From positions 18,066-82,065 of IMG/VR virus record IMGVR_UViG_3300030002_000005: 64,000 nucleotides of DNA; one strand, 5' to 3'. The notes beneath the pieces are model-generated. The model had not been told where the DNA came from. It saw only the letters and a list, made by a program, of their open reading frames with translations, and searched no databases. Position 1 is the first letter of the stretch. Each line of letters begins with the position of its first letter. Source of the stretch: a virus. Both the position numbers and the translations under genes were made by a program. Positions 1 to 64,000 of the stretch are shown here, piece after piece.

Positions 1-1098
1 ACTTTAATCAAAGAAGAAAACGATCAGAAATTTAAAGTATATTTCAAAAAAGACAAATTTAAGACAGAAGATAAAGGTACATTGAAGAAATCTTTCCTTA
101 CAAAGGATGAAGCCGATGCCTATGCTAAAAAGATGAATGCTGGCGTAAACCATGTATTTGGAAATGATGCTGGTTACGTGGTTGTAGCCGAACCAAAAAA
201 AATCAATGAAACCGAAGACGACGAAGTTGAAAATGATAATGATAACATTGATGATCTTAGTGCGCTTGGCGATCTTGATTTGGGTGCAGAAGGCGATACC
301 GATGCAAACGTAGACGATGTTGATGATGTTACTGCTGTTACAAGTGGCGCACCTATTGAAACTCCTGCTGAGGATAGTATGTTCGCAACTGATTCTCAAT
401 CATTGGGAGCAGTTAATCCATCACCAATGGCTACAACAGAACCTATTTCAATGGGTGCTGAAACTGGCGTTGTTGTTGATGTTAATGCTCAGTCAAAAAC
501 TGTTAATGTAAAAATGAATGAAGGTAAAAAGCCTACATTCATTAAAGGTCAAAAACCAGACTTTGGTAAAAAGGATGATAAACCTAAAGATGAAAAAAAG
601 GGTGCGAAACCTACATTTGTTAAAGGTCAGAAACCAGATTTCGGTAAAAAGGATGGCGAAAAAGAAGAAATTTCCGAAGACGCATCGGATGTTAAAGCAG
701 CATTGGCTAAAGGAACTGCTAAGAAAACAACTCCTGTAACAAGCGTGGCTAAAACACCAGCTGGCGGTGAAAAGGGAAATTCAGCATCTGTTGTAGCATC
801 CTCATTAGCAAAAGGAACTGCTAAGAAAGCTGGGGCAGTTACAAGCGTAGCTAAAACACCAAATGGCGGCGAAAAAGGAAACTCCGCATCAATTGTAGCG
901 GCAGCTTTAGCTAAAGGTAAAGTATCTATGAGCGAATCAGAAACAAAATTGAGAAAATATGTTAAAAATCATTTACTCGAAATTGCTGGTTTGAAAAAAG
1001 CTACTCTAAACGAAAGTGCTAAATCTCCAAAATTGAAACAATTAGACAAACTGATCGAAAGTCAGTATGCGGATTTTAAAAAGCTTAGTATAAAATAA
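1..1098 (+). CDS. Repeat-rich acidic protein, 5' end outside window
   Basis: The frame is open from the first base, so this is the 3' part (365 codons) of a longer gene. An internal TTG at 82 is not needed as a start. After a short lysine-rich segment comes an acidic linker, then two copies of a unit containing KGQKPDFGKKD (nt 529-660). These are followed by a 34-residue tandem repeat with period 102 nt: the phase-equivalent LAKG codons begin at 703, 805 and 907. The last 60 residues are charged and helical (LRKYVKNHLLEIAGLKK). The composition resembles prohead core or internal head proteins, and the gene lies just upstream of terminase and portal. I do not recognise a family, and a virion or scaffold role is inference. 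Confidence 0.75.
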   Translation, partial: TLIKEENDQKFKVYFKKDKFKTEDKGTLKKSFLTKDEADAYAKKMNAGVNHVFGNDAGYVVVAEPKKINETEDDEVENDNDNIDDLSALGDLDLGAEGDTDANVDDVDDVTAVTSGAPIETPAEDSMFATDSQSLGAVNPSPMATTEPISMGAETGVVVDVNAQSKTVNVKMNEGKKPTFIKGQKPDFGKKDDKPKDEKKGAKPTFVKGQKPDFGKKDGEKEEISEDASDVKAALAKGTAKKTTPVTSVAKTPAGGEKGNSASVVASSLAKGTAKKAGAVTSVAKTPNGGEKGNSASIVAAALAKGKVSMSESETKLRKYVKNHLLEIAGLKKATLNESAKSPKLKQLDKLIESQYADFKKLSIK

Positions 1099-1115
1099 CA
1101 AATCGTATATGTTTT

Positions 1116-1151
1116 AAACAAATGCCTCTTATATAGAGGCATTTGTTTTTT
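1116..1151 (+). terminator. Intrinsic terminator
   Basis: A perfect 14-bp stem (AAACAAATGCCTCT paired with AGAGGCATTTGTTT) with a 5-nt loop runs into a T stretch. It lies 18 nt after the stop of the repeat-rich protein and isolates it from the terminase-portal unit. Confidence 0.9.
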
Positions 1152-1182
1152 ATAAAAAATTGTAATAAAATGAATTTAATAC

Positions 1183-1190
1183 TATTTAAT
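1183..1190 (+). promoter_or_regulatory. Late promoter box, variant
   Basis: TATTTAAT lies 14 nt before the ATG at 1205, directly after a terminator. It differs by one base swap at the end from the TATTTATA box found before most morphogenesis genes here. Confidence 0.4.
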
Positions 1191-1204
1191 ATAAAAGTAA
1201 TCTT

Positions 1205-1687
1205 ATGGCAACTGTATATGACGAAGAAGGTCTTAAATTAATCTATGTATTGAAAATCGGATATAATTCGAAAGACGAAGGAATGTTCGAGTTTATTTTC
1301 TCCAATGATCCTACGAATATTAATATTAAGGAATGGTGTTGGGATTTGATTCCAGCCTACGATAATGCAATACCACCTACCGAAGACTATATCGGGGCTG
1401 TAATAGGCTTAAAAACGTCAACGTTTGACTTATTCTGTTTACATGAAGACGTTACCAGAGAATATATGCATGGTGTTCATACAATTCACGCATTAGCATA
1501 TGAAACCGAACGAACAAGTGATAATGGTTATACCCAATTTGAAAAATTGATGGAAGATGACGAAGATCAGCCATTGTTGGTATTTCATTATGGAATGACT
1601 TTAGCCAGAGTAAAAGAAATATTCAGTGCCAGAAAAATAATCTTACGGAACGATAATTTTGTTGAGGTGTCATCAATCAAATTTTAA
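1205..1687 (+). CDS. Hypothetical protein upstream of terminase
   Basis: A 160-residue soluble acidic protein with no signal peptide or membrane segment. It follows a terminator and a variant late promoter box and ends 9 nt before the large terminase, so the two are probably co-transcribed. In T4 the small terminase gp16 (164 aa) occupies this position. However, I see no helix-turn-helix or the long coiled coil typical of small terminases: the chain is rich in aromatic residues (for example KEWCWDLIPAYDNAIPP) and looks like a compact alpha/beta domain. I do not recognise the family. A packaging or head role is suggested only by position. Confidence 0.8.
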   Translation: MATVYDEEGLKLIYVLKIGYNSKDEGMFEFIFSNDPTNINIKEWCWDLIPAYDNAIPPTEDYIGAVIGLKTSTFDLFCLHEDVTREYMHGVHTIHALAYETERTSDNGYTQFEKLMEDDEDQPLLVFHYGMTLARVKEIFSARKIILRNDNFVEVSSIKF

Positions 1688-1696
1688 ACAATCGGC

Positions 1697-4192
1697 ATGG
1701 CTACAAAAAGAAATAATGATGATAATTCGGAAATTGATAATAATCAGTTCCCAGACCATATACCAGCTGTCGCTTTATCAAGTGCTAGCGAACAGATAAA
1801 AAAAGACGAATTAAGAAAATTAGCCAAGGAGCTAAGAAAATCTGGCGGTAAGGTTGAACCAGTTATCATAACAACAAACGGAACAATAAAAAAAGCCAGT
1901 GAACTTAATATGGCTGAAAAGAAATGCGAAATCGTAAGATGTACTTCTGACCCAGCCTATTTTATTGAGACCTATTTAACAATTTTTGACCAGACGCAAG
2001 GGCTTGCTGGTCGAATTGTTCCTTTTAAATTATTTCCTTTTCAGCGTAAATTAATTAAAGCATATTTATCATTCCGATATAATATTGCTAATAAATATAG
2101 ACAGGCAGGTATTTCTACAGCAACATGTGCATTCATTGCTTGGTATGTGATGTTTAATAGTAATAGAACGGCAGCGATTGTTGCCGATAAACTTGAAACT
2201 GCTCGTGACGAGTTAATGAATGACGTTGTTGAATTCATTGACGGCTGTCCTGACTGGCTTAGACCGAAAACAGGTAAAATGGCTGGTGCTGAAAAGAACT
2301 ACAAAGATACTCAGAAGTTAAAACGTTATGATAATAACTCCGCATTGGGTGCATTTTCAGCTAAGAGTGGACTTCGTGGTACAACTCCAACACTATTGTT
2401 TTGGGATGAAACTGCTTGGACTGAAAAATCTGATAAATTTTGGACTGCTGCCAGACCTACTATGAGTACAGGGGGTAGTACTATTATGGTAAGCACGCCA
2501 TCTGGCTTAGACCCCGTTTTCTATAAAACATTTGAGGGTGCTAGAAAAAAGGAAGAAAAAAATAACTTTAATGCAATTGAATTATGGTGGTATAATGATC
2601 CACGATATAATAAAGACCTTGTTTGGCTGAAAAACAAGAACAAGGATACTGAGATTAAGCTAGTTGACGATAATTGGGCTGACGACTATCGAATCAAATT
2701 AATGGATGACGGCTGGGAAGCTTCATCACCTTGGTTTGAGGAACAGGTAAGAGACGCCAACGGTGACATGAAAAAAATTGCTCAGGAAATTTTATGTGTT
2801 GGGAAAGATTCAATTGTAACCATAAGAGATGTTGCAACCTTGGATGTGATTAATTTAAGCATTTCCGAGTTATATAACAATTTGCCTCATTTAACGTCAA
2901 GTATAAATATAAACAGCAGACTTGAAATTTTCACCACAAATGGATATTCGAAATTTTATGGCGTTGATAAAAAATATAAAAACAACGGATTTAAAGTTTC
3001 ATTGGCGACCGATGATCAGATTGTAGTGAGTGAGGATCATATATTTCTAGCTAATGGTAAGAATATGCCATTAAATTCATTAATACCAGATGTGTCATAT
3101 CTTACTACTATTTATGAAGATTCATTCGTAAAATCGATTGAGCCGTGCGATGAAACAGAGTTTTATGATATTATTGATTCAGAGGGATGTGAATATTTTG
3201 CCAACAATATTTCAAATCATAATTGTTCATTCTTAGGTTCTGGCGATAACTTTATTGACGAAGAATATCTAAAAAGAATACAGGATCATGAGGTTAGAGT
3301 TCCAATACGTCAGGAATATACCGATAAGAATATGTGGATATTTGAAGATCCTATTCCAGAGGAACAATATGTTCTAGCTGTCGATGCATCGCCAGGCCAT
3401 GGAGAGGATAATTCAACAATCAATATACTTAAACGTAATGAATATATTGAAAAGAAAATGATCACAAAAAATGGTAAGACAAAGGAAGTCAAGTTAAAGA
3501 AATTTAAAATAGAACAGGTTGCCGAATATTATGGTAAAATAGTGCCGCAAGGTCTTGCAGAAATCGTATACCAATATGGAAAGGCTTATAATAATGCTTA
3601 TGTTGTCGTGGATATAACTGGTGGCTATGGTGTGCAAGCTGTTGAAAAATTATTGGAGATTGGCTATGACAATGTACACTATGCCGAAGTATCTCATAAA
3701 CCGTCGAGAGATCGTTTACAGGGATACATTAAGAAAGGTCAGAAATCTATGACAGATGGTGCTGTTATTTATGTTGACTTAATTCCAGGTTTTTTCATAG
3801 GAAATAACAGAGCATCAGTGCTATTAGAGCTTCAAAGATCGATTCACTTAGAGGATATTATAATCAGATCAACAAGATTATTAATGGAATTGAAGACATT
3901 TGTTACTGTTGCTGGAAATCGTGTTGCAGACCATAAGAGATCATTTCACGATGACTCAATTATGGGACTGTCAATTGGACTATATGTTATCAACTTTGAT
4001 ATGGCTAGATTTAAACAAAGTAATAGCACGACTGAGCAAATGTTAAAATCTATTTTGTCTGCCAATGATATAAAGGTTATTAGCGAACAAAGAGGTGAGA
4101 AGCCTGTGCCAAAGATATCTCCGAATAGTTCATCGCCCTTAAATCCTTATATTGTAAATGCATGGCTATTTAGCGGCATAAAACAAAAATAA
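1697..4192 (+). CDS. Terminase large subunit (gp17-like) interrupted by an intein
   Basis: The DNA-packaging motor: an ATPase plus headful nuclease that docks on the portal. The N-terminal ATPase shows a Walker A-like RQAGIST around residue 137, where the usual lysine is absent, as in some phage terminases. Walker B is LLFWDE near residue 237. The C-terminal RNase H-fold nuclease supplies acidic residues in VLAVDASPG, VVVDITGG and HDDSIMG. Residues 367-509 form a 143-residue intein inserted between QEIL and CSFLGSG, in the linker between the two domains. Without it the protein would be 688 aa, against 610 in T4. The frame is intact throughout. The portal gene follows after 76 nt. Confidence 0.95.
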   Translation: MATKRNNDDNSEIDNNQFPDHIPAVALSSASEQIKKDELRKLAKELRKSGGKVEPVIITTNGTIKKASELNMAEKKCEIVRCTSDPAYFIETYLTIFDQTQGLAGRIVPFKLFPFQRKLIKAYLSFRYNIANKYRQAGISTATCAFIAWYVMFNSNRTAAIVADKLETARDELMNDVVEFIDGCPDWLRPKTGKMAGAEKNYKDTQKLKRYDNNSALGAFSAKSGLRGTTPTLLFWDETAWTEKSDKFWTAARPTMSTGGSTIMVSTPSGLDPVFYKTFEGARKKEEKNNFNAIELWWYNDPRYNKDLVWLKNKNKDTEIKLVDDNWADDYRIKLMDDGWEASSPWFEEQVRDANGDMKKIAQEILCVGKDSIVTIRDVATLDVINLSISELYNNLPHLTSSININSRLEIFTTNGYSKFYGVDKKYKNNGFKVSLATDDQIVVSEDHIFLANGKNMPLNSLIPDVSYLTTIYEDSFVKSIEPCDETEFYDIIDSEGCEYFANNISNHNCSFLGSGDNFIDEEYLKRIQDHEVRVPIRQEYTDKNMWIFEDPIPEEQYVLAVDASPGHGEDNSTINILKRNEYIEKKMITKNGKTKEVKLKKFKIEQVAEYYGKIVPQGLAEIVYQYGKAYNNAYVVVDITGGYGVQAVEKLLEIGYDNVHYAEVSHKPSRDRLQGYIKKGQKSMTDGAVIYVDLIPGFFIGNNRASVLLELQRSIHLEDIIIRSTRLLMELKTFVTVAGNRVADHKRSFHDDSIMGLSIGLYVINFDMARFKQSNSTTEQMLKSILSANDIKVISEQRGEKPVPKISPNSSSPLNPYIVNAWLFSGIKQK
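2795..3223 (+). mobile_element. Mini-intein inside terminase
   Basis: In-frame 143-residue Hint-type insert. It begins with Cys (CVGKDSIVTIRD, block A), has a block B-like SEDHIFLANG, a block F-like EFYDIIDSEGCEYF, and ends in SNHN followed by Cys+1 of the extein. Terminal His-Asn and the downstream Cys are the residues required for protein splicing. The length leaves no room for a homing endonuclease, so it is a minimal splicing-only element. The flanking extein halves join into a continuous terminase motif (QEIL-CSFLGSG). Confidence 0.88.
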
Positions 4193-4203
4193 AAAAGAAA
4201 TAC

Positions 4204-4245
4204 TATTTATATATTGATACTTTACGATAAATTCAAGTATTTATA
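4204..4245 (+). promoter_or_regulatory. Two late promoter boxes upstream of portal
   Basis: TATTTATA occurs at 4204-4211 and again at 4238-4245. The second is 23 nt before the portal ATG. Both lie in the 76-nt terminase-portal gap and read in the direction of transcription. Confidence 0.6.
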
Positions 4246-4268
4246 GAAAATTATAATATTTTATAAAA

Positions 4269-6206
4269 ATGGAAAAAGATAAGGACAAAGGAACAGTATA
4301 TCAAAAGCTAAATGGTATCTTCAATTTTGACGGTTTTGGTATTACCACAGGTGTTGAGCGTGATGTAAAGAACAATAAAGTAATTATAAAGGGTAATTCG
4401 CCAGAAGAGGTTCAAAGAAAGGGACTTGAGCTTGAACAGAAGAGAAGTCTTATAAATAAATTCACAAAAACGACTGATAGAAACTATCAGAAAGCTTTAC
4501 AATATGAATCAGCTAGGTTGCCAGCATATATGGACTATGAGGGTATGGAATATTACCCAATTATTTCAAGTGCACTTGATTTATTTATGGAAGAAGCAAC
4601 CACAATAGGCTTGGATGGTAAAATGCTAAACATTTATTCGAATAAGGATCGTATTAAATACCTTTTAGAGGATTTCTACTACAATATTCTAAACGTTAAC
4701 ACGAATCTTCCATTCTGGACAAGAAATACTTGTAAATATGGCGACAATTTCGTATTAATGCTGGGCGAAAGAAAAAAGGGTATCACAGCGATCAAGCAAA
4801 TGGTAAATTTTGAAATAGAAAGAACTGAAAGAATTATCAATGGCAAATCTAGTATTCTTTTCAAAGAAAGAATGACTGGCGATGAATTCAATGCATTTGA
4901 AATAGCGCACTTTAGACTGCTTGGAGACGACAAATATATTCCGTATGGTTCATCACTACTAAACAAAGTTAGAAGAGTTTTTAGACAGCTTATAATGGCA
5001 GAGGATGCCATGCTTACATATAGAATCATTCGTGCAGGTGAAAAAAAGGTATTTAAAATCGACGTCGGAAACATTGATGACGACGATATTGAAGAATATA
5101 TGTATAAAGTTGCTACCAAATTTAAAAAGGTACAGCAGGTTTCTCCCAATGATGGTCAAATTGACTATAGATTCAACATTCTAGGTAACGATGAAGATTA
5201 CTTTTTACCTGTTAGAAACGCTAACACTCAGACTGGAATTGACACATTACCAGGGGCCACAAACCTTAATGATATTCATGATATCGAATATCTGAGAGAT
5301 AATTTATTCATGGGACTTGGCGTTCCAAAACCATTTCTATCATTTCAGGATGCTAGTGGCGGCGGTAAAAACGTATCACAGTTTGATATTAGATTTGCTA
5401 AAAAGGTAAATAGAATTCAGCAGGCAATGGTTCAAGAGTTAACCAAAATGGGTATGATTCATTTATATCTTTTAGGTTATAGCACCGAAGATTTTAATGA
5501 TTTCACATTAACGCTAACAAATCCATCAACTCAATTAGATATTCAGAAATCTGAATTACTAAGAGAAAAGTCTCAAACATATACTGAACTTACAAGGTCA
5601 GAAGGTGGTATCGCAGCAATGTCACATACAGGCGCAAAGAGAATGTTGTTCAATATGACTGACAGAGAAATCGTTGAAGATTTGAAACAACAGAAAATGG
5701 AGAAGGTTATCATGCAAGAATTTGCTGATGCTCCTGTTACGATTAAGAAATCAGGTTTATTTGCAGACATTGATAAACGATATGGTGACCCAACTGCAAT
5801 AGCATCAGTCGCTAGCGGCAACACCGAGCAAGGTGGAGCACCAGCTGGCGGCGGTGGTATGCCACCAATCAATATGAATGATATGGGCGGCGGTGAAGGC
5901 GAAATGCCGCCACCAGCAGCAGGTTTACCGAATCAAACACCTGCAGAACTTCCACCGATTGAAGCTGAAAGTGTTGGTAAAAGGAAATTAATGTCTGAAA
6001 CAGAATTTGATGAAAGAGTTGAGAAGCTTGTATATGGACATAAGCTAAAAAGCGAATCAAATCCACAGGTTCTTTATGAAAACGAATTGAATGAGTCTAA
6101 CAATAATGCAATTGAAATGATTAACGAAATTGACGAACTGATTAACGGTGATCTTAATGATGTTGGCGAATTCGCCAAAAATATAAAGTTGCCAGATGGT
6201 AAATAA
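4269..6206 (+). CDS. Portal vertex protein (gp20-like)
   Basis: Forms the dodecameric ring at the unique capsid vertex through which DNA is packaged and to which the neck attaches. The 645-residue protein has the T4 gp20-type core: SALDLFMEEATT near residue 99, FWTRNTCKYGDNFVL, and the stem/clip helices around GLGVPKPFL. T4 gp20 is 524 aa. The extra length is mostly a C-terminal Gly/Pro/Met-rich low-complexity stretch (about residues 515-570) followed by a charged helical tail. It follows the terminase with tandem late boxes between them, as expected for the packaging module. Confidence 0.93.
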   Translation: MEKDKDKGTVYQKLNGIFNFDGFGITTGVERDVKNNKVIIKGNSPEEVQRKGLELEQKRSLINKFTKTTDRNYQKALQYESARLPAYMDYEGMEYYPIISSALDLFMEEATTIGLDGKMLNIYSNKDRIKYLLEDFYYNILNVNTNLPFWTRNTCKYGDNFVLMLGERKKGITAIKQMVNFEIERTERIINGKSSILFKERMTGDEFNAFEIAHFRLLGDDKYIPYGSSLLNKVRRVFRQLIMAEDAMLTYRIIRAGEKKVFKIDVGNIDDDDIEEYMYKVATKFKKVQQVSPNDGQIDYRFNILGNDEDYFLPVRNANTQTGIDTLPGATNLNDIHDIEYLRDNLFMGLGVPKPFLSFQDASGGGKNVSQFDIRFAKKVNRIQQAMVQELTKMGMIHLYLLGYSTEDFNDFTLTLTNPSTQLDIQKSELLREKSQTYTELTRSEGGIAAMSHTGAKRMLFNMTDREIVEDLKQQKMEKVIMQEFADAPVTIKKSGLFADIDKRYGDPTAIASVASGNTEQGGAPAGGGGMPPINMNDMGGGEGEMPPPAAGLPNQTPAELPPIEAESVGKRKLMSETEFDERVEKLVYGHKLKSESNPQVLYENELNESNNNAIEMINEIDELINGDLNDVGEFAKNIKLPDGK

Positions 6207-6257
6207 CTAAGTGTTATAATAAATGATAAATAAATACAACAAATGATTTAGTGATAG

Positions 6258-6265
6258 TATTTATA
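6258..6265 (+). promoter_or_regulatory. Late promoter box
   Basis: TATTTATA within the sequence AGTATTTATATAC, 20 nt before the ATG at 6286. Confidence 0.6.
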
Positions 6266-6285
6266 TACAAATTAAATATCCAATT

Positions 6286-7044
6286 ATGAACAATATCAAT
6301 ATCGGAATTGCTAATTTAGTAATATCAAATAAGATTATCGAAAACAGCTTGAATGAGGGCGTTGGCATGGTCTCCGAGATTTTTGAAATATTAAACGGCT
6401 CGGAACTGTTACAGCTTGAATTTAATGTATTTGACAATATTGAAAATAAGACAATATCAGAAGATATTAAGGCAATGAGATATGTTGACAACAATGTTAA
6501 ATTGTTTGAAACCTATACGATGCGAGAGTTGGATGCGGAACATGCTAAACTGAAAAGATTCATAAAAAAAGAAGATGTTAAAAAAATTGATAAATATAGA
6601 TTGAAATTATACGAATCAATTGGAAACCTAGTTCAAGAATCATTGAAAATTAGTACTGATGTGGACGTAAACATAATTCACGAATCTTTGGATTTCGTTA
6701 TTGATCATATAAAGAAAGGTAAGATCAGCGAAAGCAAAGCTGTGGAAGAATTGTATGACGACGAAGTTATTGAAATAGCTATGAATAGATTTAATGAAAC
6801 ATATTCCGAGCTAAACGAATCTGAAACCGAATTTTTAAGAAAAGTTATCAACTGTACAGACAAAGAAGAAATGTTTAATGAATTAATATCTGAAAATATC
6901 TTACTATTGAAAAACATCAATGACGGAAAAATTGAAGGCAAAATAACTAAAACCATTGATCGCATAAATGAAATGAAATACTCGGAACAAACGTTCGACG
7001 ACGATATTCTAAAGCTATACGATTTAAAAATGGGAATACTTTAA
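6286..7044 (+). CDS. Hypothetical acidic helical protein after portal
   Basis: A 252-residue, highly charged, mostly alpha-helical protein with no membrane segment. It has its own late promoter box and ends at a bidirectional terminator. Its location between portal and the prohead protease/scaffold genes is where T4 keeps small prohead core genes (67, 68), which are also charged and helical. I find no recognisable sequence motif, so a core or scaffold role is a positional guess only. Confidence 0.8.
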   Translation: MNNINIGIANLVISNKIIENSLNEGVGMVSEIFEILNGSELLQLEFNVFDNIENKTISEDIKAMRYVDNNVKLFETYTMRELDAEHAKLKRFIKKEDVKKIDKYRLKLYESIGNLVQESLKISTDVDVNIIHESLDFVIDHIKKGKISESKAVEELYDDEVIEIAMNRFNETYSELNESETEFLRKVINCTDKEEMFNELISENILLLKNINDGKIEGKITKTIDRINEMKYSEQTFDDDILKLYDLKMGIL

Positions 7045-7076
7045 AAAAAAGCCTCTGAATTTCAGAGGCTTTTTTT
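7043..7076. terminator. Bidirectional terminator
   Basis: GCCTCTG, a 5-nt loop and CAGAGGC are flanked by an A-run on the left and a T-run on the right. It therefore works for the rightward gene ending at 7044 and for the leftward hub gene whose stop is at 7075-7077. Confidence 0.9.
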
Positions 7077-10000
7077 ATGCTAAATGTGTACTATGATCGT
7101 CCAAGGCTAGCTCGTCCATTTTCAGAATGTTTGCTGCATAGAACGACTTATTCAACGTATCAAAAATACCATATACATATTTTACACCTGTAGATATATC
7201 CGCCTCACTTATGCCATTCATCCTAGCTCTTTCGATTGTGGCGGCATAGTTTTTTGCATAATGTGATCCATGATAATAACAGAAGATACTACTAGATGCA
7301 AGTCCATTACACTGTCTCTCAATCGATTCAATTAGTGAACAGTGAGCTTTTATCATTATTTCTGGATTATCAAATACGTTTTGCATGAATATAGGCAAAT
7401 TGGTGTCGGATTTCATGATATTTCTTTCGTACTTAATTTCAGAATTACTCTTAAATGGACTTAAAAGCATAGCTGTATCATTAGTACTCATGCCTTTAAG
7501 TAAGCTATTCTTTTCGGTTGATGTAAATTCAGATGATTTTAATATAGCACGTATAGCTGTTTCAGTTATAAATTGTGACATGCCCATAGCTGCAACCGTT
7601 CTGTCTTTATTATACGAATAGTTTGCAGTTCTATATCCAGATTCTTTATATTCCTCAGCCGCTATAATGTTTGCATTCAAATTATATTTAGCTGAATAGT
7701 AATTAATCATCGAGATAATTGCCTCAGCATAATTGCTATTTGTCATTACAACATTAGGAGTTTCTGAAAGTACATTACCATTTGCGTCCATTGTTCGGTG
7801 TGTGTATGACGGCGTTGCTACCCATGTTCTCTGTATACCATTATAATAAGCGGTTTTTGAGAATAATTCATTGTGATGATAACTTGCACACACTGATTTA
7901 ATAAAGTCTTCACCTTTGCTTGTCAATTTAACAAATGCCCCACCGATCTTATGTTCATACATTGATTTAACCCTACCCATATCTCCGATTGGAGTCTTTA
8001 TCTCTGCCACTGTGTTATCGTCATTATTTGACACATGCGAACTACTTCCGCCGTATCCGAATGCTACTGATGACTCGATTACTCTTGGTATAGGATATTT
8101 CAATATCTTTGTACCATTGAAAGAGGTTGTCATATGGTTTTCACTGATGTTATGCTCAACGCCCAATATCAAATACACGCCATTATACATGGGAACGTTT
8201 TCCAATTGAAAATACTGTGTCGGTTGAATCATTGCATTTCCAAGTCCTGTTACTGTAGCCTTATATGCTCTATTCTCATAAAGATTGAAAAGATTCTGAC
8301 CTTTTGGCGTCGGTGCTTGTTTAGAATTGTCTCCAGCTAATCTTGATAAAATTTGCAATGATTCATTTGTTTCAGGGAATTCTTTGCTATCAATTTTAAT
8401 GTCTTTAAACATGCTTTGATTCTGCGCACCGAATTTAATCTTGAACGCATTCACATTGCTCCAGTCTACATTTTTATTGTTCATTTGATTCAGGTTTTCG
8501 CCAGCACTCTCAAAAATAAATGCTTTGTCGTTAAAGACCTGTGATTCCTTGTCCAAGTTTTCAATACCGTCATTAAAGTAATTGTTGTTACTATTTGACA
8601 GATAATTTGACGAACCGCCGACATACATGCAGACATACATTGGACTGGTATTTATAATTGTACCTGTGTTAATTCTAAAACAGTCTTTCCAATTCTCAGA
8701 GCCTTTTACGGTCATAAAATTCTGAATTGGAAAGAATTCGAATCCGTTGACAGATAATAGTGTACTTAGAACTGTGAATATACTTGTTTCATCACTCTCA
8801 AACAAATTAACAAGCATTTCAGGATTTATCATTGTGTCGCCAATAGGATTCATGCTACGATCAACAAACGCAAACATATCAATAAGCCTATTTCCACTTA
8901 AATTAAATGGATAACCTATAATTGTTGGGCTTGTTCCTGAAATCCATTTATCATTTATATTTTTAAATGAATAATACATTTGATTTATAACATCCTTATC
9001 CTGTGACATGCTTTTAAAGGCATTATCATCGTCAACAATTGCTTTCTTTCTAAATCTCAATTCACTGCCAAGTTTTTTAAAGAAGGTTGTGAAGAAGTCG
9101 CCGACAGCTTTGTTTGAGGCTGGTGATGTTACAATAGTAGCTAATGATGTATACTTGTCATTATCTGGAGTCATTTTAAATGTAATCTCGTTATAATTTA
9201 TCAGATAAATCCTATTCATCATCAATTTATCAATACCTGCGCTAGTAATAGCTTCTTCGTAATATTTAGTACGATTAAGTACGTCTCTATTTAAAGCAAC
9301 TGTATACATATTAGCCATCGCAAGTCTTAGCTGTGGAAAACGGCTAGCCATAAAATCGTTATATTGCGCAATAAATGCGGCTTTATCATTCTTGCTCAAA
9401 TATTTGTTACAGTCATGCATATCAGCAAATAAATGCACATTAGCTATATTACTAAATAATTCTTTCATTGCATCAACTTTAAATGACGATGATGATACCC
9501 TCAATATTGCTCCAATGTATGCTGGCATAAATTCTGGCATTTCCACAATAGATGCAAATGAAAATGTTGACTCATTAAGATAATTTGGTGCTTTGTTAAA
9601 CATTGAGCATGTATTTCCAAAGCTGGACAAATAAAATAAAGATAACATTTCTGGATCATTCAATGTTGTCATGCCATAAGTGTCAAATAACGTTTTAGCA
9701 TGTGCGCCCAAAAATGTTGACCATATGTCTATAAAGTCGCCTGCATTTTTCAACTCAAAGGCAGTAACCTTGTCTACCAATGAGTCGTATAGAATATTTC
9801 CACTGTTAAACAATTGATCAATTGTGTGCGATGTTGCGTCACCATGTCCACACAAGAATTTTGTAGCGGTGAAAGGCATGTCAGGCGTATTATTAGTGTC
9901 TTTAATAACTAAAACATTTTCCTTTGAGTAAAAGTATTTCTTTCCATAATAGTCTGTATCAATGAATGCCCATACTGGCGGTCTCATTTTCTTTATGGCA

Positions 10001-12150
10001 GCATTTAATGGATCGCTTTCGTCTGTTACGTCAGATTTTGGCGTTATGTCTAGCTTATTATTAATCTCAAACCCGACGTAGTTATCATTTTCGCGTGACG
10101 TATAAAAATCAACGCCATTTAAATTGGCTGATGCGTCCTCGAAATTATATAGTGATGATAATTCATTTTTTGCATATGTTAGAAAAGAACTGATATCCGA
10201 AGCGTATTTATCTGATTGAGTGATCATCATATCAACAACAACAGAATCCTGAATTGAATTTGCTAAATTAATAGCCTCAGAATTACTATACATTTGCGTA
10301 TATAATTCGTTGTTAAGAACAGCATTGCGTACAGTATTAGTCAATACGTTATATCTTTCAATTAGTTTACCATATGTATAGCCAGCATCCCTAGGATTAT
10401 CATATGGTGTCATACTGCCAGTTGAATGACTGGTGGCAAACACTGAATCGGCTGGCGTGAATGGAATCCAAACATTGTCGCCGTTTGTATTTGCATTATC
10501 TTTACTGTGTAATTTTTTTAGCTCTTTCTTATATTTTAAGTAAGTTGCAATATAATCGTCAATAAAGTCTAATTCTGGAAATTTAATACCCATTCTCTCA
10601 CGCAGGTCTATAGGCGACTCTCTTTTATTGTTTTCGATAATCAATGGAAACGAATAGATTACATCTGTATTCTGCTGCTCTCCATTAGTATACGCCTTAT
10701 CAGCTACAAATAAACCCTTATCAATAGTATGTTCATTCTGTGCCTTATTTGCGGTATATCTTAGAGCATCGAAAAATGTGTCAACATCATCTAACAATAT
10801 TTCGAATATATTATATATGGTAGGGTTCATACCCAGAATGTCATATACCATTTTATTTATATTCGTAGTTAAGTCATCGCTAGCTTTATTTTTTGAATTT
10901 GTGGACTTAGCACTTTGGCTACGCAATAAGTTATACATATCAGTAATATCAATACAAACATATTCAACGATTCTATTGCCGTTTCTGCTCATATTGTTAA
11001 TTATTTTAGGCGATTTTATAGTACCTGTAAAAGATAGAGCATCGCCAGAGAATAAAAGATCAAACCTTTTAATAACTTCTGTAGTATAATTCTTCAAAGC
11101 ATTTATCAACATATTGGTAGTGCTGTCAGTTACAGTTGTAAAAACTTGCGTTGGGGTAATAGTTGTAGTTCCAGCCAAAACACCTGTTTCAAATCCTATT
11201 AATAAGGCTGGCTTTGGTGAATTCTTAGTGACATAATTATAGTCCTTATATTTGCTTCTATAGCTGTTAAAGGATGGAATTAGTACCAATTGCTCATTAT
11301 CTGTCTTAGCGGCATCGGTTGTCAGTGTATATATCTCAGGACTACCTACTCTTAAGTATTCGTCTTCTTTGAATGACGAAAGGAATGTAAAGGCTTCTGA
11401 ATTATTTTCAATACCTGTAATTGACTTTGTTAATACGCCACTGTTAACATCATTTTTTATTTTGTTTGGTAAAACCGAATACAAATTCTTAATCTTTTCG
11501 ATAAGATCAAGCGTATTAGTAGGTCTAACACCAACATTGGTGCTAAGCGTTTCGCCTTTACCTATAAATGCTGTATGAGCCGAATATTGAAGCAAGACAT
11601 CGCTTAATGGTGCATAAGTCATAGCTACAAAGTCTGCATCAATAACAAAGTTGCCAGTTTCTGACTGAAACTCACTAGTATATTTAACTAAATGTAATTT
11701 ATATGTAAGAGCCTTTCCATAAAATCCTTTTATGGTCAGCTCAAATGTTGGAGGCGGAAAGTCAAATAATATTCTATATGGTGATTCGGCATTATTAAAG
11801 AATGATAATCCTCGAATGTCAGCAAATTTGATATTCACCTGCGGTATGAAGGACGAATTAATAACAGTTTTTATAGACGTAATACCAAATGCTTCCTGAG
11901 TATTCGGTGTACTTCCGTCATACCAATTTGTGGTAAAGTCAAGGTTCTTATTTCCACCTAGAAAATTGGTTTCAAAATCTGATCCACTTTCTGTCTTCAC
12001 TTTGGCAGAGTTGCCATTAATAGTTATAACAGTTCTATCCTTTGCAGTGGCTGTTAATTTGGCGAAAATATGCATGTCTTGATACTGTGGAGCACCATTA
12101 ATAACATTCTCATTATTTATTTCATTAGGATCGATTAAATTGACAGCCAT
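7075..12150 (-). CDS. Giant baseplate hub protein with C-terminal lytic transglycosylase
   Basis: A 1691-residue virion protein. Near residue 1330 is LILGVEHNISENHMTTSF, a pattern typical of tail hub proteins of the gp27/late-control-D type. The C-terminal region (about 1480-1680) looks like an SLT-type lytic transglycosylase: NANIIAAEEYKESGY holds the probable catalytic Glu, followed by AAMGMSQF, the conserved G-x-x-Q segment. It would then combine the roles of T4 gp27 and the gp5 lysozyme, cutting peptidoglycan as the tail contracts. The N-terminal 200 residues carry a beta-rich structural domain (PPPTFELTIKGFYGK). It is transcribed from its own late box, opposite to the flanking head genes. 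No other cell-wall lytic enzyme is seen in the window. Confidence 0.82.
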   Translation of the reverse strand: MAVNLIDPNEINNENVINGAPQYQDMHIFAKLTATAKDRTVITINGNSAKVKTESGSDFETNFLGGNKNLDFTTNWYDGSTPNTQEAFGITSIKTVINSSFIPQVNIKFADIRGLSFFNNAESPYRILFDFPPPTFELTIKGFYGKALTYKLHLVKYTSEFQSETGNFVIDADFVAMTYAPLSDVLLQYSAHTAFIGKGETLSTNVGVRPTNTLDLIEKIKNLYSVLPNKIKNDVNSGVLTKSITGIENNSEAFTFLSSFKEDEYLRVGSPEIYTLTTDAAKTDNEQLVLIPSFNSYRSKYKDYNYVTKNSPKPALLIGFETGVLAGTTTITPTQVFTTVTDSTTNMLINALKNYTTEVIKRFDLLFSGDALSFTGTIKSPKIINNMSRNGNRIVEYVCIDITDMYNLLRSQSAKSTNSKNKASDDLTTNINKMVYDILGMNPTIYNIFEILLDDVDTFFDALRYTANKAQNEHTIDKGLFVADKAYTNGEQQNTDVIYSFPLIIENNKRESPIDLRERMGIKFPELDFIDDYIATYLKYKKELKKLHSKDNANTNGDNVWIPFTPADSVFATSHSTGSMTPYDNPRDAGYTYGKLIERYNVLTNTVRNAVLNNELYTQMYSNSEAINLANSIQDSVVVDMMITQSDKYASDISSFLTYAKNELSSLYNFEDASANLNGVDFYTSRENDNYVGFEINNKLDITPKSDVTDESDPLNAAIKKMRPPVWAFIDTDYYGKKYFYSKENVLVIKDTNNTPDMPFTATKFLCGHGDATSHTIDQLFNSGNILYDSLVDKVTAFELKNAGDFIDIWSTFLGAHAKTLFDTYGMTTLNDPEMLSLFYLSSFGNTCSMFNKAPNYLNESTFSFASIVEMPEFMPAYIGAILRVSSSSFKVDAMKELFSNIANVHLFADMHDCNKYLSKNDKAAFIAQYNDFMASRFPQLRLAMANMYTVALNRDVLNRTKYYEEAITSAGIDKLMMNRIYLINYNEITFKMTPDNDKYTSLATIVTSPASNKAVGDFFTTFFKKLGSELRFRKKAIVDDDNAFKSMSQDKDVINQMYYSFKNINDKWISGTSPTIIGYPFNLSGNRLIDMFAFVDRSMNPIGDTMINPEMLVNLFESDETSIFTVLSTLLSVNGFEFFPIQNFMTVKGSENWKDCFRINTGTIINTSPMYVCMYVGGSSNYLSNSNNNYFNDGIENLDKESQVFNDKAFIFESAGENLNQMNNKNVDWSNVNAFKIKFGAQNQSMFKDIKIDSKEFPETNESLQILSRLAGDNSKQAPTPKGQNLFNLYENRAYKATVTGLGNAMIQPTQYFQLENVPMYNGVYLILGVEHNISENHMTTSFNGTKILKYPIPRVIESSVAFGYGGSSSHVSNNDDNTVAEIKTPIGDMGRVKSMYEHKIGGAFVKLTSKGEDFIKSVCASYHHNELFSKTAYYNGIQRTWVATPSYTHRTMDANGNVLSETPNVVMTNSNYAEAIISMINYYSAKYNLNANIIAAEEYKESGYRTANYSYNKDRTVAAMGMSQFITETAIRAILKSSEFTSTEKNSLLKGMSTNDTAMLLSPFKSNSEIKYERNIMKSDTNLPIFMQNVFDNPEIMIKAHCSLIESIERQCNGLASSSIFCYYHGSHYAKNYAATIERARMNGISEADISTGVKYVYGIFDTLNKSFYAANILKMDELALDDHSTHLA

Positions 12151-12163
12151 TGTATAAGTTTAA

Positions 12164-12171
12164 AATAAATA
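12164..12171 (-). promoter_or_regulatory. Late promoter box for hub gene
   Basis: TATTTATT on the minus strand, 13 nt before the hub ATG. It is divergent from the late box at 12211 that serves the prohead protease. Confidence 0.5.
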
Positions 12172-12210
12172 GTTAATAAACAAAAATACTACTTTATATT
12201 TAATCTCAAC

Positions 12211-12218
12211 TATTTATA
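12211..12218 (+). promoter_or_regulatory. Late promoter box
   Basis: TATTTATA, 18 nt before the prohead protease ATG. Confidence 0.6.
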
Positions 12219-12236
12219 TAGAAAATAACACATTAG

Positions 12237-12917
12237 ATGAGCAATATATTAAAAAAAGGCGAGTGTGGATTCGGGATATTGATTGAATCTGATTCAGGCT
12301 ACATATCAGCAGAACTAAATCAAGAACTCATTACGGAAAGTTTTCAGTTTAAAGAAAATGAACCAGTGATGATTACGTGTATTTTGCAGAAATGGGGTGT
12401 AAAAAATAAGAACGGTAGAATATATTCCAAGGAAGTGTTATTGCCGCAAATTTTGGAATACCAAAAGCTGGTAGATAACAATCAGGCTATGGGCGAAACA
12501 GACCATCCAGATAGTTCTGTTATATCATTACAAAACATATCACATATGATCACAAAGATGTGGTGGGGCACTGATGATAACGAAAATACTTTATATGGTA
12601 AGCTAAAATTGATCGTCAGCCCAGGTTTCATAAGAAGTGGCGTTGTATCTGTTATAGGCGATAAGATACTTTTATACATTATGAATAAGATCAAATTAGG
12701 GATTTCTTCTAGAGGCGTTGGAACATTAAAAGAGATCAGAGGCGAGAATTATGTGCAAGACGATTTCGAGCTAATTAGCTTTGACTTAGTTAGTTCACCT
12801 AGTACGCCTGGGGCCTTTTTGTTTCCAGATAACGGTGAAAAACCAATTGTTGCAACTAAAAAGCTGAGTGAGAGCGAGGATAAGATGTTAAATGCACTCG
12901 ATAAATTTTTACTATAA
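12237..12917 (+). CDS. Prohead core protease (gp21-like)
   Basis: Serine protease that cleaves scaffold and capsid proteins during head maturation. The 226-residue length and motifs fit the T4 gp21 (U35) family: NKNGRIYSKEVL near the N terminus, the probable catalytic His in GETDHPDSS (about residue 90), and the probable catalytic Ser in GISSRGVG (157-158). The closing strand is ISFDLVSSPSTPGAF. It precedes the scaffold and major capsid genes exactly as in T4 (21-22-23). It starts 18 nt after a late box. Confidence 0.93.
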   Translation: MSNILKKGECGFGILIESDSGYISAELNQELITESFQFKENEPVMITCILQKWGVKNKNGRIYSKEVLLPQILEYQKLVDNNQAMGETDHPDSSVISLQNISHMITKMWWGTDDNENTLYGKLKLIVSPGFIRSGVVSVIGDKILLYIMNKIKLGISSRGVGTLKEIRGENYVQDDFELISFDLVSSPSTPGAFLFPDNGEKPIVATKKLSESEDKMLNALDKFLL

Positions 12918-12962
12918 ATAAATTATTTTATTAAAAATATATACTTTTTTACAAATGAAATG

Positions 12963-12970
12963 TATTTATT
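12963..12970 (+). promoter_or_regulatory. Late promoter box, variant
   Basis: TATTTATT in the protease-scaffold gap, 32 nt before the scaffold ATG. Confidence 0.45.
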
Positions 12971-13002
12971 AGTAAAATATTAAATTAATTACGATTATTA
13001 AT

Positions 13003-14346
13003 ATGGAAAAGAATAAATTAAAAGAAGCCTTAATAGAGTACAACCAATTGAAAGAAGCTGCTACGGCAAGAGCTAAAAATTTGTTGGCTGAAGAATACCC
13101 TGCTAAGATCAGCGAATTGATCAAGGAAGAATTTAAGAAAAATAAAAAATCAACAGAAGAATCCGACAAGGATGATGTTGACAAAAATAAAGAGTCCGAA
13201 GAATCGGACGATAAAAAAAACAAAGATTCTGTTATGAAAACCAAAGAGACCGAGAAAAAAGTTAAAGGTAAAGACATCCCAGCAAAGGATGTAATCAAAG
13301 AAGAATTTGATCAAACAGAAGGTGACGCAAATGCTGGTGGCATGTCTCTGACAATGGAAGACATTGAAAGGGAATTATCAGAATTTGATAACATGAGCGA
13401 CACAGGCGAAGAAGCTCCAGATGGCGGAATTGAAGGCAATGAACCAGAAGGTGAAGAAGCAGGTGAAAAAGCCGCAGGCGAAGAAGTTGGCGACGACGAA
13501 AGTGTTGGAAACGAATTAATCGAATTAAGAAATAAATTGGATAGCATTATAGCTGCAATGGGTCTTGAAGGTACTGAACCAGAAACTGATGTCACAGGTG
13601 ACACAGAAGCAGGTGCAGAAACATCATTTGACGATTCAACAGAAGCAGGTGCGGAAGAAGGTCTTGATTCTGTATATGAAATCGAACTTCCATCTGACGA
13701 CGAAATCGACAGTGCATTACAGGAAGAAGAATTTTCAAATGAACCCGAAGTTGATGAATCTCATGGTTTGTCTTATACTGCTAGACGTAACAACACTGGC
13801 AGACATACCCCAAACAATGAATATCTTAGCGCAGGCGAAAAGGATCAGTCTCCAGCCTTTATGCAAGAGTCTAAAAAGAAAGTAGCTGGACTTATCAACG
13901 AAAACAAAGCAGTAACCAAGAAATTGAATGCTACTATTAAGTTGAACGAAGAAGCTACGGCAATTATCGACAAATACAAAACTGCCTTGGGAAAATACAG
14001 AACTCAGTTAAAAGAAATGGCTGTATTTAATACCAACCTTGCACATGTTAACAATATCTTGATAAATGAAGAATTAGCATTGACTCAACAAGAAAAATTA
14101 AAAGTTATTAATGAATTCAAAAACATTAATGATATCACCGAATCACAGAATAAGTACAAATCCGTTATTTCAGAAATGAAAAAAGGAAAGAAACCTATCA
14201 CTGAAAGTCTTGAAGCGAAAGTATCAGCCTCTATACAGCCGTCTTCAAAACAAAAATTAGATGAAGTGAGCGAAAAAACTACTTACATCAATAACGAGCA
14301 CATGAGAAGAATGCAGAAGGTTATTGACTACGTTGAAAAAAGATAA
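13003..14346 (+). CDS. Scaffolding / prohead core protein (gp22-like)
   Basis: Major internal scaffold expected to direct capsid assembly and then be degraded by the neighbouring protease. Evidence is position (between gp21-like protease and gp23-like capsid protein) and composition: 447 residues, strongly acidic, with a helical start (MEKNKLKEALIEYNQLKEA). A long Glu/Asp/Gly low-complexity stretch spans about residues 105-250, followed by a coiled-coil C-terminal third. T4 gp22 is 269 aa, so this one is longer, mainly through the acidic middle. Sequence alone would not identify it; context carries the call. Confidence 0.75.
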   Translation: MEKNKLKEALIEYNQLKEAATARAKNLLAEEYPAKISELIKEEFKKNKKSTEESDKDDVDKNKESEESDDKKNKDSVMKTKETEKKVKGKDIPAKDVIKEEFDQTEGDANAGGMSLTMEDIERELSEFDNMSDTGEEAPDGGIEGNEPEGEEAGEKAAGEEVGDDESVGNELIELRNKLDSIIAAMGLEGTEPETDVTGDTEAGAETSFDDSTEAGAEEGLDSVYEIELPSDDEIDSALQEEEFSNEPEVDESHGLSYTARRNNTGRHTPNNEYLSAGEKDQSPAFMQESKKKVAGLINENKAVTKKLNATIKLNEEATAIIDKYKTALGKYRTQLKEMAVFNTNLAHVNNILINEELALTQQEKLKVINEFKNINDITESQNKYKSVISEMKKGKKPITESLEAKVSASIQPSSKQKLDEVSEKTTYINNEHMRRMQKVIDYVEKR

Positions 14347-14389
14347 TTTAGGCAAACATAAGAAATAAAGAATAAAAATTAAAAAAACT

Positions 14390-16033
14390 ATGGGATTTTT
14401 AACAGAAAGTAACGAAGTAGGAAACATTGGTCTTAAACAACTTCGTGAACAAAGAGAAATAACTACAAACCGTTGGGAAAAAATCGGTTTGCTTAAAGGT
14501 CTTGACGGACATGTAAAAGAAAACTGCGCACAGCTTTTCGAAAACCAGTTATCTTATATGATCAATGAATCAACCGATTCAGCATCATCAGGTCAGTTTG
14601 AGACTGTTGCGTTCCCTGTAATTCGTAGGGTATTCGCAAAATTGCTTGCCAACGATATCGTTAGTGTTCAGGCGTTGAATTTACCTATCGGTAAATTGTA
14701 TTACATCAACCCTAAAACTAGTACTGCTCCTCATACGGCCCCTCGTGGTGCTTATGGAAATGCTGCTGACAATCAACCAGATGCTGGTACTCAGTACGAA
14801 TCACGTTCATTGTATGATGCATTCTATGCTCAGAGCTACAACGACGAAGGAACTTCATTGTTCGACAACTCTAAAGGGGAAATTACCACTAACACAGGTA
14901 CAACTGTTTCAACATATGTTGTTGGTGACAAGTATGTAAGTGTAAAATTCAGTGGTTTCACTGCAACAGAACAAGGTAAATTGATCGGGCCTAAGGGTGC
15001 TGCTCAGGATACTGAATCATTCCTTGCAGGTTTGAAAATCACTTCCAACACAGCCTTCAATGCACCAGCTGCTTTTGCAACTGAAAGCATTCTTGCTGGA
15101 GCAACTCTTCCTTTCAATGTTAAGGTTCAGAAATACGGACAAGCAATTGTCAATACAGCTGGCGTTATTGAATTGATCGTTGACCTAACATACCCAGGCG
15201 CAGATGGTTACCAACCATTATCAGCTGCAACTTCTGGCGTAACTTTCAACTATACTTACAGAACATACAGCGATCTTGAAGAAGATTCTCACATGGCTGA
15301 GGTAACTTTCGTTCTTGATCAGGTAACTGTTTCTGTTGAAACTCGTAAAATGAGATCACAGTGGACTCCAGAACTTGCACAGGACGTTAGCGCATTCCAC
15401 AACATCGATGCAGAAGCTGAATTGACTGCTTTATTGTCAGAACAAATGGCAGCTGAAATCGACAGAGAAATCTTACGTGACTTACGTAGAGGTGCAGCTT
15501 GGACAGCACGTTGGGACTATAACGGTCTTAGACGTCAGACTACTGCCTACATGGGTACACAGAAAGACTGGAATCAGACCTTGTTAACCAAGATCAACCA
15601 GATCAGTGCTCAGATTCACAAATCTACCCTTCGTGGTGGCGCATCTTGGATCGTTGTTTCTCCAGAAGTTAGTGCCGTAATGGATGACTTAGAGTATTTC
15701 CACGTGTCTAATGCAGACCCAGAACAGGATAAATATAACATGGGTATCGAAAAAGTAGGTACATTATCAGCACGTTACCTTGTGTATCGTGACCCATATG
15801 CACCAGCAAACACGATCCTTATCGGTCACAAAGGAACAAGTATCCTAGAAACCGGTTACATTTATGCTCCCTACGTTCCCATGCAGTTAACACCTGTAAT
15901 GTATAACCCTTTTGATTTCACACCAATACGTGGTATCATCACTCGTTATGCTAAGAAAATGGTTCTTAACCGTTACTTCGGTAGAATCTTCTGCGATGGT
16001 CTACAGACATTCGGAATCGGCGATTTAAACTAG
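14390..16033 (+). CDS. Major capsid protein (gp23-like)
   Basis: Main shell protein of the head, HK97 fold. The 547-residue chain has the gp23-type N-terminal region (LFENQLSYMINEST) and the conserved FPVIRRVFAKLLANDIVSVQ. The C-terminal half includes MRSQWTPELAQDVSAFH and IVVSPEVSAVMDDLEYF. T4 gp23 is 521 aa and its N-terminal about 65 residues are removed by the protease; a similar processing event is likely here. No promoter box is seen in the 43-nt gap after the scaffold gene, so it probably relies on the upstream late promoters. A terminator follows. Confidence 0.96.
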   Translation: MGFLTESNEVGNIGLKQLREQREITTNRWEKIGLLKGLDGHVKENCAQLFENQLSYMINESTDSASSGQFETVAFPVIRRVFAKLLANDIVSVQALNLPIGKLYYINPKTSTAPHTAPRGAYGNAADNQPDAGTQYESRSLYDAFYAQSYNDEGTSLFDNSKGEITTNTGTTVSTYVVGDKYVSVKFSGFTATEQGKLIGPKGAAQDTESFLAGLKITSNTAFNAPAAFATESILAGATLPFNVKVQKYGQAIVNTAGVIELIVDLTYPGADGYQPLSAATSGVTFNYTYRTYSDLEEDSHMAEVTFVLDQVTVSVETRKMRSQWTPELAQDVSAFHNIDAEAELTALLSEQMAAEIDREILRDLRRGAAWTARWDYNGLRRQTTAYMGTQKDWNQTLLTKINQISAQIHKSTLRGGASWIVVSPEVSAVMDDLEYFHVSNADPEQDKYNMGIEKVGTLSARYLVYRDPYAPANTILIGHKGTSILETGYIYAPYVPMQLTPVMYNPFDFTPIRGIITRYAKKMVLNRYFGRIFCDGLQTFGIGDLN

Positions 16034-16050
16034 TCGTAAATATATTTAAA

Positions 16051-16080
16051 AAAGGACTTGCATTTGTGAGTCCTTTTTTT
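16051..16080 (+). terminator. Terminator of the capsid gene unit
   Basis: AAAGGACT / AGTCCTTT stem with a 10-nt loop, followed by a T-run. The loop also contains the -33 box of the following promoter. Confidence 0.85.
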
Positions 16081-16088
16081 TATCTTTG
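16058..16088 (+). promoter_or_regulatory. Host-type promoter (Bacteroidota consensus)
   Basis: TTG at 16058-16060 (context CTTGCA), a 20-bp spacer, then TATCTTTG at 16081-16088. This matches the Bacteroidota TTG / TAnnTTTG pattern and lies 32 nt before the ATG at 16121. Confidence 0.7.
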
Positions 16089-16120
16089 CATCGCATTAGT
16101 AAATAAGATGCGTGAAAAAT

Positions 16121-16483
16121 ATGAAAGAATTAATTAAATTAATAATCGAAAATCTGGATGACAGCTTATTAAAGCCTAAATACAGAAAAATGCCATTCAG
16201 AAACAAATATACAGGTCACTGTTATGTTGCAACTGAAACGTTATATCATTTATTAGATGATGACGAAAAGGAAATTTATTGTCCATCAATATTAAAAATA
16301 AATAACGATACTCACTGGTTTTTAAAAAATAAACTTGATGGCACAATCATAGATATTACAAAAAATCAATATGATTTTGATATCAATTATAATGAGTCAA
16401 GATATTCAGCATTTTTAACAAAAGCACCCTCAAAAAGATCACAAACGCTAATACATAGAATATATGAGGAATCTGGTTTATAA
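16121..16483 (+). CDS. Small protein with Cys-His-Asp pattern
   Basis: A 120-residue protein. A GTG nine bases upstream (16112) is also possible, but ATG at 16121 is preferred. The order of conserved-looking residues is Cys in GHCYVATE, His in DTHWFLK, and Asp in TIIDITKNQYD, ending with KAPSKRSQTLIHR. This Cys-His-Asp order is compatible with a papain/transglutaminase-like fold, but that is inference; similar small phage proteins are usually annotated hypothetical. It has a host-type promoter of its own after the capsid terminator and overlaps the start of the homing endonuclease gene, so the two may have arrived as one cassette. Confidence 0.75.
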   Translation: MKELIKLIIENLDDSLLKPKYRKMPFRNKYTGHCYVATETLYHLLDDDEKEIYCPSILKINNDTHWFLKNKLDGTIIDITKNQYDFDINYNESRYSAFLTKAPSKRSQTLIHRIYEESGL

Positions 16484-17960
16484 TAAAACTATAATCCTAT
16501 TTCTAAGCATCGATGATATGATCACGATGAACAGAGGGGATTTAAAAAAAATTAAAGAAAATTATTTAACATCTTATGAAAACTGTATAATTTATAATTA
16601 TCATGATTTAAAACATCATAAAAACATCATAAAAGATAAGATAAATAAGTTGAATTTTAGAGATCAAATAAGAATTAATGCTAGAGAATGTAAAATACGA
16701 CACATTGAAAATACTGTAAAAAATGATTTTTTAAATGTAAATCACATACAAGGAACTGATAAGTCTCAAATTTTTTACGGTGCTTATAAAAATGAGGAGC
16801 TGATTGCTGTCATGACTTTCGATAATAAATCAAAAATGAACGGCAAACAAAATGATAATGAATTTGATTTGTCAAGATTTTCGATAAGTTTAGGACATAT
16901 TGTCGTTGGAGTTTTTTCTAAGATTTTAAAACAATTCATAAACGATTATAAGCCATTAAAAATAACATCATACGCCGATCTAAATTATACAAATAAAGAT
17001 AAAAATATATATGATTCAAATAATTTTTATCTGAATAAAGTTATTCAACCAGATTACAAGATTTTATTAAAAAGTTCAAATATTTTATATCATAAATTTA
17101 CTTACGGCACTAAATTTTTTAGAAACAATGAAATTAGCGACATACAAAAAAGTATGATAAGGGATGATTCTAAAAGGGTGTGGAACTGTGGTAAATTACG
17201 ATACGTTATCAGATTGAATGAGAATAATATGGTTATTTTTGGTTATATATATAAAATAACTAATGCATTAAACGGTAAAATCTATATAGGTCAAACAACT
17301 CGAACACTTAATAAAAGAATATGGGAGTATAAAAGTGCATATAATAAAGGTGCATTTTATAATCAATATTTATTAAACTCATTTAATAAATATGGCTGGG
17401 ATGCATTTGAATTCACCATGATTGATAGTGCCACAAATATAACCGAACTAAATGAAAAAGAAATCTATTACATTTCGAAATATAAATCAAATGATCGAAA
17501 ATTTGGATATAACATAGAATCTGGCGGATGTAATTCAATTCCATCTACAGAAACTCTTGAGAAAATGTCAAGATCACATTTAGGAATTAAGCAAAGCACT
17601 GAATGGATAAATAAGCGAATATCTCTTGCTGGGTCTGATAACGCAAAAAAATACGGCAAAGCAAAGACAGATGATGAAAAAACAGAATTGAGCATAAATT
17701 CTCCAAAATTCTGGCTCGGTAAAGAAAGAGATCAGACCACAAAGGATAAAATAAGTCAAACTAAATTAAAAAATGGTATATCTGATAAACAGAAGGAAGT
17801 ATTATGTAAAACAGTTTACAAAAGAAATCTAAATAACATCATAATAAATACATATGAGTCCACATTAATAGCTTCTAAGTCTGAGGGTGTTAATCAGTCT
17901 ACAATATCAAGATGGTGTAAAGATAATAAAACAATGAATGGCTTTAAATGGTCATATTGA
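16464..17960 (+). CDS. GIY-YIG homing endonuclease with an extra N-terminal domain
   Basis: Mobile endonuclease inserted between the capsid and neck genes. Residues about 60-235 form a domain seen in other phage homing enzymes (NHIQGTDKSQIFYGAYKN, then LSRFSISLGHIVVGVFSKIL and ITSYADLNY). A GIY-YIG nuclease follows (FGYIYKITNALNGKIYIGQ, residue about 255, with Arg in LNKRIWEY and Glu in LNEKEIYYI). After it come NUMOD3-like repeats (SRSHLGIKQS, WLGKERDQTTKDKIS) and a C-terminal DNA-binding helix-turn-helix (SEGVNQSTISRWCKDN). The start at 16464 overlaps the previous gene by 20 nt; an in-frame ATG at 16518 would avoid this and drop a hydrophobic stretch. Lower G+C than the neighbouring capsid gene supports transfer. 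Confidence 0.88.
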   Translation: MRNLVYNKTIILFLSIDDMITMNRGDLKKIKENYLTSYENCIIYNYHDLKHHKNIIKDKINKLNFRDQIRINARECKIRHIENTVKNDFLNVNHIQGTDKSQIFYGAYKNEELIAVMTFDNKSKMNGKQNDNEFDLSRFSISLGHIVVGVFSKILKQFINDYKPLKITSYADLNYTNKDKNIYDSNNFYLNKVIQPDYKILLKSSNILYHKFTYGTKFFRNNEISDIQKSMIRDDSKRVWNCGKLRYVIRLNENNMVIFGYIYKITNALNGKIYIGQTTRTLNKRIWEYKSAYNKGAFYNQYLLNSFNKYGWDAFEFTMIDSATNITELNEKEIYYISKYKSNDRKFGYNIESGGCNSIPSTETLEKMSRSHLGIKQSTEWINKRISLAGSDNAKKYGKAKTDDEKTELSINSPKFWLGKERDQTTKDKISQTKLKNGISDKQKEVLCKTVYKRNLNNIIINTYESTLIASKSEGVNQSTISRWCKDNKTMNGFKWSY

Positions 17961-17975
17961 TCACCATTTAAAGCC
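17940..17975. terminator. Hairpin between convergent genes
   Basis: Perfect 13-bp inverted repeat GGCTTTAAATGGT / ACCATTTAAAGCC with a 10-nt loop. It overlaps the stop codon of the endonuclease and lies 5 nt beyond the stop of the leftward gene. Only short T-runs follow, so it is a probable rather than classical terminator. Confidence 0.65.
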
Positions 17976-17980
17976 ATTTA

Positions 17981-18289
17981 CTAATCTATTTCGCCTATAG
18001 TATTTTCGGCATCGTCAACCACTTCAATCAGTTTTATGCTTTCGAACTGATTAGCGATATAATTTATATTGTCAACGACTGCCGCCATCTTTATATGGAC
18101 GTTATACAGAATTTCTGAGATTATCTCAAATGTCTCATTTGAATACTTAACCTCATTTCTGGTTATCGGAATCCATAGAAGATTCTTTTCTTTGTATTCG
18201 CCAGTAAAGATAAGAGTATTTGTAAGCCCATCATAAGTTACGGCTATGCGCAAGTTAGGCTTGTTTTCGATTTTTACATACCATTTCAT
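17981..18289 (-). CDS. Hypothetical protein
   Basis: 102 residues, beta-strand-rich N-terminal half and acidic C terminus (VVDDAENTIGEID), no membrane segment and no recognised family. It begins 3 nt after the helicase stop and is the last gene of the leftward helicase operon. Confidence 0.75.
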   Translation of the reverse strand: MKWYVKIENKPNLRIAVTYDGLTNTLIFTGEYKEKNLLWIPITRNEVKYSNETFEIISEILYNVHIKMAAVVDNINYIANQFESIKLIEVVDDAENTIGEID

Positions 18290-18292
18290 ATT

Positions 18293-19789
18293 TTAATCCT
18301 CCATTTTTTCATCAGTCCATTCATGGTCAAATATTAACTCATGCTTAGCTCTAGTAATCGCAACATATTCCAAATTCTTTTCTTGTGCCATCTGCCAGCC
18401 TCTCGAACAAGGCAGCGGCATTAAATCTGGACGAGCAATAAAAACACGATTAGCTTCGCTACCCTTTGCTTTATGTATGGTAGACAATATAATGCCGTCA
18501 CCATTATCATCACTAAAGATCATAGATATTTTTGCCTTTAGATCGAGAACATCTTGTGACAATCTCCCCAGAAATGATAAAGTTAAAACCTTGTCTTCCA
18601 AAGCAACATAGCCACTATGTTTTTCAGGGTTTAGCATTTGCGTTGCTGCTAAGTCCTTCTTCATCATAAATAGTTTTGTCTCCCAATAGTAAATCATTTT
18701 ATCGATAGTCTTATGATCCTTGATCATTTCAATTAAGCCTAATCCGATATCTGTACCTTTAATAACAGCTTTCTTATGTTGAACAAGTAGTTCAAAGAAC
18801 AGTCTAATCAAAGGTGCTGTTGTTCTACATAAAACAAAGTCACCGCTTTCAGCTTCTTTTAAAATTGAACCCTCTCTCACTACGCCGTCAGGAGCATTCT
18901 CCAATGCTTTTATATCTGGAACAATCTCATTGGCTTTAAGTATGACATTTTTTGCACATCTGAAAGAATATGATAGTTTTAATGTTTCAGTATTCTTATA
19001 ATCCCGAAACCATTGGAATGACTTATCATCGGAATAGTTAAACCCGTAAATGCCTTGAAAATAATCACCAACTGCAATAAGCCTTCCAACTGTCTTACCA
19101 GTCACCTTATCTTTTTTCAAAATCTTTTCAATAATGCGAATCTGGCATCTGTTTACGTCTTGAACCTCGTCAACAAAAACAACGTCCTGTGGAAACATCC
19201 ATATTGAGTTATCGACAGCAGGTAAGTATACCATGTCGGTATAGTCAAATGTCGTGCGATCATTGGTGGCAGTATCCAAAACTTTGAGTGCCCTTTTTAT
19301 GTCCTCTGGTTTATTCAGACCGATATCATATCTGTCCGATATATATGGAACATATTCAGGCTTTAGCGTTAAAGTTAAACGACAAGCGTCCACTAAGCGT
19401 TTTATTTGTCCGAAATATACGTATTTATCGGACTCGTTCTTTATGTTGTCCGAATAAGACCATGATTTTGCTTTTTTCTGAATTATCTTATCGATTTTCA
19501 ATTCGTCAAATTTGATCTTACCCTTATATTTGCGCATAATTGCTGAATAGCCTAATCCATAGGTTGTATAGCATTTCACATGCTCTGGAAGCTTTAAAGA
19601 AAGTTCTTCTTTAATATGTTTATTAAATGCTAAAAATGTTATAGCTAATGATGAAGGTAATAATTTAACTGCCTCGACAATTGTGGTGGTTTTACCTGCG
19701 CCAGCAAATGCTTCAATTAGAATATTCTCTGATCTATCTTTAACAAATTTAAAAATTGTTTTCTGTTCTGCTGTGGGTATCATTTTCAT
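18293..19789 (-). CDS. UvrD/PcrA-like superfamily 1 DNA helicase
   Basis: ATP-dependent 3'-5' type DNA helicase, probably for phage replication or recombination. The 498-residue protein shows SF1 motifs in order: FAGAGKTTT (I), LAFNKHIKEEL (Ia), VFVDEVQDVN (II), VGDYFQGIYGF (III), LSYSFRCAKNV (IV), STIHKAKGSEANRV (V) and EYVAITRAKHEL (VI). This set is UvrD/PcrA-like (1A) rather than Dda-like. An ATG further upstream (19816) would add nine residues inside the previous gene. I prefer ATG at 19789 because it overlaps the upstream stop as TAATG, a translational-coupling arrangement also seen twice more in this window. Confidence 0.92.
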   Translation of the reverse strand: MKMIPTAEQKTIFKFVKDRSENILIEAFAGAGKTTTIVEAVKLLPSSLAITFLAFNKHIKEELSLKLPEHVKCYTTYGLGYSAIMRKYKGKIKFDELKIDKIIQKKAKSWSYSDNIKNESDKYVYFGQIKRLVDACRLTLTLKPEYVPYISDRYDIGLNKPEDIKRALKVLDTATNDRTTFDYTDMVYLPAVDNSIWMFPQDVVFVDEVQDVNRCQIRIIEKILKKDKVTGKTVGRLIAVGDYFQGIYGFNYSDDKSFQWFRDYKNTETLKLSYSFRCAKNVILKANEIVPDIKALENAPDGVVREGSILKEAESGDFVLCRTTAPLIRLFFELLVQHKKAVIKGTDIGLGLIEMIKDHKTIDKMIYYWETKLFMMKKDLAATQMLNPEKHSGYVALEDKVLTLSFLGRLSQDVLDLKAKISMIFSDDNGDGIILSTIHKAKGSEANRVFIARPDLMPLPCSRGWQMAQEKNLEYVAITRAKHELIFDHEWTDEKMED

Positions 19790-20265
19790 TAAAAAACCCC
19801 GTCCTTTCTTACCCAAGATGAAAGGTTTGTAACTTCGTCTACTTTATACTCGTAAACTTCCTTTTCGTCGATCACATATACGAGCAAACCATCATCAAGT
19901 AAAAAAAGCTTATCGTCATATTGAAATTTATCCTTGTTTAATAAATCGTCAATCGTATCAACCTTGAAATTGTAAAACAAGTCAAATGCTCTGCTTATTT
20001 CAGCATTTGTTTTCATTTGACCTAGTATTAATTCGCCAACTTCTGCTGATATATCGCTAATAAATGCATAATTATCTTCAAGCAACTGTTGTAAAACTGG
20101 ATTTACACTATAATTCTTACTAGCGATCATTCCATTCAAAATATACCTCACAATCTCAAAAGCGAAGAATTTATCCTCTGGCTTCATCACATAGTCTACA
20201 GGTAAATCTATGTACGGCATACCAGTTTCATCATTCAATTTAATGTCGTATTCAATCTTTATCAT
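19789..20265 (-). CDS. Hypothetical protein, first gene of helicase operon
   Basis: A 158-residue acidic protein of mixed helical and beta composition with no membrane segment. I do not recognise it. Its stop overlaps the helicase start (TAATG), so the two are translationally coupled. A host-type promoter (20327 to 20297, minus strand) lies about 30 nt upstream, which marks this as an early or middle operon. Helicase accessory function is possible but unsupported. Confidence 0.8.
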   Translation of the reverse strand: MIKIEYDIKLNDETGMPYIDLPVDYVMKPEDKFFAFEIVRYILNGMIASKNYSVNPVLQQLLEDNYAFISDISAEVGELILGQMKTNAEISRAFDLFYNFKVDTIDDLLNKDKFQYDDKLFLLDDGLLVYVIDEKEVYEYKVDEVTNLSSWVRKDGVF

Positions 20266-20280
20266 ATTCCAATTTTTTAG

Positions 20281-20288
20281 TATTTATA
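20281..20288 (+). promoter_or_regulatory. Late promoter box for neck genes
   Basis: TATTTATA, 23 nt before the gp13-like ATG. It is interleaved with a host-type promoter firing in the opposite direction. Confidence 0.6.
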
Positions 20289-20296
20289 TTTAGGTA

Positions 20297-20327
20297 CAAA
20301 AATACTAAATTATGGCGATAATAACAA
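20297..20327 (-). promoter_or_regulatory. Host-type promoter for helicase operon
   Basis: On the minus strand: TTG (20327-20325, context CTTGTT), a 20-bp spacer, then TATTTTTG (20304-20297). It overlaps the start codon region of the rightward gp13-like gene. Confidence 0.6.
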
Positions 20328-21439
20328 GCACAAATAAAAATAAATTATTTCTTCATGTTAAGCATGAAATGGGTTATCCATTAAGACCTTTTGAAATCAA
20401 AGATGATATGATGATGTCATACCTTGAAATGGTTATAGAGGACTATTCATCGTTTGTCAACGCATGGTTGATACATCAGAACTGGATTAACTTAGAGGGC
20501 ATGGATAAGACTGGCGGTGACTTTCTTTCGGCTTTTACAACCAAGTCTAACAACTACATGAAGTCATTCACCTATGCTTATTCAAAACAAGTTGGGTTGG
20601 GTACAAATGCACCAGCTGGAGCAGGCTGGGAACTTAAACGTGACTTCATTCTAACTACCGAAAATACACAACATTATTTAATACCTGCTGGCAGAGAAGT
20701 TAATGAAGTTTTGTGGGAAACTCCTCCAGAAGTAGACGCTGGACTCATTGATCCTATGGCACTTAACACGTTTACGCCAGGCATGGCAGGGTGGTCATAT
20801 CTTGGTCGTCCGTCTATGTATGTGCAGCCAACATATTCTGCAATATTATCAGCACAGGACAGAAGTATGAAACAAAGGGTACTTCAATCGATTTTGACTT
20901 ATCGCATAACTGGCTTAGAGACAGGCGAAAAGATGCTTCATTTATACCCAATTCCTGGGGGTCGCCATGAAATTGCCTATGGTTGGGGTAAACATTATGC
21001 TGGTAGAAAGGTTTGGTATTGGTATTACGATACAATGTTCTCGTCTTCAAAAGACGTTAAGAAATGCTTAAAAAAGAATTCGGATATCGTTAGATTACCA
21101 TCAGATGCGCCGACAGAAGTTTTACAATGGGATAATCTTAATGATGTTGCAAAGCAGCAAATAAGAAATCTCTTAATTGCAAAGGTGAAAATGGTTGTCG
21201 GCGGTATTAGAGGTTTCTTTACTGGTGAACTAGGCGTGGCTGAAAAGGCACTTGTTATGGACTATCGTCATTTACTTGATGAAGGCATAAAATTAAAAGA
21301 AGACACTGAAAAAGTCATTATCGACGCATTGGAAAAAATGTCTCAGGCTAATTTAACATTGGAAAGAGCAACAATTGCAGAGAATATTAACAAGGAAAGA
21401 GGTTTTCAACCTATTATGTTCCCAATAATCGCTATTTAA
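20312..21439 (+). CDS. Neck / head completion protein (gp13-like)
   Basis: Predicted to join the filled head to the tail. The N-terminal pattern (HEMGYPLRPFEIKDDMMMSYLEMVIEDYSSFV) has the shape of T4-type gp13: a short segment placing Gly-Pro, then a long helix that starts the connector bundle. The middle is aromatic and the end is helical (AKVKMVVGGIRGFFTGELG). 375 residues against 309 in T4. The following gene has gp14 features and starts 1 nt after the stop, matching the T4 order 13-14. Sequence similarity is weak by eye; context gives much of the confidence. Confidence 0.68.
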   Translation: MAIITSTNKNKLFLHVKHEMGYPLRPFEIKDDMMMSYLEMVIEDYSSFVNAWLIHQNWINLEGMDKTGGDFLSAFTTKSNNYMKSFTYAYSKQVGLGTNAPAGAGWELKRDFILTTENTQHYLIPAGREVNEVLWETPPEVDAGLIDPMALNTFTPGMAGWSYLGRPSMYVQPTYSAILSAQDRSMKQRVLQSILTYRITGLETGEKMLHLYPIPGGRHEIAYGWGKHYAGRKVWYWYYDTMFSSSKDVKKCLKKNSDIVRLPSDAPTEVLQWDNLNDVAKQQIRNLLIAKVKMVVGGIRGFFTGELGVAEKALVMDYRHLLDEGIKLKEDTEKVIIDALEKMSQANLTLERATIAENINKERGFQPIMFPIIAI

Positions 21440-21440
21440 T

Positions 21441-21974
21441 ATGAAAAAGAAAGCAAATAGAATTAATTTGGAAGACGAGAGATACGGATTGTTCATGACG
21501 GACAGTTCGTTTGATCTTGACATATTTTATGGTAGACAATATCTGAAAACCGATAACGTTCAATTTGTAACATTCCATAAAATTAATATCATTGAAACAA
21601 AAACCCATAGTTTATACGGTCAAGCAAAAAGCATTGATAAGAAATTTTTTCCACCGATCAGACTAAATGTTATGGTTGGCGTTGAAGATGGAACACAGGT
21701 AAATTATGGTGATGGTTCAGGCGGAATTGCTCGTGATGATTCAGGTATTTTAAGCTTCGGAGTGTATCTTCAAGAACTTGAAGAAAAGAACGCCGATATA
21801 GCTAGAGGCGACATCATTGAATATAACTTTAGTGGCGAAAAGAGCCGATTCTACGAGGTTGAAAACGCAAATAATGTAACTGACACAACCAAGAAAAGTA
21901 TAGGCGGATTCAAACCCTACTTCAAAACTGTGAAGTGTGTACCTGTCAAGGGTGATGTAATAAACATTGAGTAA
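21441..21974 (+). CDS. Neck protein (gp14-like)
   Basis: Second neck component, expected to bind gp13 and close the head. The 177-residue protein has the pattern found in gp14-type proteins: an early SSFDLDIFYGRQYLKTDNVQ, a central FFPPIRLNVMVG, and ARGDIIEYNFSGEKSRFYEV, the RGD-I-EY / F-EV strand pair. T4 gp14 is longer (256 aa). It is translationally adjacent to the gp13-like gene and ends before a structured noncoding stretch and a bidirectional terminator. Confidence 0.62.
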   Translation: MKKKANRINLEDERYGLFMTDSSFDLDIFYGRQYLKTDNVQFVTFHKINIIETKTHSLYGQAKSIDKKFFPPIRLNVMVGVEDGTQVNYGDGSGGIARDDSGILSFGVYLQELEEKNADIARGDIIEYNFSGEKSRFYEVENANNVTDTTKKSIGGFKPYFKTVKCVPVKGDVINIE

Positions 21975-22050
21975 TTACCGCTATAGCACCTATATCGACT
22001 GATCGCCATAGGTGGATGGCTGTAAAATACTAATCTTTACCGCTATAGCA
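21975..22050. repeat. Structured noncoding stretch with 14-nt direct repeats
   Basis: TTACCGCTATAGCA occurs at 21975-21988 and 22037-22050. Its core GCTATAGC is palindromic. Between the copies, CACCTAT (21987-21993) can pair with ATAGGTG (22008-22014). The first copy overlaps the stop codon of the gp14-like gene. Function unknown; it could be an RNA element or a protein-binding site. Confidence 0.5.
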
Positions 22051-22053
22051 GCA

Positions 22054-22093
22054 AAAAATGTCCAGCAAATAATCGTATTCACTGGACATTTTT
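22054..22093. terminator. Bidirectional terminator
   Basis: AAAAATGTCCAG / CTGGACATTTTT, 12-bp stem with a 16-nt loop. A-run and T-run flanks make it usable from both sides. It serves gp14 (+) and the small membrane protein gene (-), whose stop lies in the loop. Confidence 0.85.
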
Positions 22094-22318
22094 GTCTAAT
22101 TTCCTTTTTATCTTTTCGAGTTCGGATGTAATCAGTTTTCGTTGGTCTTCGGACTGGATTCCCAGCGTATCGCCGTAGTCTATGAATATATCGAAAGCAA
22201 ATTTAATGAAATCCTTTTCTTTGCTGGATAGTATTAAGAATCTTTTCGATAATACAAATAATATTAATACTAGGAATAATATTATTATCGCTAATATTAA
22301 TATTATAATGTTTATCAT
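22079..22318 (-). CDS. Small membrane protein
   Basis: 79 residues. Residues 2-24 form one very hydrophobic Ile/Leu segment (NIIILILAIIILFLVLILFV) followed by a basic-then-acidic soluble helix. That topology suits a membrane-anchored cytoplasmic or periplasmic tail, and holin- or spanin-like roles are conceivable, but no motif supports either. It overlaps the upstream gene by 4 nt (ATGA) and shares its late promoter. Confidence 0.7.
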   Translation of the reverse strand: MINIIILILAIIILFLVLILFVLSKRFLILSSKEKDFIKFAFDIFIDYGDTLGIQSEDQRKLITSELEKIKRKLDKNVQ

Positions 22319-22569
22319 TCTTTTACCTCAACTAAATCTTTGGGATACACTGATATGTAATATCCATTTTCAGTTATAATTATGTTCTTCTCTCTGAGAA
22401 ATATCTCAACATTCTTGCCTTTAAGTTCATTAATAAAACTATCCATAGCTTGAATTAAAGTATCATCGCTATATTTGGTTGCTAGGAATATCATATCCTT
22501 AGCAACCTCAAGACCAATTTTAATAATAATCACTTCTGTTCCTACTTCTAGTTTTCTTCGTCTTCTCAT
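22315..22569 (-). CDS. Hypothetical protein
   Basis: 84 residues, starting with a basic MRRRRKLEVG and continuing as an alpha/beta domain; no recognised family. It is linked by 4-nt overlaps to the GIY-YIG gene upstream and the small membrane protein gene downstream, so the three are translated from one message. Confidence 0.7.
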   Translation of the reverse strand: MRRRRKLEVGTEVIIIKIGLEVAKDMIFLATKYSDDTLIQAMDSFINELKGKNVEIFLREKNIIITENGYYISVYPKDLVEVKE

Positions 22570-23300
22570 TTGTATTTATAATTGCTAAATTTATTATTTT
22601 TACTCATAACTCGCCACCTTATGGTAGCCATTGGAATACATAATACTTTTGAAGCCTCACCAGCTGATCGATATTCAATATCATTAACTATAATTGAAAT
22701 GTTTTGTTCGCCATTATATTTTCCAGTCATGCTATTAGATAAAGCCTCTCTTGTAACATTACTGTGATGTTTTCCAAAAAATGAATTTCCATCGCCAGAC
22801 TTATCCGAACATTTTCTACAAGTTTTAGCTGAATAACTCATAACGTTACCACATTTACAATACTTAATATTTATACCACCCTTCCAATTAGGGTTTAACT
22901 CCATCGGTCTCGAATATTTTGTTTTACGACAGTCATCGCTCATATTAAGAATTGTCTCACGCAAGCTAATTTTCATTCGTCGAATAATATCGTCTCTATT
23001 CGGATTGTTCGTTAAATTATCTCCACCACTAGATATTATGCCAATATTATATTCAGGCTTCAAGTCTAAATATTTTTGCTCAATCTCAAGCAAATCATCG
23101 AACATACATTCTTTAACAATTTCAAAAACAAAGTTATCGCCGCCATATTTATTCCACGCTCTTTGTAAATGAGCATTTTCATGCTTATTATGTATCAATC
23201 CGCTTTTATGTCTTTGCCATCTTCTTATGATATTCTTAGCAGAGCCAATATAGCTGTCATTGGTAATGGTATTTCGAATTCGATAAATTCCAGTTTTCAT
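22566..23300 (-). CDS. GIY-YIG endonuclease with zinc ribbon
   Basis: Second homing-type endonuclease, 244 residues, sitting after the neck genes. The nuclease domain is at residues 1-95: TGIYRIRNTITNDSYIGSA, Arg in IIRRWQRH, Glu in LLEIEQKYLD. A four-Cys zinc ribbon follows (YCKCGNVMSYSAKTCRKC), then a NUMOD3-like GNSFFGKHHSNVT. The C-terminal segment SAGEASKVLCIPMATIRWRV looks like a NUMOD1/HTH DNA-binding motif. A late box precedes it by 13 nt. A free-standing mobile gene is the simplest reading; its target is probably the nearby intergenic DNA of intein- or endonuclease-free relatives. Confidence 0.9.
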   Translation of the reverse strand: MKTGIYRIRNTITNDSYIGSAKNIIRRWQRHKSGLIHNKHENAHLQRAWNKYGGDNFVFEIVKECMFDDLLEIEQKYLDLKPEYNIGIISSGGDNLTNNPNRDDIIRRMKISLRETILNMSDDCRKTKYSRPMELNPNWKGGINIKYCKCGNVMSYSAKTCRKCSDKSGDGNSFFGKHHSNVTREALSNSMTGKYNGEQNISIIVNDIEYRSAGEASKVLCIPMATIRWRVMSKNNKFSNYKYK

Positions 23301-23313
23301 AGTATCTATTTCT

Positions 23314-23321
23314 TATAAATA
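23314..23321 (-). promoter_or_regulatory. Late promoter box
   Basis: TATTTATA on the minus strand, 13 nt before the GIY-YIG gene ATG. Confidence 0.55.
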
Positions 23322-23356
23322 CTATGAAAACCAAAACTTAAAAGGCACACCGAAAA

Positions 23357-24511
23357 TTATTTCGCAAGTCCCACAAATAATTCATAGTTTATTTTTGGGT
23401 ATGACTCGTATCCAACCAACTCAAAATCATTTATATCTAATGATAAAATATCATCAAGATTATTCAATTCTTTGTTAATTTTCATTTCAGGCAAGCCTAA
23501 CGGAGTTCTAGTAAGCTGTTCTTTAGCTGTTTCAACATGATTAACATATAGATGTGTATCTCCACCAATCCATGTTGATATTCCAGCTATCATATTATTT
23601 GCTTTTGCAAACAACATCAATAATAAAGACATTGACGCTAAATTAAATGGAATTCCAAGCGCAGAATCTGCCGATCTTTGATACATGTTTAGGTCAAGAT
23701 AGAACTTTGGTATGTTCTGTTTATCAAGATATTCAATATTTTCTTTTGAGTATTCTATACCAATCGGATCGGGACAATTGTCGCCATGTATATCATTTTC
23801 GCTTGTATACGTACTATCAATATCGTAAACAGCATTGCCCAATATAACATGAACCATTTCACCATTGTCATAATACATTTTCACCCTTTTCTCAATACTT
23901 ATAGGTCTGACGATAAACTGATATAACAAATGACATGGTGGAAGGGCCATTTCTTTGAACTCGGCTTTGTTCCATGCATCAATAATATGATAGCGTGAGT
24001 ATGGATTATTTTTCAAGCCGTCTAATACCTCGGCAACCTGATCAACACCATTTTGATTTCTCCATTGATAACCATAAACTTTACCAAGATCGCCTAATTT
24101 ATATGATAAATCATCACCAAGCTGATTTAATTTAATTCTCTCAACGAATTCTTCGGATGTGAATGGTCTGGTCTTATTTTCAATTGGGTCGTCCATCAAA
24201 TAGTCGTAATCAGGCTCAACCATTGTGCCGACATACTTTAAATACCAACGATATGCATCACTATTCCAGATATTGCAATTGTTATCAATAAGATATTTAA
24301 TGTTTGTTTCGCCACGTAGAAACCATAGCAATTCATGAATAATGCCTTTCCAATGCATTTTCTTTGTCGTTAGCAATGGAAAGCCCTTTTGCAAGTCCAT
24401 TTTTATAACCGCATGCGATATGCCAATTGTATTAGGCATATTGGCTCTGCCACTTTCTTTTTCAACGCCCTTAGCGATGATCTTTTTCAAAACCTTTTGA
24501 TAACTTTTCAT
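23357..24511 (-). CDS. thyA: Thymidylate synthase, long form
   Basis: Converts dUMP to dTMP using methylenetetrahydrofolate, supplying dTTP for phage DNA. The ThyA family is clear: FPLLTTKKMHWKGIIHELLWFLRG, GKVYGYQWRNQNG, active-site Cys in ALPPCHLLYQF (about residue 193), MYQRSADSALGIPFNLAS and GGDTHLYVNHVE. At 384 residues it is far longer than E. coli (264) or T4 (286). One insertion of about 50 residues lies after NIWNSDAYRW, where some bacterial ThyA proteins also have one. A second of about 65 residues lies between FIVRPISIEKR and KFYLDLN and is less usual. With dUTPase upstream in the same operon it forms a dUTP-to-dTTP pathway. Confidence 0.96.
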   Translation of the reverse strand: MKSYQKVLKKIIAKGVEKESGRANMPNTIGISHAVIKMDLQKGFPLLTTKKMHWKGIIHELLWFLRGETNIKYLIDNNCNIWNSDAYRWYLKYVGTMVEPDYDYLMDDPIENKTRPFTSEEFVERIKLNQLGDDLSYKLGDLGKVYGYQWRNQNGVDQVAEVLDGLKNNPYSRYHIIDAWNKAEFKEMALPPCHLLYQFIVRPISIEKRVKMYYDNGEMVHVILGNAVYDIDSTYTSENDIHGDNCPDPIGIEYSKENIEYLDKQNIPKFYLDLNMYQRSADSALGIPFNLASMSLLLMLFAKANNMIAGISTWIGGDTHLYVNHVETAKEQLTRTPLGLPEMKINKELNNLDDILSLDINDFELVGYESYPKINYELFVGLAK

Positions 24512-24553
24512 TTATTGTAATTATTAATTGTTATATAGCCACTGCTCATGTAA

Positions 24554-25093
24554 TTAATCCTTTAAATCAGCTTCGTATACACAAACCTTTGTCATTCTTA
24601 GACTTTCTTTTAATGGTGGCTTAAAATCTACTTCTGATATTTTTTTCATATACATATAGTTTATTTCTTCATTCATAACAACTAAAGCTAAAAAATTATT
24701 ATCTTTTTGTTCAGTCAATAAAGGGTCATTTTTTTGGAACACCCAAGAAATAGGAAATATACCATTTACATTATGACTTTTAACGTGTATATTTAAAGCC
24801 TTTAATACTGATTCAGCATCATAAGAATTTAATACTAAATCAGCATCATAAGATTTATTGTATTTTTCGTATATATTTAAATCAGGGGAATTTAGTTCTT
24901 TTTTTCTTGATATTAATAAGTTGTAAACTAAAAACTCCGCCTTTTTGCCGTTATAAATATCGTTTATTATTTTATCTTTATTAAATTGATTTCTTTTTTC
25001 ATATTCATCCAAAGAAGATGAAACGCTATAATTAGAAAACAACTCACATTGTTTATCTTGGTATTCTGTTATTTTACCTAATTCAATTCTCAT
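24554..25093 (-). CDS. Possible PD-(D/E)XK-type nuclease
   Basis: 179 residues. The spacing YNGKKAEFLVYNLL (Glu about residue 53), SYDADLVLNSYD and LNIHVKSHNVNG is compatible with the core of a restriction-like nuclease, in which an E, a D and a beta-strand carrying (E/Q/H)-x-K bind metal. The following ISWVFQKNDPLL is also reminiscent of that fold. This is pattern reading, not a confirmed family. The gene lies in the nucleotide-metabolism operon between thymidylate synthase and small genes, where an enzyme for host DNA degradation or base scavenging would be at home. Confidence 0.5.
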   Translation of the reverse strand: MRIELGKITEYQDKQCELFSNYSVSSSLDEYEKRNQFNKDKIINDIYNGKKAEFLVYNLLISRKKELNSPDLNIYEKYNKSYDADLVLNSYDAESVLKALNIHVKSHNVNGIFPISWVFQKNDPLLTEQKDNNFLALVVMNEEINYMYMKKISEVDFKPPLKESLRMTKVCVYEADLKD

Positions 25094-25100
25094 ATATTTA

Positions 25101-25292
25101 TTACTTGTTATGATTAAAAATTAATAATTCGACTGGAAATGTCTTGATCTCGTTACACTTACAAGCACTTGTACAACGTTTTGAGCAGTCACGTGTTGTT
25201 TCAAATAAAATAGCGTCCTTTTGATGACATTTCGGGTCAACACTACCATCATAAAATTCGACAAGGTATACTCCTTTAAGAAACGAACTCAT
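25101..25292 (-). CDS. Small cysteine-rich protein
   Basis: 63 residues with five Cys, four of them clustered (DCSKRCTSACKCNE), suggesting a metal-binding or disulfide-bonded knuckle. No recognised family. It lies 7 nt before the next operon gene. Confidence 0.6.
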   Translation of the reverse strand: MSSFLKGVYLVEFYDGSVDPKCHQKDAILFETTRDCSKRCTSACKCNEIKTFPVELLIFNHNK

Positions 25293-25349
25293 TAGCTCAG
25301 ACTCTTTAGGACTGTAAAAATACAGCGATTCGATAATATCTCTATATTT

Positions 25350-25508
25350 CTAAGGCACATACATCTTAACATTCGTCTTAAGATGTTTAGCATGTTTAAC
25401 AGCAAAATGATTGAATGCAACCATTATTGTTTGATTCCAATCATTTTGCATGTCGGCACTAAAATTATCAGGTCTTCTATAATCCCATGTATACATAATT
25501 TTATTCAT
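25350..25508 (-). CDS. Small protein, 52 aa
   Basis: Reads MNKIMYTWDYRRPDNFSAD at the N terminus and ends MYVP followed by TAG. It starts inside the last codons of the upstream 56-residue gene (8-nt overlap), the same tight packing as the rest of this operon. Composition is normal for a soluble helical protein. No family recognised. Confidence 0.55.
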   Translation of the reverse strand: MNKIMYTWDYRRPDNFSADMQNDWNQTIMVAFNHFAVKHAKHLKTNVKMYVP

Positions 25509-25671
25509 TATTTTCGTCAATTATATATGATTCTGGACAGCATTTATACATATCCATCGATCCATCGGTAATAAGTCCAGTAAGACCTTCCAAAAGACCC
25601 GAAGCTTCCCATCTTTTTATGGCTTCTTCCTTAGTTTCAATTAACTGGGTACTATTTACCTGTTGATCCAT
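25501..25671 (-). CDS. Small protein, 56 aa
   Basis: ATG at 25671, 20 nt inside the 3' end of the dUTPase gene; ends in CPESYIIDENNE. Helical, acidic, with a Cys-Cys pair. It is supported by its position in a run of overlapping leftward genes; no family recognised. Confidence 0.6.
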   Translation of the reverse strand: MDQQVNSTQLIETKEEAIKRWEASGLLEGLTGLITDGSMDMYKCCPESYIIDENNE

Positions 25672-26131
25672 GACCGCCTCTATTTTCAGATTTTAAATCA
25701 TTAACTTCAATGAATTCAATATCGTTGGTAAATAGCCACTTAAGCTTTACATACCAAGGCGCAAACATTGTTGGCTTGATTTCAAATTGGCAGATTCTAT
25801 CACCTTCATCGACCTTTGCAGTTCCCAACGATATTGCACTGAATTTCCAATGATCGTCATTTCCAGAATATCCGTCGCCGTTTGCATCAGGGCCATCAAC
25901 CACTCCATAATGATTAGCTTGTATTAAGCCAAATTTATTATATGTTGAAGACCTTGGAACTATATTCGCCTGATAATACTTTGGCAACTGACACGAGAAG
26001 CCTAAATCAATTAGTCGGTGTGATGCCTTTGGCATGACGACTGTTTCAGCTGATTTTAAATCAATCCAATTGCCATGAGATTCCAGTTTACAATTTGGAT
26101 TGTGGTACTTGATATAAATTTTTGCTTTCAT
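25652..26131 (-). CDS. dut: dUTPase (trimeric family)
   Basis: Hydrolyses dUTP to dUMP and pyrophosphate, keeping uracil out of phage DNA and feeding thymidylate synthase encoded downstream. The 159-residue protein shows a degenerate motif 1 (NWIDLKSAE) and motif 2 PRSSTYNKFGL (residues 59-69). Motif 3 is HYGVVDG with the catalytic Asp about 79, motif 4 GDRICQFEI, and the C-terminal glycine-rich motif 5 RGGHGSTGK, which lacks the usual Phe. An insertion rich in Gly/Asp (PDANGDGYSGNDDHW) follows motif 3. Confidence 0.93.
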   Translation of the reverse strand: MKAKIYIKYHNPNCKLESHGNWIDLKSAETVVMPKASHRLIDLGFSCQLPKYYQANIVPRSSTYNKFGLIQANHYGVVDGPDANGDGYSGNDDHWKFSAISLGTAKVDEGDRICQFEIKPTMFAPWYVKLKWLFTNDIEFIEVNDLKSENRGGHGSTGK

Positions 26132-26134
26132 ATG

Positions 26135-26464
26135 TTATTTACTGAAAATTAGTCCTCTAAAATTTTTAAATTGGGTGTCGTAACAGTCGTAAAGAAATAT
26201 ACGCTTATTTTCATATAAAGCTAATTTCATGTCATTTAATGAAATGTCGTCAACAGTGTAGCCAATACCATTATATTGACAAAACGGCAATGTTACGATG
26301 TGTGTATCATTATGATTAATAATGTCTAAAAGTTCGGCAGGTAATTCGCCGAAAAGAACTCGTTTACATTTCTCGGAATTACTCTTTCTAAAAACATATT
26401 GCTTGTCAACAATATTGTTTTCGGTTATATCCTCGTAATCGATTTGTTTTAAATAGTTTATCAT
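26135..26464 (-). CDS. Hypothetical protein
   Basis: 109 residues, mixed alpha/beta, no membrane segment or known motif. It sits 3 nt before the dUTPase gene in the same leftward operon. Function unknown. Confidence 0.75.
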   Translation of the reverse strand: MINYLKQIDYEDITENNIVDKQYVFRKSNSEKCKRVLFGELPAELLDIINHNDTHIVTLPFCQYNGIGYTVDDISLNDMKLALYENKRIFLYDCYDTQFKNFRGLIFSK

Positions 26465-26474
26465 TTTATGTTTT

Positions 26475-26813
26475 TTAATTGTTTAATTGTTTAAGTTTAT
26501 TTTCGCAGTATTCGCTAACGAATTGTGCTTCACAATCAATTTCGTTATAGCATGTATATTTTGAACGATCATAACAGCCTTCCGCTGACACTTCTTCAAT
26601 AATATCGATAATCTCACTCTTAATCGGCGCATAATTCTTAATAATTTGTAGAATCACTGAAAATATCAATCCATTTGATGCATAGCCAAAACGGATGTTC
26701 ATATAATCTAAGGCAAATTCAAAGACATTAATGGTATATTTCTCCATTTCAGGAGCAACCCCGTTCAATAAACCCAACGCTTTCCAGTCCAATTTATTCT
26801 CCTCCATCTTCAT
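26475..26813 (-). CDS. Hypothetical protein
   Basis: 112 residues from ATG 26813; a TTG two codons upstream and an ATG at 26807 are alternatives. Mostly helical with four Cys in the C-terminal half. It overlaps the KTSC-like gene upstream by 20 nt. No family recognised. Confidence 0.7.
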   Translation of the reverse strand: MKMEENKLDWKALGLLNGVAPEMEKYTINVFEFALDYMNIRFGYASNGLIFSVILQIIKNYAPIKSEIIDIIEEVSAEGCYDRSKYTCYNEIDCEAQFVSEYCENKLKQLNN

Positions 26814-27144
26814 TCTCAATAAGTTTCATGCCGTCTTTTATGCTGTCCTTAATCTCCTTTACTTCTGTTGGGTAAAGGGTGAATTCCTTCCTAGCAGGGT
26901 ATTTTGAATTTTTATTAAACGTCTTGAAGAAGAATACGCCTTGCGAGTCAGCCTTTTCGAATGTATTATAGAGTTCCGTCGTCACATTGGCATAACTGTA
27001 TGTTTCGCCACGATTGAACGCTATATAGAGCTTATCCATAGCTGGAAAGTATGTTGTCTTCATTACATTTCCCGAATTGAAGACGGATTCAATATATCCT
27101 ATTGAACCGTCATCGTTTAATTTTTCCTTTCTAGTAATTAGCAT
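26794..27144 (-). CDS. KTSC-like domain protein
   Basis: First gene of the dUTPase-thymidylate synthase operon, 116 residues from ATG at 27144. The segment KLYIAFNRGETYSYANVT followed by FEKADSQGVFFFKTF resembles the KTSC fold, a small beta-rich domain common in phages and sometimes linked to nucleic-acid proteins. The longest reading would start at TTG 27159, but that codon is part of the -7 box of the promoter and would lie before the transcript start, so I reject it. The remaining leader is only a few bases long. Confidence 0.7.
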   Translation of the reverse strand: MLITRKEKLNDDGSIGYIESVFNSGNVMKTTYFPAMDKLYIAFNRGETYSYANVTTELYNTFEKADSQGVFFFKTFNKNSKYPARKEFTLYPTEVKEIKDSIKDGMKLIENEDGGE

Positions 27145-27156
27145 ATATTTTTCTTG

Positions 27157-27187
27157 CAAAGGTATTAATATCTATAATAAAATGCAA
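27157..27187 (-). promoter_or_regulatory. Host-type promoter for nucleotide-metabolism operon
   Basis: Minus strand: TTG (27187-27185, context CTTGCA), 20-bp spacer, TACCTTTG (27164-27157). CTTGCA at the -33 box and TGCAAG just after -7 form an inverted repeat around the promoter. Confidence 0.7.
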
Positions 27188-27188
27188 G

Positions 27189-27196
27189 TATTTATA
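27189..27196 (+). promoter_or_regulatory. Late promoter box
   Basis: TATTTATA, 10 nt before the gp15-like ATG, back-to-back with the leftward host-type promoter. Confidence 0.55.
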
Positions 27197-27206
27197 TTAA
27201 AAAAGT

Positions 27207-27968
27207 ATGTCATTACCAAAAAAAATAATTATCGATACAAATCCGCCAATAGTTGGAAACGATTATATGCATTATGGCATGGAAAGAATCGAAAAATTAA
27301 TGAATGATACAAAGTTAAATACGAAATATTTACCACGAACAATTCAGATTGAGGACTTGGATCAAGCCATTTTTGACTTTGTCAATAGTGAGAAAATGAA
27401 ACTTGTTATTGATGGCGTAATTGTGCCTACGTTTTATCTTGATAATGATAGATGGGGCGAGTTTTCAAAAACATGGAAGTTTAGTGATGCTGATAAAAAT
27501 GTCGCAACGCCATATATTACCGTAAGACGTACAGAAAAGAGTAAGGGAACAAGACTTGGCGCAGTAAAATACTTAATACCCCAATTGAAGAAATTTAGAT
27601 ATTATGAAGTACCTATAATGGACGCTGGCGAATTAGTGCATCTGATATTTAAAACACCTGAGCCTATTAACGTCGATTTAAAATTTGAGATTTCGTTATT
27701 TACCAAATATCGTGTTGACATAAATTTATTCGATGAACAAACATTGAAAGCATTTGCATCTAGTCAGGCATTCGTATTCGTGAAGAATTACCCGATGCCA
27801 CTGGTATTTGAAGACGTTGCCGAAAACAATCCCATTGAGAATATTGATGGCGACAGATTATTTGTCACAAAATATACTGTAAAGCTAATGGGCTTTATTC
27901 AGGATGAAAAGGATTTTGAGATAACTAAGTCTAAAAGAACTACGAGAATTGGCGTCAGTTTTCAATAA
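27207..27968 (+). CDS. Tail completion / sheath terminator protein (gp15-like)
   Basis: Predicted to cap the tail tube and sheath and connect them to the neck. 253 residues against 272 in T4. The segment PEPINVDLKFEISLFTKY (about residues 150-168) lines up well with the T4 gp15 region with PSPIKMIYELSIFTRY, and the order of the surrounding segments (PRI-like strand before it, long strand-rich C terminus after it) agrees. It is the only rightward gene here and is preceded by a late box. Its stop overlaps the 3' end of the convergent gene by 7 nt. Confidence 0.72.
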   Translation: MSLPKKIIIDTNPPIVGNDYMHYGMERIEKLMNDTKLNTKYLPRTIQIEDLDQAIFDFVNSEKMKLVIDGVIVPTFYLDNDRWGEFSKTWKFSDADKNVATPYITVRRTEKSKGTRLGAVKYLIPQLKKFRYYEVPIMDAGELVHLIFKTPEPINVDLKFEISLFTKYRVDINLFDEQTLKAFASSQAFVFVKNYPMPLVFEDVAENNPIENIDGDRLFVTKYTVKLMGFIQDEKDFEITKSKRTTRIGVSFQ

Positions 27969-28741
27969 TAATTTATATTCTTATAATCAAAAGCAGTTCC
28001 AGCAGTGTATTCAGGTTTCTTCACCTCGAAGCCAGTTACACTGTTGTTTACCTTTGTGGTAAAGTTATTATTTGTTTGAACAATTTCTATAGCATTTATA
28101 GCACTACCATCTGCGAAATACCATGTTTTTGTTAAATTGTTCACGATGATCTCGAAAGTCATTTTTCTAGTGGTAATAGTATCGGCTACATATAACTGAT
28201 TATTAAATGTTAGAACCTTATTCAACTTAGCATTATAAAACATAAACCTGCCATAGTATGTCGTGCTGCCAGAAGCGTTTAAAAGATAAGAAGGTATAAA
28301 AATCGAGTTAAACTGATTAGTTCTATTGGATATAACAAAGGCATTATCTGCATGTATTTTTGATAAATATGTTCGATAAATCCTATTCTGATTCAATACA
28401 TTGGGACTATCAAAAACATCGAAAATATAAAAGCTATTTAGCAATTTAGGGTCATACGAATCATACTCTGCTTGCGTAAAATTGTTACTATAAATAAGTG
28501 ATGTACTGTAGGTTGTACCAGTATAGTTATAGTAATTGAAGACAATTGTGTTAGTGACGCCAGTCGCATAAGTTATTCGCTTAACTTCATTATCCACAAT
28601 GGGATTAATCAAATCATTCGAAATACTTGACGATATTTTCTTAACATCGTTATCAGAACCAATGGTATCACAATTGGATGACAAAGGGATTTGAAACATC
28701 GTATCGTTGCCGTTAAGTATTATCGTTTTTTTTATTTGCAT
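27962..28741 (-). CDS. Putative virion structural protein
   Basis: 259 residues, Asn/Thr/Ser/Tyr-rich and beta-strand-rich, with little charge and no membrane segment, the composition usual for phage fibre or baseplate decoration proteins. A late box lies 20 nt upstream. I do not recognise a family, and its role is inferred from composition, promoter class and two similar neighbours. Confidence 0.7.
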   Translation of the reverse strand: MQIKKTIILNGNDTMFQIPLSSNCDTIGSDNDVKKISSSISNDLINPIVDNEVKRITYATGVTNTIVFNYYNYTGTTYSTSLIYSNNFTQAEYDSYDPKLLNSFYIFDVFDSPNVLNQNRIYRTYLSKIHADNAFVISNRTNQFNSIFIPSYLLNASGSTTYYGRFMFYNAKLNKVLTFNNQLYVADTITTRKMTFEIIVNNLTKTWYFADGSAINAIEIVQTNNNFTTKVNNSVTGFEVKKPEYTAGTAFDYKNINYY

Positions 28742-28761
28742 TGTTTACATTATTAATATCA

Positions 28762-28769
28762 TATAAATA
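28762..28769 (-). promoter_or_regulatory. Late promoter box
   Basis: TATTTATA on the minus strand, 20 nt before the ATG at 28741. Confidence 0.6.
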
Positions 28770-28783
28770 CACGTTAGGTGATA

Positions 28784-28831
28784 TTTGCGGCATGCATGTG
28801 TATTATATACTATACACATGCATGCCGCAAT
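28784..28831. terminator. Long GC-rich hairpin between leftward genes
   Basis: Perfect 18-bp arms at 28785-28802 and 28813-28830 (core GCGGCATGCATGTG) around a 10-nt AT loop. It lies between the stop at 28838 and the late promoter of the next gene. There is no T-run, so it may be a non-canonical terminator, an RNA-processing site or a protein site. It stands out in this AT-rich genome. Confidence 0.6.
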
Positions 28832-28837
28832 TATGCA

Positions 28838-30067
28838 TTATTTGCATGGCTTTCCTATATCATTAAGGTCTGAAACTGGCTTATTATTTATAACTGTGAA
28901 GCTAAAGTCGATATTTCTAAATTCATTTGCAGTATTAAGAACTTCTTTATTGGCACTCACATCAAGAATAATGCTTGTGAAAACATACCTGCTACCATTC
29001 ATAAACGGATTGCTAAGAGTAACGCTTGTTATCGGATTAATATAGTCTTGAGGTAATATGTTTCGCCATATATATCTTCCATCGCCAAGATCATAAGCAT
29101 ACTCTGGAATTGAGTTCACTAAATCGTAAGAAGTGCTGCCAGAATAAACGTCTGAAGTGCTTCCAGATATAACCCCCAACTCAATTGGCTGTAATGGATT
29201 GAATTCATAGCTTGTAAGTCCTGTAATACCTGTAATAACTCCTGTGGACATTTGCAGACTAGAGCCAATCTTGAATAACTCGTCGCTTAGTAAATTAATC
29301 TTTATTGGTATCATTGGCAAGTACTTCCATGAGAAGTATTTAGTACCCCCTGTTGTAACATATGGTGTATCAATATAATTAACCTGAGAAGCCGTCACAA
29401 TCTGCGTATATGTCGTCATGTCCATTGTACAATAATCCGACATATTTGTAGCACCCGTTACTGTTTCACCAGTGAAATTCCATGTTATGCCAGAAATGGT
29501 TTCGCCAACGTTTGGCTTATAATTAGCATACATATACAGATCAGTAATTGGCATATTATTTCTCTCATAATAGCCATTATTATCAATGTCTTTATTAATT
29601 ACAAATGAGTATTTCTGGTCACCGTATATATTCCTAGAAAAGCCAGCATTATAAATATCGAAATCTGACGGATAAGCAATAATATCAAATGTTCGAATAT
29701 AGCTATTAGTTGTAACGCCAGTGTAGCTGTCATTATTCTTTGGTCTTAATAAATAAAATTCAAACGAATTTAATAAACTTTTTGTATCGCCAGTAACCGT
29801 TATAAAATAATCATCCCTGCTAGCGTCACTTAAATCGTTTTTAATTCCATTTAGCATCGACATGTATTCTATCGAACCATAAATTCTATAATTATTATGA
29901 GACTCTCTCTCAGAGTTAAAAACGTCGGTAGAGCTAACAAATTCGTCTTGCTCTGATTCGTTTAGTCCATTGTCTTTTCGAACCAATTCAATTTTTATAT
30001 TAACGTCTGAATTAACAGAATCTATATTCTTAGTGCTATTTAGTAATATTTTATATTTGTTATCCAT
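28838..30067 (-). CDS. Putative virion structural protein
   Basis: 409 residues, rich in Ser/Thr/Asn/Tyr and repeated short Gly-Thr turns (TGVT, SGITW, TGITGLTS), predicted almost wholly beta. It starts 4 nt after the upstream structural gene and presumably shares its late promoter. Probably a tail or baseplate accessory. No named family recognised. Confidence 0.7.
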   Translation of the reverse strand: MDNKYKILLNSTKNIDSVNSDVNIKIELVRKDNGLNESEQDEFVSSTDVFNSERESHNNYRIYGSIEYMSMLNGIKNDLSDASRDDYFITVTGDTKSLLNSFEFYLLRPKNNDSYTGVTTNSYIRTFDIIAYPSDFDIYNAGFSRNIYGDQKYSFVINKDIDNNGYYERNNMPITDLYMYANYKPNVGETISGITWNFTGETVTGATNMSDYCTMDMTTYTQIVTASQVNYIDTPYVTTGGTKYFSWKYLPMIPIKINLLSDELFKIGSSLQMSTGVITGITGLTSYEFNPLQPIELGVISGSTSDVYSGSTSYDLVNSIPEYAYDLGDGRYIWRNILPQDYINPITSVTLSNPFMNGSRYVFTSIILDVSANKEVLNTANEFRNIDFSFTVINNKPVSDLNDIGKPCK

Positions 30068-30071
30068 GTCG

Positions 30072-32201
30072 TTAAATTATGCCAATATCTCTTAGAAGTT
30101 TAAAACAATCAGATGACCCCAATCCTTTAAAAAAATATGTATCAGTATCTATTGATTGAGAAGGATCTGAATTAATCCTACCACCGCTTACACCATTTCG
30201 ATCTAATGGACATTGTGCTAAGCCATTTTTAAAATCGGTTGTTGTTAGTGTTATCCCTGTAGCAGTTAAATCAGACATTTTAAAGCCGTTGTTTAGGCTT
30301 ACTATTTTTTTTAAATCCTCTTTATTAACCTCAATAAATGATGTATAATGTAAATCTGATCTCGCAAACCCTTTTGTATTGGTATCTGTAGCGGCTATTT
30401 GTTGGTCATTATTCTCATAAAAATAAGGGTCTCGATAGTTTCTGGAAAAATTCGTCGTAGATTTCATATGTTTAATATATCCAGAGCCAATGTGACAATA
30501 TCCTACTTGAGGCATATGTAGCGAAAAATTTAGCCAGTTTCCACCAAAATATCTACTAGTGTCAGCTCCAATATTCGAAGGTAGAAAATATTTACTATTC
30601 TCAATAGTTGTTAGTCCTGTTACGTCATTAAAGAATGAATCATCAGTTTGAATGATCCCAACATTATTTGTATATTGACGAATTCCAATATTAACGTCAT
30701 CATGAGCAATATATCCTGTACTAGGTTCATCGGTCTGATTATTGTCATCGCCTTCGTTATTATAAACAAGTCCATGAAATTTTGCAACACTGTAATATGA
30801 TCCGCCTTTAAATATTTGATCCTGTTTTCTCCATGCGATTGTTTGAGGCGATTCCGTGCCACCAACGGGCATTGTAAACGAATTATTGCCAACAGCAAAT
30901 TGTGGAACTTTTAACTTATATCTAAATGCCTTTATCCAAGTATTATCACCAATAAAATCATCGATATTTAGTGGTGCATCGACATCATTTATTTCGAATG
31001 TGGCAAATCCTCTAAATTCTGTATATATTCCGCCATTATAATCATCTGGCACAGAAATAGAATTTCCAGATTTATCTGTTATAATTTTATTTCTATTACA
31101 GTTAATAATAAAGGCAAATGAGCCATTATTATTGTAAACGGAATATTCATTCTTATCTAATAATATCATTTCATCGGATATATCAATAGCATTATTAGCG
31201 AGTATATATTCATCTGTCACACTTGAGGGATAATAATATATTTTTTCAGTAACATTTACGCTTCTTTTTGAAGATATCCCAACATTAATTCTACTTGCAT
31301 CCAGTCCAAAATTATTTTGATATGCTTTTAGCGAATATAATTCACGTATAGCTCTGTCATTATCGCTATTACGACCCCACATAGACAATTCGCCGTCAGT
31401 AAATACTGAGCCGAATATTGTAACAGTATTTGCCAGCACTGATCGTATTCTAAAATCTTGTCTCGTTATACCTATTTCATAATTTGCAGTATCACCCCAA
31501 AACGATATTATATTTACACTAATATCTTGTGTTTCAATATTTGGTAAGTCCGCCAAATCATTACTTTTTTTTATTCTTGTTTTATTTGCGTTAAATAAAT
31601 TTGGCGAATATCCTAGATTGACAACCATTGCGGCAGGCGTCATTGAGTACTTTCCAATGTCGGTAATATCTACGCTCATATGTACTGTTTGCGTACCGAT
31701 TGGCACGCCAAATATCATATAATCGCCAGAATCATTGGTAACAGCTGTATATTTGTAATATTTTTTATAAACATTCATTAAAGCTATATTTGTGACTATT
31801 TCCTCCTTTATCGGAAATGAACCAAACGGCTGTGTTGGCGCAATAATTCCAGTAATTGGATCGCTCTTACCTATACGTGGCAATAAATTATATCTTTTAC
31901 CATCAGCATTTTTTATTCTTGGCGTGGTATATGGGTAGATTCCACTGATTTCACTATCAAGAGAATCAGCGTCACTTAGAGGTATAAATATAGAAATCTT
32001 TGCATTAGGTATTCCAACACTATCGTTTCCATTAACTCTACCGATCAGAATACCGTAGTCAGAATTGAAGTCCTGATATACGTCACTGGTCGATATGTTT
32101 AAGCTTAAAATGTTTAATGTTTCAATATCTTGTTCTAATTTAAGCTTAATATACTTATCCTCACTGGTTGTACCTGTAGTAATTACTAACGTTTTATTCA
32201 T
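30072..32201 (-). CDS. Large virion protein with carboxypeptidase-regulatory-like domain
   Basis: 709 residues from ATG 32201. A longer reading begins with TTG at 32273, but the late box at 32226-32219 lies inside that extension and 18 nt before the ATG, so the shorter start is chosen. Residues about 50-190 resemble a carboxypeptidase regulatory/Ig-like fold: GILIGRVNGNDSVGIPNAKI, then TAVTNDSGDYMIFGVPIGT. This domain is common in Bacteroidota surface and phage tail proteins. The rest is Asn/Ser/Tyr-rich beta structure. A tail or baseplate component is likely, possibly involved in adsorption. Confidence 0.72.
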   Translation of the reverse strand: MNKTLVITTGTTSEDKYIKLKLEQDIETLNILSLNISTSDVYQDFNSDYGILIGRVNGNDSVGIPNAKISIFIPLSDADSLDSEISGIYPYTTPRIKNADGKRYNLLPRIGKSDPITGIIAPTQPFGSFPIKEEIVTNIALMNVYKKYYKYTAVTNDSGDYMIFGVPIGTQTVHMSVDITDIGKYSMTPAAMVVNLGYSPNLFNANKTRIKKSNDLADLPNIETQDISVNIISFWGDTANYEIGITRQDFRIRSVLANTVTIFGSVFTDGELSMWGRNSDNDRAIRELYSLKAYQNNFGLDASRINVGISSKRSVNVTEKIYYYPSSVTDEYILANNAIDISDEMILLDKNEYSVYNNNGSFAFIINCNRNKIITDKSGNSISVPDDYNGGIYTEFRGFATFEINDVDAPLNIDDFIGDNTWIKAFRYKLKVPQFAVGNNSFTMPVGGTESPQTIAWRKQDQIFKGGSYYSVAKFHGLVYNNEGDDNNQTDEPSTGYIAHDDVNIGIRQYTNNVGIIQTDDSFFNDVTGLTTIENSKYFLPSNIGADTSRYFGGNWLNFSLHMPQVGYCHIGSGYIKHMKSTTNFSRNYRDPYFYENNDQQIAATDTNTKGFARSDLHYTSFIEVNKEDLKKIVSLNNGFKMSDLTATGITLTTTDFKNGLAQCPLDRNGVSGGRINSDPSQSIDTDTYFFKGLGSSDCFKLLRDIGII

Positions 32202-32218
32202 ATTATGTGATATACAAG

Positions 32219-32226
32219 AATAAATA
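32219..32226 (-). promoter_or_regulatory. Late promoter box, variant
   Basis: TATTTATT on the minus strand, 18 nt before ATG 32201; it decides the start of that gene. The remaining 32227-32320 stretch shows no other feature. Confidence 0.5.
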
Positions 32227-32320
32227 CTTGTTTTTGTTTTTTTATAAATCGGGTTTATAATATTTTGGCTCAAATCGTTAACAATTTTTGCTTAATCGAA
32301 TCTTTTGGGATAAAAAATAG

Positions 32321-32328
32321 TATTTATA
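32321..32328 (+). promoter_or_regulatory. Late promoter box for tail sheath
   Basis: TATTTATA in the context AGTATTTATATATAAAAT, 34 nt before the sheath ATG. Confidence 0.6.
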
Positions 32329-32362
32329 TATAAAATAATTATAAAAAATAAAACAACAAGAT

Positions 32363-35131
32363 ATGACTGAATTTGTATTCACCTCGCCAGGTGTTAAATT
32401 TAAAGAACGTGACTTAACTTATGTTACACGTAATGTTGGAATCACAACGTTAGGACTTGCTGGGGAAACACTTAAAGGCCCAGCATTTGAGCCATTTTAT
32501 ATTAAAGACAGACCACAATTTTTGGATAAATTTGGAGCACAAGACACAAGCAAATATAGCAATGGAAACCTAAGATATCAATTGCCTTATGTTGCTAACG
32601 CATATTTACAGGAGTCTGATCAACTGTGGGTCACCAGAGTATTGGGTTTATCAGGATATGATGCAGGTTCGGCTTGGACTATTAGTCTTAATGCTGGCGT
32701 TGATCCATCTACAATTGTAAGTGGCACAACCAGTGATGGTAGTCGTGAATTCACTGATAATACTTTCTTTGGTACACCTGTTTATACTGTTGGTCAAGAA
32801 GGTGCTGCTTTTAGTGGTTTTATTAAAAATGAAGATGGCGTTAGTTTTATTGGAAGTTATTACACATTTACAGTAACATCAATTTCTGGTGGTACTGGAA
32901 ATGTTGACTACGTAGAGACTCCGTTAACAGGTACGCCTTATGTTCAATATCAGGATATGGTATTAGCTGTATTGAGAAGCAAAGCAACTGTAACTGACAA
33001 TGTTGATGCTCCTTCCGTAACGACATTCACTGTTAATGCTATTGATTTTGATTCAAATTTAACAAATGATGGCACTGGTGATCTTTTCAGAGAATTTACC
33101 TTATATGTTTCGTTATCAGATGGCGGAACTGCTACATACAATGTATCAATGAATCCAAATGCTAGTAATTTTATAGCTAATGTATTAGGCACTACTCCAA
33201 CAGCCAAACAGTCGCATATTTGGGTTGAAGCGGTTTATCCTGATCTAATTAGTAAACTCGACGTTGATGGCGACGCATTTACGCCAGAAACAATGCTATC
33301 AGGTATTGCTTCATATGCTTTCGGTATTTCCAATAACATTATTAAAAATACCGACGGTATTTTTGTTAATCGTAAGGAAAAATTCAAAACACCTGAAACA
33401 CCTTGGGTTGTATCTCAGCTAAAAGGTAATATTGTTGACAGGTTATTTAAATTTGTATCAATTTCTGACGGTGATGATGCCAACCAAGAAATCAAGGTGA
33501 GTATCGTTAATATTAATCCTGAAACGCTTGAATTTGACGTAATTATCAGATCATTTTATGATACTGACGCTAATATGAACATTTTGGAATCATTCACAAG
33601 ATGCTCTCTAATTCAGTCAAAAACAAATTTTATCGGACAACGAATTGGTACTACCGACGATAACTATGAACTGTTAAGTAAATATGTTATGGTTGAGCTA
33701 GCTGCAGATATTAAACCAGAATCATTTCCAGCAGGTTTTGAAGGATATTGGTTTAACACATTTAAAACAGCTGTAACGCCAAAGATTTTCTACAAAACAA
33801 GCTACGCTTATACAGATAAAATTGCGAAAACCTCTTTAGGTATTTCAAATACTGCATATAATACAGCTAATTCAGTTGGTATAGGTGTTAATCAAAATTT
33901 CTTCAACTATAATGGCTGGAAGAATAGCGAAAGCAATCCTACTGGATTTACAAAAACAAAGGGCTTTCATATGGACGTGGACGCATCAATCGTACTTGCA
34001 GATAATCTTGACCCACTTGAATTTGAAGTTGGTATCAGTAGCTTTAAATCTATTCAGGACGTTTTATTACCATCAAATGCTTATAATTCTATTAAAACTA
34101 GAAAATTCACTATAGCATTTTCTGGCGGATTCGACGGATGGGATATCAATAGAACAAACAGAACTCACACCGACCTTTATCGTGAAGGTGGTATCTATGA
34201 CGGAGTTGGCGCAGGTGTAACGCCAGCTAATGACTATCAGGCATGGGAAACTGCTATAAACACTTTCTCAAATCCTGAAAAGATTACCATCAATTTATTT
34301 GCGACGCCAGCAATTAACTGGTCAGACAATACTACTTTGGTAACAAAGACAATTGAAATGATCGAAGAACAAAGAACTGATAGCTTATATATTATTGATG
34401 CACCAAATATCGACATAGCAATGTCAATAGGTGATAATAATAATACTGATGTGGTTGCTTCAAACGATATTGTTGACTTGTTAAACAGCACAGATATTGA
34501 CAGTAGCTACGCTTGTACTTATTTTCCTTTCATTCAGGTTAAAGACACTCAGAACAATGTGAATGTTTATATACCGCCCACAGGCGAGGTTGCTAAAGCA
34601 ATTGCTTATACTGATACGAAGAAATTCCCTTGGTATGCACCTGCTGGTCTTGAACGTGGTGTAACCGATGCAAGAAGATCAAAATATAAATTGAGTCAGG
34701 AAGCACGTGACGTTTTATACAAAGGTAGAATTAACCCAATGGTTGACTTTTCAAACACTGGAACAGCTATATTTGGTCAGAAAACCTTACAAGTTAGAGA
34801 AAGCGCACTTGATAGAATTAACGTAAGAAGATTGTTACTTCAAATCAAGGTATTGATTTCTAATATCGCAATGAGATTGATTTTCGAACAAAATGATCAA
34901 GCAACAATTGACCAGTTCAAACAAAAAACTAATCCTATCCTTGACGGTATTAAGAGAGACAGAGGCTTGCTTGAATTCAAGGTTGTTATGGATGATACGA
35001 TCAACACGCCAGAAACCTTAGACAGAAACGAATTATACGGTGAAATTTATCTTAAACCGACTCGTTCACTAGAAAAGATTGGTATCGGTTTTACCATTGC
35101 ACCATCTGGAGCATCATTTTCAGAAATTTAA
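32363..35131 (+). CDS. Tail sheath protein (gp18-like)
   Basis: Contractile sheath subunit. The start FVFTSPGVKFKERDLTY is the usual sheath opening, followed by GLAGETLKGPAFEPFYI and WVTRVLGLSGYDAG. The C-terminal domain (about residues 760-922) holds the conserved core: KYKLSQEARDVLYKGRINP, VRRLLLQIKVLISNIAMRLIFEQND and LYGEIYLKPTRSLEKIGIGF. At 922 residues it exceeds T4 gp18 (659), the surplus lying in variable surface domains in the middle. The tube gene follows, as in T4. Confidence 0.95.
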   Translation: MTEFVFTSPGVKFKERDLTYVTRNVGITTLGLAGETLKGPAFEPFYIKDRPQFLDKFGAQDTSKYSNGNLRYQLPYVANAYLQESDQLWVTRVLGLSGYDAGSAWTISLNAGVDPSTIVSGTTSDGSREFTDNTFFGTPVYTVGQEGAAFSGFIKNEDGVSFIGSYYTFTVTSISGGTGNVDYVETPLTGTPYVQYQDMVLAVLRSKATVTDNVDAPSVTTFTVNAIDFDSNLTNDGTGDLFREFTLYVSLSDGGTATYNVSMNPNASNFIANVLGTTPTAKQSHIWVEAVYPDLISKLDVDGDAFTPETMLSGIASYAFGISNNIIKNTDGIFVNRKEKFKTPETPWVVSQLKGNIVDRLFKFVSISDGDDANQEIKVSIVNINPETLEFDVIIRSFYDTDANMNILESFTRCSLIQSKTNFIGQRIGTTDDNYELLSKYVMVELAADIKPESFPAGFEGYWFNTFKTAVTPKIFYKTSYAYTDKIAKTSLGISNTAYNTANSVGIGVNQNFFNYNGWKNSESNPTGFTKTKGFHMDVDASIVLADNLDPLEFEVGISSFKSIQDVLLPSNAYNSIKTRKFTIAFSGGFDGWDINRTNRTHTDLYREGGIYDGVGAGVTPANDYQAWETAINTFSNPEKITINLFATPAINWSDNTTLVTKTIEMIEEQRTDSLYIIDAPNIDIAMSIGDNNNTDVVASNDIVDLLNSTDIDSSYACTYFPFIQVKDTQNNVNVYIPPTGEVAKAIAYTDTKKFPWYAPAGLERGVTDARRSKYKLSQEARDVLYKGRINPMVDFSNTGTAIFGQKTLQVRESALDRINVRRLLLQIKVLISNIAMRLIFEQNDQATIDQFKQKTNPILDGIKRDRGLLEFKVVMDDTINTPETLDRNELYGEIYLKPTRSLEKIGIGFTIAPSGASFSEI

Positions 35132-35137
35132 ATATAT

Positions 35138-35172
35138 AAATTGAGCTTATAAATTATGTAAGCTCAATTTTT
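35138..35172 (+). terminator. Terminator between sheath and tube genes
   Basis: AAATTGAGCTTA / TAAGCTCAATTT, 12-bp stem with a 9-nt loop and following T-run. The tube gene then has its own late box, allowing separate, probably higher, tube expression. Confidence 0.85.
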
Positions 35173-35183
35173 AAAAAAATTAG

Positions 35184-35191
35184 TATTTATA
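35184..35191 (+). promoter_or_regulatory. Late promoter box for tail tube
   Basis: TATTTATA, 14 nt before the tube ATG. Confidence 0.6.
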
Positions 35192-35205
35192 ATAAAAAAG
35201 ACAAC

Positions 35206-35694
35206 ATGGCAGATTTAATTAGGGGTATTCCATTCGCATATGAACCAAAACGTATTAATCGTTTCTTCGCCGAATTTCCAGACGAACTTGGCATTGAAGT
35301 ATGGGCTATACAAAAATTCAAGAGACCATCACTGAATATAAATAAGGTTGATATTAAGTATATGAATGAGACTAATTATGTCGCAGGTGCATATGCTTGG
35401 CAAGAACTCGACCTTACCTTTCTTGACGTGATCGGGCCTTCAACATCACAGCAACTTATGGAATGGGTAAGATTGCATGTCGAATCACTAACAGGACGTA
35501 TGGGTTATGCTGCTGGTTACAAAAAGAACATTTATCTTAAGGCACTCGATCCAGTCGGTGTTGAGGTTGAGAAATGGTTCTTGGAGCAATGTATGATAAC
35601 ATCTATCGATTTTGGCGAAAACAGCTATGACGATGATGGACTTGCTACCGTAAATGTAAAAATCCAACCTTGGAGATGTATTTTGAATGTTTAA
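35206..35694 (+). CDS. Tail tube protein (gp19-like)
   Basis: Forms the hexameric rings of the inner tail tube. 162 residues, equal to the T4 gp19 size class (163). It opens with PFAYEPKRINRFFAEFPDE and ends with MITSIDFGENSYDDDGLATV followed by VKIQPWRC, the typical tube beta-sandwich closing strands. It sits directly after the sheath gene. Confidence 0.95.
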   Translation: MADLIRGIPFAYEPKRINRFFAEFPDELGIEVWAIQKFKRPSLNINKVDIKYMNETNYVAGAYAWQELDLTFLDVIGPSTSQQLMEWVRLHVESLTGRMGYAAGYKKNIYLKALDPVGVEVEKWFLEQCMITSIDFGENSYDDDGLATVNVKIQPWRCILNV

Positions 35695-35711
35695 CAGCAT
35701 TACACAAAATT

Positions 35712-35741
35712 AAAAAACCGTATAGAGATATACGGTTTTTT
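35712..35741. terminator. Bidirectional terminator with GAGA tetraloop
   Basis: Perfect 13-bp stem, AAAAAACCGTATA / TATACGGTTTTTT, closed by GAGA, a GNRA-type tetraloop. It is shared by the rightward tube gene and the leftward spike gene. Confidence 0.92.
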
Positions 35742-36627
35742 AATTTGTAACAATATTCTTTTGTAAAATACTATCGAAGTCGAATTTTTCGATATCAGTT
35801 AAAATTGTTTCGAGTAAAGGCGGCGTGTTAGAGTATCCATGTTTATGCGACAACAATGCTTTTCTAAACATATTTAAAACGTAAACAATAATGTCCCCAC
35901 GACCTATTGGGTGACCATTTTCAAAGATATTTATCCTGTCCTGTGGCGTAAGTATTGTCGATTTAAAATTAGGATTACCATTATGCGATAGTAGTGCTAT
36001 TTTATCTGAAACAAGGATTGAGTTACTATAATAATCTGAGCTATTAATAATGGGTTCAAATGTCATTGTTAATGACGATGGATTTTTTGTATTAAGCGTA
36101 TTAATATCGCCATTCATATGCTTGCCAGCACGAATAATAACCTGATTCTTTTTTAAAATTATATCGGTATTCACTCTACCAATAATGCCGACATCATCAA
36201 TCTCTGGAAATACACCAGTAGTGTTCGGATTTGTTTTCACCGATTTTAAAGGCTGAACTGCACCCATCTCAGTTGTTGATAATGCTGTATAAACTGAATC
36301 GAACTCAATCTTCTGGGGTTGTGAAATCACGCTACCCATCCAAAATCTATTTCTGTTAGGGTATTTAGTATCCATTATAAATACACGCACTACTTCGCCC
36401 ACTTTAGGGTAAATGTGATAATATTTTGGAAGCATTGGGCTACAATAAGGCAAATCATTCTCGTCCTTCTTATTATCAAGTTCCAATATCTTTACCCTTA
36501 TTCTTCCGCCATCGGTAGAATCGGTTATAGATATAACCTCGCCATAATATATGGTTCGAGTGGTGTTACCACCAGTGCTTTCGCTTTCAAATATCCTGTG
36601 CGTTTGTAATGTTTTTCTATCGTACAT
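35740..36627 (-). CDS. Baseplate spike protein with OB-fold (gp5/gpV-like)
   Basis: Predicted central hub/spike component at the tail tip. Residues about 25-110 look like the OB domain of gp5, gpV and VgrG: YYGEVISITDSTDGGRIRVK, then SPMLPKYYHIYPKVGEVVRV and a strand ending NRFWMGSVIS. The rest is beta-rich with a helical C terminus (VYVLNMFRKALLSHKHGY). There is no lysozyme domain as in T4 gp5; that activity appears to have moved to the hub protein at 7075-12150. It is the last gene of a leftward baseplate operon. Confidence 0.78.
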   Translation of the reverse strand: MYDRKTLQTHRIFESESTGGNTTRTIYYGEVISITDSTDGGRIRVKILELDNKKDENDLPYCSPMLPKYYHIYPKVGEVVRVFIMDTKYPNRNRFWMGSVISQPQKIEFDSVYTALSTTEMGAVQPLKSVKTNPNTTGVFPEIDDVGIIGRVNTDIILKKNQVIIRAGKHMNGDINTLNTKNPSSLTMTFEPIINSSDYYSNSILVSDKIALLSHNGNPNFKSTILTPQDRINIFENGHPIGRGDIIVYVLNMFRKALLSHKHGYSNTPPLLETILTDIEKFDFDSILQKNIVTN

Positions 36628-36628
36628 T

Positions 36629-36847
36629 TTATTCTATTAATTTTCGGTTATCAAGTTCTTCAATCAATTCGATATACTTCTTTTCAAGTTCTCTTATGTA
36701 ATCCAGCTTCTCATTAATAAGTGCCGTTGTATCGTCAATTATGTGTGTTAAATCAATGACATTGTCTTTCAGATTATCATGGGACACTTTTACAATGTTA
36801 ATCTCATGCAATAATTCAGTTGGCGTAAATTCTTTTATATCTGTCAT
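36629..36847 (-). CDS. Small coiled-coil protein
   Basis: 72 residues, almost entirely one amphipathic helix (LINEKLDYIRELEKKYIELIEE cut short here: the key heptads lie at residues 45-68). Starts 2 nt after the upstream gene and ends 1 nt before the spike gene. No family recognised; a small assembly or baseplate factor is likely from the operon. Confidence 0.7.
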   Translation of the reverse strand: MTDIKEFTPTELLHEINIVKVSHDNLKDNVIDLTHIIDDTTALINEKLDYIRELEKKYIELIEELDNRKLIE

Positions 36848-36849
36848 GC

Positions 36850-37239
36850 TTATAATATTATTCCTTTACCACCTGATAAATTTGTTGTTGACCCAAGTAC
36901 TGTTACAGGGCCTGATGGTGACGTTCCAGCTGCTTGCACCAAAATTCCTGGGGGTATGGCTACCAGTATGATAGCCTCCTCTTGCAATGCTCTAATTATC
37001 TCTTCAACACGAATTCTTTCCATGATTTCATCAGGTGCGACTTCGCCTGTTGATAATACTCCAACAGACAGACCTGCCTCACTTTTCCTAGCAATAATTC
37101 TCGATGCTATTTTTATTGGCGATAAACCCGATCTATTAGCAACGCCTGTAAGTATTAGTGGCGTTGGAATAGTTGGAGCTGAACTCACATTTATGTTTAA
37201 CAGTTTGGATATGTAGTCCATTAAAGATTCTATGCTCAT
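36850..37239 (-). CDS. Hypothetical baseplate-operon protein
   Basis: 129 residues with an Ala/Ile-rich middle and a Gly/Ser/Thr-rich end (TVLGSTTNLSGGKGIIL) that looks like extended beta structure. It overlaps the upstream gene by 4 nt (ATGA). Function unknown; its place between the large operon protein and the spike suggests a virion tip role. Confidence 0.7.
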   Translation of the reverse strand: MSIESLMDYISKLLNINVSSAPTIPTPLILTGVANRSGLSPIKIASRIIARKSEAGLSVGVLSTGEVAPDEIMERIRVEEIIRALQEEAIILVAIPPGILVQAAGTSPSGPVTVLGSTTNLSGGKGIIL

Positions 37240-38549
37240 ATTTTTACTAATTTTGTTGGTATAAGACTCTGAATAATTCTTTTAACCTGATTTGTCTTTT
37301 CCTTAACGAGCTTTTGTATTATTGGCGATAATAACTTAGATAACTCTGAAACCACTATAGCCAAAATATAATCAACCATCATATTAACAAATACAGGTGC
37401 TAAGCATTTAATGAATTGTTTTGCATCGCCGACCTCCTCAAGAATTGTTGTGCTTGGGCTTGGCTGATTTCCAGATGTTAATGTTCCCATAATTGCCCTA
37501 AGCGTAACTATTTGAGGCGACATAACTAAAGCGTTTATGATTTTCTCTTTAATCATATTAATAATCCTAGCGAAATATCCATCTCTTGCGGCGGCAGAAT
37601 TCTCGTCAATAATAGCTATTGTATCTGGATTCTCACCATTGGTAATACAGGATTCAACGGCATTGCCAACAAGAGTAGGATCATTGGATGATGATATTGT
37701 TGTAGTTGCGCCAGAGAAAAATTCTGGCGTTAAACTGTTATAGATATATCCGCATCCTAAATTATACTCAACAGTACCATTTTTTAAAGCATTTGCTGCA
37801 TCAATGATATCATTCAGATTTAACGGATTGTTATCATCGTCGAGCATATTGTTTATGGTTTCCTGTAATTTAAGCTCGTTTATAATCTGATCTATGCTCT
37901 TATCCTCTGTCTTAGCCATAGTGCCAAAAATGGCATCCAAAATGTTCGTAACAACCTCTTTTTTATTTATGATAGCGGCTGCATCAATATAATCTGAAAA
38001 CCATTTACCTATACTAAAATTTTCAGTAGCCGTAGTCGGTTTAAAGGTTAATGATTGCGTCACCTGATCAAAACTCATTGACAAACCACAGTATTCTTGT
38101 GGCACTTGATTTAAATAAGCTGACCGTACCTTTGTATCAAAATCTGGAATAACATTATTAAATTTAAGGTCTTCCGAAATAGTCCCAGATTTGATCTTAA
38201 ACTTAGACTGCGAATCAATGCTTTTAATAGGCACTTGGATTCCATTCTTAAAAGACGCAGGTATCTGATCGCCGCTGTTACCCTGTGTAAACTGTTTTTT
38301 CAAAGGTTCTTTCATTTCAGATTCTACCTTTGTAAAAAAGTCTGTTAAAAGTCCGCCGATCATTTCCTTTAACAAAGCACCGCCAACGACCTGTTTTAAC
38401 ACATCGAGCAAAAATGCTATCTCGTCATTGGATTTAGTCTTTACGGATTTATAAGTACTTTTCAATTTAGTAATTTCCTTTTCATCATGTAAAGAAGACA
38501 ATGACCCAATTGTAGCAAATATACTTTGTTTTCTCTCGCTAATACTCAT
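37236..38549 (-). CDS. Putative baseplate structural protein
   Basis: 437 residues. The N-terminal third is helical and charged, the middle carries strands and Ser/Thr-rich loops, and the C-terminal about 110 residues are long hydrophobic helices (MMVDYILAIVVSELSKLLSP) that could be membrane-interacting or a buried bundle. It belongs to the leftward operon ending in the spike gene. I do not recognise the family. Confidence 0.72.
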   Translation of the reverse strand: MSISERKQSIFATIGSLSSLHDEKEITKLKSTYKSVKTKSNDEIAFLLDVLKQVVGGALLKEMIGGLLTDFFTKVESEMKEPLKKQFTQGNSGDQIPASFKNGIQVPIKSIDSQSKFKIKSGTISEDLKFNNVIPDFDTKVRSAYLNQVPQEYCGLSMSFDQVTQSLTFKPTTATENFSIGKWFSDYIDAAAIINKKEVVTNILDAIFGTMAKTEDKSIDQIINELKLQETINNMLDDDNNPLNLNDIIDAANALKNGTVEYNLGCGYIYNSLTPEFFSGATTTISSSNDPTLVGNAVESCITNGENPDTIAIIDENSAAARDGYFARIINMIKEKIINALVMSPQIVTLRAIMGTLTSGNQPSPSTTILEEVGDAKQFIKCLAPVFVNMMVDYILAIVVSELSKLLSPIIQKLVKEKTNQVKRIIQSLIPTKLVKI

Positions 38550-38551
38550 AT

Positions 38552-38926
38552 TTACTGCGTCTTTTCTTTTTCTTTATCCATTTCGTCATGAACCATGTCA
38601 ATTAAAGCCTGTCTGCTATCGCTGCTAATGTCATCAGCCTTTTCGTCATCGCCGTTAGTCTTTGTCTTAGAGTCATATACAACTTCTTTAAGATATTTTA
38701 ACATTAACAATTTCTGGTCAGCATTTTTGGCTTCTGCTGCAATAAGCTTGATAAGCTGATCGCCGATAGCGGCAACTTCGCCAGTTTCTTTAATCTTTAC
38801 TTCCCATTTATTAAACAGACGTATAGCTTTTTGCTTGATATTGAGCGAATCGTCATAAATTTCCTGTAGAAGATCGTTCATACTTTCTTCATCGAATCTC
38901 AATCTTTTTCTTGCTGGTCTTGGCAT
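38552..38926 (-). CDS. Small helical protein, possible small terminase
   Basis: 124 residues with a basic start (PRPARKRLRFDEESM), a central long helix containing IKLIAAEAKNADQKLLMLKYL, and an acidic tail. The basic head, helical hairpin and charged tail, and the AKNAD motif that also occurs in T4 gp16, make a small terminase subunit a candidate. It is expressed from a late box but sits with baseplate genes rather than beside the large terminase. This call is tentative. Confidence 0.65.
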   Translation of the reverse strand: MPRPARKRLRFDEESMNDLLQEIYDDSLNIKQKAIRLFNKWEVKIKETGEVAAIGDQLIKLIAAEAKNADQKLLMLKYLKEVVYDSKTKTNGDDEKADDISSDSRQALIDMVHDEMDKEKEKTQ

Positions 38927-38941
38927 ATTATAGTTTTTACA

Positions 38942-38949
38942 TATAAATA
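38942..38949 (-). promoter_or_regulatory. Late promoter box for baseplate operon
   Basis: TATTTATA on the minus strand, 16 nt before ATG 38926. It drives five tightly packed leftward genes down to 35740. Confidence 0.62.
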
Positions 38950-38963
38950 CTAAAAAATATGAT

Positions 38964-39710
38964 TTATTGGAAAAAGCTCTGTTTCTTCATGTAGTATAAA
39001 TCCTTGAAAGGCTTAATAGCCACACGAATTTCCTTTGTTGACAGATTTGTTATTTCCTTTAGATATAGCAAAATCTTATTCTTTGCAAAAATATTGCTAA
39101 CCTTTTTATTATACTTACCATCGGGGCTATCTTCTTTGAACAGTAATTCCCAATTTTTAAGAATGTTTATAATGGCATCGCCAACGACAAGTTCATTTTT
39201 CTTAATAGTTGGCTGAGATATTTTATCATTAATCTCATCTATAATAGATTGAATTAATTTATCAAGTATGTCAACGCTGTTTTCGCCATCAAGTTCATAT
39301 GCATACGAAGAATTATTATCGAAATCATCGGTATAATCCTCATAAGATAAGTTAGTCTTCTTTTCGGTGTAGCTTTTTCTACCATGATCCTTATAATAGT
39401 TACGAACAATTGTTTGACAATAACTGAAAGCTTTGGTCTTGTTACCAGATTTTGTAATTGTATCTGGTTTATACTTAACCATTTGCTCAATAAGATGACT
39501 CAAAGCATTGGATTCAACCTCTGCAATGTCGTAGCATCCGATATAAATCGGATATTTTCGTAATATTGATTGTATCATTTTACGAAATGGTACAATCAAT
39601 ATTTCATTATAAATTTTGTTTTTAACTTCGGCGGAATCTGTCGCAATATAGTCGATTATGGCTTGTTCCTCTTTTTCGGCAAAGTATAACTCATATTTCT
39701 TTTTTTTCAT
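38964..39710 (-). CDS. Late-transcription sigma factor (gp55-like)
   Basis: Divergent sigma-70-type factor expected to direct host RNA polymerase to late promoters. The central part has a region 2-like pattern: SHLIEQMVKYKPDTITKS followed by KAFSYCQTIVRNYYKDHGRK (about residues 90-125), an arrangement seen in T4 gp55-type proteins (a motif for -10 recognition and polymerase binding). The C-terminal part has a second helical domain ending in STKEIRVAIKPFKDL, which may be a small helix-turn-helix absent from T4 gp55 (185 aa; this one 248). It is the last gene of the leftward PhoH operon and lies just upstream of a late box. Confidence 0.68.
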   Translation of the reverse strand: MKKKKYELYFAEKEEQAIIDYIATDSAEVKNKIYNEILIVPFRKMIQSILRKYPIYIGCYDIAEVESNALSHLIEQMVKYKPDTITKSGNKTKAFSYCQTIVRNYYKDHGRKSYTEKKTNLSYEDYTDDFDNNSSYAYELDGENSVDILDKLIQSIIDEINDKISQPTIKKNELVVGDAIINILKNWELLFKEDSPDGKYNKKVSNIFAKNKILLYLKEITNLSTKEIRVAIKPFKDLYYMKKQSFFQ

Positions 39711-39724
39711 TTAAATATTCGTTT

Positions 39725-40525
39725 TTAACTAATGCTAGATAGATTTAACTCTCTATCTTTATTGAAGAAGTACTCCTTCATTGCAATGTCGAACCAAAAC
39801 TTACGTTCCAGTTTTGGCATTGTTTTAGAATATACTTCGAACATGCTGTCTGGGCGATCTACCAAATGCTTGTAGATGATCTTTGGAATGATGAAAGCCT
39901 TGCTGTTATTATTCAATGACCTTAGCAAGTATTCAAACATAAATGTTAACTTTATATTAACTTTATATCCACCATTCTTTACAAAGTCTGATTTTTTAAT
40001 CACAGCACCCGAAAGCTTGAAGTCTGAATAAGATTTAACGGTTTCAACGCTAAGATACCCAAGGTTTTCAATGTCGCCTGCGAAATGCTGCGACCAAGCA
40101 ATTTCGTTCGAAATTTTTACTGGTTTGTTTTCAGTATCAACTTCAAGCATCATTAGAATGAAAATATCTACAAGCGGATAAGCTGCTGCGTACTGTGTAG
40201 CGTTTTTCACGTATGTTTTGCCTAGTTCATCATCAAATTCTAAAACTGAAAAATATTCAGTATCAATTTCATTTACAGCCCAATTGATTTGTGACTGATA
40301 GTCGGCAGCTGCATCTGTAGTCGTTATAAATTTTACAACGTTTTCAAGATTTAGCTCTTTCACAAAGAATATTACCTGTGCGGCTTTTGGTGGAAATACC
40401 ACTACTAACTGTGGCTTATCAGGAGCATTGTCCTGATCTGCAACAGATTTAATCGCCTTAGCTAGATATTCTTTAACAGTGTCATTGAATTCTGATACTG
40501 GAATTATTATACTTAATTGTGTCAT
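39725..40525 (-). CDS. Family 2-like glycosyltransferase
   Basis: 266 residues, GT-A fold. It opens with LSIIIPVSEFNDTVKEYL, the standard GT2 start. The metal-binding acidic motif appears as VLEFDDELG near residue 98, and a later LSGAVIKKSDFVKNGGY matches the acceptor-side segment of GT2 enzymes. It lies between the sigma factor and a GT-B gene in one operon. Substrate unknown: modified phage DNA, virion glycosylation or host surface glycans are all possible. Confidence 0.8.
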   Translation of the reverse strand: MTQLSIIIPVSEFNDTVKEYLAKAIKSVADQDNAPDKPQLVVVFPPKAAQVIFFVKELNLENVVKFITTTDAAADYQSQINWAVNEIDTEYFSVLEFDDELGKTYVKNATQYAAAYPLVDIFILMMLEVDTENKPVKISNEIAWSQHFAGDIENLGYLSVETVKSYSDFKLSGAVIKKSDFVKNGGYKVNIKLTFMFEYLLRSLNNNSKAFIIPKIIYKHLVDRPDSMFEVYSKTMPKLERKFWFDIAMKEYFFNKDRELNLSSIS

Positions 40526-40531
40526 TTTCTA

Positions 40532-41626
40532 TTAATTGTTTAATGCATTTTTCAAAAAGCTTATTCTTTCTTCAACATATTTAGAGTAAATCTCTGTAAG
40601 CTGTTTTTCAGATTTATCCATTGTATATCTGTCGGCAATTGCTGACATTGTTTCATAGATTTGATCTGGAATACTGTCATCGATGAATTTAGTTAATAAA
40701 TCGCCGATCATAACAGGAATATCATAAATATTGCTGGTATACATGCCTGCCTCAACATATTTCTTGCTGGCGTCTTGCAAATATTCTGGCTCAATGTCTG
40801 GGACAATAAAGATCGGAATTACACCACTTTTCATACACTCAATTGGGAATGTTCCGAAAGATGCTATTCTATCAATCCACACAGCCGCAAAGTTATTTCT
40901 AAGTCTTTCGGCGAAGTCAATTCTATCCAATTGTGTCGGCGGTTTAGTGTTCGTTAGCAATGGATCAAATGTCACCCATTTCAAATGAGGATACTTACTG
41001 AAAAATAGTTTAATAACCTTTGAAATGTCATTACTATTTCTGCCTACGATAGAGATAACTGGTTTCTGAGGCATTTCAGATGGCTTGAAGTAGTCTGGAA
41101 TACCAATATCATATGTTTCCACTTTATACTTTTCACCATAAAATGTGTTAAGCATTGTTCTAAGTGTTTCAGATGTTGTAATAACATCATTAATACCGAA
41201 CAATTCGAAGTCAGTGCCTGGAATTAAGCCATTTAACATGTAATCAAAAGACTGTAACAAACATATTTTCTTACATGGTAAGTTCTTTGTTTGTTCCATA
41301 ATATTCGTAAACACCTCTGGAATGATCATAAAGTCATCTGGCGATACATTTATTTTTGAATCAGTAATTAATACATGTTTAATGTCTGTCAATGATGGTT
41401 CAATCCACTCAGGAGCTTTCAGATCAGAACTTTCGGTCATCATTGTGACGTTATATCCCATATTCTTTAAAACATTTGCATGTGTATATAGCTCATATAC
41501 TGATGCGGAAGGGCCTGCAGAGTCTGGAACACAGAATATGAACTTAGATTCCTTTGCTTCCAATCTTGCGACTGCTTTTGTTAAAACAGTGATCTTTTCT
41601 TTGTTTAAATCGTTATTTTCTAGCAT
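40532..41626 (-). CDS. GT-B glycosyltransferase (GT4-like)
   Basis: 364 residues in two Rossmann-like halves. The N-terminal half has FIFCVPDSAGPSASVYELY and a following helix, as in GT4 acceptor domains. The C-terminal half has VISIVGRNSNDISKVIKLF and IASFGTFPIECMKSGVIPIF, the nucleotide-sugar-binding signature (Glu then small residues then Pro). Co-encoded with a GT2 enzyme and a HAD-like protein. Confidence 0.82.
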   Translation of the reverse strand: MLENNDLNKEKITVLTKAVARLEAKESKFIFCVPDSAGPSASVYELYTHANVLKNMGYNVTMMTESSDLKAPEWIEPSLTDIKHVLITDSKINVSPDDFMIIPEVFTNIMEQTKNLPCKKICLLQSFDYMLNGLIPGTDFELFGINDVITTSETLRTMLNTFYGEKYKVETYDIGIPDYFKPSEMPQKPVISIVGRNSNDISKVIKLFFSKYPHLKWVTFDPLLTNTKPPTQLDRIDFAERLRNNFAAVWIDRIASFGTFPIECMKSGVIPIFIVPDIEPEYLQDASKKYVEAGMYTSNIYDIPVMIGDLLTKFIDDSIPDQIYETMSAIADRYTMDKSEKQLTEIYSKYVEERISFLKNALNN

Positions 41627-41634
41627 TTTTGTAA

Positions 41635-42372
41635 TTATTCGATTGTTTTTGTGTATCCTATCATTTTTTCGAACTCGTCGTTATCGACCAATTCCACTAA
41701 TTGTAGGACTGATGTATATTGTTTACCATTTTCAACATTATATGGTCTATCAATTTTAATAATTGTTTTACCTTCTTGAAGCTTTGTATCAAGCAACTCT
41801 GGGTCTGTTGTAATTATAATATCAACGTCTTTAATAATATCTGTTGACTTCTCAACAAATTTATAATTACTAAAGCGTGACATTACCCTACTCAGGAAGA
41901 ATAATGTTGGCGGAATAGTGTGAACATTCTCTACGGAGAAAATTGTCACCTCAATATTCTTACCATATTTGTATAAGAAATTCTTAAGGTCTAAGTCAAG
42001 TCCTTTATACATAAACGGCGCAGAGCCAGATATTTCAAAGACATAATCAAGATGCATGAATTTATTATACACTTCAAGTCCAGTTTGATTAACTGTTTCA
42101 ACATTTGAAATGTATGCATCGACTGGCGCATCACCATTCTCGTCTGTAACGTAGCTTAGAGGGCTAATATCGTCAACAAATTTGTCCTTAAGTACTTTTA
42201 TTTGTTCGCTAACTGCTTCCCATTTATATGTGTTAAAATAGTCATATACATAGGGTATATTTGTTGGCACACCATCTGCGCCAAACTCATTGAAATAATA
42301 ACGATCAAACTGAAGCCATTTGGCTCGCAAGATTTCGTTAATATCGATTCCGATTTTTATTTTTTCTGTCAT
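41635..42372 (-). CDS. HAD-like protein
   Basis: 245 residues. Features of the HAD fold are a first strand with acidic residue (KIGIDINEILRAKW), a Ser-containing second motif (EVTIFSVENVHT) and a fourth motif-like VDIIITTDPELL. The usual second Asp of motif I (DxDx) is an Asn here, so catalytic activity is uncertain. It overlaps the PhoH gene by 4 nt and precedes two glycosyltransferases, suggesting a sugar-phosphate or nucleotide-sugar step; that is inference. Confidence 0.55.
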   Translation of the reverse strand: MTEKIKIGIDINEILRAKWLQFDRYYFNEFGADGVPTNIPYVYDYFNTYKWEAVSEQIKVLKDKFVDDISPLSYVTDENGDAPVDAYISNVETVNQTGLEVYNKFMHLDYVFEISGSAPFMYKGLDLDLKNFLYKYGKNIEVTIFSVENVHTIPPTLFFLSRVMSRFSNYKFVEKSTDIIKDVDIIITTDPELLDTKLQEGKTIIKIDRPYNVENGKQYTSVLQLVELVDNDEFEKMIGYTKTIE

Positions 42373-43145
42373 TTCTTATAATGTTCTTTAAATTTTGCCT
42401 CAATTTTTGCGATAATAGGATTTCTAACATTTACATCCGTCTCATTCATTTTTATTGTTCCAATTTCTTCAACGTCTTCAAATAAATTAATTAATACGTG
42501 TAAAGAGCTATCCTTTTTAAATTTTAGGTCAACCTGATCAACGTCTCCCAAGATAATCAATTTACAATTATTACCGACCCTTGTCATGGCGGTGTGTGCA
42601 TTATCAACTGTTACGTTTTGGCATTCATCCAATATGATGATACAGTCGTCTAATGTTGTTCCTCTCAAATAAGCTAGAGGTAATATTTTTATGTATCCTT
42701 TTTCAGATAGAATCTTAAATGTATTTTCGCTAACTAATTTAGCAATGTTAAAGTTAAAACTCCACATGAAAGGTTCCATTTTTTCTTCCATAGTACCTTT
42801 AAGATACCCGATTGATTCTTCCTTAAGCGGCGTCACGGATTTAATTAAATAAATCTTTTTATATGAATTGCCTCCTTTTTTTAACAGGTTGAGTGCGGCA
42901 GCTAGTGCCACATATGTTTTACCAGACCCTGCAAACCCAGAACAAATGGTAATCTCATTATTTTTGATAGACTCAAAAATTTTCTTCTGGCTATCATTCT
43001 TAGCAGAAACCTTTATATCGGTAGTTATAATCTTTCCGATCTCATTTTTCATAGTTGCTAAGTTCTTTTCAGCACCGTTAACAATATTAATAAATTCTTT
43101 TTCTTCGAGCTTAACAGCTTCAAGCTTTTTATTAGTTTTTCCCAT
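42369..43145 (-). CDS. phoH: PhoH-like ATPase
   Basis: P-loop ATPase widespread in large phages; thought to act on RNA or in stress responses, exact phage role unknown. Walker A GFAGSGKT (about residues 70-77), Walker B IIILDECQN (about 155), and the downstream sensor ILGDVDQVD are characteristic, as is YLRGTTLDD before Walker B. An N-terminal 45-residue helical extension precedes the ATPase. First gene of the operon that ends with the late sigma factor; I could not identify a convincing promoter in the 113-nt divergent gap. Confidence 0.93.
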   Translation of the reverse strand: MGKTNKKLEAVKLEEKEFINIVNGAEKNLATMKNEIGKIITTDIKVSAKNDSQKKIFESIKNNEITICSGFAGSGKTYVALAAALNLLKKGGNSYKKIYLIKSVTPLKEESIGYLKGTMEEKMEPFMWSFNFNIAKLVSENTFKILSEKGYIKILPLAYLRGTTLDDCIIILDECQNVTVDNAHTAMTRVGNNCKLIILGDVDQVDLKFKKDSSLHVLINLFEDVEEIGTIKMNETDVNVRNPIIAKIEAKFKEHYKK

Positions 43146-43214
43146 CTGAGATATTATTTTATTACATTATACAACTGAAAAGCAAAAATCTTGAATTCTT
43201 TTTAAAAAAAACAC

Positions 43215-43254
43215 TATTTATAATCAAAATAATAAAATATTATAAATATTTATA
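43215..43254 (+). promoter_or_regulatory. Late promoter boxes
   Basis: TATTTATA at 43215-43222, and a second at 43247-43254 only 4 nt before the ATG. The second is half of the palindrome TATAAATATTTATA, so the box also reads leftward from 43248 to 43241. The first is the more likely promoter for the rightward genes. Confidence 0.5.
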
Positions 43255-43258
43255 GAAA

Positions 43259-44128
43259 ATGGCAAAGGAAACAGGAGCACAAGCAATCAAGAATGCAATA
43301 CAAGGATACAATAAAAATGCTGGGGCACAGAGCACTGGCGTATCATCCATGACAACAGGCTATAATGACGTCATGAGCAAAGAAACTGACCCTGACCTAA
43401 TTACGGTATGTGAGATAGTTCAGTTACCATCAAAAGGTTTATTCTATGAAAATCATTTATCGGAAATTAGTATTGAATACATGACTTCTAAAGACGAAGA
43501 CCTTTTAACAACGCCATCGTTAATTGAAAATGGTACTGTTTTAGACTTATTGTTAAAAAAGAAAGTCAAAACGCCAAATGTAAACACGTTCGATCTATTG
43601 CAAGGTGATAGAAATGCTTTAATATTATTTTTAAGAACTACATCATATGGCGCAGATTATTCAGTTGTCGCCACAGACCCTAGAAATGGTCAAGCATTTA
43701 AAACAGTTGTTAATTTACTTAACCTGACATATAAGGAAGTAAAAGAAATACCAGACGCTAATGGTCATTTTACAGTGTTTATTCCTATGAGAAAAAAGAA
43801 TGTTGTTTTCAGAATATTAACATATGGTGAAGACGATAACATTTCTAAAAAAGCTGAGGCTATTAAATTGGCGTATAGCAAAACATATAGCTCATACAGC
43901 ACCATTAGGCTTAAAGCAAGTATTATCTCAATTGAAGGGAATACCGATCGTGGATACATTGATAAATTTGTTGATGCGATGCCTGCCTTAGATGCTTTCA
44001 CAATTCGTAAAAAAATTGTTGAAGTATCTCCAGATGTTGACCTTAGCTATACATTTACCACTGACGATGGATTTGAATTTAAGTCCAATTTAACGCTCGG
44101 TATAGATTTTTTTTTCCCAAACACCTAG
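43259..44128 (+). CDS. Tail assembly / baseplate hub chaperone (gp26/gp51-like), 0-frame product
   Basis: 289 residues. The region VQLPSKGLFYENHLSEISIE, then a long helix-rich part with LLLKKKVKTPN and ALILFLRTTSYGADYSV matches the T4 gp26/gp51 baseplate protein family: a Pro-Ser-x-Gly opening, a short helical repeat, then R-x-x-S-Y-G. It directly precedes the tape measure gene, the normal place for tail assembly chaperones. The reading ends at TAG 44126 immediately after a run of nine T, but the -1 frame stays open and completes a family-like C terminus, so a frameshifted longer form (348 aa) is probable. Confidence 0.82.
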   Translation: MAKETGAQAIKNAIQGYNKNAGAQSTGVSSMTTGYNDVMSKETDPDLITVCEIVQLPSKGLFYENHLSEISIEYMTSKDEDLLTTPSLIENGTVLDLLLKKKVKTPNVNTFDLLQGDRNALILFLRTTSYGADYSVVATDPRNGQAFKTVVNLLNLTYKEVKEIPDANGHFTVFIPMRKKNVVFRILTYGEDDNISKKAEAIKLAYSKTYSSYSTIRLKASIISIEGNTDRGYIDKFVDAMPALDAFTIRKKIVEVSPDVDLSYTFTTDDGFEFKSNLTLGIDFFFPNT

Positions 44129-44304
44129 CAGGTGATTATAAAAAAATGGTAAATGACGAAATCTACATTCTAACTAAACATGGCAGGTTTCAAGCTGATT
44201 ATGTGGAAGGTATACCAGTTTACAAAAGGAGATATTTCTTACATTTAATGCAAAAAGAAAACGAGGAAATGGAAAAGCAGCAAGAAGCTGCTAGACATAG
44301 ATAA
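44107..44304 (+). CDS. -1 frame extension of the tail assembly protein
   Basis: The -1 frame is open from the T-run to TAA 44302-44304 and encodes PKHLAGDYKKMVNDEIY and onward, with YVEGIPVYKRRYFLHLMQKE near its end. That resembles the Pro-x-x-(E/K)-R tail of gp26-type and chaperone proteins. The slippery T TTT TTC is at 44110-44116; five bases later CACCT (44122-44126), loop AGC, AGGTG (44130-44134) forms a hairpin. Independent initiation at ATG 44146 (52 aa) is an alternative. Confidence 0.72.
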   Translation, partial: FFFPKHLAGDYKKMVNDEIYILTKHGRFQADYVEGIPVYKRRYFLHLMQKENEEMEKQQEAARHR

Positions 44305-44309
44305 AAAAA

Positions 44310-44341
44310 GGGAACTAAGTTATTATAATTTAGTTCCTTTT
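44310..44341 (+). terminator. Terminator before tape measure gene
   Basis: GGAACTAA / TTAGTTCC with an 11-nt loop, followed by a T-run. Confidence 0.8.
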
Positions 44342-44342
44342 G

Positions 44343-44350
44343 TATTTATA
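44343..44350 (+). promoter_or_regulatory. Late promoter box for tape measure
   Basis: TATTTATA, 17 nt before ATG 44368, directly after the terminator. Confidence 0.6.
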
Positions 44351-44367
44351 TGAAATAGTAATGAATT

Positions 44368-46941
44368 ATGGCAGCACCAACACAGTCGGCACAAGCACAA
44401 GCAGCGGCAGCAGCTAGAGCACAGTTAGCAACCCAGCAAAAACAGGCTGTAAAAGATGCTAAACAAGCTCTTGATCTACAAAATCAAGACTTAGCATTGC
44501 TGCAAAATGAATTAAGTCTGCTTAATGGTATATTTAATAGTAGGGATCGAAACGCAAAACAAGCTGAAATTGCTCAAAAAGCACAAGATGCTAGAAATGC
44601 TGCTTTAGATCTTGAGTTAAAAAAACTTGATGCTATTACTAATAAAAGCAGTGTTGCATATACCAATCAATTAAAAAAAGTACAAAGTTTAAAAGAAGAA
44701 AATAAGGAACAAGATGCTTTAATAGAAAAGCAGAAGAAAAGTAATGAATTATACGAAGCCCGTAAAAAGCTTCTCATAGATAACACTAAACTTGAAGCAG
44801 CTTGGATACAAGGCTTGATGCAGTCAGATAAGATCATTAGACAAACCACATTAAACCTCGGCATGTCTGGTTTAAAGGCTGATATGATTAGAACTTCTTT
44901 CGAAAACTCTGCAATGTCTGTTGCCGAAATGGGTGGCGGATTGGAGGACTTACAGTCCGTAATGCAAGGATTTGCTGATGAAACAGGACGTTCCAGAGTA
45001 ATGTCTGAAAAGATGCTCGTTAATATCGTTGCAATAGGTAAAGGAACTGGTTTAGGTGTTGACAATGCCACAAAAATGGCTTCACAGTTTGAGCTAATGG
45101 GTATTGATGCACAAAAAACATATGAAATGACTGATGAATTCGTTCATTCAAGTGAGAAATATGGTATCAACACAACAAAAGCATTAAAAAACGTATCAGA
45201 TAATTTTAAGAAATTAAACCTATATAATTTTAAAGGTGGTGTAAAAGGTATGATGGAAATGTCAGCCTATGCTACAAAAATGAATATCGATTTTAGTCAG
45301 GCTTTTAATGCAATTGACACAGCAAAAACTTTGGAAGGTGCTATTGAACTAGCATCGAATCTACAGATTATGGGTGGCGAATTTGCTAAATCTGATCCTT
45401 TTGAAATGTTATTCCTTTCTCGTAATGATCCTGCAAAATTCACAGAAAAGATTAATGATATGACTAAAGGCGTTGTAACATTTCAAAAACAAGCTGATGG
45501 AACATTTACAAAATTTATATCGCCTGCTGATAGAGATCGTATGGCATCTGTTGAGAAATCATTAGGCTTACAAAATGGCGAATTAACACAGCAGGCTCTT
45601 AGAATGGCTGATATCATGAAAATGCGTAAGAACATGATTGGTTCAGGATTATCTAAAGATGATAAATCAGCTATTGAAGGTGCTGCCATATTTAATTCAA
45701 AAACTGGACAATTTCAGGTTATGGTTGGGACAACTGCTAAAAATATAGCAAATTTAACCGAAAGTGAAGCAAATGCGTTCATACAACAGAAAGCAGCTTT
45801 GGAGCAAAGAGCCAAAGATGCTTTAACATTCGAAGAAGCATTACAAGCTACATTGGCTTCCTTTAAAACATTACTATTACCAATGTTAAGAGGTGTTAAT
45901 GAGGTAATGAAAATAGTTATACCTGTTTTTCAAGACATATCACACGTTATAAAAAGCATTCTTAATAATCCAATTGGTATGGCTGCTTTAAAAATAGCTG
46001 GTGTTTTAACTGCTGCTGCTGTTTTAATTAATGGTGGTGCAACTGCATTATCTAAAGTGGTTTACTATGCATCTGGCAAGCAATTATTTGGAGGAGCTGG
46101 TGCTGGATTTGCAGGTACAATTGGTAATTCAAATAAACCGTCTCTTCCGAAAGGTAGAGGTGCTAGCGTTTTAAATGCTGGAAAAGCTTCTCAAATGGCT
46201 GGTAAAGGTAAGATGATGGCTGGTGCTGGATTTGGTGCAGCCGCTGTGGGCGTAGGTGCTGGAATTGGATTAGCTGCATTTGGAATTTCTAAGTTAGCTG
46301 ATTCAATGGCTAAACTAGATTCCACAAAAATATGGGCATTACCTGCAACGGTATTAGCTATAGGCGGTGCTGCTTTAATGATGTCTCCAGCTATAACTGC
46401 AATGGGCACAGCATTTTCTATAAGTATAGCTGCTATCGGTGCTGCTAGTGCTGCCACAATGCCAGGCCTTCTAGCTTTAGGTGCTACATTTGCTATGATT
46501 GGAGGTGGAATTGGCGCAGCCTCTGCTGGAATTGGCTATTTAGCTAAAGGAATTGCCGATGTGATGAACGCTGGTTCAGGTGGAAATATAAGCCTAGATA
46601 AAGTAAAATTATTATCAGATTCTGCGCCTGCACTTGAAAGAGTTGGGGCAGCATTTAGAGAAATAAACACAGCTATGAGAGGTAGTGCAGACGATTACAC
46701 AGCAATTGCAACAACTGTTGATGCAATCTCTAAAATGAATACTAAGAGTGGATCAGCATTCGCTGAATTGGTAACATTATTAAAAACCCCTCTAAAAGTG
46801 GAATTTGCCGATAAAGAAGTTTCTATGAAAGCAAACATAACGTTGGATATTGACGGAGAAAGATTCACAGCTAAAGCTATCAATATACCTATATTAGTTA
46901 ATAGAATGAAGAGTTATAGTGGCGGAATGATCGGACAATAA
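44368..46941 (+). CDS. Tail tape measure protein
   Basis: 857 residues; sets tail length and is expected to be ejected ahead of DNA. It begins with an Ala/Gln-rich coiled coil (about residues 1-140), continues with helical segments, then has several Ala/Gly-rich hydrophobic stretches (about 535-560, 608-640, 665-730) that look membrane-spanning. It ends with a soluble domain (TLDIDGERFTAKAINIPILV). That architecture and the position after the tail assembly chaperone are diagnostic, although the sequence does not resemble T4 gp29 (590 aa) by eye. Confidence 0.85.
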   Translation: MAAPTQSAQAQAAAAARAQLATQQKQAVKDAKQALDLQNQDLALLQNELSLLNGIFNSRDRNAKQAEIAQKAQDARNAALDLELKKLDAITNKSSVAYTNQLKKVQSLKEENKEQDALIEKQKKSNELYEARKKLLIDNTKLEAAWIQGLMQSDKIIRQTTLNLGMSGLKADMIRTSFENSAMSVAEMGGGLEDLQSVMQGFADETGRSRVMSEKMLVNIVAIGKGTGLGVDNATKMASQFELMGIDAQKTYEMTDEFVHSSEKYGINTTKALKNVSDNFKKLNLYNFKGGVKGMMEMSAYATKMNIDFSQAFNAIDTAKTLEGAIELASNLQIMGGEFAKSDPFEMLFLSRNDPAKFTEKINDMTKGVVTFQKQADGTFTKFISPADRDRMASVEKSLGLQNGELTQQALRMADIMKMRKNMIGSGLSKDDKSAIEGAAIFNSKTGQFQVMVGTTAKNIANLTESEANAFIQQKAALEQRAKDALTFEEALQATLASFKTLLLPMLRGVNEVMKIVIPVFQDISHVIKSILNNPIGMAALKIAGVLTAAAVLINGGATALSKVVYYASGKQLFGGAGAGFAGTIGNSNKPSLPKGRGASVLNAGKASQMAGKGKMMAGAGFGAAAVGVGAGIGLAAFGISKLADSMAKLDSTKIWALPATVLAIGGAALMMSPAITAMGTAFSISIAAIGAASAATMPGLLALGATFAMIGGGIGAASAGIGYLAKGIADVMNAGSGGNISLDKVKLLSDSAPALERVGAAFREINTAMRGSADDYTAIATTVDAISKMNTKSGSAFAELVTLLKTPLKVEFADKEVSMKANITLDIDGERFTAKAINIPILVNRMKSYSGGMIGQ

Positions 46942-46953
46942 TATTAATAAAAG

Positions 46954-46961
46954 TATTTATA
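46954..46961 (+). promoter_or_regulatory. Late promoter box for fibre genes
   Basis: TATTTATA, 13 nt before ATG 46975. Confidence 0.6.
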
Positions 46962-46974
46962 TAATAAACGTAAC

Positions 46975-48063
46975 ATGACAAATTTTAATTCGAGACCAAT
47001 ATTATCAGATATACAATTTAGACAAGATACCAATGATGACTTAAGACTATCAGGATCAACTCATTTTGATAAAGTCGGCGGTGTATCTATAACACATGGC
47101 GACGGTGTGGATATTCCAATAATATTAACAGGTGGGACTAACGGTGATACTTTAAAATATCAGGATGGGGCTATAAAAATAGTAGCTTTAACTCCAGATG
47201 AATTACCCCTGTTAACCGAAGATGTTACGGCAAATATTGAGGTCGGTGGAATATGGGCACAAAGATTAATTAGTGGCGGAACAAGTTTAACACAATTTGT
47301 TAAGAAATTACTTGTAACAACATTTTACCCAACATACTCAGACCCAACATTTTCATTTACGTCTAATTATAATGGTAATAATGTTGAGTCTGGCACACAT
47401 TTGGATACCGTATTAATATATACATATAATAGAGGCACTATCAACGGAAACTTATCTGGAGGCATTTGGAATCCATCATTATCACAAAATCCTAGAGGCG
47501 GTGCTGCAATACTATATACTATTGACGGAACAGCAAACGGAACAGCAAATACTTTAACTAGAACAGCTAGACTTATAGATGACGGATCGAACAATTTTAA
47601 TGCTTCTGTTACATATGATATTGGCGCACAACCTTTAGATTCATATGGACAGCCTTCTGACCCAAATCATGATAATATTCCAGATGTACCATACCCAGCT
47701 GGAACAGATTCAAAATCAACGACAATAGTTGGGAGAAGAAAAACATTCTACGGCGTATCGAGTCCAGCTAACACAAGTGCTGCAATCAGATCATTAACAA
47801 GCAGTTTCAGTACGACAACATTTACTATAAATATTCCTATTGGCGCAACAAATGTTGTCTTTGCATATAAAAATACATTAACTGATGTTACAAGTGTTAA
47901 ATATGTTGAAGGTCTTAATGCAGAGGTAAAGGGAATTTTTACAAAATTAGCGGATATAGCTGTTGAAGGTGCTGAAGGCTATGCAACAACAAATTATAAA
48001 TTATACATGTATACGCCAGCAGTTCCATTTTCAGCTACGGCAACATATAACGTAACAATATAA
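46975..48063 (+). CDS. Tail fibre-type virion protein
   Basis: 362 residues, Gly/Thr/Asn-rich, beta-structured. Repeating immunoglobulin-like turns (PTYSDPTFSFTSNYNGNNVE) and a long strand pattern up to the C terminus fit tail fibre or adhesin shaft proteins of Bacteroidota phages. It starts the fibre cluster and is followed after 4 nt by the S74-chaperone fibre gene. Confidence 0.7.
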   Translation: MTNFNSRPILSDIQFRQDTNDDLRLSGSTHFDKVGGVSITHGDGVDIPIILTGGTNGDTLKYQDGAIKIVALTPDELPLLTEDVTANIEVGGIWAQRLISGGTSLTQFVKKLLVTTFYPTYSDPTFSFTSNYNGNNVESGTHLDTVLIYTYNRGTINGNLSGGIWNPSLSQNPRGGAAILYTIDGTANGTANTLTRTARLIDDGSNNFNASVTYDIGAQPLDSYGQPSDPNHDNIPDVPYPAGTDSKSTTIVGRRKTFYGVSSPANTSAAIRSLTSSFSTTTFTINIPIGATNVVFAYKNTLTDVTSVKYVEGLNAEVKGIFTKLADIAVEGAEGYATTNYKLYMYTPAVPFSATATYNVTI

Positions 48064-48067
48064 AATT

Positions 48068-50083
48068 ATGGCAGAATTAATATTTCCATTACAATTTAAA
48101 AGACAGTACTCAGATTCTCTTGATCCAGATTCTGTATTTGACACTGCAAGTGCATTAACTACATATTTAACAAATCCGTTAAGATATGCTGGTCAAATAG
48201 TGGCGTGTACCGAAACAGAATCAAGAATATATACATTAAATGCTGCAAGATCAGCATGGATTGAAATAGGAGGTTTAGGATATGTTCCTGAAAATGTCTC
48301 TAACAAGGAAAATGCCACAATCGACACATCCACAATAAAATATCCGACAGTTAATCTGTTAAGATATGGTTTAAGTCTAAAACAAGATATTACAACAGGA
48401 TTAACATCTATATTAGTAGCATCATCAACAGGAACAGCAGGTTTTTTAAAAAAGACGGCAACTGACACATGGACAATTGATACAGCAACTTATTTAACTG
48501 GTAATCAATCAATATCATTATCTGGTGAAGCGACTGGAACTGGCGCAACCTCAATATCAGTTACATTAGATAATTCAGCAGTAATAGGTAAATACTTAAC
48601 AGGATTAAACACTGTTGGCGGCGGATCAATATCATCATCAGATTCAATTTTATCGGCATTCGGTAAAGTTCAGAATCAATTAACGGCTTTACTTGGAGGA
48701 GTTTCGTTTCAAGGTACTTGGAATGCTAATACGAATTCACCTACTTTAGCTAGCGGTGTTGGTACTAAAGGATATTATTATATTGTTTCAGCATCAGGCG
48801 TAACAAATTTAGATGGTATATTCGATTGGAAAATAAGCGACTGGGTAATTTTTGACGGAGCATCTTGGAGAAAAGTTGATAATACTGATGCAGTTGCTTC
48901 TGTTAATGGTTTTATGGGTGCAGTTTCACTAACAACTGATAATATACCAGAAGGCGTTAATAAATATTTTTCAACTAGTTTAGCAAGAGGTGTTTTCTCA
49001 TCTGGTACTGGAATTAATTATGTATCATCAACAGGTGTAATTAATTGTACTATAACTCAATATACGGATACTTCTGCTAGATCGGCAATTAGTTTAACAA
49101 CAACTGGTAACTCTGGTGCTTCTACGTATAATACGTCATCAGGTGCTTTAAATGTTCCAAATTATACATTAGTAGGCTTAGGTGGTGAAGTCGCTGGAAC
49201 AGCCGCTGGTATTATGTCGTCGCACACATCAACATATAATCATGCAAATATAGCAAATGGTCAAACAGCTTATGGATGGGGAAATCATGCTGGGTTATAT
49301 TTATTATTAACTGGCGGTAACGTATCAGGGCCTGTATCTATTACAACTGGTAATATGACATCATTAAATATTACGTCAGGTGGCGGAGTTGCTGTTTCAG
49401 CATATTCTATGGGCGTAGATAGTTATGGTGTTGCTGGTATGTCTGATAATATACCACTTATAGGTATTAATTTAAATCTAAACACAACAGGTGTAAAAAG
49501 AACCATTATAATAGATTCTGATCATGCTCACATATTAGGTGTAACCGCTGGATATGGACTTTCTATAGAATGGAGAATGCCTTATTTAGGCACATCTGGA
49601 TTAGGTATTAATTCTGGTAACATTGCTAATATGCTCTCAGATGTGACATTAGGTGCTGAATCATCTAAATATTCATTTTCTTTAAGAAGTGCTGGCTCAA
49701 TTATTGAAAGAATGACATTGGCACATAACGGTGATTTATGGACAGCAGGTTCAGGAACATTTGCAGGTGGTGGCTTTAACTCATTAAGATTAATGAAAAA
49801 TTTAAATGATGACTGGAATGGGTCTGCTAGCGATGCTATAAGTCAATTTAAATTAAGGGATTTTTATTATAAATCAAGACCTACAACTGATAGAACATTA
49901 GGATTTATTATTGATGAAGTGCCTGAGAGTGTTAGAGAATATTTCTTAATGGGCGAAAATAATGATGCTATTAATCAATATACTATGATGGGTATGAGTT
50001 TTAAAGCGCATCAGGAAGAAAAAATTGAAATTAATGCATTAAAATTAAGAATTATAGCATTAGAAGCAATTATAAATAAATAA
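48068..50083 (+). CDS. Tail fibre with C-terminal intramolecular chaperone (peptidase S74-like)
   Basis: 671 residues. The shaft (about 60-560) is Ser/Gly/Thr-rich with trimer-forming patterns. From about residue 567 the S74 endosialidase-type chaperone begins: FNSLRLMKNLNDDW holds the Ser-x3-Lys dyad position, followed by RDFYYKSR and LGFIIDEVPESVREY, the usual GF-x-(A/I)-x-(E/Q)-V segment. The end is a short coiled coil (INALKLRIIALEAII). S74 domains trimerise the fibre and then cut themselves off. Confidence 0.85.
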   Translation: MAELIFPLQFKRQYSDSLDPDSVFDTASALTTYLTNPLRYAGQIVACTETESRIYTLNAARSAWIEIGGLGYVPENVSNKENATIDTSTIKYPTVNLLRYGLSLKQDITTGLTSILVASSTGTAGFLKKTATDTWTIDTATYLTGNQSISLSGEATGTGATSISVTLDNSAVIGKYLTGLNTVGGGSISSSDSILSAFGKVQNQLTALLGGVSFQGTWNANTNSPTLASGVGTKGYYYIVSASGVTNLDGIFDWKISDWVIFDGASWRKVDNTDAVASVNGFMGAVSLTTDNIPEGVNKYFSTSLARGVFSSGTGINYVSSTGVINCTITQYTDTSARSAISLTTTGNSGASTYNTSSGALNVPNYTLVGLGGEVAGTAAGIMSSHTSTYNHANIANGQTAYGWGNHAGLYLLLTGGNVSGPVSITTGNMTSLNITSGGGVAVSAYSMGVDSYGVAGMSDNIPLIGINLNLNTTGVKRTIIIDSDHAHILGVTAGYGLSIEWRMPYLGTSGLGINSGNIANMLSDVTLGAESSKYSFSLRSAGSIIERMTLAHNGDLWTAGSGTFAGGGFNSLRLMKNLNDDWNGSASDAISQFKLRDFYYKSRPTTDRTLGFIIDEVPESVREYFLMGENNDAINQYTMMGMSFKAHQEEKIEINALKLRIIALEAIINK

Positions 50084-50085
50084 TT

Positions 50086-50346
50086 ATGACTTGGGGAAGC
50101 TTAGCTGATAATCAATTTGTATCATTTACAAATGCACAGGGTAGTGGTATTACGCAATTAATAGCATTACCTACTTCAAATCAATTTATGACGAAACAGA
50201 ATTGTATTGATTATTTAAATATAGATGCTTCGTTTTTAGCAACTTATGCTTTAAATCAATGGGTTGTAAAAAATTCGATCATTTCTAGTGGCGGCGGATC
50301 AATTATTTGTAATGTAATTGTAAATGTGCTTGAAATAACATATTAA
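50086..50346 (+). CDS. Small fibre-cluster protein
   Basis: 86 residues between the S74 fibre gene and the adhesin gene (gaps of 2 nt each side). Contains two Cys and a Ser/Gly turn (SIISSGGGSIICN). No family recognised; probably a fibre accessory or part of the receptor-binding tip. Confidence 0.68.
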   Translation: MTWGSLADNQFVSFTNAQGSGITQLIALPTSNQFMTKQNCIDYLNIDASFLATYALNQWVVKNSIISSGGGSIICNVIVNVLEITY

Positions 50347-50348
50347 AA

Positions 50349-51557
50349 ATGGGAATAATTAGATACGAATTAGTAGACGGATATTTACCAATGACAGTTA
50401 GTTTAATTGGGAGTGGAGCACCTGATCAGGTGCATGCCTCATACGGTCAATATGCCTTTACAGGTATAACAATGGCAAATACATTGTTGATAACAGATAA
50501 TGAAGGATGTGTTAAATCCATAGATGTTACTAAATGTGTAAGTTGTCCAGATGGTTATACTTCTGTTGTTGGCGGATGTGAAAAGACGGAAACTATTGCG
50601 CCAACTAATCCCACAGACCCTAGAAATTTGGTTAAAAGTACTAACATAAGATATGGCACAACTGGAACAGTCGTTTTTAGTGGCGGATGGAATTATAATG
50701 GTACAGGTACAGCTTTCAATCATTATACAAGCGGATCATTTTGGATAAATCCTATTATAAGCGGCGGAAACGGCGATACAATTCATGGTATAATGAATAC
50801 AAACGCTGTATGGTCTTCATTAACATTAGACAATCAATATATTGGATTTCCAATATATTTCACAACAGTTGTTGAGAAAACATATTATGTTGGGGTAGGA
50901 TGCGATAATATTGCTGAAATTAAATTAGATGGCGTATCTATATTAATGCAAGATACCGCAGCTCTTTATGCGATGTTTACAGCTAATGGATGGACTATAC
51001 CAAATGCAGGCGAAAGTAGTTTTAGACTATGGTATATATATCCAGTATTAATGTCGGCAGGTAATCATATAATTGAACTAATTGGACATAATACTGTTAG
51101 TGCTGCTGCTGTGGGATTAGACATTTATGATATGACTGAACATGATTTAATGAATTGTACAAGCTATGCCGACATGGGTACAAATCTTATATTTAGCAGT
51201 AAAGACGAGGTTGGTCAACCAGTTTTAATTGGTGATCATGGTCAGGGATACACTTGTAGTACTGGATATGTCTTAGGTAATCCTTCTGGAACACCCACAT
51301 GCTATAAGTTCACAACATTAGCCTGCGGTGAACCTTTAACAACTACAAATTTAATAAATTATTGGTATGAATTGGATCGTTGTAGTGATGGCTCAACATA
51401 TTACGCAGGCCCTTATACTGGAATTCAGGTATTTGGTGCGGGATATCGTGTTGAGGGTGCTACTGGAGTATTTTATACAGTTACAACAACTACATATGTT
51501 GATCCTATAACCGTTTTAGACGGAATAACTTCGACAGGATTTTATGGATGTCCATAA
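50349..51557 (+). CDS. Cysteine-rich putative receptor-binding protein
   Basis: 402 residues with about a dozen Cys in three clusters (VTKCVSCPDGYTSVVGGCEK near residue 60, then two in the C-terminal third). The middle (about 185-260) resembles a PA14/carbohydrate-binding jelly roll: YYVGVGCDNIAEIKLDG, and LMSAGNHIIELIGHN, the 'aG-h-i-l-G' strand. Such proteins at the end of a fibre operon usually bind host surface glycans. Exact family not certain. A strong terminator follows. Confidence 0.7.
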   Translation: MGIIRYELVDGYLPMTVSLIGSGAPDQVHASYGQYAFTGITMANTLLITDNEGCVKSIDVTKCVSCPDGYTSVVGGCEKTETIAPTNPTDPRNLVKSTNIRYGTTGTVVFSGGWNYNGTGTAFNHYTSGSFWINPIISGGNGDTIHGIMNTNAVWSSLTLDNQYIGFPIYFTTVVEKTYYVGVGCDNIAEIKLDGVSILMQDTAALYAMFTANGWTIPNAGESSFRLWYIYPVLMSAGNHIIELIGHNTVSAAAVGLDIYDMTEHDLMNCTSYADMGTNLIFSSKDEVGQPVLIGDHGQGYTCSTGYVLGNPSGTPTCYKFTTLACGEPLTTTNLINYWYELDRCSDGSTYYAGPYTGIQVFGAGYRVEGATGVFYTVTTTTYVDPITVLDGITSTGFYGCP

Positions 51558-51560
51558 ATA

Positions 51561-51598
51561 AATAAAATGCTTATAATTAGATTTATAAGCATTTTATT
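51561..51598 (+). terminator. Terminator of fibre operon
   Basis: 16-bp perfect stem (core AAAATGCTTATAA / TTATAAGCATTTT) with a 6-nt loop, ending in T-rich sequence. Confidence 0.88.
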
Positions 51599-51601
51599 TT
51601 T

Positions 51602-51651
51602 AAATTCACTTGCTAATATAGATTATTATTAGTACCTTCGCAAGTGAATTT
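51602..51651 (+). promoter_or_regulatory. Promoter-like site inside an inverted repeat
   Basis: Arms AAATTCACTTGC (51602-51613) and GCAAGTGAATTT (51640-51651) are perfect complements around 26 nt. The left arm contains TTG (51610-51612). A 20-bp spacer leads to TACCTTCG (51633-51640), one base from the TAnnTTTG consensus, touching the right arm. It could be a repressible promoter or a second hairpin of the fibre terminator. Confidence 0.45.
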
Positions 51652-51729
51652 AAAAGTTTATTTATTGATGCTTGAAAATAATTATATAATATTTGAAAAA
51701 TTTATGATGATAATGTCAAAAATTCTTTG

Positions 51730-51842
51730 TAACTTTGCCGAGTCTTTCATTTTTATCCTCATCGATAAGACAAACGAAAAAACAAAATCCTCTTTTTCAG
51801 ATTTTCAACCGTGAAAACAAACTTCCAAATATTTGTTTTTTT
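51730..51842 (+). ncRNA. Candidate small noncoding transcript
   Basis: TAACTTTG (51730-51737) matches the host -7 box, although no good -33 TTG lies 19-20 bp upstream. About 80 nt later AAAACAAA / TTTGTTTT (51814-51839) with a T-run to 51842 forms an A/U-rich terminator-like hairpin. Between them AAAATC/GATTTT and TTTTC/GAAAA can pair, the latter competing with the last hairpin. No open frame of note exists here. The rest of the 51843-51946 gap shows nothing else clear. Confidence 0.3.
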
Positions 51843-51946
51843 AACTTTTCAAATTAAAAAGAAACATTTAAATGTTGGGTTAGTTATGTCATCATCTGTT
51901 TCTCCGAAACAATGATTTCAATTGGGTTGAAATAATTTTCAATTAG

Positions 51947-51954
51947 TATTTATA
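51947..51954 (+). promoter_or_regulatory. Late promoter box
   Basis: TATTTATA in AGTATTTATATAAAAT, 15 nt before ATG 51970. Confidence 0.62.
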
Positions 51955-51969
51955 TAAAATAAATGATTA

Positions 51970-54900
51970 ATGGAAAATGATTTAAATAAATCAAGGTTAT
52001 TGACTTCAACAGAGGAATTAAGAACTACACTTCAAACAAGAAGTCTGTATTCCCCTAACAATCAATATCCATTAGATAATGCTTCAAGCATAACCAAAAT
52101 AGTTAATTCAATAGACAGTGTAGTAAGCACATTAATGCCTTACAGCTCATTTGACCTATCCAATACTGTAATTGGAAGACTTATATCAACTAAGACTCCA
52201 ATCGTCGAAATAGGACTAGCTATGCTCGGCAAACAGCTTGCATATAACTTTCAAGCAAATGCTTCTTTAATGGTATTAAAGGAAATTCCAAAGATCAGTG
52301 TAATGAATTTATTTGACGGAAATAAGGACACTAAATTCGTCACCAAGAAATTCAATTATAGTATTACAAAGAAAGAAAGTCCTTCTAGTTTTATAAATTT
52401 TGTTAATGATTTAACAGGTTCTTATTCTGTTAAAGAAAGTCCGTTCAGTAAATCTTCAACATTAGACGATTATATAGCCAATACAGGCTCAGGGCAAATT
52501 AATTTGCTTTATAAAAATTTGAATAAGAACATTTATATAAATGATAAATTATTTCAAAACGCTAAAGACGAAAATACTAAAACACAGCTAGCAAAGCATA
52601 ATCAATATAATTTTTCGGATAAGTATTTCAACAGGTATCCAAGTTTTCAAACAAATTCTGCTATTGAGGCAAGTATTAATACTGGTCTTGAAGCAGTTAA
52701 TAATGAGAGGGATAAAAATGTTAGTCATGAATATGGTGAAAAAATAGAATATTTTGGAGACACTATTAAGACTATACCTGATAATGAGGGTATAAACCCT
52801 TGGATTAACACTGATGATGGCTTCAATAAGAATACTTCAATTGTATGGGGTGATGATAACACCTCTAAAGGCTATCTCGGTGACTTTGGTGTTCAAACAG
52901 GCTTATTGGATTACACTAAAAATTTAATGAATGTTGCCAATGGAGATATAATTAATATTAATCGTAAAATATTTGTAGATAATAAGGGTAAATCTATGTT
53001 TAATGGATCAGGAGTATATGAATCATCATCCGATTCAATTATAGGTGTTTCATCTGGTTTAAGACAGCATACGATGCTTGACCAATATGATCGATATGCA
53101 AAAGCTATCCGTTATAATGGTAATGTTAAATATAACGGAAATCCTAATTCAACCATCTATAAAACGGTTATGCCAAAGATTCATCCAATAAATGACGATG
53201 ACGGATCTGTAAATAATAAGAATTTAATGTTTTCATTGGAGAATTTGGCATATAAGGTAATACCCGAAAGCGGATTATGCGAAGACGGTAGCTGGATTCC
53301 AAAATCTGAAATAGGTTCGTATCCATACTATGGCAGACTTATGTGGTTTCCGCCTTATGATATTCAGTTTAATGAAACGACTGCTTCAAAATTCGTGTCA
53401 ACGCAAATGCTTGGTAGAAATGAACCAATATATTCATACACAGGTTCTGAAAGAAGTGGAACTCTCACATTTACATTATTGGTCGATTATCCACAGCAAC
53501 TAAACGATAAAAAATTTAGAGGTGCTGATAAGCATAAAGCAATTGCCGAATTTTTTGCATTTGGAATGAATGACACAAATCCAGATTCCGTTATACAAAA
53601 AGACTATCAGGCAAAAATTAATGAGTTACAACTCGAAATAGATTCCTTTAAACTTCCTATACAGTATCCACCAGAGATTTCATCTACGGATACTATATCA
53701 ATGTCCTTTATGAATAATTACCCAAATACAGGTAATGTTCAGTCTGTATTTCAAGACATGTACACAAAGGGTTACGAGGTATTTCAAGGAATGAATACTG
53801 CTGATGAAAATGGTAGTGATGGACTTAATACAGGTATATATGATGTTAGTGGTATTGTCCCTAATTATGAAAGTGGTGGCTTTATGAATACAAAACTATA
53901 CGATAATATGTATAGTTTTACAGGCTCATGTGCTTTAAACACGTTTCTGATTAACAATTTTTCAAATGTTGAAAATCGTAAATACTATAGCATTAATTTG
54001 GTAGGCACAACAACGGCTTTATATTTAGCTAAAGAAGGCTTAATATATAATAAAGCATTAAGCCAGAGAAGGGTCGATGCAGCCAAAGCATTTATAGATG
54101 CTAGAATGTTGGCTTTATTCGGAACAGATGCTAAAGTAACTTATAAACTAAATGCTAAAGGTATTGTAGATGATCTATATAACACACCAGCCACAATTAA
54201 TGAGCTTGGTGCTAAATTGGAAAGACAGGTTGTGGTAACTTTAATAAAGAATGCTATTACTGAGCCACGTAAGACACGAACATTAAATTCAGACGAAAAA
54301 AGACGTTTAGCAATATTGCAAGCCGATTTAGATCGATATGTTCTTCTTCAAAATAAAAAAAGCACTGCCGATGACAAATATTCAAAAGTGTATACTGAAA
54401 GAAAGCCTGTCGAAAATAGAACAGATGGTAAAATATCAACTGGATCAAAAACTATTAGCGATAATTATTATAGCCCTTGCTTTCATTCTCAGACACCAGA
54501 AGATTTTCATAGACGATTAACATTCTTACAGCAATGTATGAGACAGGGAGAACCGCAGCACACACAATCTGGTAATGATATCAGAAATTCTATATTCGGA
54601 AGACAGCCTATTCTTATTTTAAGACTTGGTGATTTTATTAACAGTAAAATAATTCCAGAGAATTTAACAATTGACTATAATGATATGCCTTGGGATATGA
54701 ATCCAGAAGGAATGGGTATGCAATATTTAATGTGTAAGGTCACACTACAAATTAAAATCATTGGTGGTCAATCATTAAAAGGGCCTATCGATGTACTACA
54801 AAATGCTTTATCTATGAATTACTATGCAAATTCAACGTTCACCGATAAAGATATTTACATAAAGCCGTCACAAGTTGAACATGATCAATATAGTATAAAA

Positions 54901-54975
54901 CCTATGGCGAGCAAGAATGGTCAATTAGTTGCGTCATCAAAAATAAACACACCTCTTGATAATAAATTGAAATAA
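51970..54975 (+). CDS. Large baseplate protein with OmpA-like peptidoglycan-binding segment
   Basis: 1001 residues. The first half is Asn/Ser-rich. The middle has YTGSERSGTLTFTLLVDYP, a strand pattern shared with baseplate proteins. The C terminus has IPENLTIDYNDMPWDMNPE and IIGGQSLKGPIDVL, a structural core. Between about residues 675 and 760, INLVGTTTAL, NKALSQRRVDAAKAFI and NELGAKLERQVVV follow the OmpA C-terminal domain order (G-x-T, N-x2-LS-x2-R, x-R-x-V), with an insertion. This suggests contact with peptidoglycan during tail docking. It overlaps gp53 by one base (TAATG). Confidence 0.75.
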   Translation: MENDLNKSRLLTSTEELRTTLQTRSLYSPNNQYPLDNASSITKIVNSIDSVVSTLMPYSSFDLSNTVIGRLISTKTPIVEIGLAMLGKQLAYNFQANASLMVLKEIPKISVMNLFDGNKDTKFVTKKFNYSITKKESPSSFINFVNDLTGSYSVKESPFSKSSTLDDYIANTGSGQINLLYKNLNKNIYINDKLFQNAKDENTKTQLAKHNQYNFSDKYFNRYPSFQTNSAIEASINTGLEAVNNERDKNVSHEYGEKIEYFGDTIKTIPDNEGINPWINTDDGFNKNTSIVWGDDNTSKGYLGDFGVQTGLLDYTKNLMNVANGDIININRKIFVDNKGKSMFNGSGVYESSSDSIIGVSSGLRQHTMLDQYDRYAKAIRYNGNVKYNGNPNSTIYKTVMPKIHPINDDDGSVNNKNLMFSLENLAYKVIPESGLCEDGSWIPKSEIGSYPYYGRLMWFPPYDIQFNETTASKFVSTQMLGRNEPIYSYTGSERSGTLTFTLLVDYPQQLNDKKFRGADKHKAIAEFFAFGMNDTNPDSVIQKDYQAKINELQLEIDSFKLPIQYPPEISSTDTISMSFMNNYPNTGNVQSVFQDMYTKGYEVFQGMNTADENGSDGLNTGIYDVSGIVPNYESGGFMNTKLYDNMYSFTGSCALNTFLINNFSNVENRKYYSINLVGTTTALYLAKEGLIYNKALSQRRVDAAKAFIDARMLALFGTDAKVTYKLNAKGIVDDLYNTPATINELGAKLERQVVVTLIKNAITEPRKTRTLNSDEKRRLAILQADLDRYVLLQNKKSTADDKYSKVYTERKPVENRTDGKISTGSKTISDNYYSPCFHSQTPEDFHRRLTFLQQCMRQGEPQHTQSGNDIRNSIFGRQPILILRLGDFINSKIIPENLTIDYNDMPWDMNPEGMGMQYLMCKVTLQIKIIGGQSLKGPIDVLQNALSMNYYANSTFTDKDIYIKPSQVEHDQYSIKPMASKNGQLVASSKINTPLDNKLK

Positions 54976-55283
54976 TGAGTAGACAAGATTACGATAGATA
55001 TGCTTTATTAAATGTTGTGAATGAGGTGACTGAAATGTTGCCTTTCGTCACAATGCCAAAGAATTCGACTGACAAGTATGAATATTGGAATCCCATGATT
55101 AATAGATACGATAAACTTGCTCAGAAATATTACGGCAATCCTTTTTACGATTTCCTCATACTATATGCAAATCCTTTATTTGCAAGCGAATATGATATAC
55201 CAGATGGCGAATTGATCAGAATTCCATTTCCATTTGCAAAGGCTAAAAGCGATTACGAACAGTTTATTATTAATAATGCCTAA
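54975..55283 (+). CDS. Baseplate wedge protein (gp53-like, LysM-type)
   Basis: 102 residues. YDKLAQKYYGNPFYDFLILYAN and IPDGELIRIP follow the LysM-like pattern (Y-x-LA-x-KYYG, N, IPDG-x-I-x-IP) found in T4 gp53 wedge proteins (196 aa), although the chain is shorter. Translationally coupled to the large baseplate gene. A host-type promoter begins right after its stop. Confidence 0.8.
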   Translation: MSRQDYDRYALLNVVNEVTEMLPFVTMPKNSTDKYEYWNPMINRYDKLAQKYYGNPFYDFLILYANPLFASEYDIPDGELIRIPFPFAKAKSDYEQFIINNA

Positions 55284-55288
55284 ATTTA

Positions 55289-55320
55289 CTTGTTCGTTAC
55301 AATAAATTATTCTAATTTTG
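55289..55320 (+). promoter_or_regulatory. Host-type promoter
   Basis: CTTG (55289-55292), 20-bp spacer, TAATTTTG (55313-55320), 19 nt before ATG 55340. Matches the Bacteroidota consensus and the other host-type promoters here. Confidence 0.68.
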
Positions 55321-55339
55321 TATTTCCAATAGTTGTAAT

Positions 55340-56836
55340 ATGAAAAATAGAATTATAGTAGTGTATTCGTCACAAAATAGTGACATTGATAATAAGGCAT
55401 TTGACCTACATATACGAAGTACTATAGGTGCAAAATGTGAAATAATTTGTTATGAGAATAACAATGAATATTCATTAACGTCACTATATAATAGGGCATT
55501 AGCTGAGACCAATTCTACTAATGCCATATTTTGTTTTATACATAATGATATCATTTTCAAAACAATGAATTGGGGTAGAATATTGCTTGCCAAATTCAAC
55601 AGTCATAATTATGGTATAATTGGATTAGCTGGCACAACCAGTATTTCAGAGTCCGCAATATGGTGGGAAGCGAAAAATACGATGTTTGGTATCGTCGAAC
55701 ACACTGACGATATTAATACATGGGTTAGTAATTTTTCAGCACCAATTAAAGACATTAAGGAAGTTGTAATTGTTGATGGCGTATTTATGGCGGCAGACCC
55801 TGATTTAGTGTCGAACTTCAATGAAGAATTTGATGGCTTTCATTTTTATGATATTTCATTTAGTTTGGACAATTATTTGGACGGCGTTAATATTGGTGTT
55901 ATCACGACGATCAGAATACTGCATAAATCAGTCGGACAGACAAGTCCCGATTGGGAACGTAATAGACAGTTATTCGTCGAGAAATATAAGGAATACTTGC
56001 CAATGTCGATTCCGCCTATTTGCGACGAAATTAAGATCGTTCCAAAAGGAAACGACCCAAAGGTAACGGTAATCATACCAACAAAAAACAATTTCGATAT
56101 ATTGTTAGATAATATAACATCTTGGAATGAATATGTTAAATATAAAAACTATAATATTATCATTGCCGATACAGGTAGCGATTCAGATGTTTTAGCTAAA
56201 TATGATCAACTATTATCAGATAAAGTTAGCGTTGTTAAATACGATTATTATAACTTTGCAAAAATCAACAATGATGTGGTTAATAACCACGTTAATGCTG
56301 ATACTGAAATAGTTCTTTTTTGTAATGACGATATTGAGTTGATGAATGATGCTTTAAGCCGATGTGTTGAGATATACAGAAGCGATAGGCTTAATATAGG
56401 CACAATTGGTATAAGACTACATTACGAAAATTCTTCGGTACAGCACTGTGGAATTGAGGCGCATATTACAGACAACAAATTACATTTATCGCATGTTGAC
56501 TTGAAAAAGACCAACGATTATTCGATACACGTCAACTACAATTCCATTGGTAATACAGGCGCATTTTTGATGATAAACAAAAATCTGTTTACAGTTCTGG
56601 GGCAGTTTAATGAGAATTATATTGAATGTTTTGAAGACGTTGAGTTGAATTTTACCTGTCTATTAAATGATAAGAAAAATGTTACCGTAAACGATGCGGT
56701 TGCTTATCATTTGGAATCTATCACGAGAAATAAGAGCGAAAACAAGCTTAAGAATCTTAATAAAGACTATTTCAATCAATTGATGCCATTTTACGAAAAA
56801 AATAAGCTGATACTGGATACATTTATTAATCAATAA
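55340..56836 (+). CDS. Tandem two-domain glycosyltransferase (GT2-like)
   Basis: 498 residues with two GT-A modules. Module 1 (about 1-225): FCFIHNDIIF carries the acidic pair, and VDGVFMAADPDLV a donor-site strand. Module 2 (about 238-480): KVTVIIPTKNNFDILLDNI start, VLFCNDDIELMND (DxD-like), and a histidine near the end (VAYHLESITR). Gene order after gp53 with a host-type promoter of its own suggests an early or middle modification enzyme, not a tail component. Sugar and acceptor unknown. Confidence 0.85.
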   Translation: MKNRIIVVYSSQNSDIDNKAFDLHIRSTIGAKCEIICYENNNEYSLTSLYNRALAETNSTNAIFCFIHNDIIFKTMNWGRILLAKFNSHNYGIIGLAGTTSISESAIWWEAKNTMFGIVEHTDDINTWVSNFSAPIKDIKEVVIVDGVFMAADPDLVSNFNEEFDGFHFYDISFSLDNYLDGVNIGVITTIRILHKSVGQTSPDWERNRQLFVEKYKEYLPMSIPPICDEIKIVPKGNDPKVTVIIPTKNNFDILLDNITSWNEYVKYKNYNIIIADTGSDSDVLAKYDQLLSDKVSVVKYDYYNFAKINNDVVNNHVNADTEIVLFCNDDIELMNDALSRCVEIYRSDRLNIGTIGIRLHYENSSVQHCGIEAHITDNKLHLSHVDLKKTNDYSIHVNYNSIGNTGAFLMINKNLFTVLGQFNENYIECFEDVELNFTCLLNDKKNVTVNDAVAYHLESITRNKSENKLKNLNKDYFNQLMPFYEKNKLILDTFINQ

Positions 56837-56846
56837 AAAAACATAG

Positions 56847-57476
56847 ATGAAAATCGCAAACGTGGTATACGAAGAATTGGTAAACCACATCGAATCGGAT
56901 TATATTAATTATATTAATAAATCTGTAAACTACAATGAAATTGATAATACGCTTCCCACATTATATGTGGGGTGGCGTTTTATGAAATCATGTAATAATA
57001 ATGAAAAGATCATGGATGCAGATATTCTGACTAAGTGTATTATTCCCAATAAATTGTATTGGGAATTTTCCTTTAATGAGTATAAGTCTTTAAATATTAT
57101 TGGCGTTTATAGCTTTGTTGCGAAAGCACCCGATCTATATTTTCGATCAAGATATAATTATGTTAATATTGACCCGACGTTCCTAAATATAAGAACATCG
57201 ATTGATTTTCTCGATGTTCTCCCAAAAAGTATTGATAGGATTTACAAGTATAAAAATGAGTGTATTTACCTATTACATGATAATGAGATAATAGGTATTA
57301 ATTTAAGATTGATCAAGTTTCTAAACTTTGATCAGGAAATTTTCTTTAAAGAATTATCATCCAGATGCCCCAATTATATCGACGATCTTAATGGCGACGA
57401 ATACATGAAGTATTATAAAATCTATGATAGATTCGAATCACTTAAAAGATTTGTTGTTACCATGATTGCTAAATAA
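56847..57476 (+). CDS. Hypothetical protein
   Basis: 209 residues, aromatic-rich alpha/beta, no membrane segment, no recognised family. Begins 10 nt after the glycosyltransferase stop and presumably shares its promoter. A role with the glycosyltransferase (for example a sugar-modifying or acceptor protein) is only positional. Confidence 0.75.
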   Translation: MKIANVVYEELVNHIESDYINYINKSVNYNEIDNTLPTLYVGWRFMKSCNNNEKIMDADILTKCIIPNKLYWEFSFNEYKSLNIIGVYSFVAKAPDLYFRSRYNYVNIDPTFLNIRTSIDFLDVLPKSIDRIYKYKNECIYLLHDNEIIGINLRLIKFLNFDQEIFFKELSSRCPNYIDDLNGDEYMKYYKIYDRFESLKRFVVTMIAK

Positions 57477-57487
57477 ATATCTGATAG

Positions 57488-57495
57488 TATTTATA
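57488..57495 (+). promoter_or_regulatory. Late promoter box
   Basis: TATTTATA in GTATTTATATAAAAAT, 15 nt before ATG 57511; likely drives genes to 60629. Confidence 0.6.
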
Positions 57496-57510
57496 TAAAA
57501 ATATAATGCT

Positions 57511-57705
57511 ATGGACAACAATTTAGAAAATGCTTTAGACGACTTCATGGGAGGCGACAGCATGTTGACTAGCTCTGAAAAGAACGGAAAGAAAAGGAAA
57601 GAAGTAGTACTTCAAAACCATTCGCTTATCGAAAGAGTTGATAAGGTTTTCGTTACAGAAGACGGACGTCAATTATTGAGAGAACAAGAGAGAGAACAAT
57701 ATTAA
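57511..57705 (+). CDS. Small charged protein
   Basis: 64 residues, acidic N terminus then basic middle (SEKNGKKRKEVVLQNHSL) and a charged tail. First gene after a late box and 10 nt before the next. No family recognised; small internal virion protein possible. Confidence 0.65.
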   Translation: MDNNLENALDDFMGGDSMLTSSEKNGKKRKEVVLQNHSLIERVDKVFVTEDGRQLLREQEREQY

Positions 57706-57715
57706 TATTCGAGAT

Positions 57716-58405
57716 ATGAAAAAAGAAAATATTATTAATTTGGATAAAATTATCCACAAGATGACTTATGTTGTAAACGAATCACCCAAATATACGGCAG
57801 TAATGGGTGAAGACGACGACTTTGACAATTTTCCAGATGAATTATATGAGGAATCGAATGAGGAAGGCGACGAAGCACAAAAAGGTTTAAAACCAAATGC
57901 AAATGTTCCGCCGATTGAAGAACCAGAACAGGTTGCTCCAGAGGATCAGGTAGAGCCTGAACCAGAACAAGTCGCACCAGAAGACCAGATAGAACCTGAC
58001 ATGGGTGGAATGCCACCAGTTGATGCTCCAATGGCTGAGCCTGAACCTGATATTAATAGTTTGCAGAATGAGGTTATCAAAAGCAACATCATTGCAATGA
58101 AGGCTATTCATGATCAAATGGAAAGCTTAAATAATGAGGTTAGTAAGATTACTGGAAAGCTGAATGTGCTTGATACCGACGTTGCCGAAGTCAGAGAGCC
58201 TACGAATTCGGAGAAATTAATGAGCAAGTCAAAAGTTTCATATCCATATTACTTCAATCTTAACGATTTCTGGTCGGATTCATGGTTTGATAAAAATAAT
58301 CAGGACAAGGGTATTAAACAATTGGAAGATGGCACATATGTTGCAAATTTCGATGATTTACCTGAGAACGATGATATAAAGGATAGTTTTAATAGACTAA
58401 CATAA
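57716..58405 (+). CDS. Acidic Pro/Glu-rich protein
   Basis: 229 residues. Residues about 30-110 are Asp/Glu/Pro-rich with two copies of EPEQVAPEDQ (one as EPEPEQ). A coiled coil (about 115-155) and an aromatic segment (YPYYFNLNDFWSDSWFD) follow. Composition is similar to the truncated protein at 1-1098 and the scaffold, suggesting a prohead or internal virion protein. No family recognised. Confidence 0.7.
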   Translation: MKKENIINLDKIIHKMTYVVNESPKYTAVMGEDDDFDNFPDELYEESNEEGDEAQKGLKPNANVPPIEEPEQVAPEDQVEPEPEQVAPEDQIEPDMGGMPPVDAPMAEPEPDINSLQNEVIKSNIIAMKAIHDQMESLNNEVSKITGKLNVLDTDVAEVREPTNSEKLMSKSKVSYPYYFNLNDFWSDSWFDKNNQDKGIKQLEDGTYVANFDDLPENDDIKDSFNRLT

Positions 58406-58406
58406 C

Positions 58407-58826
58407 ATGAAGAATAAACTGTTTGAAATATTCGAAAAGGTTAATCATATTAGTTTGGATAATGATCAGGATAAAAGAGACGAAATAATAAAACAATTTA
58501 TTACCTTTGCCGACACTGAACTTAATCTAGGCGGAAATATACCTAAGATTAATATTTCATATAATGATGACGAGGCTAAGAAATCAAAATCGTTCGGCGG
58601 TTATGTCCCAAACGATATGATAATTGATATCATTGGCGCAAACAGAAATCTTGCAGATATATTGAGGACTCTAGGTCATGAATTAGTTCATCATAAACAG
58701 AATCTTGAAGGCAAAATAAACGCACAGTCTGGTGAGACAGGCAGCGACGAAGAAAATGAGGCAAATGCCAAGGCAGGCATATTATTAAGGAATTTTGGCA
58801 AAATAAATGACAATATCTATGAGTAA
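58407..58826 (+). CDS. Small zinc metallopeptidase-like protein
   Basis: 139 residues with a clear HExxH motif, LGHELVHHKQ (about residues 91-100), preceded by the helix NRNLADILRTL. It is followed about 20 residues later by SDEENEANAKAG, where a Glu can be the third zinc ligand (gluzincin-like). Similar small HExxH proteins occur in phage virion operons. It could process a virion protein or help at infection; substrate unknown. Its start follows 1 nt after the acidic protein stop. Confidence 0.78.
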   Translation: MKNKLFEIFEKVNHISLDNDQDKRDEIIKQFITFADTELNLGGNIPKINISYNDDEAKKSKSFGGYVPNDMIIDIIGANRNLADILRTLGHELVHHKQNLEGKINAQSGETGSDEENEANAKAGILLRNFGKINDNIYE

Positions 58827-59250
58827 AATTAATAAAGGAACTAAAGAACTATTGCTCGAAATGATGGGTAAGGTAAATAACGTTTCATTTAATGACGACG
58901 TTGATTCAGTTGTTGCCGATAAAGAAGAAGTTGGCGACGAACTTCAAGGCGGACTTGGTGATAATGCTAATATATCAAAATTTAGTAAGGAACAGATAAA
59001 AAAGGGTTTAGAAGTTGAAAGGGAACATAGCGATGACCCGATGGTAGCATTAGATATTGTTTTCGATCATTTAACCGAAGACCCTGAATATTATGGCACA
59101 AATGCTAATCCTGAAAAAATGGCACAATGCCAAGCAATGGTTGATGCCAATAAGGTTGAGGAAGAACCTAAATCCGAAGACGATCAATTAACAGACGTAC
59201 TGTTAGGATTTAAGTCAAACAAACTCGGAAGTGACTTTCCGCTAAAATAA
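58807..59250 (+). CDS. DUF5661-like protein
   Basis: 147 residues (or 143 from ATG 58819). FSKEQIKKGLEVEREHSDDP followed by ALDIVFDHLTEDPEYY matches the pattern E-x-EH-t-x-DP plus A-x-I-x-x-DHL-x-E-x-P-Y-Y of a short domain seen in phage and bacterial proteins of unknown function (DUF5661). Flanking parts are acidic. It overlaps the metallopeptidase gene, so the two are translated together. Confidence 0.68.
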   Translation: MTISMSKINKGTKELLLEMMGKVNNVSFNDDVDSVVADKEEVGDELQGGLGDNANISKFSKEQIKKGLEVEREHSDDPMVALDIVFDHLTEDPEYYGTNANPEKMAQCQAMVDANKVEEEPKSEDDQLTDVLLGFKSNKLGSDFPLK

Positions 59251-59273
59251 GCATTTAATTAAATATAAAAGGA

Positions 59274-60629
59274 ATGTCTATAAATTTCAGATCATATTTT
59301 AATAAGAATAACACGTTAATAAGCATGAACAGTTCCAATAATTCATTAAACCCTGTCACTGAATTAATTCATGGGGGATTTGATAATATTGTTACCAGAT
59401 ATATATTTAGTGTTGACCTTACAAATTTACAATCTGCAATGAGTGGCGGCACATACATAAGAAGTAACATTACTAGTCATGTTTTACATATGACAAATAC
59501 AATTAGGAATGCTACACAATATGCTGGGAAAGGAACATATATAGAGAACATGGAACGAGCATCTGGCTTTAGATTGGAATTTTTCAAGATAAAACAGGAT
59601 TGGTCGAACGGTTCTAAATACAATTTCAATCTCGACATTTTAAAATACTTGAAACCAGATGACGAAGTTAGTAATTGGAATAATGCAAAAAATGGAGAGT
59701 CTTGGAATTACAGTGGATCATTTAGCGGCAATAGTGGCGATGTTCTAGGCTATCAGGATTTTAATAATGGCACTGAGGATATTAATTTAGATATCACAGA
59801 ATACATTAATTTAATAATCGATGGTATCGAGGACTTTTATGGTATAGGCATAAAATATTCCGAAATCATTGAAACAGGTACGACCACAAATATGCAGTCA
59901 GTGGCATTTCATGCTAAGGATACTAATACATATTATGAACCATATATCGAAACGCAATTTGTTTATGATGTCGATGATGATAGAAGCAATTTTTATTTGG
60001 ATAAGAATAATAAGCTATTTTTAGACCTTAGAAATGTGCCTAGCGATATAACTATTAATAGCGTAAAAATATATGACTATGAGAATAATGTTATAGAGTA
60101 CATTTCTGGCGCAACTGTCACAACCATAACAAAGGGACTGTTTAGTATCCCAATTATTATTAGCTCTTCAACGTATCCAGATGCAGTTATTTTTCATGAT
60201 GAATGGGACGTAAATATTAACGGAAATAGCAATAAAATTTTGAATAAATTCTATTTAAAATCTTTTTCTGAGTATTTATATACGAGTTATATAAATCTTG
60301 ATAACTACCATGTAACTGTTGATGGCTTATTTGAAAATGAGGTCATTACTCAGGGAGACATTAAAAAAATTGCTGTAAGATCGAGAGAGCTTTACAAGGC
60401 AAAGAATAGTAATCTGATTTACGAATACGGCGTGTTTACGCAGATCGGGGTAGATGCTCAACTTGAAATATTGCCATTCACAAAGGTAAACAAAATCGGT
60501 AGTGAATACTCTATTGACTTGAATACAATATGGTTAATACCTCAAGACTATTATTTGAAAATTAGACAAATATCTGGAAATAATAGCGTTATAAAAGATG
60601 TTATTAAATTCAGGATTATAGCAAAATAA
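59274..60629 (+). CDS. Putative virion structural protein (DNRLRE-like region)
   Basis: 451 residues, beta-rich. Residues about 165-230 (DINLDITEYINLIIDGIEDF, then GIGIKYSEIIE, SVAFHAKDTNTYYEPYIE) resemble the DNRLRE pattern: D-x-T-x-Y-x-N-x-W/I, G-x-x-I/L and a closing PYIE-x-x-F, a surface and fibre domain. It is the last gene of the late unit starting at 57488. Tail or adhesion role likely; family assignment tentative. Confidence 0.68.
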   Translation: MSINFRSYFNKNNTLISMNSSNNSLNPVTELIHGGFDNIVTRYIFSVDLTNLQSAMSGGTYIRSNITSHVLHMTNTIRNATQYAGKGTYIENMERASGFRLEFFKIKQDWSNGSKYNFNLDILKYLKPDDEVSNWNNAKNGESWNYSGSFSGNSGDVLGYQDFNNGTEDINLDITEYINLIIDGIEDFYGIGIKYSEIIETGTTTNMQSVAFHAKDTNTYYEPYIETQFVYDVDDDRSNFYLDKNNKLFLDLRNVPSDITINSVKIYDYENNVIEYISGATVTTITKGLFSIPIIISSSTYPDAVIFHDEWDVNINGNSNKILNKFYLKSFSEYLYTSYINLDNYHVTVDGLFENEVITQGDIKKIAVRSRELYKAKNSNLIYEYGVFTQIGVDAQLEILPFTKVNKIGSEYSIDLNTIWLIPQDYYLKIRQISGNNSVIKDVIKFRIIAK

Positions 60630-60640
60630 AAAATAAATTG

Positions 60641-60680
60641 CTTGCGAATTGATAAAAAAGCATTACCTTTGTATCAATTC
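60641..60680 (+). promoter_or_regulatory. Host-type promoter of gp32 with overlapping inverted repeat
   Basis: TTG (60642-60644, context CTTGCG), 19-bp spacer, TACCTTTG (60664-60671). GAATTGATA (60646-60654) and TATCAATTC (60672-60680) are perfect 9-bp complements flanking the -7 box. About 95 nt of A-rich leader follow to the ATG, with a possible GTTTA/TAAAC hairpin (60687-60710). Confidence 0.7.
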
Positions 60681-60775
60681 AAATAAGTTTATTTTTTGGT
60701 TAAAGTAAACAAATTACTGGAACAAGAATTGAAACATTAATTGAAATAAATAAATAAATTGTAATAACACAGAAA

Positions 60776-62029
60776 ATGGAAAACTCAAATGATTTAAAGG
60801 CAATGTTCGCTGACTACCAAAAAAGTCAGAATCTAAACAAAAAGAAAACAGCCGAAGAAATACTAGCCAAGTATTTCGTTCCCAGAAAACCTAAAGAAAT
60901 ATTTCGTATTCTACCTTATAAAGGTAAGAACTTCTATGACGAAGCGTATTTCCACGTGGTTACCACAAATGCCGTTGGCAACACCAAAAAATTTAATACA
61001 ATTGTTTACTGTCCAGCCCACAATGATCCACCCGTACCAAAGGTAGACAAAAATGGCGATCTTGTAAAAGACCTTAATGGTAAACAAGTTATGATTCCAG
61101 CACCATGTCCTTTATGTGTGCAAGCTAAGAAATATGCTGATAAGCAAGACCCTTCTATCAAGTATGTAAAAAAGGATAACATGACACCTGCTCAGCTTAA
61201 GGTTAAAGAAAGCAATGACTTGATCTACAAAGAAGCTACTTCATGGGAAGCTAAGAAATTCTATATCGTTCGTGGTATAGACAAAGGTCAGGAAAAAGAT
61301 GGCGTTAAGTTTTGGAGATTTAAATTCAATTACAAACGTCAGGGTGTGTTCGACAAATTAATGCCACCACTTGAAGACTTTTACGACCAGAACAAAGTCA
61401 ATTTTGCTGATCCTATCGTTGGGACAGATATCTCTATCACTATGGGCGATAGCGAATTCAAAGGCAAAACCTACAAAGCTGTATCAGCTATCACAACAAA
61501 GGGTAAATCGGCTTTACACCAAGACCCAATCGTTGCACAGCAATGGCTTGATGACACAATCACTTGGAGACAAGTATTCAAACCAAAAAATGCGCCAGCT
61601 ATCACAGCATTACAATTCCTAGAATTGATTGTTGAAGGTAACAGTCCATATTGGGAAGATTCTGACCCAAGTAGCAAACATTGGGTATTTCCTAATCATC
61701 CTGATCTTGAAGCATTGGCTAACACAAGAAAGGTTAATGCAGATACAGAGGATGAAAACTTTGAATATGCTTCTGACCTTGAAGACAATAGTAACGTAAA
61801 TATTACTAATGTTACTAAAAGTGACGTCGGAACATATACCGACAACTCTCTTGACGTTGCAGCAGCTTTGATTCAACAGCATGATGCTGAGAAACCTACC
61901 GAAGTTAATACCTCTGTTATTCCCTCAAATGAGCCAGTAGTTACTGAAACTACACAGGAAGCTGATTCTAACGAACCAGATGCCGAACCAGATTCAGATG
62001 AAGAAGAATACAAGGACTTACCGTTCTAA
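60776..62029 (+). CDS. Single-stranded DNA-binding protein (gp32-like)
   Basis: Coats ssDNA and organises replication and recombination. The 417-residue protein has a basic start (QNLNKKKTAEEILAKY). Zinc ligands are arranged as YCPAH and APCPLC (about residues 80-118), close to the His-Cys-Cys-Cys set of T4 gp32 but with C-x2-H first. The OB core includes SWEAKKFYIVRGIDK, WRFKFNYKRQG and FKGKTYKAVSAI. The C terminus is acidic and ends DEEEYKDLPF, a tip like the DIPF end of bacterial SSB and unlike T4 gp32. T4 gp32 is 301 aa. Followed by uvsX, as expected of a recombination module. Confidence 0.92.
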   Translation: MENSNDLKAMFADYQKSQNLNKKKTAEEILAKYFVPRKPKEIFRILPYKGKNFYDEAYFHVVTTNAVGNTKKFNTIVYCPAHNDPPVPKVDKNGDLVKDLNGKQVMIPAPCPLCVQAKKYADKQDPSIKYVKKDNMTPAQLKVKESNDLIYKEATSWEAKKFYIVRGIDKGQEKDGVKFWRFKFNYKRQGVFDKLMPPLEDFYDQNKVNFADPIVGTDISITMGDSEFKGKTYKAVSAITTKGKSALHQDPIVAQQWLDDTITWRQVFKPKNAPAITALQFLELIVEGNSPYWEDSDPSSKHWVFPNHPDLEALANTRKVNADTEDENFEYASDLEDNSNVNITNVTKSDVGTYTDNSLDVAAALIQQHDAEKPTEVNTSVIPSNEPVVTETTQEADSNEPDAEPDSDEEEYKDLPF

Positions 62030-62039
62030 TTCAAAATAA

Positions 62040-62069
62040 AATATGGGATGCTGTAAGGTATCCCATATT
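62040..62069 (+). terminator. Hairpin between gp32 and uvsX genes
   Basis: AATATGGGAT / ATCCCATATT, 10-bp stem, 10-nt loop, followed by TATTTT. It includes the ATG at 62043, which makes that start for uvsX unlikely. Confidence 0.75.
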
Positions 62070-62090
62070 ATTTTCAATAACAAATTAAAT

Positions 62091-63173
62091 ATGAAAGATA
62101 ATACAAATATAGTACCGCCAAACGTGGTGGTAAGAAAAGCTACGGCAAAAAAAACATTTTCTTTAGCAGATTTTAAGAAAAAAGCTGGCTGTGAAGACGT
62201 TCCTGATAAGCCTTTAACATGGCTAAGAACCTCAGCGGCAATGGAAAAGGCAACAGGACTTCCAGGTTTTGCTAAAGGTTATGTAAATCTATGTAGAGGT
62301 TTCTCTAACACAGGAAAATCGACAGCTGTATGTGAAGGCATTGTTGCAGCACAGAAAGATGGCGACTTAGTAATCATTATTGATACTGAAAACAATATGG
62401 GTATGGAAAGGCTTGTAAAAATGGGTTTTGACATAAACGGCGAATATATTCTGATTGATAACGAATACTTGTTAACAAATTTTGGTAAAAAACAGGATAA
62501 GGATCGAAACGAAGCGTCTATTGAAGATTTAGCTAAATGTATGTACTATTTTATGGATGAACAGAATGATGGTAATCTTGATCGTAATATTACGTTTGCT
62601 ATTGACTCGATTGGTACACTAAACTGTATTGCCACAATTAATGCACAGGTTAAAGAAACAACTGCGAATAACATGTGGAATGCAAAAGCTTACGAAACAT
62701 GTTTTCTATCAATGCTAAACAATACCATTCCAAACAGTAGAAAGATTGATAAGCCATATATTAATACTGTTATCGCTGTTCAGAAAATATGGATTGACAA
62801 TATGAACGGCGGAGGAGTAAAACATAAAGGTGGTGAAACATTCTATTTCGGTTCAAGGCTTATTTATCATTTCGGTGGTATTATTGCTCATGGAACTAAA
62901 AAGATTATGGCAACCAGCAAGAAACGTGATGTGAACTACGGAATTGAGGCTCGAATCAATGTAGCTAAGAACCATATTGACGGCCCACTTGGAGGTATCT
63001 CAATGGAGGGGAAAATTATCTCAACGCCTCATGGTTTTGTTTATCCTGACGATCTTGAAATCTATAAGAAGAAATATATTCTATTCTTTAGGAATATCTT
63101 CAATGACGATACAATGACTTCCGATGATTTAACATTTGAGGCTCATGACGTAGAATTTAGCGAAGAAAGCTAA
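62091..63173 (+). CDS. uvsX: RecA-like recombinase (UvsX-like)
   Basis: Strand-exchange ATPase for recombination-dependent replication. 360 residues from ATG 62091; the ATG at 62043 lies in a terminator-like hairpin and would add sixteen residues that do not look like the family. Walker A is FSNTGKST near residue 78, Walker B-like VIIIDTENNM about 100, and ITFAIDSIGTLN about 165 supplies the second acidic motif. The loop 2/core region appears as KHKGGETFYFGSRLIYHF. T4 UvsX is 391 aa. It overlaps the next gene by one base (TAATG). Confidence 0.92.
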   Translation: MKDNTNIVPPNVVVRKATAKKTFSLADFKKKAGCEDVPDKPLTWLRTSAAMEKATGLPGFAKGYVNLCRGFSNTGKSTAVCEGIVAAQKDGDLVIIIDTENNMGMERLVKMGFDINGEYILIDNEYLLTNFGKKQDKDRNEASIEDLAKCMYYFMDEQNDGNLDRNITFAIDSIGTLNCIATINAQVKETTANNMWNAKAYETCFLSMLNNTIPNSRKIDKPYINTVIAVQKIWIDNMNGGGVKHKGGETFYFGSRLIYHFGGIIAHGTKKIMATSKKRDVNYGIEARINVAKNHIDGPLGGISMEGKIISTPHGFVYPDDLEIYKKKYILFFRNIFNDDTMTSDDLTFEAHDVEFSEES

Positions 63174-64000
63174 TGGAAATCAGAACCCTATTAGTTGACG
63201 GAAACTATCTTCTAAAAAGATCATTCTTCGGTGCGAAAGATGCTTATACAGCGTCTTTCGGATCGATCGGTGGTCTATATGGCTTTCTAACGACCATTAG
63301 AAAGCTAATTAAAGAACATCAGATCAATAAGGTTGTGGTGTGTTGGGATGGTGAGAACGGCGGAATTGATAGGCATAAACTCGATCCTGAGTATAAAGCA
63401 AATCGAAAGGATAAGTCGTGGCACAGTAAAATTGAAATGACTGATGCCGAAATAAGACGTGAACAAGCTAAAGACGAGTCCATTTTAAAAAATAAGAAAC
63501 GTATTCAGCAATACATCGAAGAATTGTTTATTCGCCAGATAGAAGTTGATGAAATTGAAGCAGATGACCTGATTGCGTCGTATTGCAAATCGAATTCAAA
63601 GAAGGAAATAATCTTTTTGTTTACTAACGATAGGGACTTCATTCAATTGCTCGAACTTGACATAACAATATTATTTGGCAATATTGATCATCCTGTGACT
63701 AAAGCCACATTTTTCTATGACTTCAAGTATCATTATTCTAATGGCTTAATTGTAAAAATAATTGGCGGTGATGTTTCGGATAACATTAAGGGTATTGCAG
63801 GTATAAAAGAAGACGTTCTAATAAAACATTTTCCTGATATTAAATTTAGAAAGCTAACTGTTAGAGAGATATGTGGACGTGCTGATGAAATCAATAAAAA
63901 TAGAATACTTGAGAAGAAAAAACCTTTAAAAATATTCGAGAGTTTATTGGCAAACATCCCCAGATTAAAGCTTAATTATGAGTTGACAGACCTTTCAAGA
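63173..64000 (+). CDS. 5'-3' exonuclease / flap nuclease (T4 RNase H type), 3' end outside window
   Basis: Removes RNA primers and flaps on the lagging strand. The frame runs open from ATG 63173 to the window end (276 codons shown). FEN-family acidic motifs are in order: LLVDGNYLLKRSFF, VVVCWDGENGG with KLDPEYKANRKDKS, VDEIEADDLIASYC (about residues 124-137), FLFTNDRDFIQLL, and the helix-hairpin-helix IIGGDVSDNIKGIAGI (about 201-216). Located after gp32 and uvsX, it completes a replication-recombination block. Not a short ORF: it is truncated only by the window edge. Confidence 0.9.
   Translation, partial: MEIRTLLVDGNYLLKRSFFGAKDAYTASFGSIGGLYGFLTTIRKLIKEHQINKVVVCWDGENGGIDRHKLDPEYKANRKDKSWHSKIEMTDAEIRREQAKDESILKNKKRIQQYIEELFIRQIEVDEIEADDLIASYCKSNSKKEIIFLFTNDRDFIQLLELDITILFGNIDHPVTKATFFYDFKYHYSNGLIVKIIGGDVSDNIKGIAGIKEDVLIKHFPDIKFRKLTVREICGRADEINKNRILEKKKPLKIFESLLANIPRLKLNYELTDLSR

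Follow-up and report, generated by a model that had tools for sequence, protein, structure and literature searches.

The gp26/gp51-like gene analysed here carries a -1 shift site near its 3' end, and we conclude, with a probability of roughly 0.8, that a programmed -1 ribosomal frameshift at this site yields a short and a long tail assembly chaperone. The gene lies in the window, by which we mean the whole 64,000-nt stretch of DNA that was analysed, itself part of an 82-kb virus record. The arrangement is conserved among relatives, the extension in the -1 frame is under coding selection, and selection keeps the 0-frame stop that ends the short form; the ribosomal nature of the slip, how efficient it is, and the two products with their roles are inferred.

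The 0-frame open reading frame (ORF) runs from 43259 to 44128 on the plus strand, as do all features below unless otherwise stated, encodes 289 aa and ends with GAT TTT TTT TTC CCA AAC ACC TAG. The shift region is a run of nine Ts (T9) at 44107–44115. The slippery heptamer T TTT TTC (P-site TTT, A-site TTC) lies at 44110–44116 in the correct phase, as the sequence-only reading had claimed, and another heptamer in the same phase, T TTT TTT, lies at 44107–44113. That reading had also placed the TAG directly after the T-run, which was wrong: the TAG (44126–44128), which ends the short product, stands ten bases past it. Reading in the -1 frame meets no stop from 43 nt before the TAG, across T9, until a TAA at 44302–44304, giving a fusion of 348 aa, and the C-terminal domain of the fusion proved genuine and conserved. 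This -1 extension (44116–44304, TAA included) has 62 residues counted from the first -1 codon, for a net gain of 59 over the short form.

The 289-aa ORF matched Pfam PF12322 (T4_baseplate) with 25.3 bits against a cut-off of 24.5, and it matched PHROG 150 (baseplate hub), as did 46/46 aligned members; an NCBIfam search with the chaperone returned no match. We label it a short, gp26-like chaperone, or TAC-N. The AlphaFold model of this N domain (pLDDT 86.6) matched T4-like hub chaperones in a viral structure library, and its top match in the PDB was the HK97 tail assembly chaperone 2ob9, a weak one (E=1.2, probability 0.57). The gene's neighbours support the proposed chaperone role and the place before a tape measure gene: a tape measure protein of 857 aa is encoded at 44368–46941 (PHROG 167, E=2e-4), and a long ORF, mostly of 820–860 aa, begins within ~90 nt downstream of the chaperone gene in 48 of 52 non-redundant sequences. 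Upstream lie a tail sheath gene at 32363–35131 (PHROG 23, E=6e-67), which indicates a contractile tail, and a tail tube gene at 35206–35694 (PHROG 4542, E=7e-21).

Elsewhere in the window, a homing endonuclease-like ORF (16464–17960; PHROG 314 and others) sits just downstream of the major capsid gene (14390–16033), and a 1691-aa ORF on the minus strand (7075–12150) had no match in an NCBIfam search. A candidate second frameshift beside a helicase (18293–19816 and 19789–20265) turned out to be ordinary: no helicase match was obtained with the upstream ORF, and an ATG for the helicase frame lies right at the overlap.

Scanning IMG/VR gave 78 relatives. Complete extensions were found in 72 records, which left 52 sequences, window included, once near-copies of >95% identity were removed. 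All relatives with an intact 3' end keep the T-run and the 0-frame stop, and wherever the contig reaches far enough there is a -1 extension of 58–72 aa. Among the 52 non-redundant sequences the run is T9 in 48 and T8 in four, the first two Phe codons are always TTT, and every sequence retains at least one in-phase T TTT TTY. T TTT TTC is present in 50 of them; the remaining two (L056 and L066) have T TTT TTT instead, while two sequences with GAC followed by T8 (L034 and L049) have lost T TTT TTT and keep T TTT TTC. The comparison of relatives that the sequence-only reading had proposed thus found both slippery run and 0-frame stop in 52/52. Six non-redundant relatives (L011, L019, L048, L056, L063 and L074) have a stop in the -1 frame immediately 5' of the T-run, so that the shift must fall within the 19 nt that reach the 0-frame stop.

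Both sides of the shift bear marks of selection. Codon-position entropies in the -1 extension of the 52 sequences were 0.54/0.25/1.09 and match those of the upstream coding region; the extension is therefore selected as a protein in the -1 frame. The 0-frame stop falls 7–8 codons past a GAY codon in every sequence, and in every sequence it is supplied by a Leu codon, TTA or CTA, of the -1 frame. With a background of 66.6% TTA/CTA among Leu codons, this would have a chance of 0.666^52 = 7e-10 if the sequences were independent, a figure that is nominal only because they are related. Comparison with other Leu columns is the better control given this relatedness: of 22 conserved Leu columns, only the stop-bearing one is 100% TTA/CTA, and the next reaches 94%. 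Selection thus keeps the 0-frame stop.

These data bear directly on other ways of explaining the two frames. Homopolymers are error-prone, and an undercalled run had been offered as the alternative to a frameshift: ten true Ts would leave a single in-frame ORF. The identical arrangement in 72 records (52 non-redundant) from many metagenomes, together with selection on the stop, rejects this explanation, to which we give next to no credence. Polymerase slippage deserves more attention, though we consider it unlikely. Here the polymerase would insert an extra U on T9, so that a fraction of the mRNAs would encode the 348-aa fusion in one frame. The run is at least T8 in all 52 sequences, longer than a ribosomal heptamer requires, and T9 is the sole sense-strand T run of eight or more in the long ORFs of the window (~58 kb), as might be expected if the polymerase slipped. 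However, a ribosomal site accounts for the fixed phase, the T8 variants retain an in-phase heptamer, and homologous sites in more distant phages carry six Ts only, which are too few for efficient polymerase slippage. Such T TTT TTC sites, followed by a 0-frame stop, were found in cyanophage homologues at 37 distinct loci (KVP40-type genomes included), some of the cyanophage homologues having a -1 stop directly upstream of the site; locus L084 and two kin also keep T TTT TTC.

A split gene, in which re-initiation at the ATG near 44147 would yield the C-terminal domain as a small protein of its own, seems to us very improbable in the window. Most relatives in its clade do have an ATG ~20 nt past the stop, and two loci of the +1 clade described below (L185 and L191) have a 0-frame stop at 3209, past the usual shift site but short of the extension, followed by an ATG at which they restart; these appear split. 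Stop-start overlaps of the form TAATG, each with a possible -1 site, occur at the junctions of KVP40-type phages and Vibrio VP-1 (3272 in L092, 2906 in L095, 3017 in L093), where, judging by the sequence, re-initiation and frameshifting are both possible. Yet the ATG near 44147 is not conserved: five of the 52 sequences lack it, and two of these have no ATG, GTG or TTG there. Invariant residues L, Y and K are encoded downstream of the slip site but ahead of that Met, and re-initiation leaves the slippery run and the coding constraint upstream of the ATG unexplained. We therefore rejected re-initiation and retained programmed -1 ribosomal frameshifting as the preferred reading.

The sequence-only reading included a hairpin, CACCT-AGC-AGGTG, as part of the signal. 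It exists at 44122–44134 in the window, where its local fold has z = -0.9, but its role as a stimulator did not survive comparison with the relatives: RNAalifold found zero consensus pairs downstream of the slip site, pairing in the hairpin (81.4%) showed no excess over shuffled columns (80.0%), and the outermost pair is impossible in 17 of 42 sequences. An Rfam search gave no match. No Shine-Dalgarno-like element was visible upstream of the slip site in the alignment of relatives, and a stimulator of that type is unlikely here since a Shine-Dalgarno-like 4-mer precedes only 1/43 long ORFs (≥150 aa) of the window. This scarcity suggests, without proving it, a host of Bacteroidota type. Regions upstream of the window's long ORFs are A-rich, as in phages of Bacteroidota.

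We propose that the majority of ribosomes would terminate at the TAG at 44126 and release the 289-aa short chaperone, while a minority would shift backwards by one base on T TTT TTY within the T-run, with Phe-tRNA on TTT in the P site and Phe on TTC or TTT in the A site. Slipped ribosomes would read the -1 frame to 44302 and add a three-helix domain, giving the 348-aa form. If the two forms act as lambda gpG and gpGT do, the tape measure protein may be coated by the N domain, which both share, and tail tube subunits may be recruited by the domain that is added in the long, rarer form.

The extension, which we label TAC-C, was modelled as a three-helix domain with a pLDDT of 93. Near-top matches among viral structures include 'Gp51' of cyanophage P-HM1, with non-significant E-values, and a tblastn search against phages with the extension alone returned nothing. 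In profile comparisons, the extension of the window's clade matched that of Mel-JY01 at 96% and those of the immuto group at 84–91%; against cyanophage extensions the score depended on the direction of the comparison, 79% one way and 29% the other way. The cyanophage extension in turn matched the C terminus of T4 gp51 at 87%. Compared directly, the window-clade extension and the T4 gp51 C terminus gave no match (0.07%), and in these comparisons the two are tied only via the cyanophages.

Across the wider family the direction of the shift differs. Flavobacterium phage immuto, Mel-JY01, LR756508 and 68 distinct IMG/VR loci have their extension in the +1 frame, and in most of these +1 members (nearest relatives; L080, L081, L082, L096-L193) it is preceded by a near-invariant TT[TC]TTTGGCCTGAC. 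The [TC]TT TGG found in most of this class resembles the prfB site, and for this reason we prefer to read the shift as +1, which at the sequence level is equally -2. In public records of the +1 relatives, the related C-terminal domain is a separate hypothetical protein or is unannotated. Open +1 extensions also occur in RM378, LIS04 and SagM-GXN1; their profile matches to other extensions were non-significant.

A tree of the N domain, a quick one with several long branches, placed the window's -1 clade among +1 relatives, and strongly supported branches forced at least three changes of route; the labels of the KVP40-type, VP-1 and L084 groups are less certain in it because stop-start overlaps also occur there. 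Four routes were distinguished: -1 (the window's clade, the cyanophages and the L084 group), +1 (immuto, Mel-JY01, LR756508 and kin), split (L185 and L191), and the duplicate in-frame fusion of T4. On balance we lean slightly towards one chaperone family with the same C-terminal domain, whose route to that domain has switched repeatedly among these four. Since the window's -1 clade falls among +1 relatives, its direction would have changed separately and would not be a simple inheritance of a T4-like -1 site.

A frameshifted chaperone is the kind of thing already known. Lambda gpG/gpGT and analogous -1 frameshifts in long-tailed phages have been described (Xu et al., 2004; reviewed in PMC5009743), and the window shares with lambda a gene placed before the tape measure gene, a slippery site near its 3' end, and short and extended forms. 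It differs in having a T-run in place of lambda's slippery site and a contractile tail; the likeness drawn here is one of arrangement. On grounds of conservation, a poly-T -1 site has also been proposed in the chaperones of Pakpunavirus Adele, Vandenendeviridae and Andersonviridae, whose genes likewise precede that of the tape measure protein (PMC12846349); there the site is GTTTTT, the phage families are others, and the likening to the gp26 family is by arrangement. T4 itself shares the Pfam family, PF12322: its gp26 ends at the equivalent point (GLKEFFELL*), and its gp51 has a C-terminal extension, but in place of a frameshift T4 has a short gene plus a second gene that encodes an in-frame fusion. 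In cyanophages and marine vibriophages, gp26 is followed by a short 'gp51' ORF; gp51 of these phages lacks the first ~200 residues and shares the C terminus (Sullivan et al., 2010; PMC3037559), an observation that fits our reading of the C domain. The related domain there lies in the -1 frame, past T TTT TTC and a 0-frame stop, as in the window, although the two ORFs are annotated as separate genes, the run is T6 and not T9, and KVP40-type phages also have the TAATG overlap.

We had started from the claim that no frameshift was described for the T4 gp26/gp51 family, which is probably wrong. Vladimirov et al., 2022 (Virology 566:9) reportedly identified T4-like chaperone genes and proposed another mechanism. 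Papers that cite it give two accounts: according to PRFect (PMC10885494), some T4-like phages have one short and one long gene and no frameshifting, while a 2025 paper (PMC12846349) credits the same work with poly-T signals for a -1 shift in chaperone genes of T4-like phages. For the +1 class in the gp26/gp51 family, a limited search of the open-access literature found no description, and a change in the direction of the shift within a single homologous gene may be the part that is new.

Atkins et al., 2016 (PMC5009743) described chaperone frameshifting as conserved among long-tailed phages, 'except T4'. Here several lineages of the gp26/gp51 family, T4's own, have the frameshift and conserve it, and T4's two genes therefore look like a late replacement by duplication: T4 appears to have replaced the frameshift device by two separate genes. 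Many of the ORFs next to gp26 that public genomes list as 'gp51' or 'hypothetical' are probably fragments of a fusion that have been annotated wrongly. Finally, the change of shift direction within the family becomes testable with reporters.
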